This document shows, piece after piece, positions 1-64,000 of a stretch of 64,000 bases of DNA. The stretch is from the NCBI GenBank assembly GCA_013180625.2, contig SNVD02013943.1, positions 558,001 to 622,000 on the forward strand, written 5' to 3'. Numbering within the stretch: position 1 is the first letter of the stretch; every line of letters begins with the position of its first letter. This DNA comes from Boswellia sacra. Taxonomy: Eukaryota; Streptophyta; Magnoliopsida; Sapindales; Burseraceae. The position numbers and the translations under genes were made by a program. Below the pieces are notes generated by a model. That model had not been told where the DNA came from and searched no databases. It was given only the letters and a program-made list of their open reading frames with translations.

Positions 1-115
1 ATGTCATTTATTATTAATATATATTTATCAAATCACTGCATTTATTTATAATCACATTATGCCACGTCAGTTTGTATAGGTGAGTTTGTATAAGTAGTTT
101 GTAAGAGTAGCATTA
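1..115. mobile_element. Right end of a TIR MITE (family A)
   Basis: The sequence holds spaced motifs GTTTGTATAGGTGAGTTTG, ATAAGTAGTTTG and AGAGTAGCATTACT. Their reverse complement closely matches the left end of the element at 36775, and related ends occur at 34479, 62290 and 62997. Only the right end is in the window. It seems to lie in an intron upstream of the possible exon at 238. The family is recognised by internal similarity only. Confidence 0.55.
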
Positions 116-237
116 CTGTAAGTCAATGTGGTTTATCAAATGTATATGTTTTTCATTTTTCTAATTCTTAAATTTTCCAAATTTTAATACTTATACAACC
201 TAAACTCTCAATGCATATGTTAATGCTATTATTGTAG

Positions 238-324
238 GTTACTAGTAGTAGAGCAGTTGGCGTAAGTGATGTAACATCTGTTTTTGGTGATTCATCTGGT
301 GTAGGAACTTCAACACCACCATGA
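238..324 (+). CDS. Possible last exon of an unidentified gene (partial)
   Basis: A pyrimidine-containing tract ending ATTGTAG is followed by 28 open codons, rich in Ser, Val and Gly, and a TGA at 322-324. It looks like the terminal coding exon of a plus-strand gene whose other exons lie left of the window. A Mutator-like transposase would fit the nearby terminal repeat and the GRF ORF. No diagnostic domain is visible, so this is a weak call. Confidence 0.22.
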   Translation, partial: VTSSRAVGVSDVTSVFGDSSGVGTSTPP

Positions 325-686
325 AACCTTTTTTGCATTGTAGCTTTGTAAGCATCCCTGATGGTTTATAATTTTTTTTTTTTTGCTTATTTTGATAGAA
401 TTTTTGTGTTTTGGCTTAAACACAGTCAATAGACAATGATTGTTTTTCAACCAAAACATTAGCCATGCACCATAGTTTCAATCACTGTTAGGCTTAGTCA
501 ATTATAGGTTATTATCATGGCATGTTCAATGTTCAGACCATGACTTTGCTTTTGAAACAGGGATGTAATATTTTCATAAACTGTTTGTGGATGAATATCT
601 GATGAACATCAATATTTCATACAACTTTTCTTGCTGCATTCTCAAGTTAACATCCATTGCATGCATACATAACCTGCTGCTATAGT

Positions 687-1013
687 TTACAGAAATAGAA
701 ATAACAGTATGAATACAAATATATTTAGATACAACACTCTCTTCAAATATTTTTCAATAACTTTCAATCTATCCTTCACTAACATGAACTCATTATGCAT
801 GTTTCCATATAACAATGCATCAACCTCTTGCATATCTGGAATCCAAAATGAATAATAGTCACATACCCTTCTCTCACAGTAGAAATATATCTTGTTTGGT
901 TTGGCTTCAGATTTTGATATCCTTATTCTAGCTTTCTGACCACACATGCACCTCCTATTCTTAAACCTTGTCAAACCTCCATCAATCTCTCTTGCATCTC
1001 TACCATCAGCCAT
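687..1013 (-). CDS. GRF-type zinc-finger protein with C-terminal membrane helix
   Basis: This is a 108-aa intronless ORF. Residues 22-57 carry a GRF-type zinc-binding pattern, CxC-x21-C-x4-C (C22, C24, C46, C51), followed by aromatic residues ending FW. After a short charged linker, the last 16 or so residues are hydrophobic (VLYLNIFVFILLFLFL), consistent with a tail membrane anchor. Small GRF proteins with this layout are abundant in plants and often travel with Mutator-like transposons. A TATA-like box lies about 90 bp upstream and a Mutator-like terminal repeat lies at 1352-1430. GRF fingers bind nucleic acid in other proteins (e.g. TOP3A, NEIL3); the role here is unknown. It is probably transposon-associated rather than a conserved host gene. 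Confidence 0.6.
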   Translation of the reverse strand: MADGRDAREIDGGLTRFKNRRCMCGQKARIRISKSEAKPNKIYFYCERRVCDYYSFWIPDMQEVDALLYGNMHNEFMLVKDRLKVIEKYLKRVLYLNIFVFILLFLFL

Positions 1014-1103
1014 TGTTTTGTGTTATCAAACAAAGCAGGGTAAGTGATATGAAACGAAACAGATTGTGATTGTGTTATGGTTATGCAAAAGGTGAGTGAG
1101 GGG

Positions 1104-1111
1104 ATTATATA
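1104..1111 (-). promoter_or_regulatory. TATA box for the GRF ORF
   Basis: The minus strand reads TATATAAT about 91 bp upstream of the GRF start codon, at a suitable spacing for a short leader. This is an inference from motif and position. Confidence 0.4.
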
Positions 1112-1351
1112 GGCAAGCTTTGTTGTAGCCGTTAGAGAATAGTAATTGTGCCTTTGTTATTTTTGAAATTAAAAGGGTCATTTGTGAATTCTACTACTTT
1201 TGTTAATTATTGTAAACAGAAATAAAAAATTACAACCTATATTTTGCATTTTTAAGTCTGCATGGTAGGACATATGTCAGAATGTACAGAAGGCTAAAAT
1301 AGACAATGCTGCTTAAATTTGTAACGGTAACACAAAAAGACTAACTGTAAG

Positions 1352-1430
1352 GTCATTTTGCATAATTCTAAAAAGGCGAGGTCATTCTTGTAATTAGGCC
1401 AAACCTCGGGGTTATTAGTAAAAATTTTCC
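1352..1430. mobile_element. Mutator-like terminal repeat
   Basis: Read on the minus strand, the end begins GGAAAATTTTTACTAATAAC, then CCCGAGGTTTGG and a second GACCTCGCC copy. This style is typical of plant Mutator-like element termini. The partner end is not in the window, so the element containing the GRF ORF is incomplete here. Confidence 0.45.
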
Positions 1431-2526
1431 TATTTTTATTTATTAATTTTGCACAACAATGATGATAGTAAGTTTAATTGTTTTTTTTCATGGTTTACAA
1501 GTTTAACAAGTTAGAGCATTATTATGTTTGTAGAGTTACTATTAGTGCACTAAAAATTTTCTTAGTGTGGGAGCCAATTTTAATTTTATGATTGTTGAAA
1601 GTTTTAAACAATATTATGAAAAAATGTATAAGAGATTATAAATTGTTTGAGGATTAATTATTAATTTGTTTATGACTTTGAAATTTTGTCATTTGAGAAT
1701 TTTAAATTTTGGTAATCGAGTATTCTCACAATTTTCTTTATTATGCTTATATTATTTTTATGCTCTCTAATATTCTTTTTGTAAGAAAGTTAATATTTTC
1801 ATATTTAAGAGAGCTAGTAGAAGCAATTATCAAAGATATGGAACAAATTCTGAAAGATGAAATTAAGTAAGTGCAAGTTTATGCAAATTTGTGAAGAATT
1901 TCAACACGCTAATTAATTAAATTAATTAAATTGTCGAGGGAGATATGCTTAAGCTCGAAGGAAGTCACGTAGGGAAGTAATCAAACCTCTATGATTGGAT
2001 ATCCCATGAAAAAGGTTCAATAAATAGAAACAATCCATACTACACGGCTCGTTAAGCACAACTATATGAACATATCTTGGAGGAGATATACTCTTGCTCA
2101 TTCCTATGGCAAAAGTGCTTGTTATATGTGATGTTAGGAAGAATATTTATTCTGAACTAATCCAAAGGATTGAATACTCTTGCGAGGTATAGGTCATATA
2201 TACATTTGAAGGACTTATCTAAGTGAAAGTATGGCAAAGGTAGTGAATGTGAGAATTGAGTTGTTCTCTAACACTCTCATAAGAATTAAAATTGAGTGCA
2301 TGGCCATTAAAGCACTAACCCACTAAAACCAAGTCTTCGTTGGTATTATGTTTGTTGATAGTTTGAAATTTGGTTAAGAATCAAGTTCAAGACAAAGTTC
2401 ATTCAGGTTTCTTAAATGGATGCTATGAACACTAAGTGTAGATTCAAACTCAGAAGTCACCTACACATATTGCATAATAGAAGGTTAATCTTTATTTTAA
2501 TTTAAAATTTAAAATTTAAATTGTAG

Positions 2527-2569
<43 letters not shown>

Positions 2570-3215
2570 ATAAGTATTTTTATTTAAATATTTTATTTTA
2601 TAGAGCTTTAAAGTTTTAAACCTTTTGTGGAGGCTGTTGAAGATAAAAGGTTTAAAACTCATTTTTTACATCATGAGTTGAAAATATTGATTTGAGATTA
2701 ATTTGAAAAGTTATAAATATAATAAAAACATGAGTTACAAAACTTATTATTTATAAGTTACATGTTTTTATTAAGATATTTATGGCTTATGAGTTATAAG
2801 AGTTAGTTTGCAAGCTTAGTTTGTAAGTTACCTAGGTTAAAAAACTACTATATAAAAGAATCTCAAAGTTCTAACATAATAACAATATACTTAAGTATTT
2901 TCTCTATTTTTTTAGCAACCGCAAATAGAGATAGGCTATTTTCTTTCAGTGATCGTGCTTATCGAGGAGATACGCTATAAGCATTGGATTGTATGGAGCC
3001 CTTGAGCACCGATATTACCCGCATAAGGGAATGACTCTTTAGCTTTAGGACAATGTCTTTAACATGTTTCCTAAGTGCTCAAGCCTTATATATCTTATCT
3101 CTCTTCTACTTTTTAAGTGTTATTTAATTTTCTATATTATTGTTTATATGATATGCATATATGTATGTATACATATATATGTATGTATGTATGTATAAAT
3201 ATATATAACTAAATG

Positions 3216-4185
3216 GTGTCAATGTTGAACTATGTGCATATCTCTCATTTGGGAAGCATAAGAAACATCATAACTGAAAGTTCTGAAGGTATGTAGTTAT
3301 AAGAAATATAACAGTAAACTGTAATGTGAATCGGCACAGGAGGATTTATACGTGGTTCAGTTATAAAACCTACGTCCACGAACAGCTATAGAGCTACAAT
3401 TCACTAAGTTCTTGTTTGTACAATCTTTAGGACCTTTTATAGTGCTGACTCAATCTCACATACTGACCTAATCTTTGATAAATAAAATCCCGCCAAGATC
3501 TTAAACTCTAGTGACATTGCCCACTCTCTGTCGTAGATAACTTAACAACACACTGTTAAGTTACACATAACAATGACGTCTGACACTGAATTATATAAAC
3601 ACTTAACCCGCAAGTTATCTCAAGTGTCTACTAACTCACACAGACTCAATCAACAACTCATATATGATTTCTATCACTCATACATGGAACAAAAGACTCA
3701 AAGAATCAAATCTTAGAAGACATTCCTTTTGCGTTGAAGCTCTCTTCTATGAATTCATGGAATGCCGAACTCAAGACTCTCGCACAACCAAAACAGCTAA
3801 CACGTTAATCTCTCAATCACGTTATCAGCCGCCTGAATAGCTTTATATATATATAGTGAGAGGTCTGACCGAAATCTACTAGAAATCCTGTAAAAAACTC
3901 TAATCAAAATCATATTAGAATTAGGAGAAATAAAATAGGAAGTATTATAAACAAACTCCAAAAGGAATTAGAACAAATAAATATTCTCCTATTCTAATTA
4001 GGATACAAGATATTATATCCTAATCTAAGGAGATATTTATTACAAATCAAATACTTCCTAAAATATAATTCTAGAAACATTAAAATAGGAATAAAAATAA
4101 TATTCTTGTTTTATCACAATTGATCAAAACTCATCATGTGCATGGTATATGCATACGCAGTAGACTTTGACACCAACAATAACAT
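3216..4185. mobile_element. Possible solo LTR remnant
   Basis: The block starts TGTTGAAC and ends near CCAACAATAACA, so it has TG...CA-type inverted ends. It contains the motif pair ACGTGGTTCAG and CCTACGTCCACG, which recurs in plant LTR sequences. A TSD is not convincing (GTCAA against TTCAA). No coding remnant is attached. Tentative. Confidence 0.3.
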
Positions 4186-4194
4186 TCAATAGTG

Positions 4195-4382
4195 CATGAT
4201 TAGTTTTTCTTCTGTTCGTTTATATTTTCAGAAAACTATTTTCTAAAAAACATATATTAACTAATACATTTAAATCAATATTAACCAAATATCATTTTTA
4301 AAATTCAAAAAAATTAAAATCAACTAATTATTTTTTAAAATTTCAGAAACAGAAACTTAAAATACACAAATGGATGCCCTTT
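4195..4382 (+). mobile_element. Small AT-rich MITE (family B)
   Basis: It runs from TTCGTTTATATTTTCAGAAA to AAAATACACAAATGGATG. The same order of motifs, including TATCATTTTTAAAATTCAAA and the AAAATACACAAAT end, recurs at 11103-11305 and inverted at about 15185-15355. The ends resemble hAT-type MITEs (TGTTyrTTT...AAAyACAAA). No coding content. Confidence 0.45.
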
Positions 4383-4884
4383 TAGATTCCAATGCTTAAT
4401 TATGAAAGCCGATCAAGAAATCGAATTGCTGAAAACTTTGAATGATTTTTGACAGAAGTACGATTCATATTTGAGGCTTGACAACAGAATACACGCACGC
4501 GCACAAACGCGCACACAACTTGTGAACCATCAACTACTTTCCCATATTCACTTCTACAGTACTGGTCTTGGGCTTGTCAAATTGTCTTGATCAAGAGTAG
4601 CTCGGGCCCATAATTAAAGTCTAATCGGCTCGGGTTTTATAAAATTCTTATTATTTAAAAAAAAATTAAGCCTAGTGCACGAAAAAATAACATCCGACAA
4701 ACACCGAAGAAGCACAAATTGCCGGCATCACAGTAGGCCGTCGCTGACTAGCTGATCAGTCGCCCACGAGCGCATGCCGTGGCAACGCTCGTCCTCTGCT
4801 AACCGGTTCTCTTCTTTGGCCTGACGGTTGTGGAATTAAAATAAATAATAATAATAGGGGGACAATTGAAGTTGGGAAGAAGCA

Positions 4885-7409
4885 ATGAATCCGTTAACGC
4901 TGGTCAAGCGAATCCAAAACATAAATTCGAAGGAAGCTTCTCTTGGAATATCTGAAGAAGCGTCGTGGCATGCTAAGTACAGAGATTCTGCCTATATTTT
5001 CGTTGGTGGCATTCCCTTCGATCTCACCGAAGGTGACCTTCTTGCCGTCTTTGCCCAGTAAGCCCCTTTTTCTCATAAACATTTATTCAGACACTTTGTC
5101 TCTTAGTTCTGTGAAATGCCTAAATTATATTTGAAATACTTGATGCATTGGTTATAGATTCTCGAGATTTATTCGAATTTGTACTCTATTAGCTATTGGG
5201 AAAGCTTATACATTATAGAAAAGGTTTACTTTAATGCTATTCTGTTTCTAGGTTCACTGCGAAATGTATGAACAAGTTTACTCTTTTTGTGAATAAATAT
5301 TTTGAGTATCATATTGAATATGGATGTGAACCCTGAGAGCTTTGTTTACTCTTTGAATATTGAATAGGTTTACTTGAATATTTATATATAAGTATCATAA
5401 GTTTGCTCCTTCTTTATGATAGTAGAGTTTTGCAGGACCCGATTGTCAAGCTTGAGTTTTCTATGTGGAAGAGTAGATTTTTGAGTTATCAGAAGAAAAT
5501 GCATGGAATATGGATTGAAGCATCTCCTATTAGACTTTGGGAGCTAATATCTTTTTATAAATGACTTTCCAGGTATGGAGAGATTGTTGATGTTAATCTT
5601 GTTCGAGACAAGGGTACGGGGAAATCAAAAGGTTTTGCATTTATTGCATATGAGGATCAAAGGAGTACGATTCTTGCTGTAGGTTTGTGTCTTCTTTCTC
5701 CAAAGTGGGTTGATTTATTTAGCATTTAGAAATGTTTAATGTGCTTGACTAAACTTCGTAATGGATTGTTATGATATATAATCTCTGGATTTTCTTTCAG
5801 ATAATCTGAATGGAGCGCAGGTATTAGGACGAATTATAAGGGTTGATCATGTTAGTAAGTACAAGAAGAAAGAAGAGGAAGATGAGGAAACACAGCAGCG
5901 GAAGCGGGAGGAACGGGGTGTATGCCGTGCTTTCCAGAGAGGTGAATGTAATCGTGGAGCTGGATGCAAATTCTCCCATGATGAGCAAGTAAGATAAATG
6001 GAGTTTTAGGGAGACATGTTTACACATTATTTCTTTGTCTTGCCGAGCATGATACACTTATGCTTAGGCCTTGGATATTGATAAGTTAAGACATTTCTAA
6101 AGTATATGCAGCTAATGTTTGATTTTAGAGTTTGCTGTTGATTCTTTAAAATAAATCCATAGCATTTGTCCATAGAATACTTCTAACTGAGACAAGGAGT
6201 TTCTCCTCAGCCCTTAAATATTATCAAATTATAATGCTTTGTGTTAGTGATTTGAAAAACATGGAGTTGGAATTCAAATTTGCTTTCCAGAACCATTTAT
6301 TGACAAGTATATATTCCTTTCTTATGGAGGTCTGCATTGATGCTTTTCTTATTCTTTATCCAGAGAGCTGCTAATACAGGTGGGGGTCCTCAGGATAAAA
6401 GTTCAAGATGGGGGCATGAGAAGTTTGAAGGTGGTAAAGAAGGTCATGGCTGGGGAAATAAAGGTTCAAGTTTCAGAGCAACAGGCAATGGAAAGGCCTT
6501 AGAGAGTCACCCTAAGCAAAGTGAGTGGGGGGAGGAAAAGAGATCCAGAAGGCATGATGATATTGAAAGGTCGAGAGAGAATCATGATAGAAGGGAAGAA
6601 AAGAGATTGATACGGCACAGCACTGATGAATTTGAACCCAGTTCAAGAGAGGATCGTTATAGAATGGAAGAAAAAGGATCAAGAAGGCACACTGCTGATG
6701 AACTTGAGCGTAGGTCAGGAGGAGATCAGTATGGGAGGGACGAAAAGAGATCAAGAAGGCATGCTGACGATGAATTTGAGCCAAGGTCCAGAAATGATCA
6801 TGAGAGGAGGGAAGAAAAGAGATCGAGAAGGCATGCTGATGATGAATTTGAGCCTAGGTCCAGAGACGGTTATGATAGGAGGGAAGAAAAGAGATCTAGG
6901 CTAGAATCCGAATCCTATTTAAGAGAAGAACGAGACAGAAGAAATGATAAGTGGTCAAGTAAACATTCTGATTCTTCCTTCCACCATCAGAGAGAGAGGG
7001 ATGATCACCGGCGTAAATCAGGTAAGTGAGAATCCTGTAAGTATGCATGACGAAGCTTGACATTCCAGTTATGGTAATCTCAGAAGCATGATAACATTTA
7101 ATTTGGTGCTTATGTGCACAATGTGCATGTTGTGGACACCCAGAATAGATGTTGTGTTTTTAACTTTCAAGGTTTGAAGATAGACTGAATTGTTGTTATA
7201 ACAAGTTGAATTTGTGTCAAGTGTTGGAGTGACGGCATCTTTAAAAATGCCTGCCAACCGCCTGTTCCCTTTTTGTATTGTCACTATAATTTTGTTTGGC
7301 TCAATTTTATTTCCTGAGTTTTTTCTGAAATTCGTTTTATTGATTTCATGTTAGAGCTTTCATTTCCTACCTTTTGAGGACAGAACGCAAACGTGTTTCA
7401 CAGCTCTGA
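4885..7409 (+). CDS. RRM + CCCH zinc-finger protein, RBMX2/C3H42-like
   Basis: Five exons by my model: 4885-5057, 5573-5682, 5801-5988, 6364-7021 and 7384-7409, giving 384 aa in frame. An RRM spans about residues 36-112 (RNP2 IFVGGI; RNP1 KGFAFIAY at 77-84). A CCCH finger follows, C136-x7-C144-x5-C150-x3-H154. The rest is an Arg/Glu/Asp/Ser-rich tail with degenerate 24-residue repeats. The architecture matches human RBMX2/yeast Ist3 plus the plant-specific CCCH finger of Arabidopsis C3H42 (At3g47120). Ist3/RBMX2 acts in the spliceosomal RES/B complex, so a nuclear pre-mRNA splicing role is inferred. The exon 4 donor (TCAG|GTAAGTGAG) is strong. Splicing adds ERKRVSQL, whereas retention stops after two codons. 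The exon 5 acceptor is the least certain point. Confidence 0.88.
6590..6900 (+). repeat. In-frame coding minisatellite in the RRM-CCCH gene
   Basis: About four degenerate copies of a roughly 72-75 bp unit encode blocks such as [18 protein letters not shown]. The unit length is a multiple of three, so copy changes keep the frame. The blocks alternate basic RS-like and acidic segments. Confidence 0.8.
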
Positions 7410-10400
7410 ACAGATCAATAATCGGGAGGTGTGAAGAACTCTATGTTATTTTTTAAAAAATATATTCATTATTTTACTTGATAAATATAATTATTATTAA
7501 AGTGATGTGGAGTACAATCGAAAAGTGGTATATGAAATTAAATAGTCTTTAAAAATAAAAATTCCAACATTATATAAGGATAGTTGATGTCAAGAATCAG
7601 TCAAGTTTTTGGCAATGTGTTGAAACTCAAATTTAAATTCGATCAAGTGTCAATATACGCAGTACTGGGAATGTCGATGGTGTACTAATATTGATCTGAT
7701 TTTGATATTTAAGTCAAACTGCAGGTTAAACGAGATTTTTAAAGAAAAGTATTTCAAACTAAAGACAATTAATTATAGAGGATAAATAATAAAAGGAGAG
7801 CAACGAAAACCGAAAATTTGTGGGGCAGGATAAGGCTTATACAGTGGTACGGCTCATGGAGCCCACGAATAAGTGAGGTGGACCTAATGTGTGTACGCTT
7901 TTGGGGCGCGTTTGAGGGGCGGGCTTAGCGGGCGATTGGACTCTATTTAAGCTTTTTTTTTTTCGAATTGCTGTTTACTGCTTTACTATGAATTGGGATT
8001 AGAATTTTAATAGTAAAATAATTTCTATTAATCAGGACTATTCAGTTTTACTCTCTATCATTATCATAGGACAGTTTGGAATAAGGATTATATTTTTTTA
8101 TTTTAAATAATAATATAAATTTGATATAATATTATATATAATAAAATAAAACAAAATAAATATTATTGTTATTGTTAGAATAGTAATATTTAATAATTTT
8201 GAATTAAATATAATTTTAAATATATTTAAATATTTAATTATGATGTAATAAAATAATTTTTATTGTAAATATTTTATTTTCAATTATATGACAATTTTTT
8301 ATTTTTAATATAATTCACAATATTATAATTAAAATATAATATAATATAATAATAGGAATAAAATATTATTAAATTAATATTAAAAATACTTACTTGTAAT
8401 AAAAAACTAATTTTTAATAATTTTTAAATAAATATAATTTTTAACTATATTTAATTAAGTATAAAAATTATTTAATAATAAATTAAACTTTGAATGAATT
8501 AAATCAGTTTGTATTTAAAATATTAATTTTTTAAAAAATTTATTATATACTAATAATATTACATTAAATATAAAGTAATATTATCTATATTTTAATCTAA
8601 TTTAATTTAATCTCAACCCTAACCTTGATCTCAGTCTCTAATTCAATCTGACTCTCAAAGGGAGCCTTATAGACTGTGTAGGTAGCGATCATTACTTTAA
8701 CCATTAGCATCGCCCTGCGATTGGCCGTCGCTCCTCAAACCTTATCGGCCGTACTTCGAAGATGTACGGCCATAGCATTAGCGTTAGCATGCCAGGATGA
8801 ATATCAAAAACACCCTTGCCTCTAATGAGTGGTAAGAAAGGTAGATTTTTTAAAGCATCCGCATATCTTATCCCTGACATGTTATATAAAGCATTAGTGT
8901 TGAAGTCATGCAATCGTACAATATGTGCTGCACATAAAAGTGGGTAATTGTTTGTACAGTCATTTGCATTTGTAATCAAGTGATGCATCTACTTTTATAA
9001 AATTATATTCATATATATATAAAATTTGTAAATATTCCATAATATTATTACTTCCGTATCTAATATGATGGAGGTAGGAGCTAATGCTAATTTAATCCAA
9101 GTAAAGTAATTTTTATGTTTCGAGGCCATCGGATTTAATCAGAACTTTTCTTATAAAAAGCTGCGCAAGGAGATCGAAACCTATAAAATGTTTATCAGGT
9201 AGAGTTGGACCCAGACATTTATCAGACTTGAAAGTGGCGTTGTGGGCTACGAATTGCGAAACCAGGGGGCGGATGATATTAAAAGTTAAACAAAGGGAAG
9301 CAAAAGACACGTAGAGTAATCGGTTTGCAAGGTGTCTATTGACTATTGACTAATCAATCAGTAGTCAATTGTCATGTGCTGTCTATTGACTAATCGATCA
9401 ATCCAACATATCATGTGCTGTCTGATGGAGTCCACATAGATACAGGGAAGGGAATGACCTCATCATCAACCATCTCCCATTCATCATGATACCATGTCTC
9501 TCAATATGCATGTATCATTCCATTTATGATATCATGGACTTCAATTATAAAATTAAATTAAATTAGTTTTAAGTTAGAAAAGGGTGAGGTGGCACATGAT
9601 ATGGTACGGTACCACTGAAAATTGTACAATAGTACAACCACAACAAAACATAAGTGAAAATAAGATATGGTAAAAAAAATCACAAAATTAATTACATAGC
9701 AAAAATAAATGAAGTCAATTTTATAACACGAAATATGAAATTAGACATGGATGAGCCGTGTGTATCCGAGTACAATTTGATGGTGCCACCTAAATTGTGG
9801 CTTCCATTTACTAGCAATAAATAAATAAACATGGAAGCGGAGGCTGAAAGTGAGTGGTTGCACATGATTAAGTCACATTTTGATGAGTATGGCGCCATGT
9901 GAAATATACAATCAAAGGGCCGCTTCTATCTTATCATTTTGACATTTTATAGCCAAGAATCGTGACAAAAATTTATCAGCATTGCCTGTTATCCAATACA
10001 TTTAATTGATTTGAAGCCCGCGTAATCTTTAAAATTGTGTACAAGTAAAAAGTGAGGGTGAAAGTCAAATTGATGTAATTGTTATTGACGAGGGATTTGT
10101 GTTAAAAAGCCCAAAGTCAAGGCACATGTTGAAGACCAAATGTTGATTTTAAGATTTGGTATGGTAAGGGACGGATGGGATTTGACAAAATGACTTTGTT
10201 ATTGCAATATTTATCTGTAAAATCCAAAGCCACCAAATCAATAAACGCTAACTAAGCCAATCCTTGGGGCCCCAAAAATCTCATCCAAAGAGAATCCCAC
10301 CCTCTTTTAAGATAAGGTTGGAAGCTTTCTTTTCTTTAGTAACCAAAATCCCATTGCTTTCACATTTCTATTTATATACACACTTTGTAAAGAGAGATAG

Positions 10401-10542
10401 AGATTAAGGAAGACGCACGAAAAAGTCATTTGGCAAGATATGATTTGTTTATAATACTTTTTTTTTCATGTACTAGCTTTCAGCCACTCTTTATAAATAA
10501 TTAATAATCAAATGATTTGTGGTAATGGGTAGAATAGAATTC
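7410..10542. other. Gene-free, partly extremely AT-rich stretch
   Basis: The first few hundred bases would be the 3' UTR of the RRM-CCCH gene. From about 8090 to 8610 the sequence is almost only A and T. No ORF here shows a recognisable domain. Short direct repeats of a TCATGTGCTGTCT motif occur around 9370-9422. Nothing else is supported. Confidence 0.5.
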
Positions 10543-11347
10543 GGGTCAATTACCCAACCTTCCTAAGGTTTGTTGAAATCTCACATGAATACTTCTTGAT
10601 TCTAAAAACTTCATATATCTCCCCTTTTCGTTAAAGATCATTAGAAATTCTACTAAAAAATATAAATTTTCTCAAATTATCCTAGATTAGCTATTAAAAA
10701 TATTCAAAATTTCTAGAAAAAATCAAGACATTAAAATGAGAAAAATAAAGAAATTATCTTTAAAAACTTAAACTTTGTAAGATACTCTTTTACAAGTACA
10801 AATGCAACGTATTCTTTATTATTTTAAGATTTTAATAAATAATTTTAATGTAAATTTTTTATTTTTTAATTTTATTTATCATTTATTATGGTTATAAATT
10901 TTTTAAGACTTTTTGGCACAGTAGGTTGATGGGAGACTATTAGCAAGTTTTGGGTTTTATTTTTATTTTTTAATTAAAATGTCGAATATTTTTAATAACC
11001 AATTAAGGATAATTTGGAAAAAAATCATATTTTTTAATGAAATTTTTAACAATTCTTAATTGAGAGAATAGATATATGAGATTTTCAGAATCAGTATTGA
11101 TCATAATGTGTTTATTTCTATTTTTAAAAGACTAATTTTAAAAAATACATATTTATCAATACACTTTAAATTAATATCAATTACATATCATTTTTAAAAT
11201 TCAAATAAATTAAAAAAAAACCACATATTCTTCATAAATTTTGAAAATAAAAACTTTAAATTTTAAAAACAAAAACTCAAAATACACAAATAAATGATCT
11301 CTATAAATTTTGATAAACCTCAAGAGAGAGGTTTGTGAAATTGACAT
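10543..11347. mobile_element. Mutator-like TIR element (family C) with nested MITE
   Basis: The left end is GGGTCAATTACCC then CTAAGGTTTG. The right end, read in reverse, gives GTCAATTTCACAAACCTCTC and CTTGAGGTTTATC. Flanks ATAGAATTC (10534-10542) and ATAGAATTT (11348-11356) look like a 9-bp target duplication with one change, as expected for Mutator-like elements. A relative at 44145-44760 is about 190 bp shorter, which the nested MITE at 11103-11305 explains. No coding capacity. Confidence 0.6.
11103..11305 (+). mobile_element. Family B MITE nested in the family C element
   Basis: It runs from GTGTTTATTTCTATTTTTAA to AAAATACACAAATAAATG and matches the copies at 4195 and (inverted) 15185. 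It sits inside the 10543-11347 element near its right end and is missing from the related element at 44145. Confidence 0.5.
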
Positions 11348-12789
11348 ATAGAATTTGGATGTGGCTTGAAGAATATTGTAATGAAAATTATTTAATTTAT
11401 TATTTCTTTTTATAGGTTGGTAATATATCCAAATTTTTTTAGGTTATTTAGCAAATCATGCAGAGGGAGTGTAGGTGTTGGGGTGTTCGTGTCCACATGC
11501 TTATTTTCTGGATTGTAATCATCACCGACACGTAGTATTGGTTTAGTATTTACATTTTCTTCTTTAACGCCCGCTCATCGATATTTGTATGCCAATTGCC
11601 AAGTTGATGGCAAAGAGTCCAGCACTCTCCGTCGCCCTCCAACCAAACCTTTTTGCTCTTTTCTTCACGTGAAGGAAGGAATGTGACAATTTTTATTTAA
11701 TTATTATTTGTGGAATGTAACGTATTATAACCCTATTCTACAGTCTAACAAAGTATCTAACATCATGCTCAGTACAATGTTCGACAATGGATGTTCGCAT
11801 ATAAATTTTTAAAAACTAATCCATTTATTAAAGAGACTCCAAATTAGGATTTTTTAAAAATTTTTTTACGGTTTTTATACTTAACTTGTATTTAATTTAT
11901 AAGATTGGATACATTATTAGCTTCAATAATGTTATTAAACTAATAATAATCACAAAGGATGACACTTAATTCACAACTGAATTTAAAAAAAAAAAAAAGA
12001 GTTGAATAGATGGATCTTTTAGTGAAATATTAATTAAATTATGGGCGTTGAATTTTAAACAGCTTGGCTTGCTAGGTTCAAGATGTAGAGTGAAGGGCAC
12101 AGCCACGCTTTTGTATTGGATTTGGATCCGGAAAGTGATTATTTCAACAAACATATAATTACTTGAAGCAACAGAAATTGGACAAAAACATTTAATGAAT
12201 GGGACAACTACGATGTTCGGTACACCATTCAAAGAATGGACTTAAATAAAAACGTAAAATTGAAAATGAATGTTTATGGTTTTTGTTTGACAAATGAATT
12301 AGAAGAAGTAGAAAAGATAAACTGACAAAAAGAAAAGGTTCCACTATGTGAAAAAGATTTTATAATTTTTTAAAGGAGCATGAGCGAAAAGCAAATCCAA
12401 CGATTATAAGGATGTATTTATTTGAGTTTTTTTAATGATAAAAAAAGTTTTTTAATTTTAAAAGCTCTTTTAATTTTATTTTATATCGTTGGATTGTCAC
12501 CTAATAAGAATTTATAGAGAACAAAGAAACTATTTTACATCTTCTCAAAGAAGCTTCAAAATTGAGACTTTTTAAAAAAAGATCTTTTTGAGCTTTTTTT
12601 TAAGTTTTAAAATAACAAATATACCCTCATTTAATTATAATAAGAACTTTTATATTTATCCCGTCAAATAATTAATAATTTTTTTAATAAAAGCTCTACA
12701 TTTAGAAGCTTTACTCTAAAAAGATCTATTTTTATAAGCTCTATTTGAAGAATAAACAGACACTAAATATTTGCAAAGAAAAATAATAA

Positions 12790-13045
12790 TAGACATTAGA
12801 CCAAATTAGTTATAACAAAAATAATAAATTATTTTCAGGTAAAACTAATAGCAGATGTTAGGCCTAAATATTTGTAAATTAGTTATAACCAAGATAATAA
12901 ATTATTTTTAGGTAAAAATAATAACAGATGTTATTTGAAGGCAAAAATAATAGTAGATGTTAGACAAAATTAGTTATAACCAAAACAATAAATTATTTTC
13001 AGATAAAAATAATAGGAGATGTTAAACCAGATTAGTTATAACCAA
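12790..13045. repeat. Degenerate tandem repeat, 60-85 bp units
   Basis: Three to four copies share AAATTAGTTATAACCAAAA, AATAAATTATTTTCAGGTAA and AATAATAGCAGATGTTA, beginning near 12804, 12877, 12964 and 13028. The third interval has an extra partial copy of the AATAGTAGATGTTAG end. Confidence 0.75.
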
Positions 13046-13791
13046 AATATTTGGAGGAAAAACAAACACATATAAATAAGCTGCAAAAAATTAGTAATAT
13101 AAATTAAATGAGACAAACACATATAAATAAGTTTAATTTTTTATAAACAAGCTCTGTCAAAACTACTTTTATGTCTGGTAAATGTTCACTCATCTTGAAA
13201 AACTCGTCACAAAAAAAATGAAATAACAAGAATAAAAGAAAATATAAAAATCTAAAATAGAATCATTAAGAAATTGATGTAAAATAACAAGAACAAAAGA
13301 AGATAGTTAAAAAATCTAAAACAATTCATAAGAATAAAAAATCAATTTATCAATCTCAATGATTTGACAAACAAAATCTCTTTAAATAAAAACTGTCTCT
13401 GACTCTTTCAAACTCTTCACTTACTTGAATCATTTTAAAGTTCGATTGTCGTGCATTACAGAGGAAGCTTTGATCGATAAGATAGATTTCTCAAAATGGA
13501 TTGACGGTGAAGATAATCAAATAAAGAGAGAAATTAACCAAATAAGGAGATGAGGTGCATATCCATGGCATGTGGAGTGGAGATGATTTTGTTTGTCTTT
13601 GAGTTGATGGCTTTGATCGCCGAGAACTGATTTAATTGCGGCAAAGATTGAGTTTAACGTGATTTATTTCGAAGTAAGCTGAGTTGAACGTAAGTCACGA
13701 GTAAAGCACTGAGTTGATCAAAGTCCTGCTTGAAAACAAATTGATTAAATTAAATAATCAATTTAATAGCTACAACAATTAATCAATATCA

Positions 13792-13960
13792 GCCATCAGG
13801 ATAAGGATAAGACTCTAAAATTAGAGATACAAAAAAATCACATAAAATCATCAAATAGAACTTTTAAAATATCAGTCAGGCATCAGCATAAGGATAAGAC
13901 ATAAAACTAGAGAGATAAAAAATTATAAAATCATTCCAATAAAACTTTGGTCTAAAAGAG
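13792..13960. repeat. Two-copy direct repeat, about 85 bp
   Basis: Both copies contain CATCAGxATAAGGATAAGAC, then ACTAGAGA-like sequence and TAAAATCATC, starting near 13794 and 13879. They differ at scattered positions. Confidence 0.55.
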
Positions 13961-14141
13961 TAAAAATATCCTGCATCCAACAAGCCTAGTAACCAATACA
14001 AACAATTAATATAATTTCTTTTAGAGATGCCAACATATAGTTTCTTATCAGTAGGAGATAAGGAACATATTAACACATGAAAGTGATTGAAGTTGAAAGG
14101 GGTTTTTGGAATAATAAAAAAGTAAAAGCGGTAAAATAAAC

Positions 14142-14363
14142 TTTTTTTTTTAATCGAGGTGTCCGGATCAGTTTATGCGCACCACGACTAATCCTCGGGA
14201 CTAATCTTCGGAGGAGACTAGCGCAATCACAACCCACTGTCACGGTCTCTCACTTAAATCATGAAGGAGGCCATTGTGGAGACTCGAACTCAGGATTTCA
14301 CCATTGGTGCTGTACCAACTCCATCCTGACCCACTTCATCACTTGAACCAACCCATCCTACAT
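14142..14363 (-). mobile_element. tRNA-derived SINE with target-site duplication
   Basis: Read on the minus strand, it has an A-box-like TGGAGTTGGTACA (14323-14311) and a B-box-like GAGTTCGAGTC (14291-14281) at polymerase III spacing, and it ends in poly(A), seen as T9-10 on the plus strand at 14142. The flanks are GGTAAAATAAAC (14130-14141) and GGTAAAATACAC (14364-14375), a 12-bp target duplication with one mismatch. The 222-bp length fits a plant SINE. Confidence 0.8.
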
Positions 14364-14375
14364 GGTAAAATACAC

Positions 14376-16225
14376 TTGAACAAAGTTAAGGCCAATCATT
14401 TTCTCAAAGTTTTTGGGGTTTTCTAGTATTGGAGAATTATTTACATAATATTCGCATGTTTCATTTAGAAAAAAAAAGTATATCTGAAAGTTTATTTAAG
14501 TACACTCACAAACCACTCGAAGAGGAAAGTTGGACTTACTACCAAACAAGATTGAACTTGCTAAGGATATGTTGTGTGCCCTACAAGCGTGTTATCTTGC
14601 GATAGAGCATAAAATCAATTAAATCAAGTCAATTCCCGAAAAATAATAAGTGATTCCACAAATTTTGTTTTGAGAAATTATAAAATAAAATATCTGTTTG
14701 ATAACGTAAAGTAGGCTTAAGAATCTGAAGATCACCCAAATTGAGATTTATTCTAATGATTGTGGCCACAGATAGAGTGCCAATAATGTTGAAAGTAAAG
14801 AAGTTGTAAAGCTAATACACGAGAAAGAATGAATGAAATACTTTCATATCCTGTTAGGATACCAGCATTTTATAGGAATGTGAATGAGCCTGGTGACACA
14901 CCTCTCTGTCTCTCTCTTCCTCTCTAATATGTACAACAATTTTATATATAAAAATAGAGATGAAAAAAACTTTATTGAAGTGGAGTGGTGGGATAAGGTT
15001 GAATTACTATTGTTTAAGGATGGGTCATGGATGGTCAAATTTAAGTCAAGTTTTAAATAATAGTAGTAGAGTAGAGGGAGACAGAGTCAAATGGTGTTGA
15101 GTTTGGGACATGCATTTTATAAAGATAATCTTTGAAGAGTCAAACTGAAGGGTGAACCGGTTTTATATTTTAATGGATTGAAAGTATTTGTTTTGCAATT
15201 TGAGTTTTTATTTTTAAAATCTGAAAAGAATATGTGATTGATTTAAATATAATTAAATTTTACGTGATTGATATTAATTTAAAGTGTATTGATAAATATA
15301 TATTTTCAGTAAACAGTTTTTTTTTTTAAAAAAAAAAGAAAGAAACACACTTTGACAATTTGTGTTGTGTAAAAGAAATGGTCCATGAGCATCGAGTGCT
15401 GTAAGTGTGCGTCCAGCATAACAGGGTAACAGAGGATCGCTCTTTTCTGTTATGGTAAATATTAATTATGCCTTTAGAACGACAGAGAATCATCCACTTG
15501 GACTTGGTAAAAAGCCTTTCCTTTCAGGGAAATTTTTCTGAAAATGCTATTCACTTCTTTTCTCATATTCTTTAGATTCCAAAATACTTTTACAGTACTC
15601 TCATCCCATCCTAAATTACTAACTATTTTTATAAAATAATAAGAAATAGAAAAAAAATTTAAAAAATAATCATAATTGAAGTTACAATTAAGAAGTATAA
15701 TACTGAATTCAAATAAAATAATCAAGTGAAGAGGATAAGACCTAAAAGATAGAAATTTTCTTCAAGATAATCGTAGAATGATGAAGAGTTACCTACTTGC
15801 TTATTAGGTATAAAAAATGAAAGAAAATTGTTGATCAAATGGTTTAATTTCATCATGTGTAATTTGACAAATACTTTTAGAAAATTAAAATAAATGAGCT
15901 TTCTAAGAAAACTACTTCAGTAAAAAGTACTTTTTATGATAATCGGGTGAAAAGCAGCCTTATTATTTTTTTAAATAATAATAATAATATGAAGAGTCTT
16001 TTTTTTTTTAATAATAATATGAAGAGTTAGAAAGGTAGAGAGAATAGAGTAGAGTAGTGGAGGGAGGAGGCGGATGAAAGGACAACGAAAATGAATAAAG
16101 TCCATCCATCGAAAAGACGAAACAAACCTCAAGCTTCAAACAGAAAAACATTGCATTTGCATTGCATTTCATCCGGACCAATTTTTCATTTTCCTCATAA
16201 CACTCCCAAACAAACACGTCCTAAT
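14376..16225. other. Intergenic region upstream of MAX2
   Basis: AT-rich with no supported gene. It holds a family B MITE at 15185-15355. From about 16020 the composition becomes more mixed, and it leads into the MAX2 promoter and pyrimidine-rich leader. Confidence 0.5.
15185..15355 (-). mobile_element. Family B MITE, inverted copy
   Basis: TATTTGTTTTGCAATTTGAG at the left and GAAACACACTTTG at the right are the reverse of the ends at 4195 and 11103. Internal AATTTAAAGTGTATTGATAA matches the 11103 copy in reverse. An A/T homopolymer run sits near the right end. Confidence 0.45.
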
Positions 16226-16231
16226 CACGTG
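16226..16231. promoter_or_regulatory. G-box upstream of MAX2
   Basis: A palindromic CACGTG lies 152 bp upstream of the MAX2 start, before a CT-rich leader. G-boxes bind bHLH and bZIP factors in plants. Function here is only suggested by motif and position. Confidence 0.4.
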
Positions 16232-16382
16232 TTTCCCTGTGCCATACCATACTCCTCCTAACTCTTGAACTCCTTAACTCAACTCAACTCTCTCTGCTTG
16301 CCTTGTTCATTACTGTGTCTTCTCCTCTCTTCTCATCTTAAACAGCCAACCTCTCGACAGGAGCGTCTGCTCACCGCCTGTC

Positions 16383-18491
16383 ATGGCTGCCACAGCAGCT
16401 ACTACCATCATCGTTGATCTCCCAGACGTGATTCTCTCTAACATTTTTGCTTTAATCAGCGACACTCGCTCACGAAACTCTCTCTCTTTAGTAAGCAGGA
16501 GGTTTCACTTGCTCGAAAGGACCACGCGCACCTCTCTAACGCTCCGGGGCAACGCGCGCTATCTTTACTTGATTCCCACCGGTTTCAGATCAGTCACCGA
16601 CTTAGACCTATCCCTTCTCTCTCCCTGGGGTCACTCTCTCCTCTCCGCTTCCGCACCGTCTGATCCATATCTTCTGGCTCACCGTCTACGACAGGCTTTT
16701 CCTTTAGTAACGTCTCTCACCGTTTACTCACGAGTACCTTCCACTCTCCAGGTTTTGCTTCCTCAGTGGCCGAGATTGAGCCACGTCAAATTAGTTCGTT
16801 GGCATCAACGGCCACAGTTGCCTATAGGAGCTGATTTCTTACCTCTGTTTGAAAAATGCGAATCCCTCACGTCCCTTGATCTTTCTAATTTCTATTACTG
16901 GACTGAAGATCTTCCTCCGGTTCTCCAAGCTTTCCCAACCAAATCTGCTAATCTCACTCAATTGAATCTCCTTACGGCGTCGTTTACCGAGGGTTTTAAG
17001 TCGCAGGAGATACGTGACATCACTGCCGCTTGTCCCAACCTCACCACGTTTCTGGTTGCGTGTATGTTTGATCCGAGGTACGTTGGATTCGTTGGTGACG
17101 AAACTTTATTGGCCATTGCAACCAACTGTCCGAAGCTGTCCGTTCTTCACTTGGTCGATACGTCGTCGTTGGCTAATCTCAGAGGAGACCCTGAAAGTGG
17201 GGGTTTCACTTCGGAGGACGCAATGATCAGTCGAGAGACTTTGATACAGCTTTTCAGTGGCTTGCCGTTGCTCGAGGAGCTGGTTCTTGATGTGTGTAAG
17301 AATGTGAGAGATAGTGGTTTGGCTTTGGAGGTGCTCAAGTCAAAATGTTTGAATCTCAAAGTGCTTAAGTTGGGACAGTTTCATGGGGTTTGTTTGGCTC
17401 TTGGTTCGCAGCTTGATGGAGTTGCCTTGTGCGGACGCCTTGAGTGTTTGTCGATAAAGAATTGCAGTGACTTGAGTGATATGGGTTTGATAGCGATTGG
17501 GAGAGGGTGTTGTGCATTAGCAAAGTTCGAAGTTGAAGGGTGCAAGAATATTACAGTTAAGGGTTTGAGGACAATGGCTTGTTTGCTTCAAAAGACTCTG
17601 GTTGAGGTCAAGATTTCTTGTTGTAAGAACCTTGATGCTAAGGCATCTTGCAAAGCTTTGGAGCCGGTTCGTGATCGCATTCAAAAACTACATATCGATT
17701 GTGTGTGGGATGGACTGGAAGAGGGCGGGAGTTCAGATCCAGGAGTTGAAAATTTTGACCTTAATGAAGTGAATGATGAGGATGGTTCGTTGTTTGAAGA
17801 TATGAGCAACAAGAAGAAGAAACGCAAACACTCTTTTGCCGAAGATGTCTACTCGATGCAAAGCAATGGAAATGGATTCTGGAGCAAGACATGGGAGAGC
17901 TTGAAAAGCCTGTCTCTTTGGATTGAAGTTGGTGAACTTTTAACGCCGCTACCATTAGTGGGTCTCGATGATTGTCCTAACTTGGAGGAGATTTGTATAA
18001 AGGTGGAAGGGGATAGCCGGGGACGGTACAAACCATCGGGGCCTGCTTTCGGATTGAGCTGTCTAGAGCGGTATCCTCGTCTTTCAAAGATGAAGTTGGA
18101 TTGTGGTGATACAATAGGTTATGCTCTAACTGCGCCCTCAGGACAAATGGATTTGAGCTTGTGGGAGAGGTTTTTCTTGAATGATATTGGGAGTTTAAGA
18201 CTGAGTGAGCTTGATTATTGGCCTCCACAAGACAGGGATGTTAACCACAGGAGCCTGTCGCTTCCGGCGGTTGGTTTGATTGCGCAGGTTAATTCGCTGA
18301 GGAAGCTATTTATTCACGGGACGGCTCACGAACATTTCATGATGTTCCTTCCTGCTGTTCCTAATCTGAGGGATGTACAGCTGAGGGAAGATTACTATCC
18401 GGCACCAGAGAATGATATGAGTACGGAGATGCGAGTGGACTCTTGCTGTCGCTTCGAAGACGCATTGAATAGGAAACGCATCGATGACTGA
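16383..18491 (+). CDS. MAX2: MAX2 F-box/LRR protein
   Basis: Single-exon gene of 702 aa, close to the usual MAX2 length of about 700. The N-terminal F-box (about residues 10-50, starting VDLPDVILSNIF) binds ASK1/SKP1 in an SCF ubiquitin ligase. The rest is leucine-rich repeats, with an acidic then lysine-rich insert (about 455-485, with KKKKRKHSF), as in MAX2/D3. The C-terminal end is intact (RFEDALNRKRIDD). MAX2/D3 is the nuclear F-box that works with D14 (strigolactone) or KAI2 (karrikin) to ubiquitinate SMXL/D53 repressors, controlling shoot branching, seedling photomorphogenesis and symbiosis. The start follows a CT-rich leader and is the first ATG of the F-box frame. The gene is convergent with the Raf-like kinase, about 420 bp between stops. 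The absence of introns is normal for this gene. Confidence 0.97.
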   Translation: MAATAATTIIVDLPDVILSNIFALISDTRSRNSLSLVSRRFHLLERTTRTSLTLRGNARYLYLIPTGFRSVTDLDLSLLSPWGHSLLSASAPSDPYLLAHRLRQAFPLVTSLTVYSRVPSTLQVLLPQWPRLSHVKLVRWHQRPQLPIGADFLPLFEKCESLTSLDLSNFYYWTEDLPPVLQAFPTKSANLTQLNLLTASFTEGFKSQEIRDITAACPNLTTFLVACMFDPRYVGFVGDETLLAIATNCPKLSVLHLVDTSSLANLRGDPESGGFTSEDAMISRETLIQLFSGLPLLEELVLDVCKNVRDSGLALEVLKSKCLNLKVLKLGQFHGVCLALGSQLDGVALCGRLECLSIKNCSDLSDMGLIAIGRGCCALAKFEVEGCKNITVKGLRTMACLLQKTLVEVKISCCKNLDAKASCKALEPVRDRIQKLHIDCVWDGLEEGGSSDPGVENFDLNEVNDEDGSLFEDMSNKKKKRKHSFAEDVYSMQSNGNGFWSKTWESLKSLSLWIEVGELLTPLPLVGLDDCPNLEEICIKVEGDSRGRYKPSGPAFGLSCLERYPRLSKMKLDCGDTIGYALTAPSGQMDLSLWERFFLNDIGSLRLSELDYWPPQDRDVNHRSLSLPAVGLIAQVNSLRKLFIHGTAHEHFMMFLPAVPNLRDVQLREDYYPAPENDMSTEMRVDSCCRFEDALNRKRIDD

Positions 18492-18909
18492 AACAAAGTA
18501 GTGGGTCAATGCTTGTCCATTGCCAACCCCATCTGTTACCACAGAATGCTCCAGTTGTATACGTACCAGCCAGCCGGCTGATGCGTAAACGAGTTTTGAA
18601 AACTGAGTTACCATGCATGTTATTCATTTTACCTTTTTTTTTTTAAGCCCAGTGTAACCTTGAGATGTACAATCACAGGACGTGCAATTTCAGACGATTA
18701 AAGGAAAAAAAAAAATGAATCCACTAAACTAGGTATGATGCCAAAAAAGATCAAGAGATCCAGACATTGGAAACCGGAAACGGGAAAATTCTATGCTTTT
18801 TAACTGTTTTACAATTATTGGAAAAATCGTGATAGTTTACAACTTACGAAGCCGAAATACACTGTACCAACTCTACCATGTTTTTCTATACACAAGGAAG
18901 TAGGTTGTA

Positions 18910-21900
18910 TCAGCAAAGTGAGTACTCGCAGTCCAGCAAGCGGCCTAGTACCTCCTCACAGCTAGGCCTTTCTTGTGATTCAGCCCAACAGTCTGCAATA
19001 AAAAAGACATGAACAAGGCATTAGCCCATATCAACTTCCTTTTAGGCCGGCCGGGTTATTTCTGGTTAAGGTTGGACAAAATGGTCATAGAATCTAGCCA
19101 AGAGGGAAGGAAAATGTTGATATCCTCTCCTAGCAAATTAAAAAATAAAGTGCCAAACCTGATATCAATGAGCCCAGTGGACCTTCAGGAATATCCAAGC
19201 GGGATCCTTCATTTGCAACAGCATAAACAACCTGGACGGGAGAAGGCGTCAGATATGCTTCAAATACTTACAAATCAGACACCAATAAATGAATTTATTC
19301 ATCTATGTATTTAAACGAACATTAAAGATTTTAGAAAAGAAAAAGAAAACCAAATGGAATTCGTATGAGCATACCCTCTCCGGTAGTACACCTTCCCACG
19401 GTCTATTCAGAGTGCAGAGCTCCCACATTATCACCCCAAGGCTAAAAATATCACATTTTTCTGTGAAGGGTTCATTACGAATTAGCTCTGGAGCCATCCA
19501 TTCCGGAGTTCCTGCAGATGAGGAGTCTCTGATGGGTGACTCCGTCATTATTCTTGAGAGCCCAAAATCACATATCTTCACAGTCCAGTGCTTATTCACA
19601 AGGCAGTTTGCGCTTTTTAGGTCACGATGGACTATTTTCATCCTATGTATGCACATCAACCCCCTTCACCAGCAGAAAATTTCCATCACTATAAAGTAGA
19701 AAAATCTGAGGAGATTGATTTAAACCCTATATCTGAATAAGAGGCATCTAGCCTGAGTATGCTGAACAGATGTAATTAGTATGATTTTTGCAATAGCATC
19801 TTAGCACAAGCATTAGTTTCTTCTGCCACCCAATCCAAACAGGAATAAGACTTTCAAGCCTAACTAGATTTTTGAAATATAAGCTAAGTACTTGTTATTT
19901 GCAATAAATAAGCGGTGTATGATATGCAAATCATTTTTCTCCATAAATCACCTCTTTTGGCCACGAAAATTTATAGGCTTGACAGGACCAAAAGCAGGTA
20001 AACGTCTTTTACGTACAACCTACTATTTTGGTTCTAAAAATTTCCAATTCACAGAAGTGGCAGTGAAGAATTCTTTATCTGATTCTATTTCTGATCTTGA
20101 CTCAACAGAGCCCAATTGTAGCAGTCAGGAGTCAGGGTGGCCTACATAATATTGTTTCACTATTCTTTTATAAACAATAAAATAATAGATGATACACCAA
20201 CATTTGGTAGTGCAGAAGCTCGTCTTTCCTACAAAGGTAAAAACCATCTTTACCAAAATCCTTTTACCTATCACCTATAACGAGGATAAAATGACGAAAT
20301 GTATTCAATTATAATTCAATCCTTCATTACAACTTAGCCTAAAACCTAAAATAATTGACTATTATAGGCATCAATATTAATTAATAATGTAACTGTCAAA
20401 CTTAATTCCTCGGAACTGTAACTACAACCGTGTATTTAAGGGGTAAATGTGATTTTACTTCAAAATAAAATGCATTGCATTGTGCCATAAAGCAGAGTAT
20501 CCGTAAACATCAAAGCAGAGGAAGGGAAAATAATTTATTATGGAAACGCTGAACCCACCTGCATATATCACGCAACATTTTTAGTCTCCTCCTCCAGCTA
20601 AGCTTCTTCTTCTGACCACTCACATGGATCAAATAGTATAGGGATCCCATCTCCATGTACTCAGTAACCATTGATAACCGTGGAGGCCTCGTGCATGCAC
20701 CCAAAAATAAGATAACTGCAAAAGCAGTATTTCTTGATTCACCAACAAACAAAAGCAAAGAGTAGAAATGGTAGTCATGCTTGAGTTTGCAAGGCTTTAT
20801 GTTGGCAAAAATATATAGACAAGAAATTACAACAAAATCATCAGTATTCTTCTGTCCCATCTAGTTTCTTTAAAAACAGATAACAATCCCATTAAGCAAA
20901 TCCAGAGAAAAGCTAAAAACATATATAATATAATCAAAGGCAGGAGGAGAGTACCATTAGGATGCCGAAGACGACTGGAGGTAGAAATACCCACACGAGA
21001 AGAGTGAAGATAAAGTTAGAGAGATAAATAAGTAAAACTAAAGTAAACAATAAATGAATGGAAAGGCACCTTAGAATGGATATCTCATTGCAAAAATCCT
21101 CCATGTTTTCAGCAGTTAGATCTTGCTCCAAGAAAACCTTGATTGCGACCTCTGTGCCATTCCATGTGCCACGAAAAACCTCTCCGAAAAATCCTACGAA
21201 GGAGAAATACAAAAATGTATTCAACATTGTAAAAATTCCATTTACAATGATCAAATGACTACATTAGCTAATCACTAAATTTAGTAATATAAAGGCCCCA
21301 AAAGAATTTCTTAGAAAAGCAGTGCAGATGGCTATAAGTAATGCTTACCAATACCAACACGAGTGCCAACATCCAGTTCAGAGAAATCAATATGCCATTC
21401 TTCAAAAGGTAATAGTGGCCTATTTTGGAACATGGGAGATTCAAGAATTTTATTCCAGGTTGAGACCATTTCAGCATTTACCATGTAGCCAGAAGGTCCA
21501 GCTCTACCAGAAGCATGAGTCCTATATTCATGAGGAGAGGAGGGCAGTGATATTGCCTTCTGAGAATTCATTTGGTTACAGTCATATAACAGAGACCTTC
21601 CTCCAGATATTTCATCATGATGGAAATCTGATACCTAAAATAATCACACAAAGATTAGTAACCAGCTTAAGTGTTTGAGACTAATTTTTTTTCAGCCTAA
21701 GTCAATGAGACCTAGAGTTCTTGTTTTAGAATCTTAACATTCTCACATTCTATTAGTTTAAAAACCAAAGCAGTTGCATCTTGCTTGGATTTACATTAGT
21801 GTTTGCACATGTGTGGACCCAAGACAAAAGTCCATTTGCCAAAAATTATGCAACCATGCATATATTGAACATGTTCATAACTTGATGCTGTATACATTAA

Positions 21901-24900
21901 TTTTGGATCCTTTCAATCAGAAAAGTTGTAACCCAATGCAAGAAGTGTGTTGTTTGGATCTACATGTGTTTGCAAGGGGGTGTCCATGTGTTAAAATTCA
22001 ACCATGCTTGTAATTCAGCACAAGAAATTCAGATACTATTCTGGCACCTTTTTATGTTAGCTTAAGCATTTAAGATCAATTGCGATTTAACAATATTGAT
22101 ATTCTTATCCACAACAATTCTTCTAAAAACTAGCAAGCATGCCACTATAATTGCATGTAGTTTCAGATGAACATGTACGCGAGCAGGAAACAAGAAACAT
22201 TTGTTCCATCATGTTAAAATTCAGATCAATGTTTGAGAAACACAGTATAAAAGTAAAATTGTGTCCTCATTTACAAGGCCAGGGAAGACATACATTTTTT
22301 TGACGATCTGAAGTGTTATCTCTATCATCCCCCCTTTCCCGCAAAAGGCGATTTTGCTTCAATGTCTCATTCATTGCACGAACAGCCCTGAAACAAACAA
22401 CAACCTCAGTAGGAGCTCTTTGGATAAACAAGAAGATATTTTCCCGAAATTAGTCAAAACCATTAACCAATTCTACCTAATCAGTATCAATGTCTTCATC
22501 ATCTTAGAAATGGATTTGTGGAGTACCTGAGTGTGAAACAGAACTCCCAACTTAATTCACCTATTTAGGATCTAAACATTTTTAGTGTAAAATCCTCAAC
22601 GTGACCATCATGTTGAACTGGTCACAACCAACTCTAGCAACCAATTGTTCATTTCACCTTTTTCTGGGGAGCAATGCGCGAAAATAACAAGGGGTGTTTT
22701 CAAATTTAGCCAAACTTTTTTTTTTTTTTTAAATCACCTAACCAACTATGTGTTCAACGGATTGACATGCTTTTCACCCATTAAACAATATGGTTTAACA
22801 GATGCTTCACTCATTAGCCATAAAAGGCACACACACATCAACCCGTCTAACCCGTCAAAAGCATACTCATGCGCACTCTAGCTTCTCTTCTAGAAGAATA
22901 TTTTTATCTATAGCTTGAACTCGACTAGACAATCAAAGAAAATATTAAACATGCTAAAAAGCAAACACCCCAAAATTTGGAAAGATGTCCCTTTTTTTAT
23001 AAAGGGAAAACAGTTTATTTTATTGTTACGTAGCATAAAGGCTAACCAACTACCTGTGGGGACATGAAGCAACAAAATTGTAAAAAAATAAAAAATAAAA
23101 AAAGCAGGTAACCATGACAAAATTCAACCTTACGATATCATCACCAATCTCCGGAGTAATACTAATGCTTCTTCGTCTCAATCTACGGGCCTCTGATGTT
23201 GATGCACCTTCTGATCTGTAGCTACAATTAAGGTTAATTGAAAAAGCAGTTTTCAGTTTACATCTTCACATTACTAAAACTGGGGGAAAAATACTCCTTG
23301 AAGAGAGCTATATAACACTTTCCACATTCTATAACTTTGGCTGGCCGTAAAAAGTATTTCATCAAGCTCTATTTCATTTTTTATATCACAAGCACATGAA
23401 AGAACTTAAAAAGTAATTGTTCATATTCAAAAAAAAAAAAGTTGCACTATAAGTATGTGTGCGAGAAAAGAGGGTCGGGGTATATTTGAAACTTTTTGTT
23501 TTGTTTACTTAACCCCAACTCCAATGGTTGGGCTCAGTGATAACCCTTAACCCCATCATTGAGGTCAAGCGTTCTAATCCCCTTGAGGCCACCTACTTAA
23601 GACATGTATATGTTTCACATATTTCACTGCTATCAAGCTTGTAAGGTGTGGGCCCAGCCCCAGTTTAAGAACTCAATGAATAAGTAAAGGGCGAAGGATT
23701 TCTAGGTTATCAAAAAAAATATATAGGACAAAGGGGCTGAAACCTTGATGTGGTTACATCGTCAGCATAATCCCCAAGTGAATTTCTGTCTCCACTTAGC
23801 ATGGATCGTCCACGAGCTCGAAACGAAGGATGCTCTGGGCTGCAAAATCAATACCATTTTTTAAAAACAATTGTAAATCAATCAGATTTAAAAATTTAAG
23901 CTCTGAAAATTAATTTGAAAAGCAAGGCAGTCTGAGACAATGAGATAACAAGATTTGATTACTGTGAAAAAGTAAATCCAACATAAGGAATTAAAGAAAA
24001 CCTTGAACTAGCAGTCCTCTGTTCTGCAATGACCTTTCGGCGGCTTCGTCGCCAGAATGTATTTGCAATGTTGGGTTCACTGTGTGATAAACTGTGGGAG
24101 TGAAAAGAAAGTAAAAGAAACGCAAGTTGGTATGCAATATCCAAAGATTTTGATTACAGATGTTACCAATAACAGATTAGAAAATGAAAGACATGTAACT
24201 AGAAAGTCCCAAGTATTTAAGAATTCACCAAGCAAAGAAAAATTATTACCTCAATTTCCTGTCAAGAGAGGTGGCAGGTCGCAACATTGTATTCCTCAGT
24301 GAAGGACCCAAAATATTTGGAGATGCTTCCAGTTTCCGATGGAACTGAAGGCTCTCATCTTTTTCAGCACTGTGGCAAAATGATAAAGAAAATAACTATG
24401 TAACTGACATTATAAAGTTATACAAAGTTCCAAAATGCAAACAAACATCATATTCTAACCTGTCAGGATCCACTCTTTCCGAAAACCCATATAGAGGACT
24501 GTTTGGCTCTAATGGTGAGTCACAGGAGTCATTTTCTGCAGAATCACTCTCCCCTGCAGCTGAGATATGGGTCATAAATATAGCTTTCGTCGATCGGGGT
24601 ATTAGCTGACCAGGGAACCGCATGAGATCAACCAGTAATTCCACCGAATTCAACACAACTATCACAGACATATGTTTATATGAGTCTAAGTACTCAACAA
24701 CCCCATCATTTGGTAGACCCTGGTTAAAATGTAGAATAAAAGAGTAAATGAGAGAGTCAGAGACGGACAGATAGAAAGACTTAAAGCAATCAAAAATACC
24801 TAGCAATTTTTTCTTTTTTTCAGCTGAAACAAATATGACATTACCTCGATGGAAAAATAAAAGAGTTCAACCCAACAAATGAAATTAACTTACCACCATG

Positions 24901-27556
24901 AGCCTACTTTCCAGGCCCACAGTATCTGCCAGAACTTTAAACAAGATAGCTCGCGGACGACATGAACCATGCCTTATTTGCCCTAGCAATTGGACACCTC
25001 GAGACTCAAACATGTTGGAGGTTTCCTCTAGTGCAGCTTTGGCTGGACTTTCCAAATTTGGCCGTTTATAAAAATCAGATACCTGTTCAAAGCAATAGTA
25101 AGAGTTAAACCACAATAAAAAAAAAAAAAATAAAGAAACTCCAGTAGAAGTTTATCCCTATTGATGCAGAGCAAGAATTTTGAAGAAACCAAAAACAGTC
25201 AGTATTTCAATATTATAACTTACAATTACCAAAGAGTTCTAAACCATAAACAATAAAAATATACATGTCTACGTTATTAAGGACAACTTACATTAGAGTA
25301 TCAGTAGGGCCACAATTTACTTTGATATGATTTTATATTACAACAAGGTTTCTAATAAGTATAACCAAACTTGGGATCCAATAGAAGAACAATTTATTCC
25401 AAAACTAACATATACCATTTCCTAAGTCCACTTTAAAACCATGTTCCACCTTCTTTTAGCGAATTTCATAGTTCAAGAAAAAATTGAAAAATGTTTTGAC
25501 TGCTCTAGTATAAAATATTGACAAACAAGATTAAGATAGTTTATGTCATCTGCACCATGCAAAACTCACATGCAATCCACAAGGTCAAATACCTACAATG
25601 AGATAACTATATAACAAAAAAGAAGTTTTTACCAATCCAGCAATCTTTTTAATCATCGCAGCAGGGTTTGAGTTCAATCCTTTAACCAATGCCATAATCA
25701 ACTGCTTCAGCATGGATAACTTTTTATCTTTCTCAGTATCTACAAGAATAATATCCGCTTTATAGCCCTCACCCCCCAGAGCATGAAGCTCATCTAGAGT
25801 AGGGATAGGATCAAAAAGTTCCTTGAGCCTTTTATCCTGCAAATATAATCAAGTTAAATTATTTAAGTGCAACCAAGTAAACCAGTCAGAAATGAGTTTG
25901 TTTATATGGGAGAATATTAAAAGAGCCAGAAAGATATATATCATATACACAGTGTAACTAATCCTCCTCAAGGACATTGAGCAAATGAAAATACAAAAAC
26001 ATAAAGTGTAAAGCACATGACGAGATCTTTCAACTTAGAGATCCAAACAGAAAAGATACAGGAAATAATCCCTCTTCGGTATTGAGTTGTGAGGAGGGAA
26101 TTTCTTTTCTATATAAGGATGCTTTTTGTGTTCAACCACTAAGCTGCACCAACTCTTAGCCCAATGCCTCAAATACACATTATCATTTCTACATTTATAA
26201 GCGGATTCCAATAAGAAATCAATACCATGAAGGACATGGCTTTCCACTCTAAAGCTGCTCATATATATCAGAAACCTCAATAGTTTTGCCACATTGACCT
26301 CAAATACAACACAAATTTGTTGCCTTCAAGATTGTCAACCAAATGATTGCCAAAATCCTGGAGAAAATATGAAACTTTTCATCCCAATTCAACCATTGCA
26401 GTAATTTGCTACCAAGAAATGCTTGCAACATGTACTCATAGAAGCCAAATCATGCAGTGCAGCAGAGAAACAATATATAATCTTTTTTTTTCCTTTTAAT
26501 AATACAACATTTACCCAACCTGCTTGGTGTACCCTTGCCAAATACTGTCGTGTTTGGGACCTAGGGAACTCCTGGATTGGCTCAGCAGGTGACTCAAGTA
26601 ATCAAACTTAGACCATATCTGAGCCAACTATAGGGCTTACTTAGTAAAAATTTAACGAATCAAGCATCTCCAAAGAAAGTGCTCAAATACTTAGAAACAC
26701 GAGAAGCTTTCTAGAATACTTTATTTGAGTTCATCTGCTGCTGTTATCTTCAATATTTGACTGCCACATAACAACATTGTTGCTGGTTATTTTGCCAGAG
26801 GCTCCATAGCCAGAAGCCACTAGGCAAATCTTAACCCGCCATCGGTGCAGCATCGACTTGGGATAAATTAAATTTATAAAATTGCTATTATGATTGGATT
26901 TCAGAAAGTGGATGCTTATTCTCGAATGCTTGACTTCATCCAGTTTTACATTTCTCAAACACAAGCAGAAATGATTATCGATACATTTACTGTTCCTAAG
27001 CAGGTTTGTAGTATGTAAGGGCAGGGAACAAGGGCATAAAAACCATTACTGTTAATTTTTTAAAATAGAAAGGAAAACAGAAATAAGAAAATGCATTTCA
27101 ACAAATGAAGAAAATCTTACATTTCAAAAAGAGAAGACAACTATTACACATTCACATTGTAGAAACTCAGAGCAAAACTTAAACGTAGGTGCATAAACAT
27201 ATGTCAAAAAAGGAGGTGTAAGAGGTAAACTCCATCATCCTAACAAAGACATCACATCAATCATTAAGAACATTATCAATAGCAGAAAGTAATAATTTGA
27301 TTCTCACCGGAATGACAGAATAGAAACCATTTGGAATAGGTTCAGAAAGCATCCCAGTGCTCCATAGAATTTGTGATGCCGTTTGTGATGATAACCCATC
27401 TTGATCAAAATTTCTAGGTGATTCTTTACTACTTAAACTCTCTTCTTGAGAACCAAAAGAAACAGATGCAAATTTTTCCATAAAATCTTGAGTCCACCAG
27501 GTATTGTTTGGAGGCCCTTGCTCCCCTGACCCAGCATCATATCGTGTCTCCTCCAT
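18910..27556 (-). CDS. Raf-like MAPKKK with EDR1 domain (At2g42640/At3g58640 type)
   Basis: Coding exons by my model: 27556-27308, 25836-25633, 25082-24894, 24719-24460, 24369-24250, 24079-24002, 23839-23744, 23221-23129, 22387-22294, 21634-21349, 21193-21070, 20974-20955, 20715-20559, 19663-19375, 19231-19159, 18992-18910. They total 2415 nt, in frame, 804 aa. An EDR1-type regulatory domain spans about residues 80-290 (e.g. MLKQLIMALVKGLNSNPAA; HGSCRPRAILFKVLADTVGL). A Ser/Arg-rich linker follows. The kinase domain starts near 550: Gly-rich loop GIGFFGEV (555-562), AIK with K575, HRDLKSAN (669-676), DFG (689-691), GTPEWMAPE. All catalytic residues are present. The layout fits the B1 Raf-like group, plant MAPKKK-related kinases whose EDR1/CTR1 relatives act in defence, stress and hormone signalling. 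The substrate is unknown. The neighbour is MAX2, as in Arabidopsis. Confidence 0.9.
20955..20974 (-). other. 20-nt microexon of the kinase
   Basis: The minus strand reads ...CCTCCAG, 20 exon bases, then GTACTC. The exon completes codons for SRLRHPN, within a segment conserved in Raf-like kinase domains (the loop before the ILFLGAC strand). Skipping it would shift the frame in the kinase N-lobe. The fit of phase on both sides and the expected residues make this convincing. Confidence 0.85.
23509..23728 (+). mobile_element. tRNA-derived SINE in a kinase intron
   Basis: Plus strand: A-box-like TGGGCTCAGTGA (about 23529) and B-box-like GCGTTCTAATCC (about 23569-23580), ending in an A-rich tail (TATCAAAAAAAATATAT). 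It lies antisense in the intron between the exons at 23839-23744 and 23221-23129, with its tail about 16-20 bp from the 5' splice site. The boundaries are approximate and no clear target duplication was found. Confidence 0.6.
25837..27307. other. Large kinase intron with non-conserved ORF-like sequence
   Basis: This 1.47 kb intron contains minus-strand open stretches at 26292-26035 and 26964-26731 that I cannot match to a family. They may be decayed insertion sequence. Splice sites at both ends are canonical, so I treat the content as intronic. Confidence 0.45.
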
Positions 27557-27585
27557 GTCATTAAGTATTTGACATGCAAAACCAT
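27433..27585 (-). promoter_or_regulatory. Upstream ORF overlapping the kinase start
   Basis: A 50-codon ORF starts 29 nt before the kinase ATG in another frame and overlaps its first 124 nt or so. Shorter upstream ATGs, including ATGGGTTAA, precede it in the same exon. If the exon begins at the strong acceptor at 27704 (CCCCCAG), scanning ribosomes would meet these first, so they could damp kinase translation. This is inference; there is no expression evidence. Confidence 0.4.
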
Positions 27586-30085
27586 TTCGCCCTACTTCTT
27601 AACCCATGAAAGACCTTTCAATTCAGATATAGTTCTTAGACAAATAACCAGTGTATTACAAACTTCTTGCTTGCTAACTTCTTTAGGCTGGAGGCCATCT
27701 GACCTGGGGGAAAAAAAATTATTAACATTGGGCTATGAATAAAAGTAAATATACTTGCTATAGCAAATTGAAGTCATTTATACAAGCCAAGCCATCCTTC
27801 CAGAAATGAACTACAGAGGATAATGCATAAGCAAGACAAATACACAGAGTTTCCCCCACTTATTCTAAACAGGATTTACCTCTGTAGCTTAAATACTTCC
27901 CTCAGTTAGATAAAAGAACCCAAAAAAAAAAAAAAAAACCACAAAAGACAAATATAAAATAAAAACTGAAAGTGCCAACATCTTGAAGCAAATCAGAAGC
28001 AGAAATGGCACAGTTGTAAGAGATTGTATACGGAAGATAACACGTTGTGGTCCTATCAAGAACTTATTTAGCAAATACTAAAATTAATGCTATACACATG
28101 GATATCTCTAATGCCAATAACAGGGATTATTACATACTGAAATAGGGATGATAAAGTCCGGCTCATTTGAACTCCAACCATGAAATTTTTAGAGGTATTC
28201 CTATTAACCCCATTCTTAAGAGATTGACAAGTTCATACTTGGATATCTCTAACCAAGAAACATTTTCTGACCGAATTTTGCAGGTTGTTTGCTTTAAAGT
28301 TCCAGGGAAATTTGATTAGGAGTCCTAAAAGGTAGAATTAATCTAGATTTTTTACGTTCTCACCCTTTGGTCAAGGGCCTGCCTCAAGGTATATGTGGAG
28401 CTCTAGTCACAGAAATGGGAAAAGCATCAAGATATTTCCATGTTTTCAGCAGGTCCAATTAGAGGCACAAAAACAAAAGCATGACTTACACCTATTTTGT
28501 GCATCTCTTGATCAAAAGGGACCACAACAGCAACGACCACCAAAAAATAAAAAGAAAACAAAATCTTGATCAGTATGTTTCCTTTACATGTAAATTTTCA
28601 AGTCAGACTTGGTTCAACTGATTGCCATCGCTAATGTTCTTAGTACAATAGAGGTTTTTCATATGTTCACCAATGCACTCTAGACACCACTTATTTTTCC
28701 CTATCATAAACCATTCATGATACGTTGGATCCAAATTATTTTTCACCACATATTGACAACTGCCAAAACTTCCGGCAAAATTTCCATATATTTATTACAT
28801 ACGTAGCCAGTTTTTCTTTCTATAAACTGTTTCATAACAATGAAAAAATTAGAAAGCATTTCCATGCTTGTAAGGAAGCCCGGCTCGTAGACTAAAGAGA
28901 ATATGTCAACAGAAATTTCTAAGAAATTTGTTAGTGCATCCCCCTTCTATTAAGTATATGACATGGTTCTAATTACGTATTTGGTTCCTCCACCACATAA
29001 CATAAGCTTTTAGTTGGATCTTTTATAAATCATTTTTAGCCATCATTTGACAAAAATTATGAAAAAAAGGTCACTGATTAATTAAATACTAACATTTGGC
29101 CTAACCATACACTCTACAGAAATCACAAGACCTAGCTATACAATTTTTTACTTCGGCTACTAGAATAACCAACATACTCTCGTATTCCAGTTCATCAGCC
29201 TTACCTATTATTAGGTTAAACTAAGACCAAGATTCCAAATTCCAGATCGATCCAAACGTCAGAACAAGATTATTAACCACCACTCGACTGCAGAAAATTT
29301 ACATCAATAAAGATGTATAGAAATGAAAAATATACATTCTCAGATAACTGAAAACTCAATTATACAATTCTTCACCTCAGTGAGTCGAAAGCATCGACAC
29401 ATTCTTAAACTCCACCCTATCAGCCTCGGCTTCCACTAAATATCTAGAAAATTAGCTTGCGCTATCATCAAAACTCAAACTCCAAGTGCATCCAAATATC
29501 GAAAGGAAACATTCGACATTTGCAATATCGAATACAGAAAATTTGAATCAATCAAGATCTTCAGACGAAGCTACATACTCAAAATACACAAAACCTAACA
29601 ACATAGTTTCTTGACCTGAGTCACTAGAAATCACCTACACATTTCATAAATTCCATTCATCATCCTCTGCTTCAAGTAAGAATATCGACAATTGGCTAAA
29701 CAAAAATCATCCGAAAGATAAGTTTTGAATGAAAATCAAAAAGAAAGATGAACATATTAAGCAAAGAAGAAGATGATTTACCACCAGCAGATCCGAGCAT
29801 TTGAATCCCCAACCAATAGCATTTGAATCTCAACTCTTCCTTGTATTAAATAGCCTCATCGCTCTACATCAGCTCTAAGAGATAAACAATCAATATATAA
29901 ATATAATAAATATTTGAAAAATAAACAGTGAAGAGAGAGAATAATTGAGAGAGCGAGGGAGAGGGATTTGATTTTTGAGTTAATGTATGTGTTTTTTTGA
30001 TTGATATAATTTTGATCGATGAAGAAAGCGATAGGCCCTTTCTTGCTTTCTTTTTTTCTTTGTTTTGTTCAGTTTAGAGAGAGAG
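27557..30085 (-). other. Kinase 5' leader with 2.1 kb intron, and promoter-proximal region
   Basis: A likely leader exon ends at 29782 (GCTGGTG|GTAAATC on the minus strand) and splices to 27703. Beyond it, the minus strand is CT-rich (GAGA tracts on the plus strand near 29935-29960 and 30070-30100), typical of plant leaders and core promoters. The transcription start is not determined. No other gene is seen in the intron. Confidence 0.5.
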
Positions 30086-31130
30086 GGAGAGAGTGTGAGT
30101 GAGAGGTGGTGAGTCACGTGCAGAGAGGGATCTGGGGACCTCTCCCCGACAGCCAGCTGGCATTGGGTGGTGGCTCACCAACATCCACACCTTCGTCCGC
30201 GTGAATCACAACCCTCTTTCTCCTTTTTTTTTTTTTCTATTGTTTTTCTTTTCTCTTCCTCTGCTACTTGCTTCTTCATAAATTTGTGTTTTACTCTATC
30301 GTATCATTTCTAAATATAATAAACTTTTCTATCATGTAATGAAATTGTAAATATAGATGGGTTTGGTATTAGTTTTATGTAATTATCAATTAAAATTACA
30401 TTCGGTTGGTTCAACAAAATATTATCTTGTATAAAAAATAATAGATTAAGATTTTTAATCAAAATTTTAGGTTTTCATGAAAACATAACATGTGATACAA
30501 TTGAACTTTTTGTTTGACCTTTCTAATACCAATACGAAAAGCTTATAAATGTAGAAAACTAATAAGCTAACAACCAACAGGGCTAAAATGCAGCTTGATA
30601 AGCTGTCCAAGCACAAGCCATTGATGAGCATTAATTGTCCAATGAAGCAATGGGCTCCATGGCTCCAACAAGAAAGTACTCAAGCCAGAGCCAGTAACCA
30701 GTCCAAATCTCTATAAACAATACCCACGTGAGAAACATTAAATATATATCCATATGCAGATTAATTTTAGATTTATTTGTCCCAAACCCATTAAAGTAGT
30801 TGAGTTTATTATGCTATTTTAATTTGTCAGAATCTTTGGTTAGATCATTTCTCAACCTTCTCTGAACCAATTTCACAGGCTATTAATTTGTCAATTTGGC
30901 ACACGTTCACTTAAGTAATTATGTCACACAAACAAGCATCAATTTCCTCCACTATTACCCTTTTTCTTCGATCTTTAGCCTTTAATGCTTTCAAATTGTC
31001 TAGCCTCTGTCATGTACCACCATAAAAACTACTGTTCAAACCAGTCGGTTTAAATGGCGTAAGAATGTGGTTCAAATGTTATCAACAAATATCAGGCATC
31101 CTAAAATCCAATAATGGATCATATATCTAA

Positions 31131-31172
<42 letters not shown>

Positions 31173-34100
31173 ATCAAGAGTGGTCCATGCCGTGGAGAAA
31201 CAATGTCTCCATCATCAGCATTATAATCTACTTGTGGAAGCTGCGCCAAATTATCATAAACCTGGCTAGTCAATCGAGCTAGTTGTTGGTATATTGTATC
31301 TAATGCTTACTTACGCTAAGCCTAACCTAACTTTTTCTTCCAAGTTGTTCAGGTGATGTCAGGCTGGCTTTGACTCAGCCCCACGCCTTTCTTCCCTAAC
31401 AACCATCGAAAGCTTATACACTGTTACACTTGTGCATTGTTTCCTTTACATATTTTATTTTATTGTGTCGGTTTACGCTAATTTGGAGTCATTGAACTTG
31501 GGCAAGCCTCAACCCAACTCTGAAATTGGAGCTGACTCGTTAAGGAATCAATAAGGCTGGCGAACCTTTTACATGGTTGCAAGAAATGCATATTACATGG
31601 TATGGTTATAGTTATACGTTCATTTAATTTCTTATACTTTAACAAGCTTGGTTGGAAAAGTCGAAACGTAGTCTAATCTCACGAGAATAAAATAAGAATG
31701 GCCTTGATCAAACCTGAAATGGAGGAAGCTTCCCAATCTGGTCAACTTCAAAGGAGCACAGATTTCAACATAATCGTGATCACTTGTCAGGTTTTCTTAG
31801 AGAAATGAGGGTTGTGTTAGCTTAGAAAAGCGTTAAATATTAAGTCGGAGTGATGTCCTGTAAGGACATTTAATCTACGACATAGTGCCAACCACACGTC
31901 AGGTCAAAAGGGCATATCATTTTCGCATATCACCAGAGGCCGCTCTACCAAACCACGTTGAGTTTGCAGATTGGTGGAATCGTTTGGATTTGGATCTATT
32001 TATTAGATTGAAGTTGAACTTAATCTCGTTTCCAATAACAGGCCTGTCAAACCCATTAGTCGGGCCCATTTGGCTTGAAAACTTTGTGATGTTCATTAAA
32101 GTTGGGCTTTGGCTAGAGTGCACTGAATGAACCCATGATGGATCCATGGATTTATATGCTAAACAAAAATGTACTTTATTTTTAATACCGACCCAATTGA
32201 TTTTAAGAATTAGTGTCAGACTTCCATAAATATAAAAAGTGGTATAACTTTATAAAGGGAAAGAAAATTTTCATTTTCCAGTAAAGGTGAAAAGCAAAAA
32301 AAAAAAAAAAAGTGTTGAAGAATCCATTTAGATTTCATCCAAATTTCATTTTCTAGTAGAAGGTTTAAACACAAGCTACAAAAAAGATTTAGAAATTTTT
32401 GAAGTCTTTTTGCATTTCTGAACCCCTGATGGATCCATGGACTTATATGCCAGACCAGGCCTTCATTGGGCCTGTGATCCACCAAGGTTTCTCAACGTTG
32501 GCCCAAAAACAGGTTGACACGAAACTATTAAAACTTCTCTCCACATTAAATCAAGACGAATGAATAGCTTTAAACTCTATGTTCTCTGAGTAATAATACT
32601 ACATCCACAATTAAATATATATATAACACACACACACTAAATTTAATTAAAAATTATGTGGCATTGATTCATAAAAAAAAAGGAAGCATTTTCGCGATAG
32701 TTAATTTTAATTTTATGGTAGGATTGTAATGATTATATCAGGAGTCAATAAGATGCATAGTATTTGGTTAGTGTGCGCTTCCATGACTAAAATTAAGGGC
32801 ATTTTTTAAATTTTTTTACAGATGGCTGAGACTAGGGACTTTCTATGTGATGTTAGTTTGCAAAATTTACTTTTTCATCACAGATAAATAATAACTCACA
32901 GTGGATTACATTTGATCATAAACACATTATTAATAATTTTAGACAATCAAACTGACTCATCATCAAGCGTTGATATAACCTTTTGAATCTAAAATGTGTT
33001 CTCTAATATTTGACTTCCAATATGATGTTAGTTTACAAAATTTACCTTCCAATCACGAGTCAATAATAACTCACACCCGATTTCTTTGATCCTAAACACA
33101 CTGCTAACCATTTGGGACAGTCAAAATGATTCATTGTCAAGTGGTGATCGCATATTGTTGAGTATAGAACATGTTCTCTAAAATTTGACATTAACCAATA
33201 ATTAATCCAAATGAAAAATGACTTATGGTAGCCTACCAAATGTAGAATAAATTCAAGATTAACTTCTTCCACGCTTTACATGTCGAAGTGTTGTATGGTA
33301 AATAACTTAAATTAACATCATTTTTCATCTTCTACATGTTAGAGGCCTCATTCTAATAAAGTCTGCAAGCGAATAATGGAGTGAGAGAACATATAAAGGG
33401 AACGATCTTAGCTAAAAAGTCAAAATTTTCTAGGTGTCAACTTGATTTTAATTTTCAGCTGCTAATATTTTAGTACTGCAACTAGTTTCTTCTTTTTAAA
33501 GGTTTCCATCCTTATAGAATGTGAAGTGTACAGGTGGGAATGACGGTAAATTTACTTAACGGTGCTAATATTGGATTTAATTGATTTTTAATGAAAGGTG
33601 CATTTTTAATATGATTTTGGAAAATGTAAAACTTTTTTCGTTTGTCTTGTTTTTCGCATTGGCAAACGAAAAAGATGATGTGTTTTGGCATTATTTTGTC
33701 ACCTACAGCTGTTAATAGTACGACCAAAGCTGGAAATCGATATTGTGAATTCACCAAATAAAATAATAGAGATTTTACTTGTGATTGCACGTAAAAAGAA
33801 ACAAAAATTTCAGAACCAAGATTAAAAAAAAAAATTGGTGAAAGAATTTGTGGACCAAATCAAAATGTAGAATCAAAGCTATAGTAAGTTTAAGGCGTGA
33901 GGAAGTCATTCTAATGATGGCTTCTTCCTTGTACTAAATTAATAATACAAGTTGCAATGCCACTACTGTTTTTCTCAACTTGGAAAGCTTTCCCATAGTC
34001 AATTGATTCCAGGTCATTTTGGTTTTGGGCTCACCGACTCTCATGATTCAACAACTTTCCCTATCATGAGGCATTGAAAACTATATCCACTTAGAAAGAT

Positions 34101-34478
34101 AATAAATGACTGTTAACGCTAAAGCTTACCTATAAATATAACTACAATATATGATTCATGTTACCACGAATGGACAGAGCATCATACACAATAATATCAA
34201 CGTTTTGTCTTATTTCCCTCTCAAGTTTCACCCATCTTAATCCTTAATAATAACATGTCATAGAAAAATGTGTGCTTGACTTTGTGTTATTTTAACGCAT
34301 TGGATACGCGTTCCAGCTCTACAGCCTTTGGGAATTGAGAACCCCTTTTGAGAGATTTTCTTTTTTATTGTATTGAAAATATAAGATTTATTTATCTTAT
34401 GGTACTACCCAGGATAATGAAAACAATTAATCAAAGACTCACCGCCACATAAATTAGATTCTTGACGAAAAGCTCAAA
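30086..34478. other. Gene-free region with simple and tandem repeats
   Basis: No supported gene. It contains an (AT)n tract at about 31133-31168. A 20-bp direct repeat with core GATGGATCCATGG occurs near 32138 and 32429. A two-copy tandem duplication lies at 32849-33195. The part next to 30086 should hold the kinase promoter. Confidence 0.5.
32849..33195. repeat. Two-copy tandem duplication, about 174 bp
   Basis: Copies start at about 32849 and 33023. Each has GATGTTAGTTTrCAAAATTT, then AATAATAACTCACA, GATC(A/C)TAAACACA, ACAxTCAAAxTGA and TGTTCTCTAA. They are roughly 80 percent alike by eye, so this is an old duplication. Confidence 0.7.
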
Positions 34479-34690
34479 CATATTATTATTATAAATTATT
34501 TATACAAATTTATTTATATAAATTGATATAATATGATATGATTTGATAAATAAATATATTGAATAAATAAATATATGATGTTAATATATAATATTAATTA
34601 AAAAAATAATATGGTAATCATATAATAAAGTTTTATTAATTTATATTGATAAATTTATATAAATAATTTGTAAAAGTAGTACATCTCTTA
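34479..34690. mobile_element. Family A MITE
   Basis: Inverted ends: left TAAATTATTTATACAAATTT and right, in reverse, ACAAATTATTTATATAAATT, each about 40 bp. The centre is AT-rich and no ORF is present. The ends relate to those at 1-115, 36775 and 62290. Confidence 0.6.
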
Positions 34691-35459
34691 AAAATTTAGA
34701 GCAAGACTAGTGCCACATCAAATTCATCAAATTTGTAAGTGCATTATATTATATGACAAAGACGGTAACTAAATGTTAAACAAATAAATAAATAAACACA
34801 TCAGCTTTGCTTCATTGGAGAAGGAATCCAAGAAATCTGGTGATCAGTAATTCACCAAAATTACAATATATTGCCAAGAAACCAAGCAACAAGCATGATT
34901 GCAAAAGATCTTTTTTAAAAGCAATCAAATTTAGATTTAGAACCATTTTGCAATGATTACATTAAAAAAAATGTTTTAATCACCATTTTACCCCACTAAA
35001 TTATTTGGGTTGGAGGTCATCGATGAGAATTGACTTTGAGGAATGTACTAATAGCTGACCACCTGATGCAAGGTGTACTGCCATACAGATGAGAGATTTC
35101 TTATGGATGCTCTAAGTAACAGCATAAATTAAATTAAATTTTAAGCTAATATGCAATGAAATTGCAGCATCCTGGTTGTGTACTCACCACCACTATTCAA
35201 AGCATCTGTTTGCTTCCATGAAAACATTCAGAGTCCTGACAAGCTCCTCAGAAGGGACTTTGTTGTTATTGACACCCTCAAATTTGGACTACTAACAACC
35301 CATAGACTTCGTAAACCGACATTAATACCCTTGCATTTATATTTTTTAATTATATGACATATTGTCATTGAATTTTAAGATTTTATTAAGGTTTCTGTAA
35401 ATCCGTGTAATAAAGATAATAATTTAGGGATATTTTAGTCTCTATAATAATTTAAAAGG
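34691..35459. other. Gene-free stretch
   Basis: No coding signal, repeat structure or RNA gene was recognised. Confidence 0.4.
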
Positions 35460-35467
35460 GTATCAAT

Positions 35468-36508
35468 TGGGGGTGTGTATAGGTATGGTATCGTATGATA
35501 TCGCCTCACGATTCTCCTACCCTCCATAGGTCGGGTTTTAAATTTTAATACCATACCATACAATTCTTGAATATAATATCATATCACATATCCGCATGGT
35601 AGGGTAGGTATGGTATGGTATTTTTAGGTGGTTGACCAAATTGACCAAAATTTGAATAATATTTTACCTTTTTTTAATGATTTTAAAGCTTTATTTATAG
35701 CTTTTTTTTTCAAGATTTTGATCATTTGAGTTCTTATTTTGACGTTAGTTAATATTATTAAATTTTGTACTAAATAAAAAAATAAACAATTATATATCAT
35801 TAATAATATAAATAATTAAGCAACTACATATTCTATAACAACACAAATAATCAAGTAACAACATATCTATAACAACACAAAAATATCGAATAACTCAATA
35901 TTTAACAACAACACATATACTCAAGCAATTAAATATCTATAACAACACAAATAATAAGTAACTACGTATCCAAATCCTTTCACAAAGTTTCAACCTTCAA
36001 GTCCAACATTTAAGTCTTATAAAATTTCAACTTCCAATCTAGTACGAATTTAAAAAATTTAAAAATGAAAAATGAAAAATGAAATTATAATTCACTTAGA
36101 AAGATAATATTAATAAATATATTAAAATTTAAAAAGAATGACGAAAGAAAGTTAGAAATAAATATTACAATAAAATTATTGAAATTACTTTAAACTTTCC
36201 ATAGTTAGGGATTTAGGGTTACCAACCTTTTCATTATATACTCTATTAAGATATATAGCACTCACAAATACATATTATACATAACCATTATATCATTACA
36301 TGTGGCATAATTTTTAATTTTTGAAGAGAGGTATGGTATGGTATTTTCAAGTTTTTCTAAAAATACCCGCCACTATACCATACCATGGAGGGTTTTCAAA
36401 ATTTCTACCATACTACCCTATTATTTTCTTATACCCTATCCTACCTCCACTATACCATGGCCAGTATGCCAGGTTCGAGCGGGTGGGCTGATACCATGCA
36501 TATCCCTA
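35468..36508. mobile_element. Non-autonomous hAT-like element, 1.04 kb
   Basis: The left end TGGGGGTGTGTATAGGTATG and the right end in reverse TAGGGATATGCATGGTATCA form imperfect inverted repeats. Multiple GGTATGG/CCATACC motifs lie inside both ends, as in many plant hAT elements. Flanks GTATCAAT (35460-35467) and GTGTCAAT (36509-36516) make an 8-bp target duplication with one mismatch. The centre is AT-rich and non-coding. Confidence 0.75.
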
Positions 36509-36774
36509 GTGTCAATGTTAGTTTATGAGACATTTTGATTGTTGTAACTTAACCAAACCTTAGGGGTGTCGGTTGAAGTCCCTGATTATAGTTGATAGGC
36601 AACTTTCATTAAGAGGCTTTAATAACAAATTAAATATACTTCTTAATTGAAAATACAGAAAATGGAAAAAGAAAGTACTTCTATTAATTGGTTGATTGAT
36701 AGCTACTTTAAATTAATACAATTTAATAAATATAATTCAAATTAAATACACCACTTAATCTTAAAAACAAATAG

Positions 36775-38665
36775 AGTAATGCTACTCATACAAACTACTT
36801 GTACAAACTCATATATATAAACTGATGTGACATCCTTATGTGATCACCACATTACCCATGTTAATTAGAAAATAAACATCCACTATTCATGGTTAAGCAT
36901 TACCGTAAATAATATTACTAGTTTTATAAACTTTATGTATAAACTATTACATAAAAACTGATGTATCATAAAGTGAGTCGAGTAATAAATATACAAAATT
37001 TACTCATTTAATGAAGCATAATAATATGTGTAATGCCCAAAAAAAAAAAAAACTGAAACACAAATATTGCTAATGTGCTAGAAAATTACTAACAATAAAT
37101 CTCTAAACAAAAAATTCAATAATTCTTTTTATTAGAAAAAAGTGAACATAAGTTACATAACAATAAATTATAAAGAAACATCTAGTTTAATATCTCTCTA
37201 CTCAGTACAAAGTCTAACAATCTAAAGTCCAAACACAATAATAGTAAACAAAGGTCTTGTTATTGCATAATTCCAAAATGAAATAAAGCTTCGAAATCAA
37301 CGAGCATGACCAACTATTAACTTCCAAGACCACTTTGCAAAATGATAGGGATGAGGGGTGAGCCGTAAACTCAGTAAGTGAAATCATACACAACTATTTA
37401 GTGTCTTAAACGATTATAAAAACATCATATAATTTATAGTTTAATATTTCAATTCCAAAATCATATCTTACTAAGAAAAGATTCATAAGCACTTATAACA
37501 TTTAAGGTCAAGGAAACCATTCAACATCATTAAATATCAGAAAACATTCATCGACTCATATCACATAGTGTCACCCGTAATCCCAATGACCCGGCCCAAA
37601 ATTCAGACAATAATGTCACCTGTAATCCCGGTGACTTGGCCAAAAAGTCATGTGCACATTAATACCACAGCTGGGTTCAGAATTCATAGTTTATAATAGT
37701 ATTCAGATACTATGGACAATGATTCAAAACATTTCAAAACCATAGCAAATAACATAATACTCGAAATACATATTCTAATAACTTTTCGTAGATAATCATA
37801 AAGTCATCAAAATATCAAAGCTTCTAAAAAAATTGTCAAGGAAACATTGAACATATATTCTGAATTTTTTGTAAAAATAATTTATTAAAATTTCTTTCAC
37901 TAAAATAGTTTTTAACATAAAAACGGTTTTTGAGAATTAATTTAAAAACTTTGCTAAAACACTAATTCCATAATTTATATTCTTAAACAGAAAATAATTC
38001 ATATAATATCACATAAAAATATTTTCCAACATATCATGTTATTCATTAAGAACACATTACACTTTGATCACAGTACATATATGATGTTACTTACCTTGAT
38101 CGATCCAAAAAGAGAAATATCTTGGCTTCTACTCGTCCAACGATTGTCCTAAGACATAACGAGAAAACATTTTGATAAAGTTATAAACTCAACACCTAAA
38201 ATGTGCTATAAAATTATCTTAAAAATTCATAAACAAACCGCTCTGTCTAAGTCTCATTTCCTGAACAGAGTTGATTCCAAAAATTTTAGAAATTTATATC
38301 TTAGTCCCATTAATCTAGACAACAATAATCTCTAGTAAATAATCATTATATCAGACTAAGGAGAACACGATTTTACTTTGAAATTCTATGAGTTTCAAAG
38401 CCTCCACCTAGCTTTCACGTTTAAAACCCTAATTGTAATGTTATAACTTTGTTTATATATCCTAGATGAGATGAATATATTTTAAAAGTTATAAAGCTTA
38501 ACCACGATTTATCTCTTCCAATTCAAATCTAATTAAAACTTTTTTTTAATTATAATAATTATCCTTGAATAACTCCCATAATAACTTATATAGCCCTATC
38601 AAAAAAATTACGGTCGTTACAATATGAATAAATGAATAATGTCACATCGGTTTGTTTATATGAGT
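36775..38665. mobile_element. Family A element split by a solo LTR
   Basis: The left end is AGAGTAATGCTACTCATACA then AACTGATGTGACAT. After the LTR at 37029-38621, the right part continues with ATGTCACATCGGTTTGTTTA and TATGAGTTT, the reverse of the left end. The extreme right end is poorly conserved, so that border is approximate. Confidence 0.6.
37029..38621 (+). mobile_element. Solo LTR, 1.59 kb, TSD ATATG
   Basis: It starts TGTAATGCCC and ends GGTCGTTACA, with TG...CA borders. It is flanked by ATATG at 37024-37028 and 38622-38626, an exact 5-bp duplication. Internal GGGGTGAGCCGTAAACTCAG resembles, in reverse, a segment of the LTR at 56694-58738 (CTGGGCTTTAGGCTCACCCC), so the two belong to related LTR families. 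No internal retroelement genes are present. Confidence 0.8.
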
Positions 38666-39640
38666 TTACAGTATTATCAAATTGACTCTAAAATAACATT
38701 TGATATTCCGAATTTATTATTTTGAATATGATAAATACTTCATCTTGTATTATATTATTTTTTAATATATCATTTATAATATTAATTTATTGTTTTATGT
38801 TCTCAAAATTGCATCAAAATTATAATATAATCTGAAACGCAAAATTGGATAAAATTGATTTGGTAATTAATATGTTGATATGATACGACAACAAGACAAC
38901 GCATTAGTTAAGATAATGTTATCAACAATAGATGTCATTGTCAAAGATTTGAAATTTATTTATTTATATGAGATCATGAGTTACAGAGAATTCAATACAT
39001 GGGTATAAAAGATTCAAAGTTTATATATAGAAAGAGAATAAACCATCACCTAATCTAAAGGGTTAGTGAGTTGGACATTTCACCCATCTCATTATTTTGA
39101 CGTTATTACTTAAAAGAATTTCGAATTCTAGTCATTGCCAACAAGAATCCACTTATTAGATAACAATAAATAAATAGAAACGATGTTTGTCAAATTATTC
39201 AGAGCATGATAGCACTACACAAAGCAGTGATTCAAAAGTGGAATATAATACCGACATTACAAAAAACTGAAAAAGGAAGACCCACCCAAAACGAGAATCT
39301 CTTTAATTTTATGATTGCTTTGCTTTACAAAATGACTTTCCAAATATCATATTTCCAATAATTGAGAACCCAAAATACCCAAACAAAAGCAAGTTGATGG
39401 TCCCCCCTTACAACTTTTTCACAAGATTTCACATTTGAATGATGTAAGGTAAGGTAAAGGGCGTCAAGGCCCTGAGGCCCCAACTTCATTTGTTAATAAA
39501 TGTCTTCACATGATCCAAAACACAAGTGTTTATAAACAACTAAAAAATAATACAAAAGCAAAACATAAAAAATTCAGTAAACAAATGTAACGTATCATTT
39601 CCTTACCTTTCTCAGATTTTGCTTTCTAGCTTTCATTGAA
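38666..39640. other. Intergenic, DUF688 promoter side
   Basis: AT-rich, with no gene seen. The final part (39600-39900) gives way to CT-rich sequence typical of a plant leader. Confidence 0.45.
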
Positions 39641-39649
39641 GGGCGGGTT

Positions 39650-40564
39650 AGTAAGCAAGTAAAGTACTTTTGAGCTCAGCTCCAGAACCAAGTAAGCACA
39701 AGCGTACAAATAAATCTATTCTTCTCTTTCTCGCCCTTCTTTATTCTTCCTTTCTTTGTTTGTTTGTGTTTCTGTTCTAAAGTTTTCTACTTTATTTTGT
39801 GTGATTAAGGTTTCATTATAAGGGGCTCTTTCTCTTTCTCGATTTTGTAAAGCTCTCATTTTCATTTTGGATCATTCTTCTCAAGAAAGTTTGTGGATCG
39901 ATCGTTTCCTTCAGGTAATTCTATCCATTACTTTTCTTGGAGTTTTGCTTTCACTCAAATGACTTGTTATAGTGTTCTCTTAGTTTGGTCATGTGGAAAA
40001 TATGTGTTAATGGGATCTGGGTAGTCTGTTTTCGGTGTTTTGATTCAAGAGATGTTTTCTTGATTCCCATGTTCTTGTAAAATGATAAATTTTGTGCAGC
40101 CTTTGTCGTTGTTATTTTACTCTCTCCTTCAAGCTGTTTTTTATTTTTATTTTTTGGGTTTATTCATTCTTTTTGTAGCTTTTCATGGAATTACACGGCA
40201 TTAAAAAGAAAAATGAAGATTGTTGTGGAAGTTGCATGGAAAGGGGCGGGCTTGATTATTCTTATTGTTGTAATTCAGGGACTAATTAAAGATTTTAGTT
40301 CTTTTCTGGATGAGGGATCTGTTTGGTTTTCATTTTGTTGAATTGGTTTGATTGCCTACTTCAGATTGTAGGTTTTTTTATTTTTTATGGTTTTTGAATT
40401 GTAGAGCGCCAGCAGTGCCAGTGTTCTCTGTTAATAGTTTCCTTTCTTCATTTCTACTTATCTGGAAGTTTGTTAAACTGGTGCTGTAGCGTGCTACTTA
40501 TCTAATTTCTTGTACCTGATTCTTGTAAAGTTGGACTGTAATTTGGCAATCTGAAAGATTATAT
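39650..40564 (+). other. 5' leader and leader intron of the DUF688 gene
   Basis: A CT-rich leader exon likely ends at 39914 (CTTCAG|GTAATT). A plausible acceptor is GAATTGTAG|AGCG (exon from 40405). From 40405 to 40564 there is no upstream ATG. The exact transcription start is unknown. Confidence 0.45.
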
Positions 40565-42961
40565 ATGTTATTAAAGAATTTGATGGAAGACAAGCAACTG
40601 GATTTTAATCAGCCACTTCTATCTGTAAGACGGTTCTCATCACCAGTTACTACCTCGGAAGCTAAGGTTAATAGGAAAACTGATAATGCAGTTCCCAAAT
40701 TACCACCTCTTCCTTCTTATAAATCAGAGTTGAAATCGGGTCCGATCAGGAATCCTGGAACTGTTCCTTTTCTGTGGGAGCAAACCCCAGGAAAGCCAAA
40801 GGATGAAAGCAAATCACGAACTTGGGCTCTTGAACGGCCTCCTGTTGCCCCCAAGCTTCCGCCAGGACGAATGTTGAATGTTAAAAATCATGTTTTGGAC
40901 AAAGTCTCTGAAGGCACAAATAGTAGAGGGTCCAAGACAGCAAATGTCCTTAGCAGTTCTCAAAGTTTTTCTTCTTCCGACAAGAATTCAACCAAACGTG
41001 AGAGCTCCATAGAGGGGATGGAGGATACAGAAGGCTCTAGCACTGAGGATGCTGATGAGGCTTTTGTAGATGCACTTGATACTCTTTCTCGGAGTGAATC
41101 ATTTTTCTTGAACTGTAGTGTAAGTGGTGTGAGTGGGTTGGATGACGCAGAAGCGAAACCATCAGGAATTTTCTCAGCTGATCCGCAGGCCCGGGATTTC
41201 ATGATGGGTCGATTTTTGCCTGCAGCACAGGCAATGGCTTCAGAAGTGCCTCAACATACAAGTAGAAAGCAACCTGTAGTGCAAGAGCAGCCAAGACACT
41301 TTCAGAAGATAGTCAATATGGATAAGCGACATCCACCTAAACAATACAGTTCAAACAATTTACATTTTCACGCCCAAGATAAGAGGTGGGAGGAAAGTGA
41401 TGATGAAGATTATTATGATGGACATGAAAACTCATCAGCTACAGTTTGTGGGTTATTTCCTCGACTTTGCTTGAAAAGTTCTTTTTGCCTTCTGAATCCA
41501 GTGCCTGGCATGAGACTGCAGGATCGGGGAGCAAATGCTTTGGATCGTAGAGCGTGGGCCAGGAGTTCATATCCTAGTTCTTGCAGTGACCCTGAAAATG
41601 AGGTATCAAATTTATCTTACCCTGTACTAACCACCATTATTATGTTTTCCTGTACAGTTTATCTCCATTTTTAAGGAACTGTTGTTGAATATTAGCATCA
41701 TTTTAAACAGAACGTTAGAGATACAGTACATGGGCAAAGTTCAACAGTTGGATGCCAGACAGCAGGGATGCGAGAAAATAACCTTGGGCTGAAAAGTGAA
41801 GCCAACCAAGTAACTCGTGGAAGTAAATGTCACAAATTGGATGGGTCATCTCCGCACAGGCACTTGCAGGGTGATGTTGTGTCACCCAACAAAAGTCAAA
41901 ATTGCCAGTCTGACTCCAGTAATGAGAATATGTTCCTCGAGATTCCTGAAAATGCTAAGAACTTTAAGGTTAATAGCAATGATCCACAGAGGAAAGGTAC
42001 CAAGAACTTCCGGGAACTAATGGCCTGTGAGAGCACTAAATGGGAATCAGGTTTAAAAGGTCCTGTTGAAAAAACTTTGTACATAGATTCTGTACATAAG
42101 TTGAAATCTCCAAGTTCCATTTCCAGTTCTTCAGATGCAAAGAGGCTAAGTGACAGCCAAGCAGAGGACTTCGATGTTCTTGTAAAATGCAAGGAAATGG
42201 AAGAGACAGCTTCAATAAAATCTTTAACTTGGGACAACAAGCACTTGAGTGTTGCAGACGAGAAGGCGATATTACAACCTATAGTTCTGGAGGCTATTGA
42301 TTCTGGAAATCTATCTTCACCTGACAGATCTTCCCAGGGAATGAAGATTGATGTAAAGAAGGGTTCCAGAGAGGACCAAGCGCTCACAAATGATTTGATT
42401 ACATTGACAAGCATAAAAGTGGCTGGCACTGGGAAGATTGATCTAGAAAGCCAACTGCATATGAAATTAAGTAATAAAAGAAGTCCTCATAGCCTCATCC
42501 AGGATTCTATTTCATCAACTCGCTTGAAAATGGGTGCTGATGGAAAAGTCAACTCAGACAGCCAACCACAAATGGTATTAAGTAGTCAAGAAGGGTCTCA
42601 GGGAAACCATTTACAATTTCCTTTTCCCCTGCCTCCACCAAAATCTCCATCAGACTCTTGGCTGAGGCGAACTCTGCCTACCGTGTCCACGAGGAATTCT
42701 TCTACATGGTCCTCTCTTGGTATGCATAATTGTACCAGAATTCAAGGTTCCAAGCCTCCCTCTGTTGATTCTAAGTGGGAAACCATTGTTAAAACTTCTA
42801 ATGTACAGCACGGACATGGACATTTGCGTTTCTCTGAGGTAATTTATATCTTTTCCTTTGTTGCTTATTTTTACCAGAGTGCAGATCAATTTATGTTCAC
42901 TTTACTCATTGGACAATTTCTGTAATCTCAGGAACTACTCACCCCTATACCAGAAACATAG
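40565..42961 (+). CDS. DUF688 family protein
   Basis: Three coding exons: 40565-41602, 41711-42838 and 42932-42961, for 731 aa in frame. Residues 67-79 hold the hallmark VPFLWEQTPGKPK. It is followed by RPPVAPKLPPGR, a Ser-rich stretch with an acidic patch (EDTEGSSTEDADEAF), a cysteine-containing block (VCGLFPRLCLKSSFCLLNPV) and a long low-complexity middle. The C-terminus HLRFSELLTPIPET is assembled over the last intron and matches the conserved end of the family (RFSELLxPIPE), which supports the model. The function of DUF688 proteins is not established; no enzyme motif or membrane segment is visible. Met1 is the first ATG after the leader, but Met7 (40583, MEDKQLDFNQPLL) is an equally good start. 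Confidence 0.88.
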
Positions 42962-44144
42962 AAGGATGGAAGCCTTGAGCCCATGGACTAGTGTATATGC
43001 TTGGTTGTTTGATGTCCATAAGTTTTATGGCTTTAAGGATTCTGAAAATACTTTTTCATCTTCTTTATAAGTCATCTTCTCCTCCAAGGTGCTTCATAAA
43101 AAGGGTAACTGTAAATCTACAAGCCCATTTTCATCCTGTAATGAGAAGCATTTAATCAATATATATATATACACACACACACACACGTATCTTGTAAATC
43201 TCTATTATTCCTCGAACTTAAGTTCGTTTGCTTTTATATTTTTTGAAGTTTTGATACATTTTCTTTTTAAAAAGAATCTTTGCAGTTGTATTACTTCTGC
43301 AATAACAGGATAAGAATTTTAGCTTTTCATGAACTTTCAATCCATATAATCATTGGATCTTTGCCTGGCCAAGATGATTGTTTTCTGAACATTCTTCCTG
43401 AGATGTTTCATTTGCCATGTGAGGCTGACCTGAGCTTTTTGAACCCTTTTATTTCTTCATTCTTTGCGCTGACATAGGCGTGACAGTTACACTGGGTAAA
43501 TTATGCCGAGGTTTACACAAATTCAGGTCAATACACGAATAAAATCACATTTATGAATCACTAAGAGAAATTAACTCGTGCGAATGGATGTAATAGCAGA
43601 TGAACGAGAAAGTAATAACTAAAAGGGCATTATGCAAATAAAATTAAATATAACAAATTTAACACCTCATTAAGCAAATCTATGAAATAGTTTCAGGTCG
43701 ATAACAAATTTAAGACCTCTCATTCATATTAATTTTAGAGTATTTAAGATATGAAAAATGAAAATACCATCTCATTAAAAATCATGTGAAATTCTGTCTC
43801 ATTTTATAACTTGTAGGTCGCAATGCATTCACATCTTTCTAAGCCAAAATGAGTTTAGGGTGAAAAGGTTTTAAGATATTTTCAAGAATAGATTATCGGA
43901 TCAGAGAAGGCCAACGTTACACCAGAAGAGCATGCGGCTATTAACCAGTTTCTTGGGTCTCAAGGGTTTGAACATCTGCTTGCCCGGAACTGGTCCAAAA
44001 GTGAAGGACCCTTATATTAATTTATCTATATTTTAATTAGCTCTTTATAAATAAAATTAAATTTTTGATAAGTTTTTTTATTGCTCAGTGCATATAACAC
44101 TTTTCATACAATGGACTCTGCCAATACAATTATAATTATAAATA
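42962..44144. other. 3' flank of DUF688 gene; no gene beyond a possible orphan exon
   Basis: The first few hundred bases are probably 3' UTR. An (AT)n(AC)n microsatellite lies at about 43158-43187. A possible orphan exon at 43892-44020 is listed separately. Confidence 0.45.
43892..44020 (+). pseudogene. Orphan coding-like fragment
   Basis: A 42-codon open stretch ends in TAA and reads like real protein: ...SEKANVTPEEHAAINQFLG, then SQGFEHLLARNWSKSEG. It stands out from the AT-rich flanks in base composition. It has no start codon and no partner exon nearby. I do not recognise the family. It may be a gene remnant or a captured exon. Confidence 0.4.
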
Positions 44145-44760
44145 GGGTCAATTCCACTCATATCCCTTGAGGTTTAGTGAAATTTCATGGAAAATCCTGT
44201 GGACTTATGGACTCATGGTTCTAAAAATTTTATAAACTTCCAATCTTAGTTAGAAGACTGTTAAAAATTCTGTTAAATAGAAATACATTTTTTAAATTAT
44301 CCATAATTGACTACTAAAACACATTCAAAATTATAAAAATTCAAAAATAAAAAAATAAAAATAAAACCCAAAACTTACCATTAGTCATCTATTAAACACT
44401 ACCCAAAAGTCTTACAAAAAAATATTATTAAAAAATTATACATAAACTTAAAATAACTTTTTTTATTAAATAAACATTTTTACGTTAAAATAAATTATAA
44501 AAATATTGAAATAATTAAAAATTTATTGCATGTGCGGCTGCCAAAAATTATCTTATAAAATTTAATTTCTTAACTTTGATTTTTGGATTTTTTGAAATTT
44601 AAATATTTTTAATAGCCAACCATACAAGCAATTTGGAAAAATATACATTTTTAACTGAAAATTTTAACAATTTTAATGGTTTTAAGAGATTTCTGAGAAT
44701 CACAGAATTTAATATAAGATTTCGATCAACCTCAAAAAAAGAAGTGTGCAGAATTGAGGC
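44145..44760. mobile_element. Family C Mutator-like TIR element
   Basis: Left end GGGTCAATTCCACTC then CCCTTGAGGTTTAG; right end in reverse GCCTCAATTCTGCACAC then TTTGAGGTTGATC. Matches the layout of 10543-11347 without its nested insert. The target duplication is weak. No coding capacity. Confidence 0.5.
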
Positions 44761-45598
44761 TTATAATTCTATTCTATGTTTCATGAAACATTATCAGGAG
44801 CTCGAGATAGTTTCAATTTTAAGCTCATCATTCGCTCTGACGACTCCTAATGTCGATAAGATTAAGGTTGAAAGATAACATTAATGACAACCTAGATATT
44901 TTAGGATCACTTCCACCGTACGATCTATCTAGGTCATTTTCGCATCATTTTCAGCGAGGGACACCCGGAATTTGACTCTTCTCCCTTTCTTCCCTGACGA
45001 TGCAGTTGCTTCAACGAATCCAACTTCCAATTTCCATGAAATTTCTTCTTTCAACTATTTGGCTTAATACGCGTAAGAATTGTCGACAAATCCGTATCCG
45101 CCACTATTTCGCATTCAACGCAATTTTATTTACAAGGTTGAATGGATTGGATCTACTTATGTGATACAGAATAAAAGTAGTAATATGATATACAACTTAA
45201 GACTTTTTTATTTTTAACGTAAATTTTTGATATAATTTATTGATATTATGATATTTGATTTTATAAAATCTAATGATTAAAATTAAAAAATAAAAAATTA
45301 TATTTAATATTATTAATTTATTAATTATTTTAATTACTGAATCTTATGAATTAATATTTATAAATTTATGTTTAATTTAATTTTAAAAAATTTGCATCTA
45401 AAATTCTTTCCCTAAATTCTTTCCCTGCTTTTAAACTTTATTGCCTTGGGCCAATGAGATAGCGCCTAGATAAGACTGTTTGTTAACAAATAGTTAGGCA
45501 AAGATTTTTTATAACCTGATTAACTGAATTTACTAGAAAAGACTCTTCTTTCCCATTTAGATTTGAGTTTTCTATATATCCTGATTAGCTGAATTTAC

Positions 45599-45606
45599 TA
45601 TAAATA
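45599..45606 (+). promoter_or_regulatory. TATA box of the glycine-rich gene
   Basis: TATAAATA lies 170 bp before the ATG at 45776. It sits at the end of a 21-bp direct repeat (CCTGATTAxCTGAATTTACT), present at about 45516 and again at 45580, so the box adjoins a local promoter duplication. Confidence 0.55.
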
Positions 45607-45775
45607 GCGGTGATGATCATCACTGTTATACGTTTTCCATACTGCACTAAACTATTATTTTTCCCGGAAAATATTTTCTCTTCTCGTTTTTCCCTTCCTT
45701 CCCTATCCATTTCTTTATCTATATCTATAATTTACTGCAGGCTTCGTGTAGAAGGAGAGATAGCTAGCTAGAAAA

Positions 45776-46054
45776 ATGGCGAGAGAGTTACTGGTTCTTG
45801 AGGGTGGTGGCCATGCAGGAAGCAACTTTTCTGGGCTTTTTCTGCTTTGTGCCGTTGTTGCATCCTTCTTAATGATATCAATGGTCATATTCGCTTGTGG
45901 GGATGGCGACTCCAACTCCAAGAAAAGTCGATATGGTGGGGGAGGAGGTGGTGGAGGATGTGGTGGAGGAGGTTGTGGAGGGGGAGGTGGTGGAGGATGT
46001 GGAGGAGGAGGTGGTGGAGGAGGTTGTGGAGGGGGAGGTGGTGGTGGTTGTTGA
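45776..46054 (+). CDS. Small hydrophobic glycine/cysteine-rich protein
   Basis: 92 aa in one exon. A short N-terminus (MARELLVLEGGGHAGSN) is followed by a hydrophobic segment at about 18-41 (LFLLCAVVASFLMISMVIFA), which may act as a signal anchor or membrane helix. Then come a charged stretch (GDGDSNSKKSRY) and a tail of almost pure Gly interrupted by single Cys residues, ending in Cys. Plant proteins of this kind are often cell-wall or membrane-surface glycine-rich proteins, but no function can be assigned. A paralog lies at 63556-63816. The GGN-codon run could vary by slippage. The start is the first ATG after the TATA box in this frame. Confidence 0.75.
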   Translation: MARELLVLEGGGHAGSNFSGLFLLCAVVASFLMISMVIFACGDGDSNSKKSRYGGGGGGGGCGGGGCGGGGGGGCGGGGGGGGCGGGGGGGC

Positions 46055-46305
46055 ATGAAGTCAACGTAATTCTTCTTGTTGTCGCTTGGCGGGCTGTTGT
46101 TGGCTTTCGCTTTATTTAATGTTATCCATGTCTCTGTTACGAATTAGATGTATATTTACTTGTATCTTTTGAATGTAATAATTGCAATATTAGGTTGTAA
46201 TAGAAATTTGAAATAGAAATTGAATTATAGTTTCGGCAAAAGCAGAGTTGTTTTTTACCAACATATTCATTTCATTTTTCCAACTTCAACTTTCTGAAAC
46301 TTTTA
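46055..46305. other. 3' flank of the glycine-rich gene
   Basis: Likely 3' UTR; several AATAA/TGTAATA-type motifs occur at 46155-46205. No other feature. Confidence 0.4.
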
Positions 46306-47883
46306 GGCTGTGTTCGTTTTCGTACTACACCCAATATTTTTCGTTTTCAATTTATCGAAATTCGAGAGATTTTTGTTTGTTTTTGTTTCCCATTTTCATT
46401 TTCATAAAACAAGATCATTTCCGTTTTTACCCCTAATTTTACCTGTGGATATATGTACAGTTCGCTCCCCACTTAGATTTCAAATGTAATTCCAATTCTC
46501 TCTCTTCATTTTCTGTAGCAAAAATCGTCTTTACTTTGTATGCTTTCATCCGGACCACATCTCTTTCTTCCGCTCTCAAGCTGATCTCTTTCTTCTTCCA
46601 CATCATCGCAAAGCTCTTTCAAAACCTCATCATCCACAAAACAAGCATGCAACAAAAACATCTAAAAATGAGGCTACCAAATCGTTACCACAACAACAAA
46701 AACCCAAAACCCAAGCCAACGTATAGCCACTATACGCATGTCGGTTTTGATTTTATGTTGCCCCTTTATCACCTTGCCTCTCACCATCACCATCAAGATT
46801 GGAACCCTAACGTTAGAGGCTATCAGCAAAGTAATTGGTGAAAGTATAATTTATAAGAGAGATGAACCAAGGATGACAGAGCAGAAATTAGCAAAAGAAA
46901 TTGAAACGGAAGTGTGAGGATCAACAAGAAAGAGAGAATAAATGGGTGGAGAAAGAAAAACAGTTGCTTCAAAGTTATGATCTCACCCATTTCATCTTTT
47001 TTTGTGAACATGGGTTTCGATGAGAGAGAAAGAAATGGTTGAGGAAAGAAAATCAGTTGGAGCCAAAGCTGGACATGGAAGTAGAAGAGTTGGCTTACTA
47101 GTTTTTTGGATTTTGCATACATGGGTCTAGCGAGAAAGAGAGAGAGAGAAATTGGTGAAGAAAGGGAGAAGAAACGGGTGAAGAAGGAAAATTGTTGGAG
47201 CCAAAGCCAGACAACGGAAGTGGACCGGTGGAGGCTTTGTTGCTTTTTTGGTTTTTGTTTTACTTTCTATTTTATTATTATTTCTTTTCTATTAGTTTTT
47301 TTGGTTATTTTATTTCATTAATTATAATGCTCATTATTACGATGTTGTTGGAGAAGACAAAAGATGTAAACATGCGATTAGCACACGAAGTGGTCAAATT
47401 GCCCTTACATTGTTAACTGTTAGTATACATGTGATTAGCACACGAAGCCATTATTACAATGTTTTTGATAAGAGTAAGCTGTTGTTGGGTTTTAGCATTG
47501 GGTCAGGTTCAAGTTTGTCAACAAATTAAAAAGTACATAACAAAAAGATGGGCATGTATTGTGATATTTGTTAATAATCATTTTATTTATACAATTTGTA
47601 AGAACTTATTTTTTGGATTCATTTCCAAATGCATTTTATGTTTTTGTTTTCAAAATGTGATGTTAATGATTCATTTCCAAACATATATCTTGTTTTCGTT
47701 TTCAAAATTTCAACCCAAGATTCATTTCCAAACACATATTCTAAATATAATTTTCAAATTAGCATTTTCAGAATTCATTTTCAAACGCATATCCCTTAGT
47801 TAAACTATTTTTTCTCCATCATAGAAATTCATTTTTCAAATTATTTTAGAAACAAAAACATATAATTCAAAAACAAACACACC
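46306..47883. mobile_element. Possible hAT-like non-autonomous element, 1.6 kb
   Basis: Left end AGGCTGTGTTCGTTTTCGTA and right end in reverse AGGTGTGTTTGTTTTTGAA form short imperfect inverted repeats of the common TGTGTTTGTTT type. Inside, the motif ATTCATTTCCAAACxCATAT recurs near 47618, 47670, 47722 and 47779. No clear 8-bp duplication was seen. The ORFs inside have no recognisable domains. Confidence 0.45.
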
Positions 47884-48362
47884 TTTAATTGCTTTCTTCC
47901 TTGCGCTAGTGAGAATTGTGATGTTGTCATGTGTGGATGATGGCACATGACAGGTACACGGATCCTAGTTGACTTGAATTGATACAAACCTAATAAGTTG
48001 TCCATACATTTTTTCGCTTTGTTTATCCCTTATAGTATAGCAAATTGTTTTTTATTTTCTTAATTTTAATATTGTTTAGCCAAAGTTAAACATTGAAGAG
48101 ACGATTTCTTTACACACTTTTGTTAGTAGCTTAACTTGCCTAACATCCTACATGAAGATTTTTATCACTTAGTCTTCAGCTTGATTATGTAATAAAAAAA
48201 TTAAGAGTTTGTTGAACTAAAAAAAAAGCCTTTTTAGATTATTTAGTTGAGAGTTTATGCATAATTTATTTAACACACACACACACACACATATGTAAGT
48301 ATTCTCGACACTAATTTTCTAAATTCTTAAACCTCTTTCTTTTAGGAAAAAATTTATTTAAC

Positions 48363-48775
48363 AAAACCTATATTAATCATTAATGGTAATATAGAAATTT
48401 TGGGTTGAATTTTAAGTTATAATAAATCCTTGAAAAACATTTAACTTAAACCTATATCGACCATTAACGGTAATCAGCGGCGGAGCCAAGGACCTGGCAG
48501 TTGGAGGGGCCAGTGGTGAAAAATAAAAATTAAGAAGAGTGGCTAGAAGAAGCAACACTTGGAGGGGGGCCAAATGATATAAATACAAATATTAATCACC
48601 ATATTTAAAAATTATAAACTTTTCTATATAAAATTTTTTAAAAAAATTTGGGCTAGGGAGGCCAGGGCCCTTCCACAGCAAAGCATAGCTCCGCCCCTGA
48701 TGGTAATGTAGAAATTCTATGTTGACTCTTAAGTTATAATAAATCTTTGAATAACATTTAACTTAAATTGTGTTA
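48363..48775. repeat. 110-bp direct repeat, second copy split by a MITE
   Basis: Copy 1 (about 48366-48450) reads CCTATATTAATCATTAATGG ... TTTAACTTAAA. Copy 2 starts at 48451 with CCTATATCGACCATTAACGG, is broken at 48474 and resumes at about 48700 with GGTAATGTAGAAATTCTATG. The duplication is therefore older than the MITE insertion. Confidence 0.75.
48475..48699. mobile_element. hAT MITE, 225 bp, with 8-bp TSD
   Basis: Left end CAGCGGCGGAGCCAAGG; right end in reverse CAGGGGCGGAGCTATG. Flanks ACGGTAAT (48467-48474) and ATGGTAAT (48700-48707) give an 8-bp duplication with one change. Copy 1 of the host repeat shows the empty site. The CAGxGGCGGAGC terminus is common in plant MITEs. Confidence 0.85.
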
Positions 48776-48859
48776 TTAGGATCATTTTCTTTAAACAGAA
48801 TGTGTTGTTATTGAGAAATACTTATGTACACCAAGTTAATACAAGAAAAATGATCATAT

Positions 48860-49125
48860 TTGGTAGTCTTTGACCGCCAAATAGATCATATTTGACGGTC
48901 TTAAAAGCGCCACCAATGGCACCGCTAAATATAGTCAATTTGACTATATTTGACGGTTAGTCAAAGTGCCAAATATGTATTTGACTATACTTGGCGGTCA
49001 AAGACCGTCAAGTATAATAAGTTTAAAAATTAAAAAAATATATACTTGGCAGTTTTTGACCGCCAAGTATAATAGTTTCAAAAATTAAAAAATATACTTG
49101 GCAGTTTTTAACCGCCAAGTATTTC
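48860..49125. repeat. CACTA subterminal repeat array
   Basis: At least six copies, in both orientations, of a short motif close to ACTTGGCGGTC: for example TTTGACCGCCAAAT, TTTGACGGTC and TTGGCGGTCAAAGACCGTCA. Several form perfect or near-perfect palindromes. The right end has a GACTTTTTTAA...CCGCCAAATAA copy near 56078-56105. In CACTA elements such repeats are the TnpA-type binding sites. Confidence 0.75.
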
Positions 49126-49193
49126 AAAAAAATTAATATATATATATAAAATAGGTATTTTATAAAATTTAGGAAATTCATAATCTTTATCAT

Positions 49194-49582
49194 TTGTCAC
49201 ATTAAATAAATTTCTCATAAAACTCCTCAGTTCCCAATAAAAGTAAAATAAGATAACAATTTTAGAATGTTAAATAAACTTTTTTGTAATAAATTAGCAA
49301 CACAATATTTGCCATTATGACAAATTAGGTATTGCAACTAGTGGTAAAGATAATTTGCAATTCAGAGGTAACCAGATTAAAAACATTTTGTCACATTAAA
49401 TAAATTTCTCATAAAACTCCTCAGTTCCCAATAAAAGTAAAATAAGATAACAATTTTAGAATGTTAAATAAACTTTTTTGTAATAAATTAGCAACACAAT
49501 ATTTGCCATTATGACAAATCAGGTATTGCAACTAGTGGTAAAGATAATTTGCAATTCAGAGGTAACCAGATTAAAACCATGA
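49194..49582. repeat. 194-bp tandem duplication in the CACTA element
   Basis: The block starting TTGTCACATTAAATAAATTT and ending GGTAACCAGATTAAAA occurs twice with a 194-bp period (49194 and 49388) and only one or two differences. It is much younger than the captured fragments. Confidence 0.9.
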
Positions 49583-49816
49583 ATAAGTACATGAGATTTC
49601 ATACCTAATTCCATTAGAGGGAAACTCTGATACAAACATAAATGAGTAAGAAAAATGATAAATAAAGCATTACTGTCACATAAATTTCCTAGATAATCTA
49701 TGCTTAAAAACTGTGATTATTCACAACAAACTTTAGTAACTTGTACTTTTTTGCCTCACAGATAGCTGCATGATATATGCTTGAGAAGAAAATTATTTCA
49801 CTGGTCCATGATCTAC

Positions 49817-49950
49817 AGGAGAACATTAAAGTGAATCATCAACTCATTGAGACATAAAACAATATAGGAGAACATTAAAGTGAATCATCAACTCATTGAG
49901 ACATAAAACAAGATAGGAGAACATTAAAGTGAATCATCAAGTTGAGCATT
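49817..49950. repeat. 49-bp tandem repeat, nearly three copies
   Basis: Copies begin AGGAGAACATTAAAGTGAAT at 49817, 49866 and 49915. They are almost identical; the third is cut short after ATCATCAA. A further duplicated segment (GTAAGAAGCATTTCTGTCCA) occurs at about 50034 and 50107. Confidence 0.9.
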
Positions 49951-50410
49951 CACTGCAACAAATTTTTCATAGTGAGAAACACCAAAATTTTTAGCATCAT
50001 TCTTGGCAATAAAACATTGCATGTGGACGTGGAGTAAGAAGCATTTCTGTCCATATTAAAATTAAAAAGACTAATTCTGAAGTGCATGATTTTAAGAACT
50101 CAGAAGTAAGAAGCATTTCTGTCCATATTAAAATTCATGCATGAATTTTTATATATGTGACAACTTAACATCCTCTAGTTCATAAACTCAAACAAAAAGA
50201 CAAGACATCAAATGAATTCAAAGAATAAGGCAAGATCTCTGACTAACAAATTAATCAGGTAAATAATTTGTTCTTCAATTTCGTAGGAGGTGTGGGACAC
50301 TGAAAACAAGATCAAGATCAAGCTCTATGATGTACCAACAATATAATTTCATTGCTTTGAAACAAATGGTGTTAACAAAAAAATTACTTTGAAAGTTCTC
50401 AAGGTGGTAC

Positions 50411-50878
50411 CAGCACATCTGTTCATTTGCGTTCAATTTTGCCCTAACAAGTTCAATTTCATTGCCTGAAAAATAGTTGCAAAATTGTCAAATTATGCGC
50501 AAGTGTTATATGCAGAAAAATTCAAAAATTGAGTTTCTTACCACGAAGCTTTTTTTCCAGTTCCACTTCATAGCACTGTATCTAATGGATCTGCTTAATC
50601 ATAGGAAACATAGCAGATAAGAGGCTGTACAGATATTGCAACTTCTCTAGGACAGGTATTTCCCGTATCCTTACCTGCATCTCAGTCAAAAATATATTAA
50701 TAACATGACCATACCTCTTTTAAAATCAAAACCATATCAAATAAAACTGTTATTTCCCTTTAATCCAGGAATAAATACCTTTATCATATTGTCCCCACGT
50801 AAGCATGCCTTGCAATTACAAATGCCACGACATGCAGGACAGATCTTCTCAATTTCTTCTGATGAGATATCTGAGTAC
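50411..50878 (-). pseudogene. Captured JMJ25/IBM1-like histone demethylase fragment
   Basis: Three exon pieces in order: 50878-50779 (RYSDISSEEIEKICPACRG then NCKACLRGDNMIK), 50674-50542 (VRIREIPVLEKLQYLYSLLS ... EVELEKKLRG) and 50465-50411 (NEIELVRAKLNANEQMC). They match the Cys-rich (zf-4CXXC_R1-like) region and linker of plant JmjC H3K9 demethylases, upstream of the JmjC domain. Introns and GT/AG sites persist. Exon two has an in-frame TAG where the family has Gln. The catalytic domain is absent, so no enzyme activity is possible. Family assignment is from memory of conserved motifs. Confidence 0.7.
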
Positions 50879-51654
50879 CTGACAAATGAAGCATAAATAC
50901 TCAATATTCTTGTGCATTCACAAAAAAGGTGTCTGCCTAAAACTCAACCTCACCATGTTGAGATACAGCTATCAAGATAGTCATGAGATCATTTGTTTTG
51001 ACAACCAAGATAACATCACATCTCACATATTTGAAAGTTTAGAGCCCCTGATCAGTACTGCAAATCAAAAATAAAAAACAAGAGAAAGATCAACACAGAC
51101 AAAAGCTAGACTGTGAGAGGCCAAGAACACTGTCCCCATGTATGTAAAGTAACCATATACTCCATCCAGGCAAGTTAACCAAATCTAAATTATTTCTCAG
51201 CAAGGTCTTCAATTTACTTTAATTTATTTGTTCAATTTGATTTAATCGATAAATTTAATCAATTCACTCCATTGAAGCCCACCACTTATTTCAATTAGTA
51301 GTTCCATTTTACTCAAATAGTACTATATTTAGAGAAGCCAAACCCATATAGATTTACTGGATGAATTTCAATCATTTTCATTGATTGTTTCTAATTTTCA
51401 GCCAATAATTCTTTTTTCCAACAAAATCCAATAACACAAAATGTGAAATTAACCAAGTTCAAGAAACCCAAGTAATCAAAAGCTCAAAGTAAAACAAAAG
51501 ACATAGTACCAACTCCAAAAGTCAACATAATATCAAATTTTTTTCACAAATGATTCTCAACTTTATAAAAGTTTTATGCACCTCCAAATTAATTGAGTTT
51601 TCTTGTAGTGAATAGTAACAAGGTGTTTATAAATGATTATGAGATAGGCATCAC

Positions 51655-53340
51655 CATTTGATGGTTTCATAGTTACAGCAGCTTGAAGATGTGATCCTAC
51701 AACTGTCTCAACAGGGAAATTTTGCAGCATAACCATAGATGATGGAATGGAAACTTCAATAACAACCTATCAGAAATACTTATAGAGGTTAACAGAAGAG
51801 TAGCCATATAGGGTGCAAAACATCCAGACAGATCTCTACATTAGAACTTGATGCATTAATGGCTAAAAGAGCTTCAACACCACAAAAGATGTTACCTCCA
51901 TTGTCAAATTTATCAATTGTGCAAAAACATAACTACCTATGAAGCACTAAGAATTATTGTATATCAACCCAACAAGTTTCAATTCAAGCTTACTTAAGCA
52001 GAATTCGTTAGTAGCAAAGTGATGAGTTTAAATGTCTCACATGATGAGCCAAAATGTATAATCGCACGTGAGGGGCCTGTTAAAGCTTAAATGCTATAGT
52101 TAAGGCCTTACCTATCAACTTAGACCTTTAGATCAGGTGGTTATTTAACATATATCTACTAGCACAACAACGTTACCTCATCATAATTGAATGAATAAAA
52201 AATAGACACCACTTTAGCAGTAGCTTTTCCAGGCTTCTTTGCCTGGACAACTCTAGAAGCAGATATGGATACAACAACCATGTCCAAAGAAAACCATTTG
52301 TAGTCACTGGATGTTTTTGCACAACCTATACAATTCAAATAACAAAACTCATCAGCATATTCAGATTTGAGTCATAATATTTATCTAACTGGGCAGGCAG
52401 AAAGCATCCAACCTCCAGTAGCTTCTTAGCTCCACTTCTTGGTAAATACCATGGGCCCATGGAAGAAGAATGCTTCGAGACAGGCCATTTGTTATTTCCA
52501 AACTAAACTTAACTCGATCACATACCATTATTTCTTGCACAACCTTGAGAACCTATGAGATAAAGATGATGCAGATTAAACTTAACTGTCTAGTATTTTT
52601 ATGGGAGTATTATAAGCATGAAAGACAACAAAATAATAATATAAAATAGAACTTATAACTAAAGATAAGAAAAGAAAAAGAGCTAAAGCAAAGTTACATC
52701 TTTTGTATTCGGATGCCCAGTAAAATATGTTAAAGAAGCCATTAATTTTCCCAGTCCCCGTGAAGTTGCTTTCAGGATTCTAGAATTTTGACAGCCATGC
52801 ATTAGCACAACATCGTCTGACACCGAGAAAGTTTCCCAGTATTTAGACCGGTTGTCAAATAGTTTAACATCATCAGTCTGAAATGCAAGGAAAGAACTTC
52901 TTAGTCAATATGAGAAAGTAGTGAGAATCTAAAGCCAGCATCATAAACCACATTTGTAAATAATATATTCCTAGCAAACCACAAATGTATTACCTCTGTA
53001 ATATAAATTTCCTGTGCACCATGTCCCTGTGATAGAACTTTAATTTGAATTAGTTATTGATGGCCAGAAATGATAAACCACCATGCCACAGACGGAATGG
53101 CTTTTGTTCCTTCAATGGGATCACCAGAAATAGACAAAGGTGACATATACAAACATAAAGTGTCAGGTAGGACCACATTAAGTGTGGACACTTGAATATG
53201 GCCAGCAACTCTGGTATCTTCAACAATGACAGATGTTTCCCCTAAGGTTAGAGCATGTGTTAAGCCCATCATACTATCCACCTGAGCAACTGAAGGGTTT
53301 GAAACAGACCAGCGGTGATGCAGTGATGGCAGAGTAACCA
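51655..53340 (-). pseudogene. Captured nuclear-pore gp210 (NUP210) fragment
   Basis: Five exon pieces: 53340-52994, 52877-52698, 52552-52413, 52325-52177 and 51766-51655. Segments such as RWSVSNPSVAQVDSMMGLTH, SVIVEDTRVAGHIQVSTLNV, ASRVVQAKKPGKATAKVV and SSMVMLQNFPVETVVGSHLQ are typical of plant gp210, the large membrane nucleoporin of the nuclear pore ring. Order and splice sites are preserved. Breaks: TAA replaces a Tyr codon in the first piece, and a small frameshift lies near the end of the third piece (about 52430). This is an internal part only, without signal peptide or membrane helix. The intact donor gene must lie elsewhere in the genome. Confidence 0.82.
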
Positions 53341-53681
53341 CTGCAAATGCCAATGAAAAACAAAGTGAGAAAATAGCAAACAATGCATCATAATATAGTT
53401 GGTACAAATAGTTTTATGATAAATAGATGACTCATGTAGAAAGTGAGTATTGATCATCCTCCCTATGTTCTGAGTGTGGCTTAAATCGAGAGCCGCATCA
53501 ACCTTCTAAACCGTTTAGGAAGCTGCAACCTTCAAGAGGTTCTAACTTTGCCATCATACTGGGTAATAGGGTAGAAAAGATGGATCCAAAGTCCCTGAAG
53601 AAAGTGAATAAAAAGACAAAGGCAGAAAAACCAAAAACAAAAACGAAATTAAAAAAAAAATTAACTTTCCAAGTCACACAC

Positions 53682-54107
53682 CCTGATTGCTCGGCTTGCA
53701 GTTTCTCAAGCTCTTCCCTTGCTTTACAAGGATCACGGGATGCAAAATCATAATCTGTACCACTTCTTCCAAAAAGTTGTTTCTCAGATGCAATCCAGGC
53801 ATGCTTCTCAATCAATTTTTTGACTTTTGAGGAGCAATCTTTCTGTTCCATCTCCATTCATTTTACCTGTCATAGAAATTGAATAATTTATTTTTAGTGT
53901 CTATAGTAGAAATGTGTATAAGATAATAAGCCAATTTACCTCATTTTCTAACTTCTTCCTCTCAAGTTTCATGTCACTGAGTTTATGTTGAAGTTTCTGC
54001 TGCTCCTTTACAATGCTACTAATTTAGGAATCACATTCCTTTATCTTTAAACGGATTGAATTGAGCTCAGATTGTGCCTGATCATGATTATTCCGTGTGA
54101 CAGCAAC
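53682..54107 (-). pseudogene. Captured SMC2 (condensin) fragment
   Basis: Two exon pieces, 54107-53940 and 53866-53682. They read like the hinge-side coiled coil of SMC2/CAP-E: RNNHDQAQSELNSIRLKIKE, EQQKLQHKLSDMKLERKKLE, EHAWIASEKQLFGRSGTDYD with K for the first E, and REELEKLQAEQSG. SMC2 is the ATPase subunit shared by condensins; the ATPase heads are absent here. In-frame stops: TAG at a Gln position in the first piece, and TGA at the start of the second. Both pieces keep GT/AG borders. They lie immediately upstream, in the transcription sense, of the gp210 pieces. Confidence 0.8.
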
Positions 54108-54112
54108 CTACA

Positions 54113-54915
54113 ACAGGAATATCTATTTACCTGGTTCCTATTTACCTGGAGTCAACATGCCTTCTACTTTTCAGACATTCACTCCCCTTGGAACAATGAA
54201 TGCTAGTTGGTAAGCCCCAGCTGTGATTGGAGGAGCAACTTCATCAAGCAACCAGCCCCAGATTCCTAATTTTTGTTATCCTGTTGGTTACCCCTATCCG
54301 GGCTTTCCAAGTAATTATACAACTCTAGTGGTTTGTAAGCTATGTATTTTTTTGTTTTTCGAAATTACTGTTAACATATTCAATTTTATTGTATCTTTAA
54401 CTTTTGGTTCAGATTAATTTTATCAGGTTATGATTGTACATATCAATGATATATAGATTACTGCAACTAGTTAGATATTTTGTATAGTTTCTTGTGTTAA
54501 CTGCATATAATATCAGTCACATAAAGTTGGAGCTCTTCTTGTTGACAGGCCCTTGGGATCCCTCTTCTTGGTGTGCCCTAGGTTAACAAACACAACTGCC
54601 CTGCACATATCCTAGCCAAGGAGGATATGGTTATGCTACTTCAATGCCTCAAGTGGCACTCGATTGCTCAGCATCCCTTGGACAATCCTCTCAAAGAGGA
54701 ATTATCAGGCCATTGTCAAAACTTTCTCAAAAGCATCAACAACTCTGGGAAGCTCAAGTATGAGTTCTTGTCTTAAACTTTTTCATTATGCTTGGAATTA
54801 TTTTATTTAGCTCATGGTTATGACTATGGCTATGCGGGTTTCTTTGGTTTTGAGGATGCAGTCTGCAGAGAATGCTCAGTTATGGAATGTTAAGGACTTA
54901 GTCAATGATGCTATA
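54113..54915 (+). pseudogene. Captured fragment of an unidentified gene, opposite strand
   Basis: Plus-strand coding-like pieces: about 54140-54320 (PSTFQTFTPLGTMNASW, stop, then SNQPQIPNFCYPVGYPYPGF), about 54550-54755 (GYGYATSMPQVALDCSASLG ... SKLSQKHQQLWEAQ) and about 54861-54900 (SAENAQLWNV). The last join uses CTCAA|GTATGAG and GATGCAG|TCTGC and restores a continuous helical-looking frame. Rich in Pro, Tyr, Ser and Gln. The donor gene is not recognised. It is a fourth source, since its strand and composition differ from the SMC2/gp210 block. Confidence 0.55.
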
Positions 54916-55230
54916 TATCTATGGATTGATTAGAAAGATATATCTTCAATTTCTATCAATTATTCAATAAAAAATTTCACTAGCCTGATCTGAATTCTAG
55001 CTAAATTACAAGTAGACCTCTTAGCTTCCAAATCTATCATTAACACTACCTTAAATAACGATATTTATCAGAAATCTCCACGAAATCACAACCTATTTTA
55101 TAAATCAAAATTAAATGAATCAAATTTACCCGACTATTAGAATTTGGTAAATTATTCAGATCCTATTAGTTTCCAAATTTACAACATTTATATCAACGAA
55201 ATCATAAAAATTAAACAAAAAATCAAGAAA

Positions 55231-55640
55231 TTAAATCAAAAGAGAGGAAGAGAGACAAACCTGAGTGAGAGTGACGGACAAGCAATCACGCCGGGCGAAG
55301 CTGGAGGACGATGAGAGGGTGTAGCCGTGGACCCTAGTGGCGAGTCGTGTGAAGACGAGGAGCGTGCAGCGCAGCCGTGGACCGTGGTGGCAACTCGAGA
55401 TGACAAAGGCGCTTGTGGTTGCAAGTGAACGAGGAAGGCAAAGGCCAAGCTTGAAGAGGGTCACATCCGAGTAAAGAGGTATAAGCTAGCCGACGATGGT
55501 GGAGTAGAACTAGGTCATAGACAGTGTCATGGTGGAGTGGCGACATGGACAGAAGAGATCCAGAGAGAAGGTGTTGACGTTGGTGGGTGGGTTAGGGATT
55601 TGAGATTGGGGTGTGAAGGCCTTGCGTTTTGGGAATGAAA
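55231..55640 (-). other. GC-rich leader exon of the CACTA element
   Basis: This is the only GC-rich part of the element. On the minus strand it ends CACTCTCACTCAG|GTTTGTCTC, a good splice donor at 55262. Overlapping ORFs are rich in Ser, Arg and His and show no domain. It probably serves as the first exon of a minus-strand transcript reading towards the SMC2, gp210 and JMJ25-like pieces. Confidence 0.45.
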
Positions 55641-56149
55641 GGAAGTAAAATATTTGCGTTTTGGACCAAAACGACACCGTATCCCCTTCTTTTTTAAATA
55701 TATTAACAAATTTAATTTCTTTCTTACTTATAATTTGTGCATTTAGATTTTAAATTTTAATAAATTTATATTTAACCATTAACTTATATTATTTAATTTT
55801 TTATTATTTATAATTTTTTAGCTAAAGATTTTAAATTCTAATGTATCTATATTTAACCATAAAATCATATTTTTGAATAAAATATTTATATTACTATTTT
55901 AATTTATTAATATTTATCTAAATAAAAAAATGAAATTGTTATAATTTTACATAGATTTTAGAATCCACATACTTGTCACAATTTAAAAACTGTGATAAAT
56001 ATGTGATTGAATAAAGACAAATAATGACAAATATAATAAATATGTGGGTTTGACTTCTAAACCAATCTTATACTTCTGACTTTTTTAAAAAAACCGCCAA
56101 ATAAAAAAAATGTAAAGTGACAAATATAAAAAATATTCTTGTAGTGAGT

Positions 56150-56416
56150 GTACTACCTTGGTCTACTTATGTGGTACATCCAACAAATCACAAATTGTTA
56201 TCTGAAGCCATCTTATTGTTAAATTAAATTTTATATTTGTTTCCTAATTTTTCATTTATTTTTAATGATCCCAGCCAACTTTCTATAATAGCTTAAGAAA
56301 AAAATCTTCATCTCTCTAACATACGTTTCTTTTTTATTTTGAAATTTAACGTGGTTCTGTTACACTAGAAGATAGAAATCATACTCAAGCTTCTCTACAA
56401 TTTTTCTTCTCCAAAT
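56150..56416. other. Short spacer between CACTA and copia elements
   Basis: 267 bp with no gene or repeat signal recognised. It may be host sequence separating the two insertions. Confidence 0.4.
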
Positions 56417-57459
56417 TGTTGAAATAGGAAGTCTTTTTCCTATTGGAATTAAATTAATCAGTGGATTCCTATTTAGCATATTAATTAATTGTGAATCTTT
56501 ATTTCTCTAGGATTATGATTTATCTTAATTCAGGATTATACACCAAGTTTTCTATTTACTTAGGAAATGTATCCTATTTGGGGCTATGTTGTCTAATACT
56601 TTTAGGATTAGTTATTGTACTAGTTTTGAGACTATAGTAATATAAATAGGTGACTTCTAGTAGTGCTTTGGTATAACACAAAAAAGGTGTATAAGTGTGG
56701 AATTCCAATATATATATTATAAATTTTAGAAAATATGACTAAGGGTAATTGAGTAATTTTATGAGAATTGGGCTGGATAATAGAAGTGGGCTTGTGTTGG
56801 AATTGGTAAGGGTGAATTGGGCTTGAATTTGAAATTGTTGGACTTAGGCTCATTGAGTCAGGCCTTATGTATATAAGAGATGGGGTTTTCTAGAATTAGA
56901 GAGAAGGAAAAAGAAAAGAAGAGAGGAGGAGAAGGAGTTCACGTTCCAGGAAGAAAAGAAGAAAAGAAAGGAGAGGAAAGAAAATTCAAGAAGTTTAGCT
57001 TGGAAAACAAGTAGGAGATTCTAACACTATACTTACTTCATATTATGTGTTTTGTAGTTGAATTGATATTGTTACTATGTATGTGACATGTTTTGACTTG
57101 AATTCTTGGTTGCTTGGATGATGAATTATGAGTAAACTTACTTATTGCAAATTGTTTGTTGTGATTGCATGAATAATTATGTGTGAGTTGAAGTGTTGAT
57201 AAAGTGGAGTAGAGATGATTTTGTGAGAAGTATAATTCATGTAACTGTCTTGTGTTGATTGAGTTGATGCGTTTTTCTGGATTGAGAATTGTGTGATTTC
57301 TCATTTGTTTTGGAAAATAGACGTATTAAGCTTTAATTAGCTATTGATTTCGTTGAATTTGGAGTTAAAACGGATTTTTGGTGAATTTTTGAAGTTGGGA
57401 GTTGAAATCTGAAAATGGTACGTTTTGAACCAACTTTGGAATTCGATTCTGGTGTTTCG

Positions 57460-57715
57460 CTTGACAGTGAACAGTGCATCGAGTGAACAGTGTCGAGTGT
57501 CGAGAAACAGTGTCGAGTGAACAGTGTTTTCGATGAACAGTATCGAGTAAACAGTATCTTAGTGAACAGTCTTAAGAAACAGTGCCGAGTGAACAGTATT
57601 TTTGGTGAACAGTATCGAGTGTCGAGAAATAGTGTCGAGTGAACAGTATTTTCAGTGAACAGTATCGAGAAACAGTGTCGAGTGAATAGTATCAAGTGTC
57701 GAGCAAAATTTCAGA
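57460..57715. repeat. Short degenerate minisatellite
   Basis: Around 15 irregular copies of a 14-25 bp motif built on GTGTCGAGTGAACAGT or TCAGTGAACAGTATCGAG. The copies alternate in a higher-order pattern. They lie inside the solo LTR. The open frames across them are low-complexity by-products. Confidence 0.8.
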
Positions 57716-57826
57716 ACCACCCCAAATTGACTGAATACTCCCCAAAAAGTCATGGATTTTGCATAAAAATCATAATTTCTTGAGACTTATCATAGTGGTG
57801 ATATTGAAAGGCTATTAATGTATGCA

Positions 57827-58279
57827 TTGGACCTTGGATGAGTCGTTTTGTATACGGATCCAAGGAGAATACGGATATTATATTCTAAGTGTTGAACCTT
57901 GGGTGGACCGTTCTGTATACGGACTCAAGGGGAACACGAATATAATGATATGGAGTGTTGGACCTTGGGTGGACCGTTCTGTATACGGACCCAAGGGGAA
58001 CACGAATATAATGATATGAAGTGTTGGACCTTGGGTGGACCGTTTTGTATACGGACCCAAGGGGAACACGAATATAATGATATGAAGTGTTGGACCTTGG
58101 GTGGACTGTTCTGTATACGGCCCAAAGGGAACACGAATATATTAATATGAGGTGTTGGACTTTGGGTGGACCGTTCTGTATACGGACCCAAGGGGAACAC
58201 GAATATTTCGATATGATGTGTCAGACCTTGGATGGGCCGTTCTGTATACGGATCCAAGGGGAATACGAACAGAAATTTC
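57827..58279. repeat. 66-bp tandem array, seven copies
   Basis: Copies start near 57827, 57892, 57958, 58024, 58090, 58155 and 58221. The unit carries TTGGACCTTGGGTGGACCG, TGTATACGGACCCAAGGGGA and ACACGAATATAATGATATG. GGACCTTGGGT and ACCCAAGG are near-inverted, so each unit can form a hairpin. The central copies are almost identical and the outer ones diverge. The period is a multiple of three, which keeps several frames open on both strands. Confidence 0.92.
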
Positions 58280-58967
58280 ATATATGAACGAACATAATTG
58301 TTTGATATATTATTATTGGATGTCTACTCTTGTGATTGAATATTTGTGGAATGTGAATAATTTCGTATAATGTTAGAACTTTCCTACTGGGCTTTAGGCT
58401 CACCCCCTCCCTCCACAGGTACACAGAAGGATGCTCATCCTAGAGATGTTCCAGAGCTTTCTTAGGGAGTCTGGAGTCAGTATGCATATAATTCTTGGGG
58501 ACTGTCTTGATTCTCCTAGTATGTAATGGGAGATTTTGCTTGGTCACTATTAATTGATGTATTGATTTTGTCATCAGTGTATGTAAAATTAATTTTGAAC
58601 AAATAGTCATAAGTTGTAATGAATTCTTGTGATGTATATATAAAAAAAAATTTATGAGATATGGATGACGTAATTTGTATTAAATTCTTATTCAATCACA
58701 CCCTAAAATCTCTAAATAAGAGATGTCCGGGCGTGACAATAAGAGCTTCTAGTTGAGAGGTTGCAAGGATTCTTTAGATCTTGTAAATGTTTCTTTTTCT
58801 AGTGAAGAGTATATCTATTTGTTGGCACCGTGGACGTAGGCATATTGTCAAACCACGTAAATCTTGCGTGTCATCTCTGGCATCTATATTTTTCTCTACT
58901 TTGTTCTTTCCTTGGATGATAATTAGAGCCTATTGATCTTATGTTCGATGTTATATTTTGTAACAAT

Positions 58968-58979
58968 TGGTATCAGAGC
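58968..58979 (+). other. Primer-binding site, tRNA-iMet type
   Basis: TGGTATCAGAGC starts 2 bp after the LTR end. It is the standard PBS of plant copia elements, complementary to the 3' end of initiator Met tRNA, and fixes the plus-strand orientation of the element. Confidence 0.85.
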
Positions 58980-59218
58980 TTGGTTCAGAGCTTATATTGC
59001 AAATTTGGATTTGTGTGTGAATAGTTATGGTCTAAGTAAGCTTTATAAAAAAGATTAGACTGTCTAAGGAGGTTGGATTTCAAGTGAGACCGTTTGTAAT
59101 GCCTCCAATCTTTCTTGGGAGCTTAATTAATGGGTACTATTTATTGCTATGGTAAAAATTTGCAAAAGCCAAGGTTTTTGTCAAAAAACAAGATTGGTGT
59201 TTAAGGTTTAAGTTAAAT

Positions 59219-62065
59219 ATGTCATCCGCTTCCACTACATTTGAGGTGCCAAAATTTAACGGTTCCAATTACGCAGTATGAAAGTTAAAGATGCAAGCGG
59301 CTCTCGTAAAGGATGGATGTGCAATAGTTTGAAATGGAAAGGAGGCACAACCAAAGGAGATACAATTTTTGCAAAGAAAAGATGAATTGGCCATGGTAGG
59401 TCTTCATCTTGCACTAGATGAGATTGTTTTATTCAACATATCTAGATAAAGTACAACTAAAGGTCTGTAGGACAAATTATACTTTATGTATGAGGGAAAA
59501 TCCATGTCTAATATGATCTCTCTAATGAAGAAGCTTTATAACCTTAAAATAGAGGAATCGTCTTCTTTGCAACAACACTTGAATGAGTTTAATAACTTGA
59601 TTAGTAGATTGTAGCTATTGATATAAACATCGATGAAAAAGAAAGACTTATATAATGTTTTGCTGTTTGTCTGATTCGTGGGATCCCTTAGTGATGAACA
59701 TTAATAAAGCTATAGAACTCTCACTTATGAATATGTGGAATCTTTATTGTTGACTGAAGAGGCTCACTGAAAATCAAATGGTGGTTATTTCGCTGATGCA
59801 ATGATGGGACGAGATAGACTTACAGAAAGGACTGGTGGTAATAAATCCATATCTAAGATAAGGGACATGAAAAAAGGAAAGTATTGGAATATCGAAAGAC
59901 CGGGCCACATAAGAAAAGATTGTAAATTTAAAAAGGAAGAAGATTTCAAGCCTAATCTATATGCGTCAAAATCAAAGAATTCTCAAGTTGAATATAAATA
60001 TTCATATGAAGAGGGAGAGGTATTATCAGTTGTTCAGGAAGGTATGCAATATCATTTTAGATTCGATTGCTGTATTCCATATCTCACCACATTAAGATTG
60101 GTTTCATACTTATCGATCAAGTCGAGGGACTATTTATATCGGTGATAATACCACATGTAAAATAGTAGGGGTTGGAGATGTTTAAATAAAAATGTTTGAT
60201 AGTTCTACACATACTATTTTTGGTGCACGACATGTACCAGATCTTCGAAAAAGTCTTTGGTAATTGGAAAAGTTTAATCAAGACGAGTTCAAATTTTTTA
60301 GAGAAAATAGTAAAATGAAGATAGTCAAAAGAGCTCTAACAGTTGCAAAGGGAGAACTGATAGATGGTTTGCACTGTTTGATAAGAGAAACTGTAGTCGG
60401 TGAAGCTATAGTTCGTAACACTGTGTTAGATTTGACATCAATTTGGCATAGATGTTTAGGGCACATAAGTAAGTAAAGACTGAAACTACTCCCTGATAGA
60501 AATTTACTGACTAGACTAAAATCTATTAATTTAGATTTTTGTGAAGACTGTCTCTATGGAAAGCATCATAGAACAAGTTTCCCTTCATTCACTGCTAGAA
60601 GAAGGATGTTTTAGACTTGATACATTTTGATATTTGGGAAGCTCATGTTGCATCTATTGGAGTGCATAGTATTTTATCTCATTCATTGATGACTTCTTTA
60701 GAAAAGTGTGGGTGTATATGCTCAAAAGAAAGAATGAAGCTTTTGATTGTTTTATCAAGTTTAAGGCTTTGGTGGAAAATCAAAAAAGGGAGAAGATTAA
60801 GTGTATGAGAAGTGATAATGGAGGAGAGTATATCTTATCAGAGTTTAAGAAGTTTTGTAGTATACATGGCATAGTGAGACATCTAACAGCTCTAGAAACT
60901 CCACAAAAAAATGGAGTGGCCGAAAGGATGAATCATACACTCATAGATCATGCTAAAAGCATGTTGAGTTATGTTGGGCCGGAACAATACGTTTGGGCAG
61001 AAGTAGTATACATCACGTATTACTTGGTAAATCGTTCTCCCAGTATTGCATTGGATTACGAAATTCCTGAAGTAATATGGTCGAAGAAACCTGCCAATTA
61101 TTCACTCCTTCTGTATATTTGGTTGTGATCCTTATATTTGGATTCCTAAAAAGCATAGGATTAAGTTGGATCTAAGATTCAGAAAGTGTGTTTTTCTTGG
61201 CTACCCAGATGGAACAAAAAGATGCAGATTGTGGGACCTATTACTCATAAGGTCATTATTACTTGAGATGTTATATTTAATGAAGATTCAATGCAAAAGA
61301 AAGAGCAACTAAACTCATAAACAATAGAGATGGTAGAATTTGAAACTTTACATGAAGCTAAAGATCAACATGACCAACAAGTTGATAAAGCAGTTGATAA
61401 CTATGGTAATGATAATGAGCATGAAAAAAAAGAGGTTGATGAAACTCAAGGAAATGAAAGTCGGCCTATTAGAGATCGAAGATCCTTAGTTTGGCACAAA
61501 GACTCTGTCACCGCTTATCCTTGTATCACTGAAGAACATGAGCCTTGTTCATATCAAAAAACCTATGAATCTAAGGATGCTACTTAATGGAGAATGGCTA
61601 TGGAAGACGAGATGGAGGCTCTACACTAGAACAAAACTTGGGAATTCATTCAATTACCCATAGCAAGAAAGACTATTAGTTGTAAATGGGTTTATAAGCT
61701 CAAAAAAGATGCTAATGGGAATATTGAAAGATATAAAGCTCGGTTAGTGATAAAAGGCTATGATTAGGAATCCGGTATTGACTTCGATGAGATTTTTTCT
61801 CCTGTTATTTGTTTAAGTACTATTCATACTTTATTGAGTTTGGTAGCAGTACTTGATTTAGAACTTAAGTAGTTAGATGTCAAAACTGCTTTCTTGCATG
61901 GGAATCTTGAAGAAGAGATTTATATGACTCAACTGGAAAGCTTTATTGAACAAAATAAAGAGAATTTGGTTTGTAGGTTGACCAAATTGCTATATAGTTT
62001 AAAATAGCCCCTAGGTGTTGGTATAAGCGATTTGATTCTTTTAAAACTATTGATATATACTTGGG
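59219..62065 (+). pseudogene. Decayed Ty1/copia gag-pol
   Basis: Visible in order: gag start (59219, FEVPKFNGSNYAV), a damaged zinc knuckle (RPGHIRKDC, with early Cys positions lost), the pre-integrase region (WHRCLGHISK; CLYGKHHRTSF), integrase core (RSDNGGEY; ETPQKNGVAERMN), and reverse transcriptase (SCKWVYKLKKDANG; DVKTAFLHGNLEEEIY) fading out near 62065. There are many in-frame stops and several frameshifts. A number of stops sit at positions where the family has Gln or Trp, as expected from C-to-T decay of methylated DNA. The RT is cut before its end, and RNase H and the 3' LTR are missing. It cannot act on its own. Confidence 0.88.
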
Positions 62066-62289
62066 GTAAAGATAGCGAGAATTATGCATACAGATTGAAC
62101 AAATAATGAAATATAACCGTGTTTTCAAAGAGCTTAAGAGGATATGAATCTAGGTGGTCATTCGTTACAATGATTAGTGTCCAACAATTTGTATCCGTCC
62201 GTGGTGAACATGATGATGGTGAAAATATAAACAAAAGAGAAGATAGAAAGTTTTACTGGAAAAATCAGCTAAAAAAGTTAAGATTAAAA

Positions 62290-62478
62290 GGAGATGCTAT
62301 ACTTATACTAGTTATACAAGAAAGTCACTAATATAAACTATGTGATGTTATTATGTAAATATTACATCACTCATCTTAATTAGTATGTTGTATTATTAAT
62401 ATTTCTTTATTTAATTACATTATGTCATCAGTAAATTTATATAAAAAGTTTGTAAAATAGTATAATTCTTAAATTTAA
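62290..62478. mobile_element. Family A MITE, copy in duplication unit 1
   Basis: Left AGATGCTATACTTATACTAG and right in reverse GAATTATACTATTTTACAAA, with GATGTTATTATG and ATTATGTCAT inside each arm. Equivalent to the ends at 1-115 and 36775. A second copy lies at 62997-63185 and arose with the tandem duplication. Confidence 0.55.
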
Positions 62479-62996
62479 AATATATTAGGCTTTATTTAAT
62501 TGTCAACTTGATATCATGTGACTCTTTATTATCGGGCATGCTCACTACTTCAGCAAGATAGGGTGGTTGCTAATGTGGTGTACTTGTCTCATGCTCACGT
62601 AATAAGTATTTCTTGACGTTCTTCGTAAATAGAACGGGGTCGTTTCTCGAAACAAAATATTGACTAACCTGCTTGTTTCATTCTCCATGATGCAAAGTTC
62701 TTTTACGTAGTTTGGTAGAAAATTTGAGTTTTAAAGGATGTAGGAGTAGGACCAAGTAATTAATATATTCCCACACAAATGACAAAACACCTTAAGCTGC
62801 ACAACTTAGAATTTTATGCAACTTCAGAAATTATATTGAGGATGTGGTTCCGACGTACTATTGGTAGTTCCAACATAGTATTTGTGTCTAACAATTTGTA
62901 TCCATCCGCGGTGAACATGATAAGGGTGAAAATATAAACAAAAGAAAAGATAGAAAGTTTTACTAGAAAATTCAGCTAAAAAAGTTAAGATTAAAA

Positions 62997-63185
62997 GGAG
63001 ATGCTATACTTATACTAGTTATACAAGAAAGTCACTAATATAAACTCATGTGACGTTATTATGTAAATATTACATCACTCATCTTAATTAGTATATTGTA
63101 TTATTAATATTTCTTTATCTAATTACATTATGTCATGAGTAAATTTATATAAAAAGTTTGTAAAATAGTATTGTTCTTAAATTTA
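62997..63185. mobile_element. Family A MITE, copy in duplication unit 2
   Basis: Nearly identical to 62290-62478, offset by the 707-bp duplication period. It lies about 370-560 bp upstream of the second glycine-rich gene. Confidence 0.55.
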
Positions 63186-63555
63186 AAATATGTTAGGTTT
63201 TATTTAATTGTCAACTTGATATTCATGCTCACGTAATAAGTATTTCTTGATGTTCTTAGTAAATAGAATGGGGTCATTTCTCGAAACAAAATATTGACTA
63301 ACCTGCTTGTTTCATTCTCCGTGATGCAAAGTTCTTGTACGTAGTTTGGTAGAAAATTTGAGTTTTAAAGGATGTAGGAGTAGGACCAAGTAATTAATAT
63401 ATTCCCACACAAAAGACAAAACACCTTAAGCTACACAACTTAGAATTTTATGCAACTTCAGAAATTATATTGAGGATGTGGTTCCAACGTAGTATTGGTA
63501 GTTCGTGCATTAATCTCTAAATAAACTGCCTCACAGTTATTAATAGATATAGAAA

Positions 63556-63816
63556 ATGGCAAGAAAGTTATTGCTTCTTGATGGCGCTACTCATGTAAAA
63601 AGCAACTTTGGGGGGCTTTTTTTGCTTTGCATGGTTGTTGCATCCTTCTCAAGACCATCAATGGTCGTATTTGCTTGTAGTGATAGCAACTCTAAGAAAC
63701 ATTGTTATGGAGCAGGAGGAGCGGGAGGTGGAGATGGTACAAGTTGTCAAGGAGGTGGAGTTGGTATGTTAAGTTTACCACAAATTGAAACTAACATTAG
63801 TTTTATTTTTCAATAG
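63556..63816 (+). CDS. Paralog of the small glycine-rich protein
   Basis: 86 aa in one exon, aligned by eye with 45776-46054 over the N-terminal 50 residues: MARKLLLLDGATHVKSNFGG, then LFLLCMVVASFSRPSMVVFA, then CSDSNSKKHCYG. The hydrophobic segment is kept but contains SRP near its middle. The Gly tail is short (GAGGAGGGDGTSCQGGGVG) and continues into an unrelated end (MLSLPQIETNISFIFQ). That end may be read-through of a disrupted tail, or a GT donor (GGAGTTG|GTATGTTAAG) may hide an intron. Expression status is unknown. It lies directly after the 707-bp tandem duplication. Confidence 0.55.
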   Translation: MARKLLLLDGATHVKSNFGGLFLLCMVVASFSRPSMVVFACSDSNSKKHCYGAGGAGGGDGTSCQGGGVGMLSLPQIETNISFIFQ

Positions 63817-63876
63817 CATTGCACGTGGACCAGGTCTATCGATTTTATATTTCAATAGCCTTGCACGTGGATTGAT
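63803..63876. repeat. Two-copy 42-bp repeat with CACGTG
   Basis: TTCAATAGCATTGCACGTGG at 63809 and TTCAATAGCCTTGCACGTGG at 63851. The first copy supplies the stop codon of the second glycine-rich ORF. Each copy has a CACGTG G-box core. Confidence 0.7.
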
Positions 63877-63929
63877 CCTCACAACCTTTTTTGGATTTTT
63901 TTCTGTGGGCCGATATAATTTCTTTTTCA

Positions 63930-64000
63930 ATTTGAAGTAAGGGGATTCGAACCTTGAATCCTTAAGTCAAAGGACTCTAATATATGTTAAGCTTATCACT
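63930..64000 (-). mobile_element. Possible SINE fragment at the window edge
   Basis: The minus strand has a perfect polymerase III B-box, GGTTCGAATCC (63953-63943). The A-box and head would lie upstream, near or beyond the window end. It could be a tRNA-derived SINE; too little is visible to be sure. Confidence 0.3.

Follow-up and report, generated by a model that had tools for sequence, protein, structure and literature searches.

The interval 48837-56146 (7,310 bp) of Boswellia sacra contig SNVD02013943.1, located in a window of 64,000 nt that is the whole stretch of DNA analysed, raises the question of whether the fragments of four host genes found in it belong to a single transposon and, in that case, by which route they came together. 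The interval is very probably a Pack-CACTA, a known kind of non-autonomous DNA transposon of the CACTA (En/Spm) type; the multi-gene Pack-CACTA proposed in an earlier note on this DNA is the best reading of the locus, based on the ends, the AGT/AGT flanks and the intron-bearing gene fragments. The route of assembly is discussed more tentatively, on the basis of a further CACTA end inside the element.

Termini, flanks and subterminal repeats

The right terminus, CACTACAAGAATA (56134-56146, minus strand), departs from CACTACAAGAAAA at one of 13 positions and the left terminus, TAATACAAGAAAA (48837-48849, plus strand), at two of 13, both among the first three bases; CACTACAAG, the start that characterizes the CACTA (En/Spm) superfamily, is exact at the right end and degraded at the left one. 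These termini, the left one decayed, agree with the description in the earlier note, and the same is true of the 3-bp target-site duplication characteristic of the superfamily, which is present as AGT at 48834-48836 and again as AGT at 56147-56149. Left and right end candidates lying 0.3-20 kb apart in the window form ten pairs, among which only the 48837/56146 pair has equal 3-bp flanks; the chance expectation is about 0.16 among 10 pairs, and one in ten would occur by chance about once in every seven tries.

Subterminal repeats are dense on the left, and their motif has one exact copy on the right. In particular, 12 matches to ACCGCCAAATA with at most two mismatches, in both orientations, fall at 48857-49121, within 300 bp of the left end, whereas the corresponding 300 bp at the right end contain one, exact and on the plus strand (56093-56103); at the same tolerance the motif is absent from 201 of the 213 tiles of 300 bp into which the window was divided. 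The Pack-CACTA reading is founded in part on CACTA ends with AGT/AGT as the sole matching pair and on a subterminal motif that is exact at both ends. Its weak points are the two decayed bases of the left end and the single subterminal match within 300 bp of the right end.

Sites resembling CACTACAAGAAAA with up to two mismatches are commoner in the window than in shuffled sequence (12 vs a shuffle mean of 4.26), so some background of end-like sites is present. One such site at 63670-63682 (CACTACAAGCAAA) was considered as an additional end of the element and rejected, having only 3 of 15 bases past position 13 in common with the left end and no subterminal motif match in 300 bp.

Host gene fragments between the ends

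Exon-intron fragments of four host genes lie in the element, as the earlier note had claimed. The gp210/NUP210 fragment consists of five exons on the minus strand, delimited by PDB alignment and splice sites: e1 (52994-53340, with one in-frame stop), e2 (52698-52877), e3 (52413-52552, with a frameshift close to its end), e4 (52177-52325) and e5 (51655-51766). Once spliced, it aligns with residues 301-581 of PDB 9hcj, 'Nucleoporin 210' (E 3.1e-09; best single stretch 5e-07), which supports the gp210 identity; among Pfam families, Big_2 scores 32.2 bits, above its cut-off of 22.8, and the NUP210 Ig models remain below theirs. Exon 1, searched against bacterial and archaeal genomes, gave 39 pattern matches and no confirmed relative, as expected for a plant gene.

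The SMC2 identity is likewise upheld by the match of its fragment to PDB 9f5w, 'Structural maintenance of chromosomes protein 2' (E 3.4e-08). This match and the splice sites define two minus-strand exons, the first at 53940-54107 with one in-frame stop and the second at 53681-53866 with a stop near its start; Pfam returned no SMC family for this piece, just unrelated matches under the cut-offs.

The third fragment, which we tentatively take to be JMJ25-like, comprises three minus-strand exons: exon 1 (50779-50878), recognized by Pfam and splice sites as part of a zf-4CXXC_R1 zinc finger, and, from splice sites and reading frame, exon 2 (50542-50674, with one in-frame stop) and a truncated exon 3 (50413-50465). 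The zf-4CXXC_R1 score, 24.3 bits with the cut-off at 22.7, assigns the fragment at the family level only; the PDB matches are doubtful. The JmjC catalytic domain expected of a JMJ25-like or KDM3-type protein has no Pfam match in the fragment or in the read-through frames. What can be retained of the 'H3K9 demethylase' named in the earlier note is therefore the zinc-finger piece, while JmjC is without a match and JMJ25 is a tentative name.

The fourth fragment is on the plus strand and has three exons in one frame with GT/AG introns: a (54138-54310, with one in-frame stop and an uncertain start placed by eye), b (54549-54757, with one in-frame stop) and c (54862-54889, with an end also placed by eye and uncertain). 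Neither Pfam nor, up to E 10, PDB gave a match to it. The collinearity on one strand described in the earlier note holds for gp210, SMC2 and the JMJ25-like piece, all on the minus strand, but not for this gene.

All nine introns modelled, with exon edges set by eye, start with GT and end with AG, and the frame is continuous across eight of the nine exon joins, the exception being gp210 e3/e4, where the frameshift in e3 breaks it. The retention of introns and splice sites indicates that the source was genomic DNA and not mRNA, and on this ground a retro-capture was ruled out. The four fragments contain six in-frame stops, with none of the four spared, and one frameshift, in gp210. In their present state they cannot code for the host proteins; any role they have may be as templates for chimeric or small RNA. 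A functional theme of chromosome and nuclear-envelope proteins, drawn from the gene list of the earlier note, was abandoned, since that list is its sole support, each of the three named genes is long and only a short part of it is present, and no fragment is free of stops.

Host gene fragments with introns (gp210, SMC2 and the zf-4CXXC_R1 gene) are thus enclosed between CACTA ends, as in a Pack-CACTA, and the identification of these three by sequence, together with the lack of a transposase family among the Pfam matches, sustains this reading. No transposase family was found in six-frame Pfam scans with stops read through and E up to 0.1, and an element devoid of its own transposase is what these scans describe within their limited sensitivity, the zinc finger of the JMJ25-like fragment having been missed by them. 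As no transposase domain was found inside, the enzyme would have to be supplied by another element. Compared with the remaining window (blastn, E up to 1e-3), the element gave two short matches of 82 and 73 bp at 73-74% identity, both from its AT-rich right part. Neither Rfam (gathering scores) nor a tRNA scan found anything in the window, a scan of viral contigs for one subterminal repeat gave none, and the plus-strand reading frame 53454-53660 had no PDB match.

An internal CACTA end and the assembly of the element

Genomic, intron-containing pieces of four host genes would have been captured by the element, which would then have moved as one 7.3-kb unit and generated the AGT duplication; the anatomy is directly visible, and the move is what it suggests. 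A possible route to the multi-gene state may be indicated by an exact CACTACAAGAAAA at 51598-51610 (minus strand), oriented as a right end, with the outer flank AAT. This internal terminus had been overlooked in the earlier note. The expected number of such exact 13-base ends in the element is 0.00086 (first-order Markov), and 44 bp separate it from gp210 exon e5. Beyond its first 13 bases, 8 of 15 positions agree with the left end, a value also reached by 4% of the places in the window, and a single ACCGCCAAATA match, with two mismatches, occurs in 300 bp.

The favoured possibility, a tentative one, is a merger of two neighbouring Pack-CACTAs of the same orientation around the gp210 piece. 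The first, a small element that ran from 48837 to 51610 and bore the JMJ25-like piece, would have resided in a gp210 intron, and the second, with SMC2 and the fourth gene, would have been nearby in the same orientation; after the loss of the left end of the second element, the outermost ends (48837 and 56146) could have mobilised everything they enclosed, including the intervening gp210 piece, and the right end of the first element would have been left inside. The exact internal end, its orientation and its closeness to gp210 e5 argue for such a merger, and its AAT flank, different from AGT, is expected if AAT reflects an older insertion and AGT the last move. The lone two-mismatch motif match at the internal end and its 8/15 likeness to the left end are counted against the merger.

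Abortive gap repair may also be entertained, as a possibility short of probable: a single CACTA would have been enlarged by template switching after excision, gaining the four genes, and the internal end would have been copied from another element. Slippage is suggested by two tandem repeats close to the left end (a 194-bp duplication with 99% identity, 49193-49580; 49 bp in 2.5 copies, 49817-49940) and by the 12-bp direct repeat CTATTTACCTGG read from the sequence at the SMC2/gene 4 junction (54123-54149, with copies at 54123-54134 and 54138-54149), and the position of the fourth gene on the strand opposite its neighbours is in line with it; nevertheless, an extra accident is needed for an internal end that adjoins the gp210 piece in the orientation of a right end.

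It is unlikely that the elements are nested, a CACTA of 2.77 kb bearing the JMJ25-like piece having landed later in, or next to, another CACTA that terminates at 56146. The exact internal end, paired with the left end, would delimit a small element of the Pack-CACTA kind, 2,774 bp in length (48837-51610), but its flanks, AGT/AAT, differ by one base while those of the outer pair are equal, which disfavours a simple element of this extent. Moreover, the enclosing element needs a left end upstream of 48837, where the candidates at 45914 and 46689 each have two mismatches and their flanks, TCC and TAC, do not recur at any of the right ends tested; the stretch from 34452 to 48856 is free of subterminal motif matches. 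Finally, it is highly improbable that the locus is not a transposon at all and that pseudogene fragments were joined by other rearrangements with CACTA-like ends arising by chance, a view compatible with the decayed left end and with a number of CACTACAAG sites (at most one mismatch) in the window not above chance (10 found vs 12.2 expected). Against it stand an end of 13 bases on each side, identical flanks and a subterminal motif common to the two ends that clusters directly within the left border.

Comparison with known gene-carrying CACTA elements

Exon shuffling in plants is known to arise from CACTA elements that carry parts of genes, and where such an element unites several genes and retains an internal end, the joining mechanism could be readable from the sequence. 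If the merger is true, the element would be a fossil of stepwise gene capture, and internal ends of the same orientation abutting a host fragment would be a searchable signature of plant exon shuffling.

Pack-CACTA or Pack-TYPE elements of Arabidopsis and rice are non-autonomous CACTA elements with host gene fragments, introns included, a 3-bp target duplication and CACTACAAGAAAA-type ends; the Boswellia element shares the ends, the 3-bp duplication and the intron-bearing fragments, and differs in its four genes and leftover internal CACTA end, and in that its mobility is inferred. Tgm-Express1 of soybean, like the element described here, combines pieces of several unrelated host genes in one CACTA element; the two are not known to have any of these genes in common, and a mutant phenotype is known on the soybean side only. 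The Tpn1 family of the Japanese morning glory includes many non-autonomous members with host gene segments and their introns, and the Boswellia element resembles them in carrying such segments, introns retained, in a non-autonomous element.

Ends and flanks of the element

The element measures 7,310 bp (48837–56146) and is closed by a CACTA end on the minus strand at the right (56134–56146, one mismatch to the 13-base end CACTACAAGAAAA) and by a decayed end at the left (48837–48849, two mismatches), with AGT as the 3-base flank on both sides, which bears out the termini and the target duplication described in the earlier note. When all 13-base left-type and right-type sites with up to two mismatches are listed across the whole window (4 left and 8 right), 48837/56146 is the only one of the 10 left/right pairs spaced 0.3–20 kb that has equal flanks; since a 3-base flank matches by chance in 1 of 64 pairs, this is a suggestive pointer to a real element and not by itself proof. 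The outer ends and equal flanks agree with one 7.3-kb unit.

The subterminal motif ACCGCCAAATA, counted on both strands with up to two mismatches, has 12 matches in the 300 bp next to the left end; the 300 bp next to the right end have one, which is exact. The window total is 23 against 13.7 expected from shuffles, one of 100 of which got to 23, and of its 213 tiles (300 bp each) 201 have no match; with 12 of the 23 at the left end, the left-heavy asymmetry is genuine. Immediately left of the element (48383–48767), a 68-bp repeat starts at 48383 and recurs at 48700 with 88% identity; the two copies are possibly the edges of another insertion.

Captured host gene fragments

The SMC2 and gp210 fragments already proposed are both recognizable in PDB. 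The gp210/NUP210 fragment lies on the minus strand in five exons (e1 to e5, 53340 down to 51655, aligned to PDB 9hcj), and its spliced translation covers residues 301–581 of the 1,916-residue chain "Nucleoporin 210" (E 3.1e-09 whole, 5e-07 best stretch); e1 alone reaches E 7.6e-10 over its whole alignment, yet 0.0081 in its best single stretch. Pfam Big_2 passes its cut-off on this fragment and the Pfam NUP210 Ig models fall short of theirs. The two SMC2 exons (54107–53940 and 53866–53681, minus strand) correspond to residues 867–974 of the 1,197-residue PDB 9f5w, "Structural maintenance of chromosomes protein 2" (E 3.4e-08); Pfam gives no SMC family here, just eight unrelated matches below cut-off.

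The supposed H3K9 demethylase is a three-exon fragment (50878 down to 50413, minus strand) in which Pfam detects the zf-4CXXC_R1 zinc finger (24.3 bits, cut-off 22.7; 24.1 bits spliced), but no JmjC domain is matched; the remainder is presumably akin to plant JMJ25-type proteins. Its top PDB match, 4u06 "LIC10831" (E 2.7e-04), is spread over several weak stretches and is taken to reflect composition, and the next, CDCA7 chains (E 0.07–0.18), run across the zinc-finger residues. The fourth gene, whose three exons lie between about 54138 and 54889, has no match in Pfam or PDB and lies on the plus strand; the collinearity reported earlier holds for the other three, but not for this one. Modelled host exons add up to 1,978 of the 7,310 bp. 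Between the gp210 and SMC2 pieces, a 99-codon reading frame on the plus strand (53454–53750) runs antisense over the SMC2 3' end and is possibly a fifth fragment of this kind; a PDB search with its first 69 residues gave no match.

All nine modelled introns start with GT and end with AG in the reading direction; because exon edges were placed by eye at such sites, one continuous frame across the spliced models is the stronger evidence. This frame is kept in SMC2 (frame 0), the JMJ25-like gene (frame 1) and the fourth gene (frame 1), and in gp210 (frame 2) until a frameshift late in e3. Six in-frame stops occur (two each in SMC2 and the fourth gene, one each in gp210 and the JMJ25-like gene). 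The kept introns and frames, together with these stops, indicate that the captured material is genomic DNA and that the fragments, as they now read, cannot give a host-like protein product. Six-frame Pfam scans of the element, with stops read through, reveal no transposase family; their sensitivity is low, as the zinc finger seen in the other Pfam search escaped them too. We infer that the element was mobilised by a transposase from another element.

Surrounding sequence

Judged by gene content, the window comes from the nuclear genome of a flowering plant: it carries an F-box gene (16386–18488, Pfam F-box_5; apparently a full-length MAX2 of strigolactone signalling), a fragmented kinase gene and a DUF688 gene. 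An Arg/Ser/Glu-rich reading frame (6304–7026) contains 4.6 copies of a 72-bp repeat and finds nothing in Pfam at E up to 0.001. A 66-bp unit forms a tandem array of 6.7 copies (57827–58269) near an integrase-core remnant (60670–61125), presumably Copia-like. Duplicated blocks pair 62173–62518 with 62880–63227 (94.5%) and 62589–62870 with 63223–63504 (96.5%). An isolated minus-strand CACTACAAGCAAA (63670–63682), with no subterminal motif within 300 bp on either side, falls in a stretch (63553–63765) that is 72% similar to 45773–45991.

The internal end and the origin of the element

Inside the element, an exact CACTACAAGAAAA at 51598–51610 (minus strand, right-end orientation) forms a third CACTA end, 44 bp from the terminus of gp210 e5 (51655), where a first-order Markov model expects 0.00086 exact sites in the element. 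Its outer flank is AAT and the left end's is AGT, so the two are not paired. Several counts speak against it: only 8 of the 15 bases beyond it agree with the left end, a level attained by 4% of window places too (the right end has 9, reached by 1.2%); a single subterminal match, with two mismatches, lies within 300 bp; and the window has more near-matches to the 13-mer than its shuffles do (12 versus 4.26).

The route tentatively favoured is a merger of two Pack-CACTAs, in which a small one carrying the JMJ25-like piece (48837–51610) would have sat in a gp210 intron, with a second, carrying SMC2 and the fourth gene, close by in the same orientation; the left end of the second would have been lost, and the outermost ends then used for transposition. 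Such a merger would account for the position of the internal end beside gp210 as well as for its orientation and AAT flank, and a study of mobilised Pack-CACTAs in Arabidopsis reportedly proposed capture through direct-repeat insertions lying close together, with one end then lost. Template switching in the course of abortive gap repair has a similar probability, and agrees with the tandem duplications near the left end (194 bp at 49193–49580; 49 bp, 2.5 copies, at 49817–49940) and with a 12-bp direct repeat at the SMC2/fourth gene junction. A later nested insertion is improbable given the AGT/AAT flank mismatch.

Compared with known elements, this one shows the features tested for Pack-CACTA, its left end being degraded and the subterminal region on the right thin, and the internal end is one feature that sets it apart.
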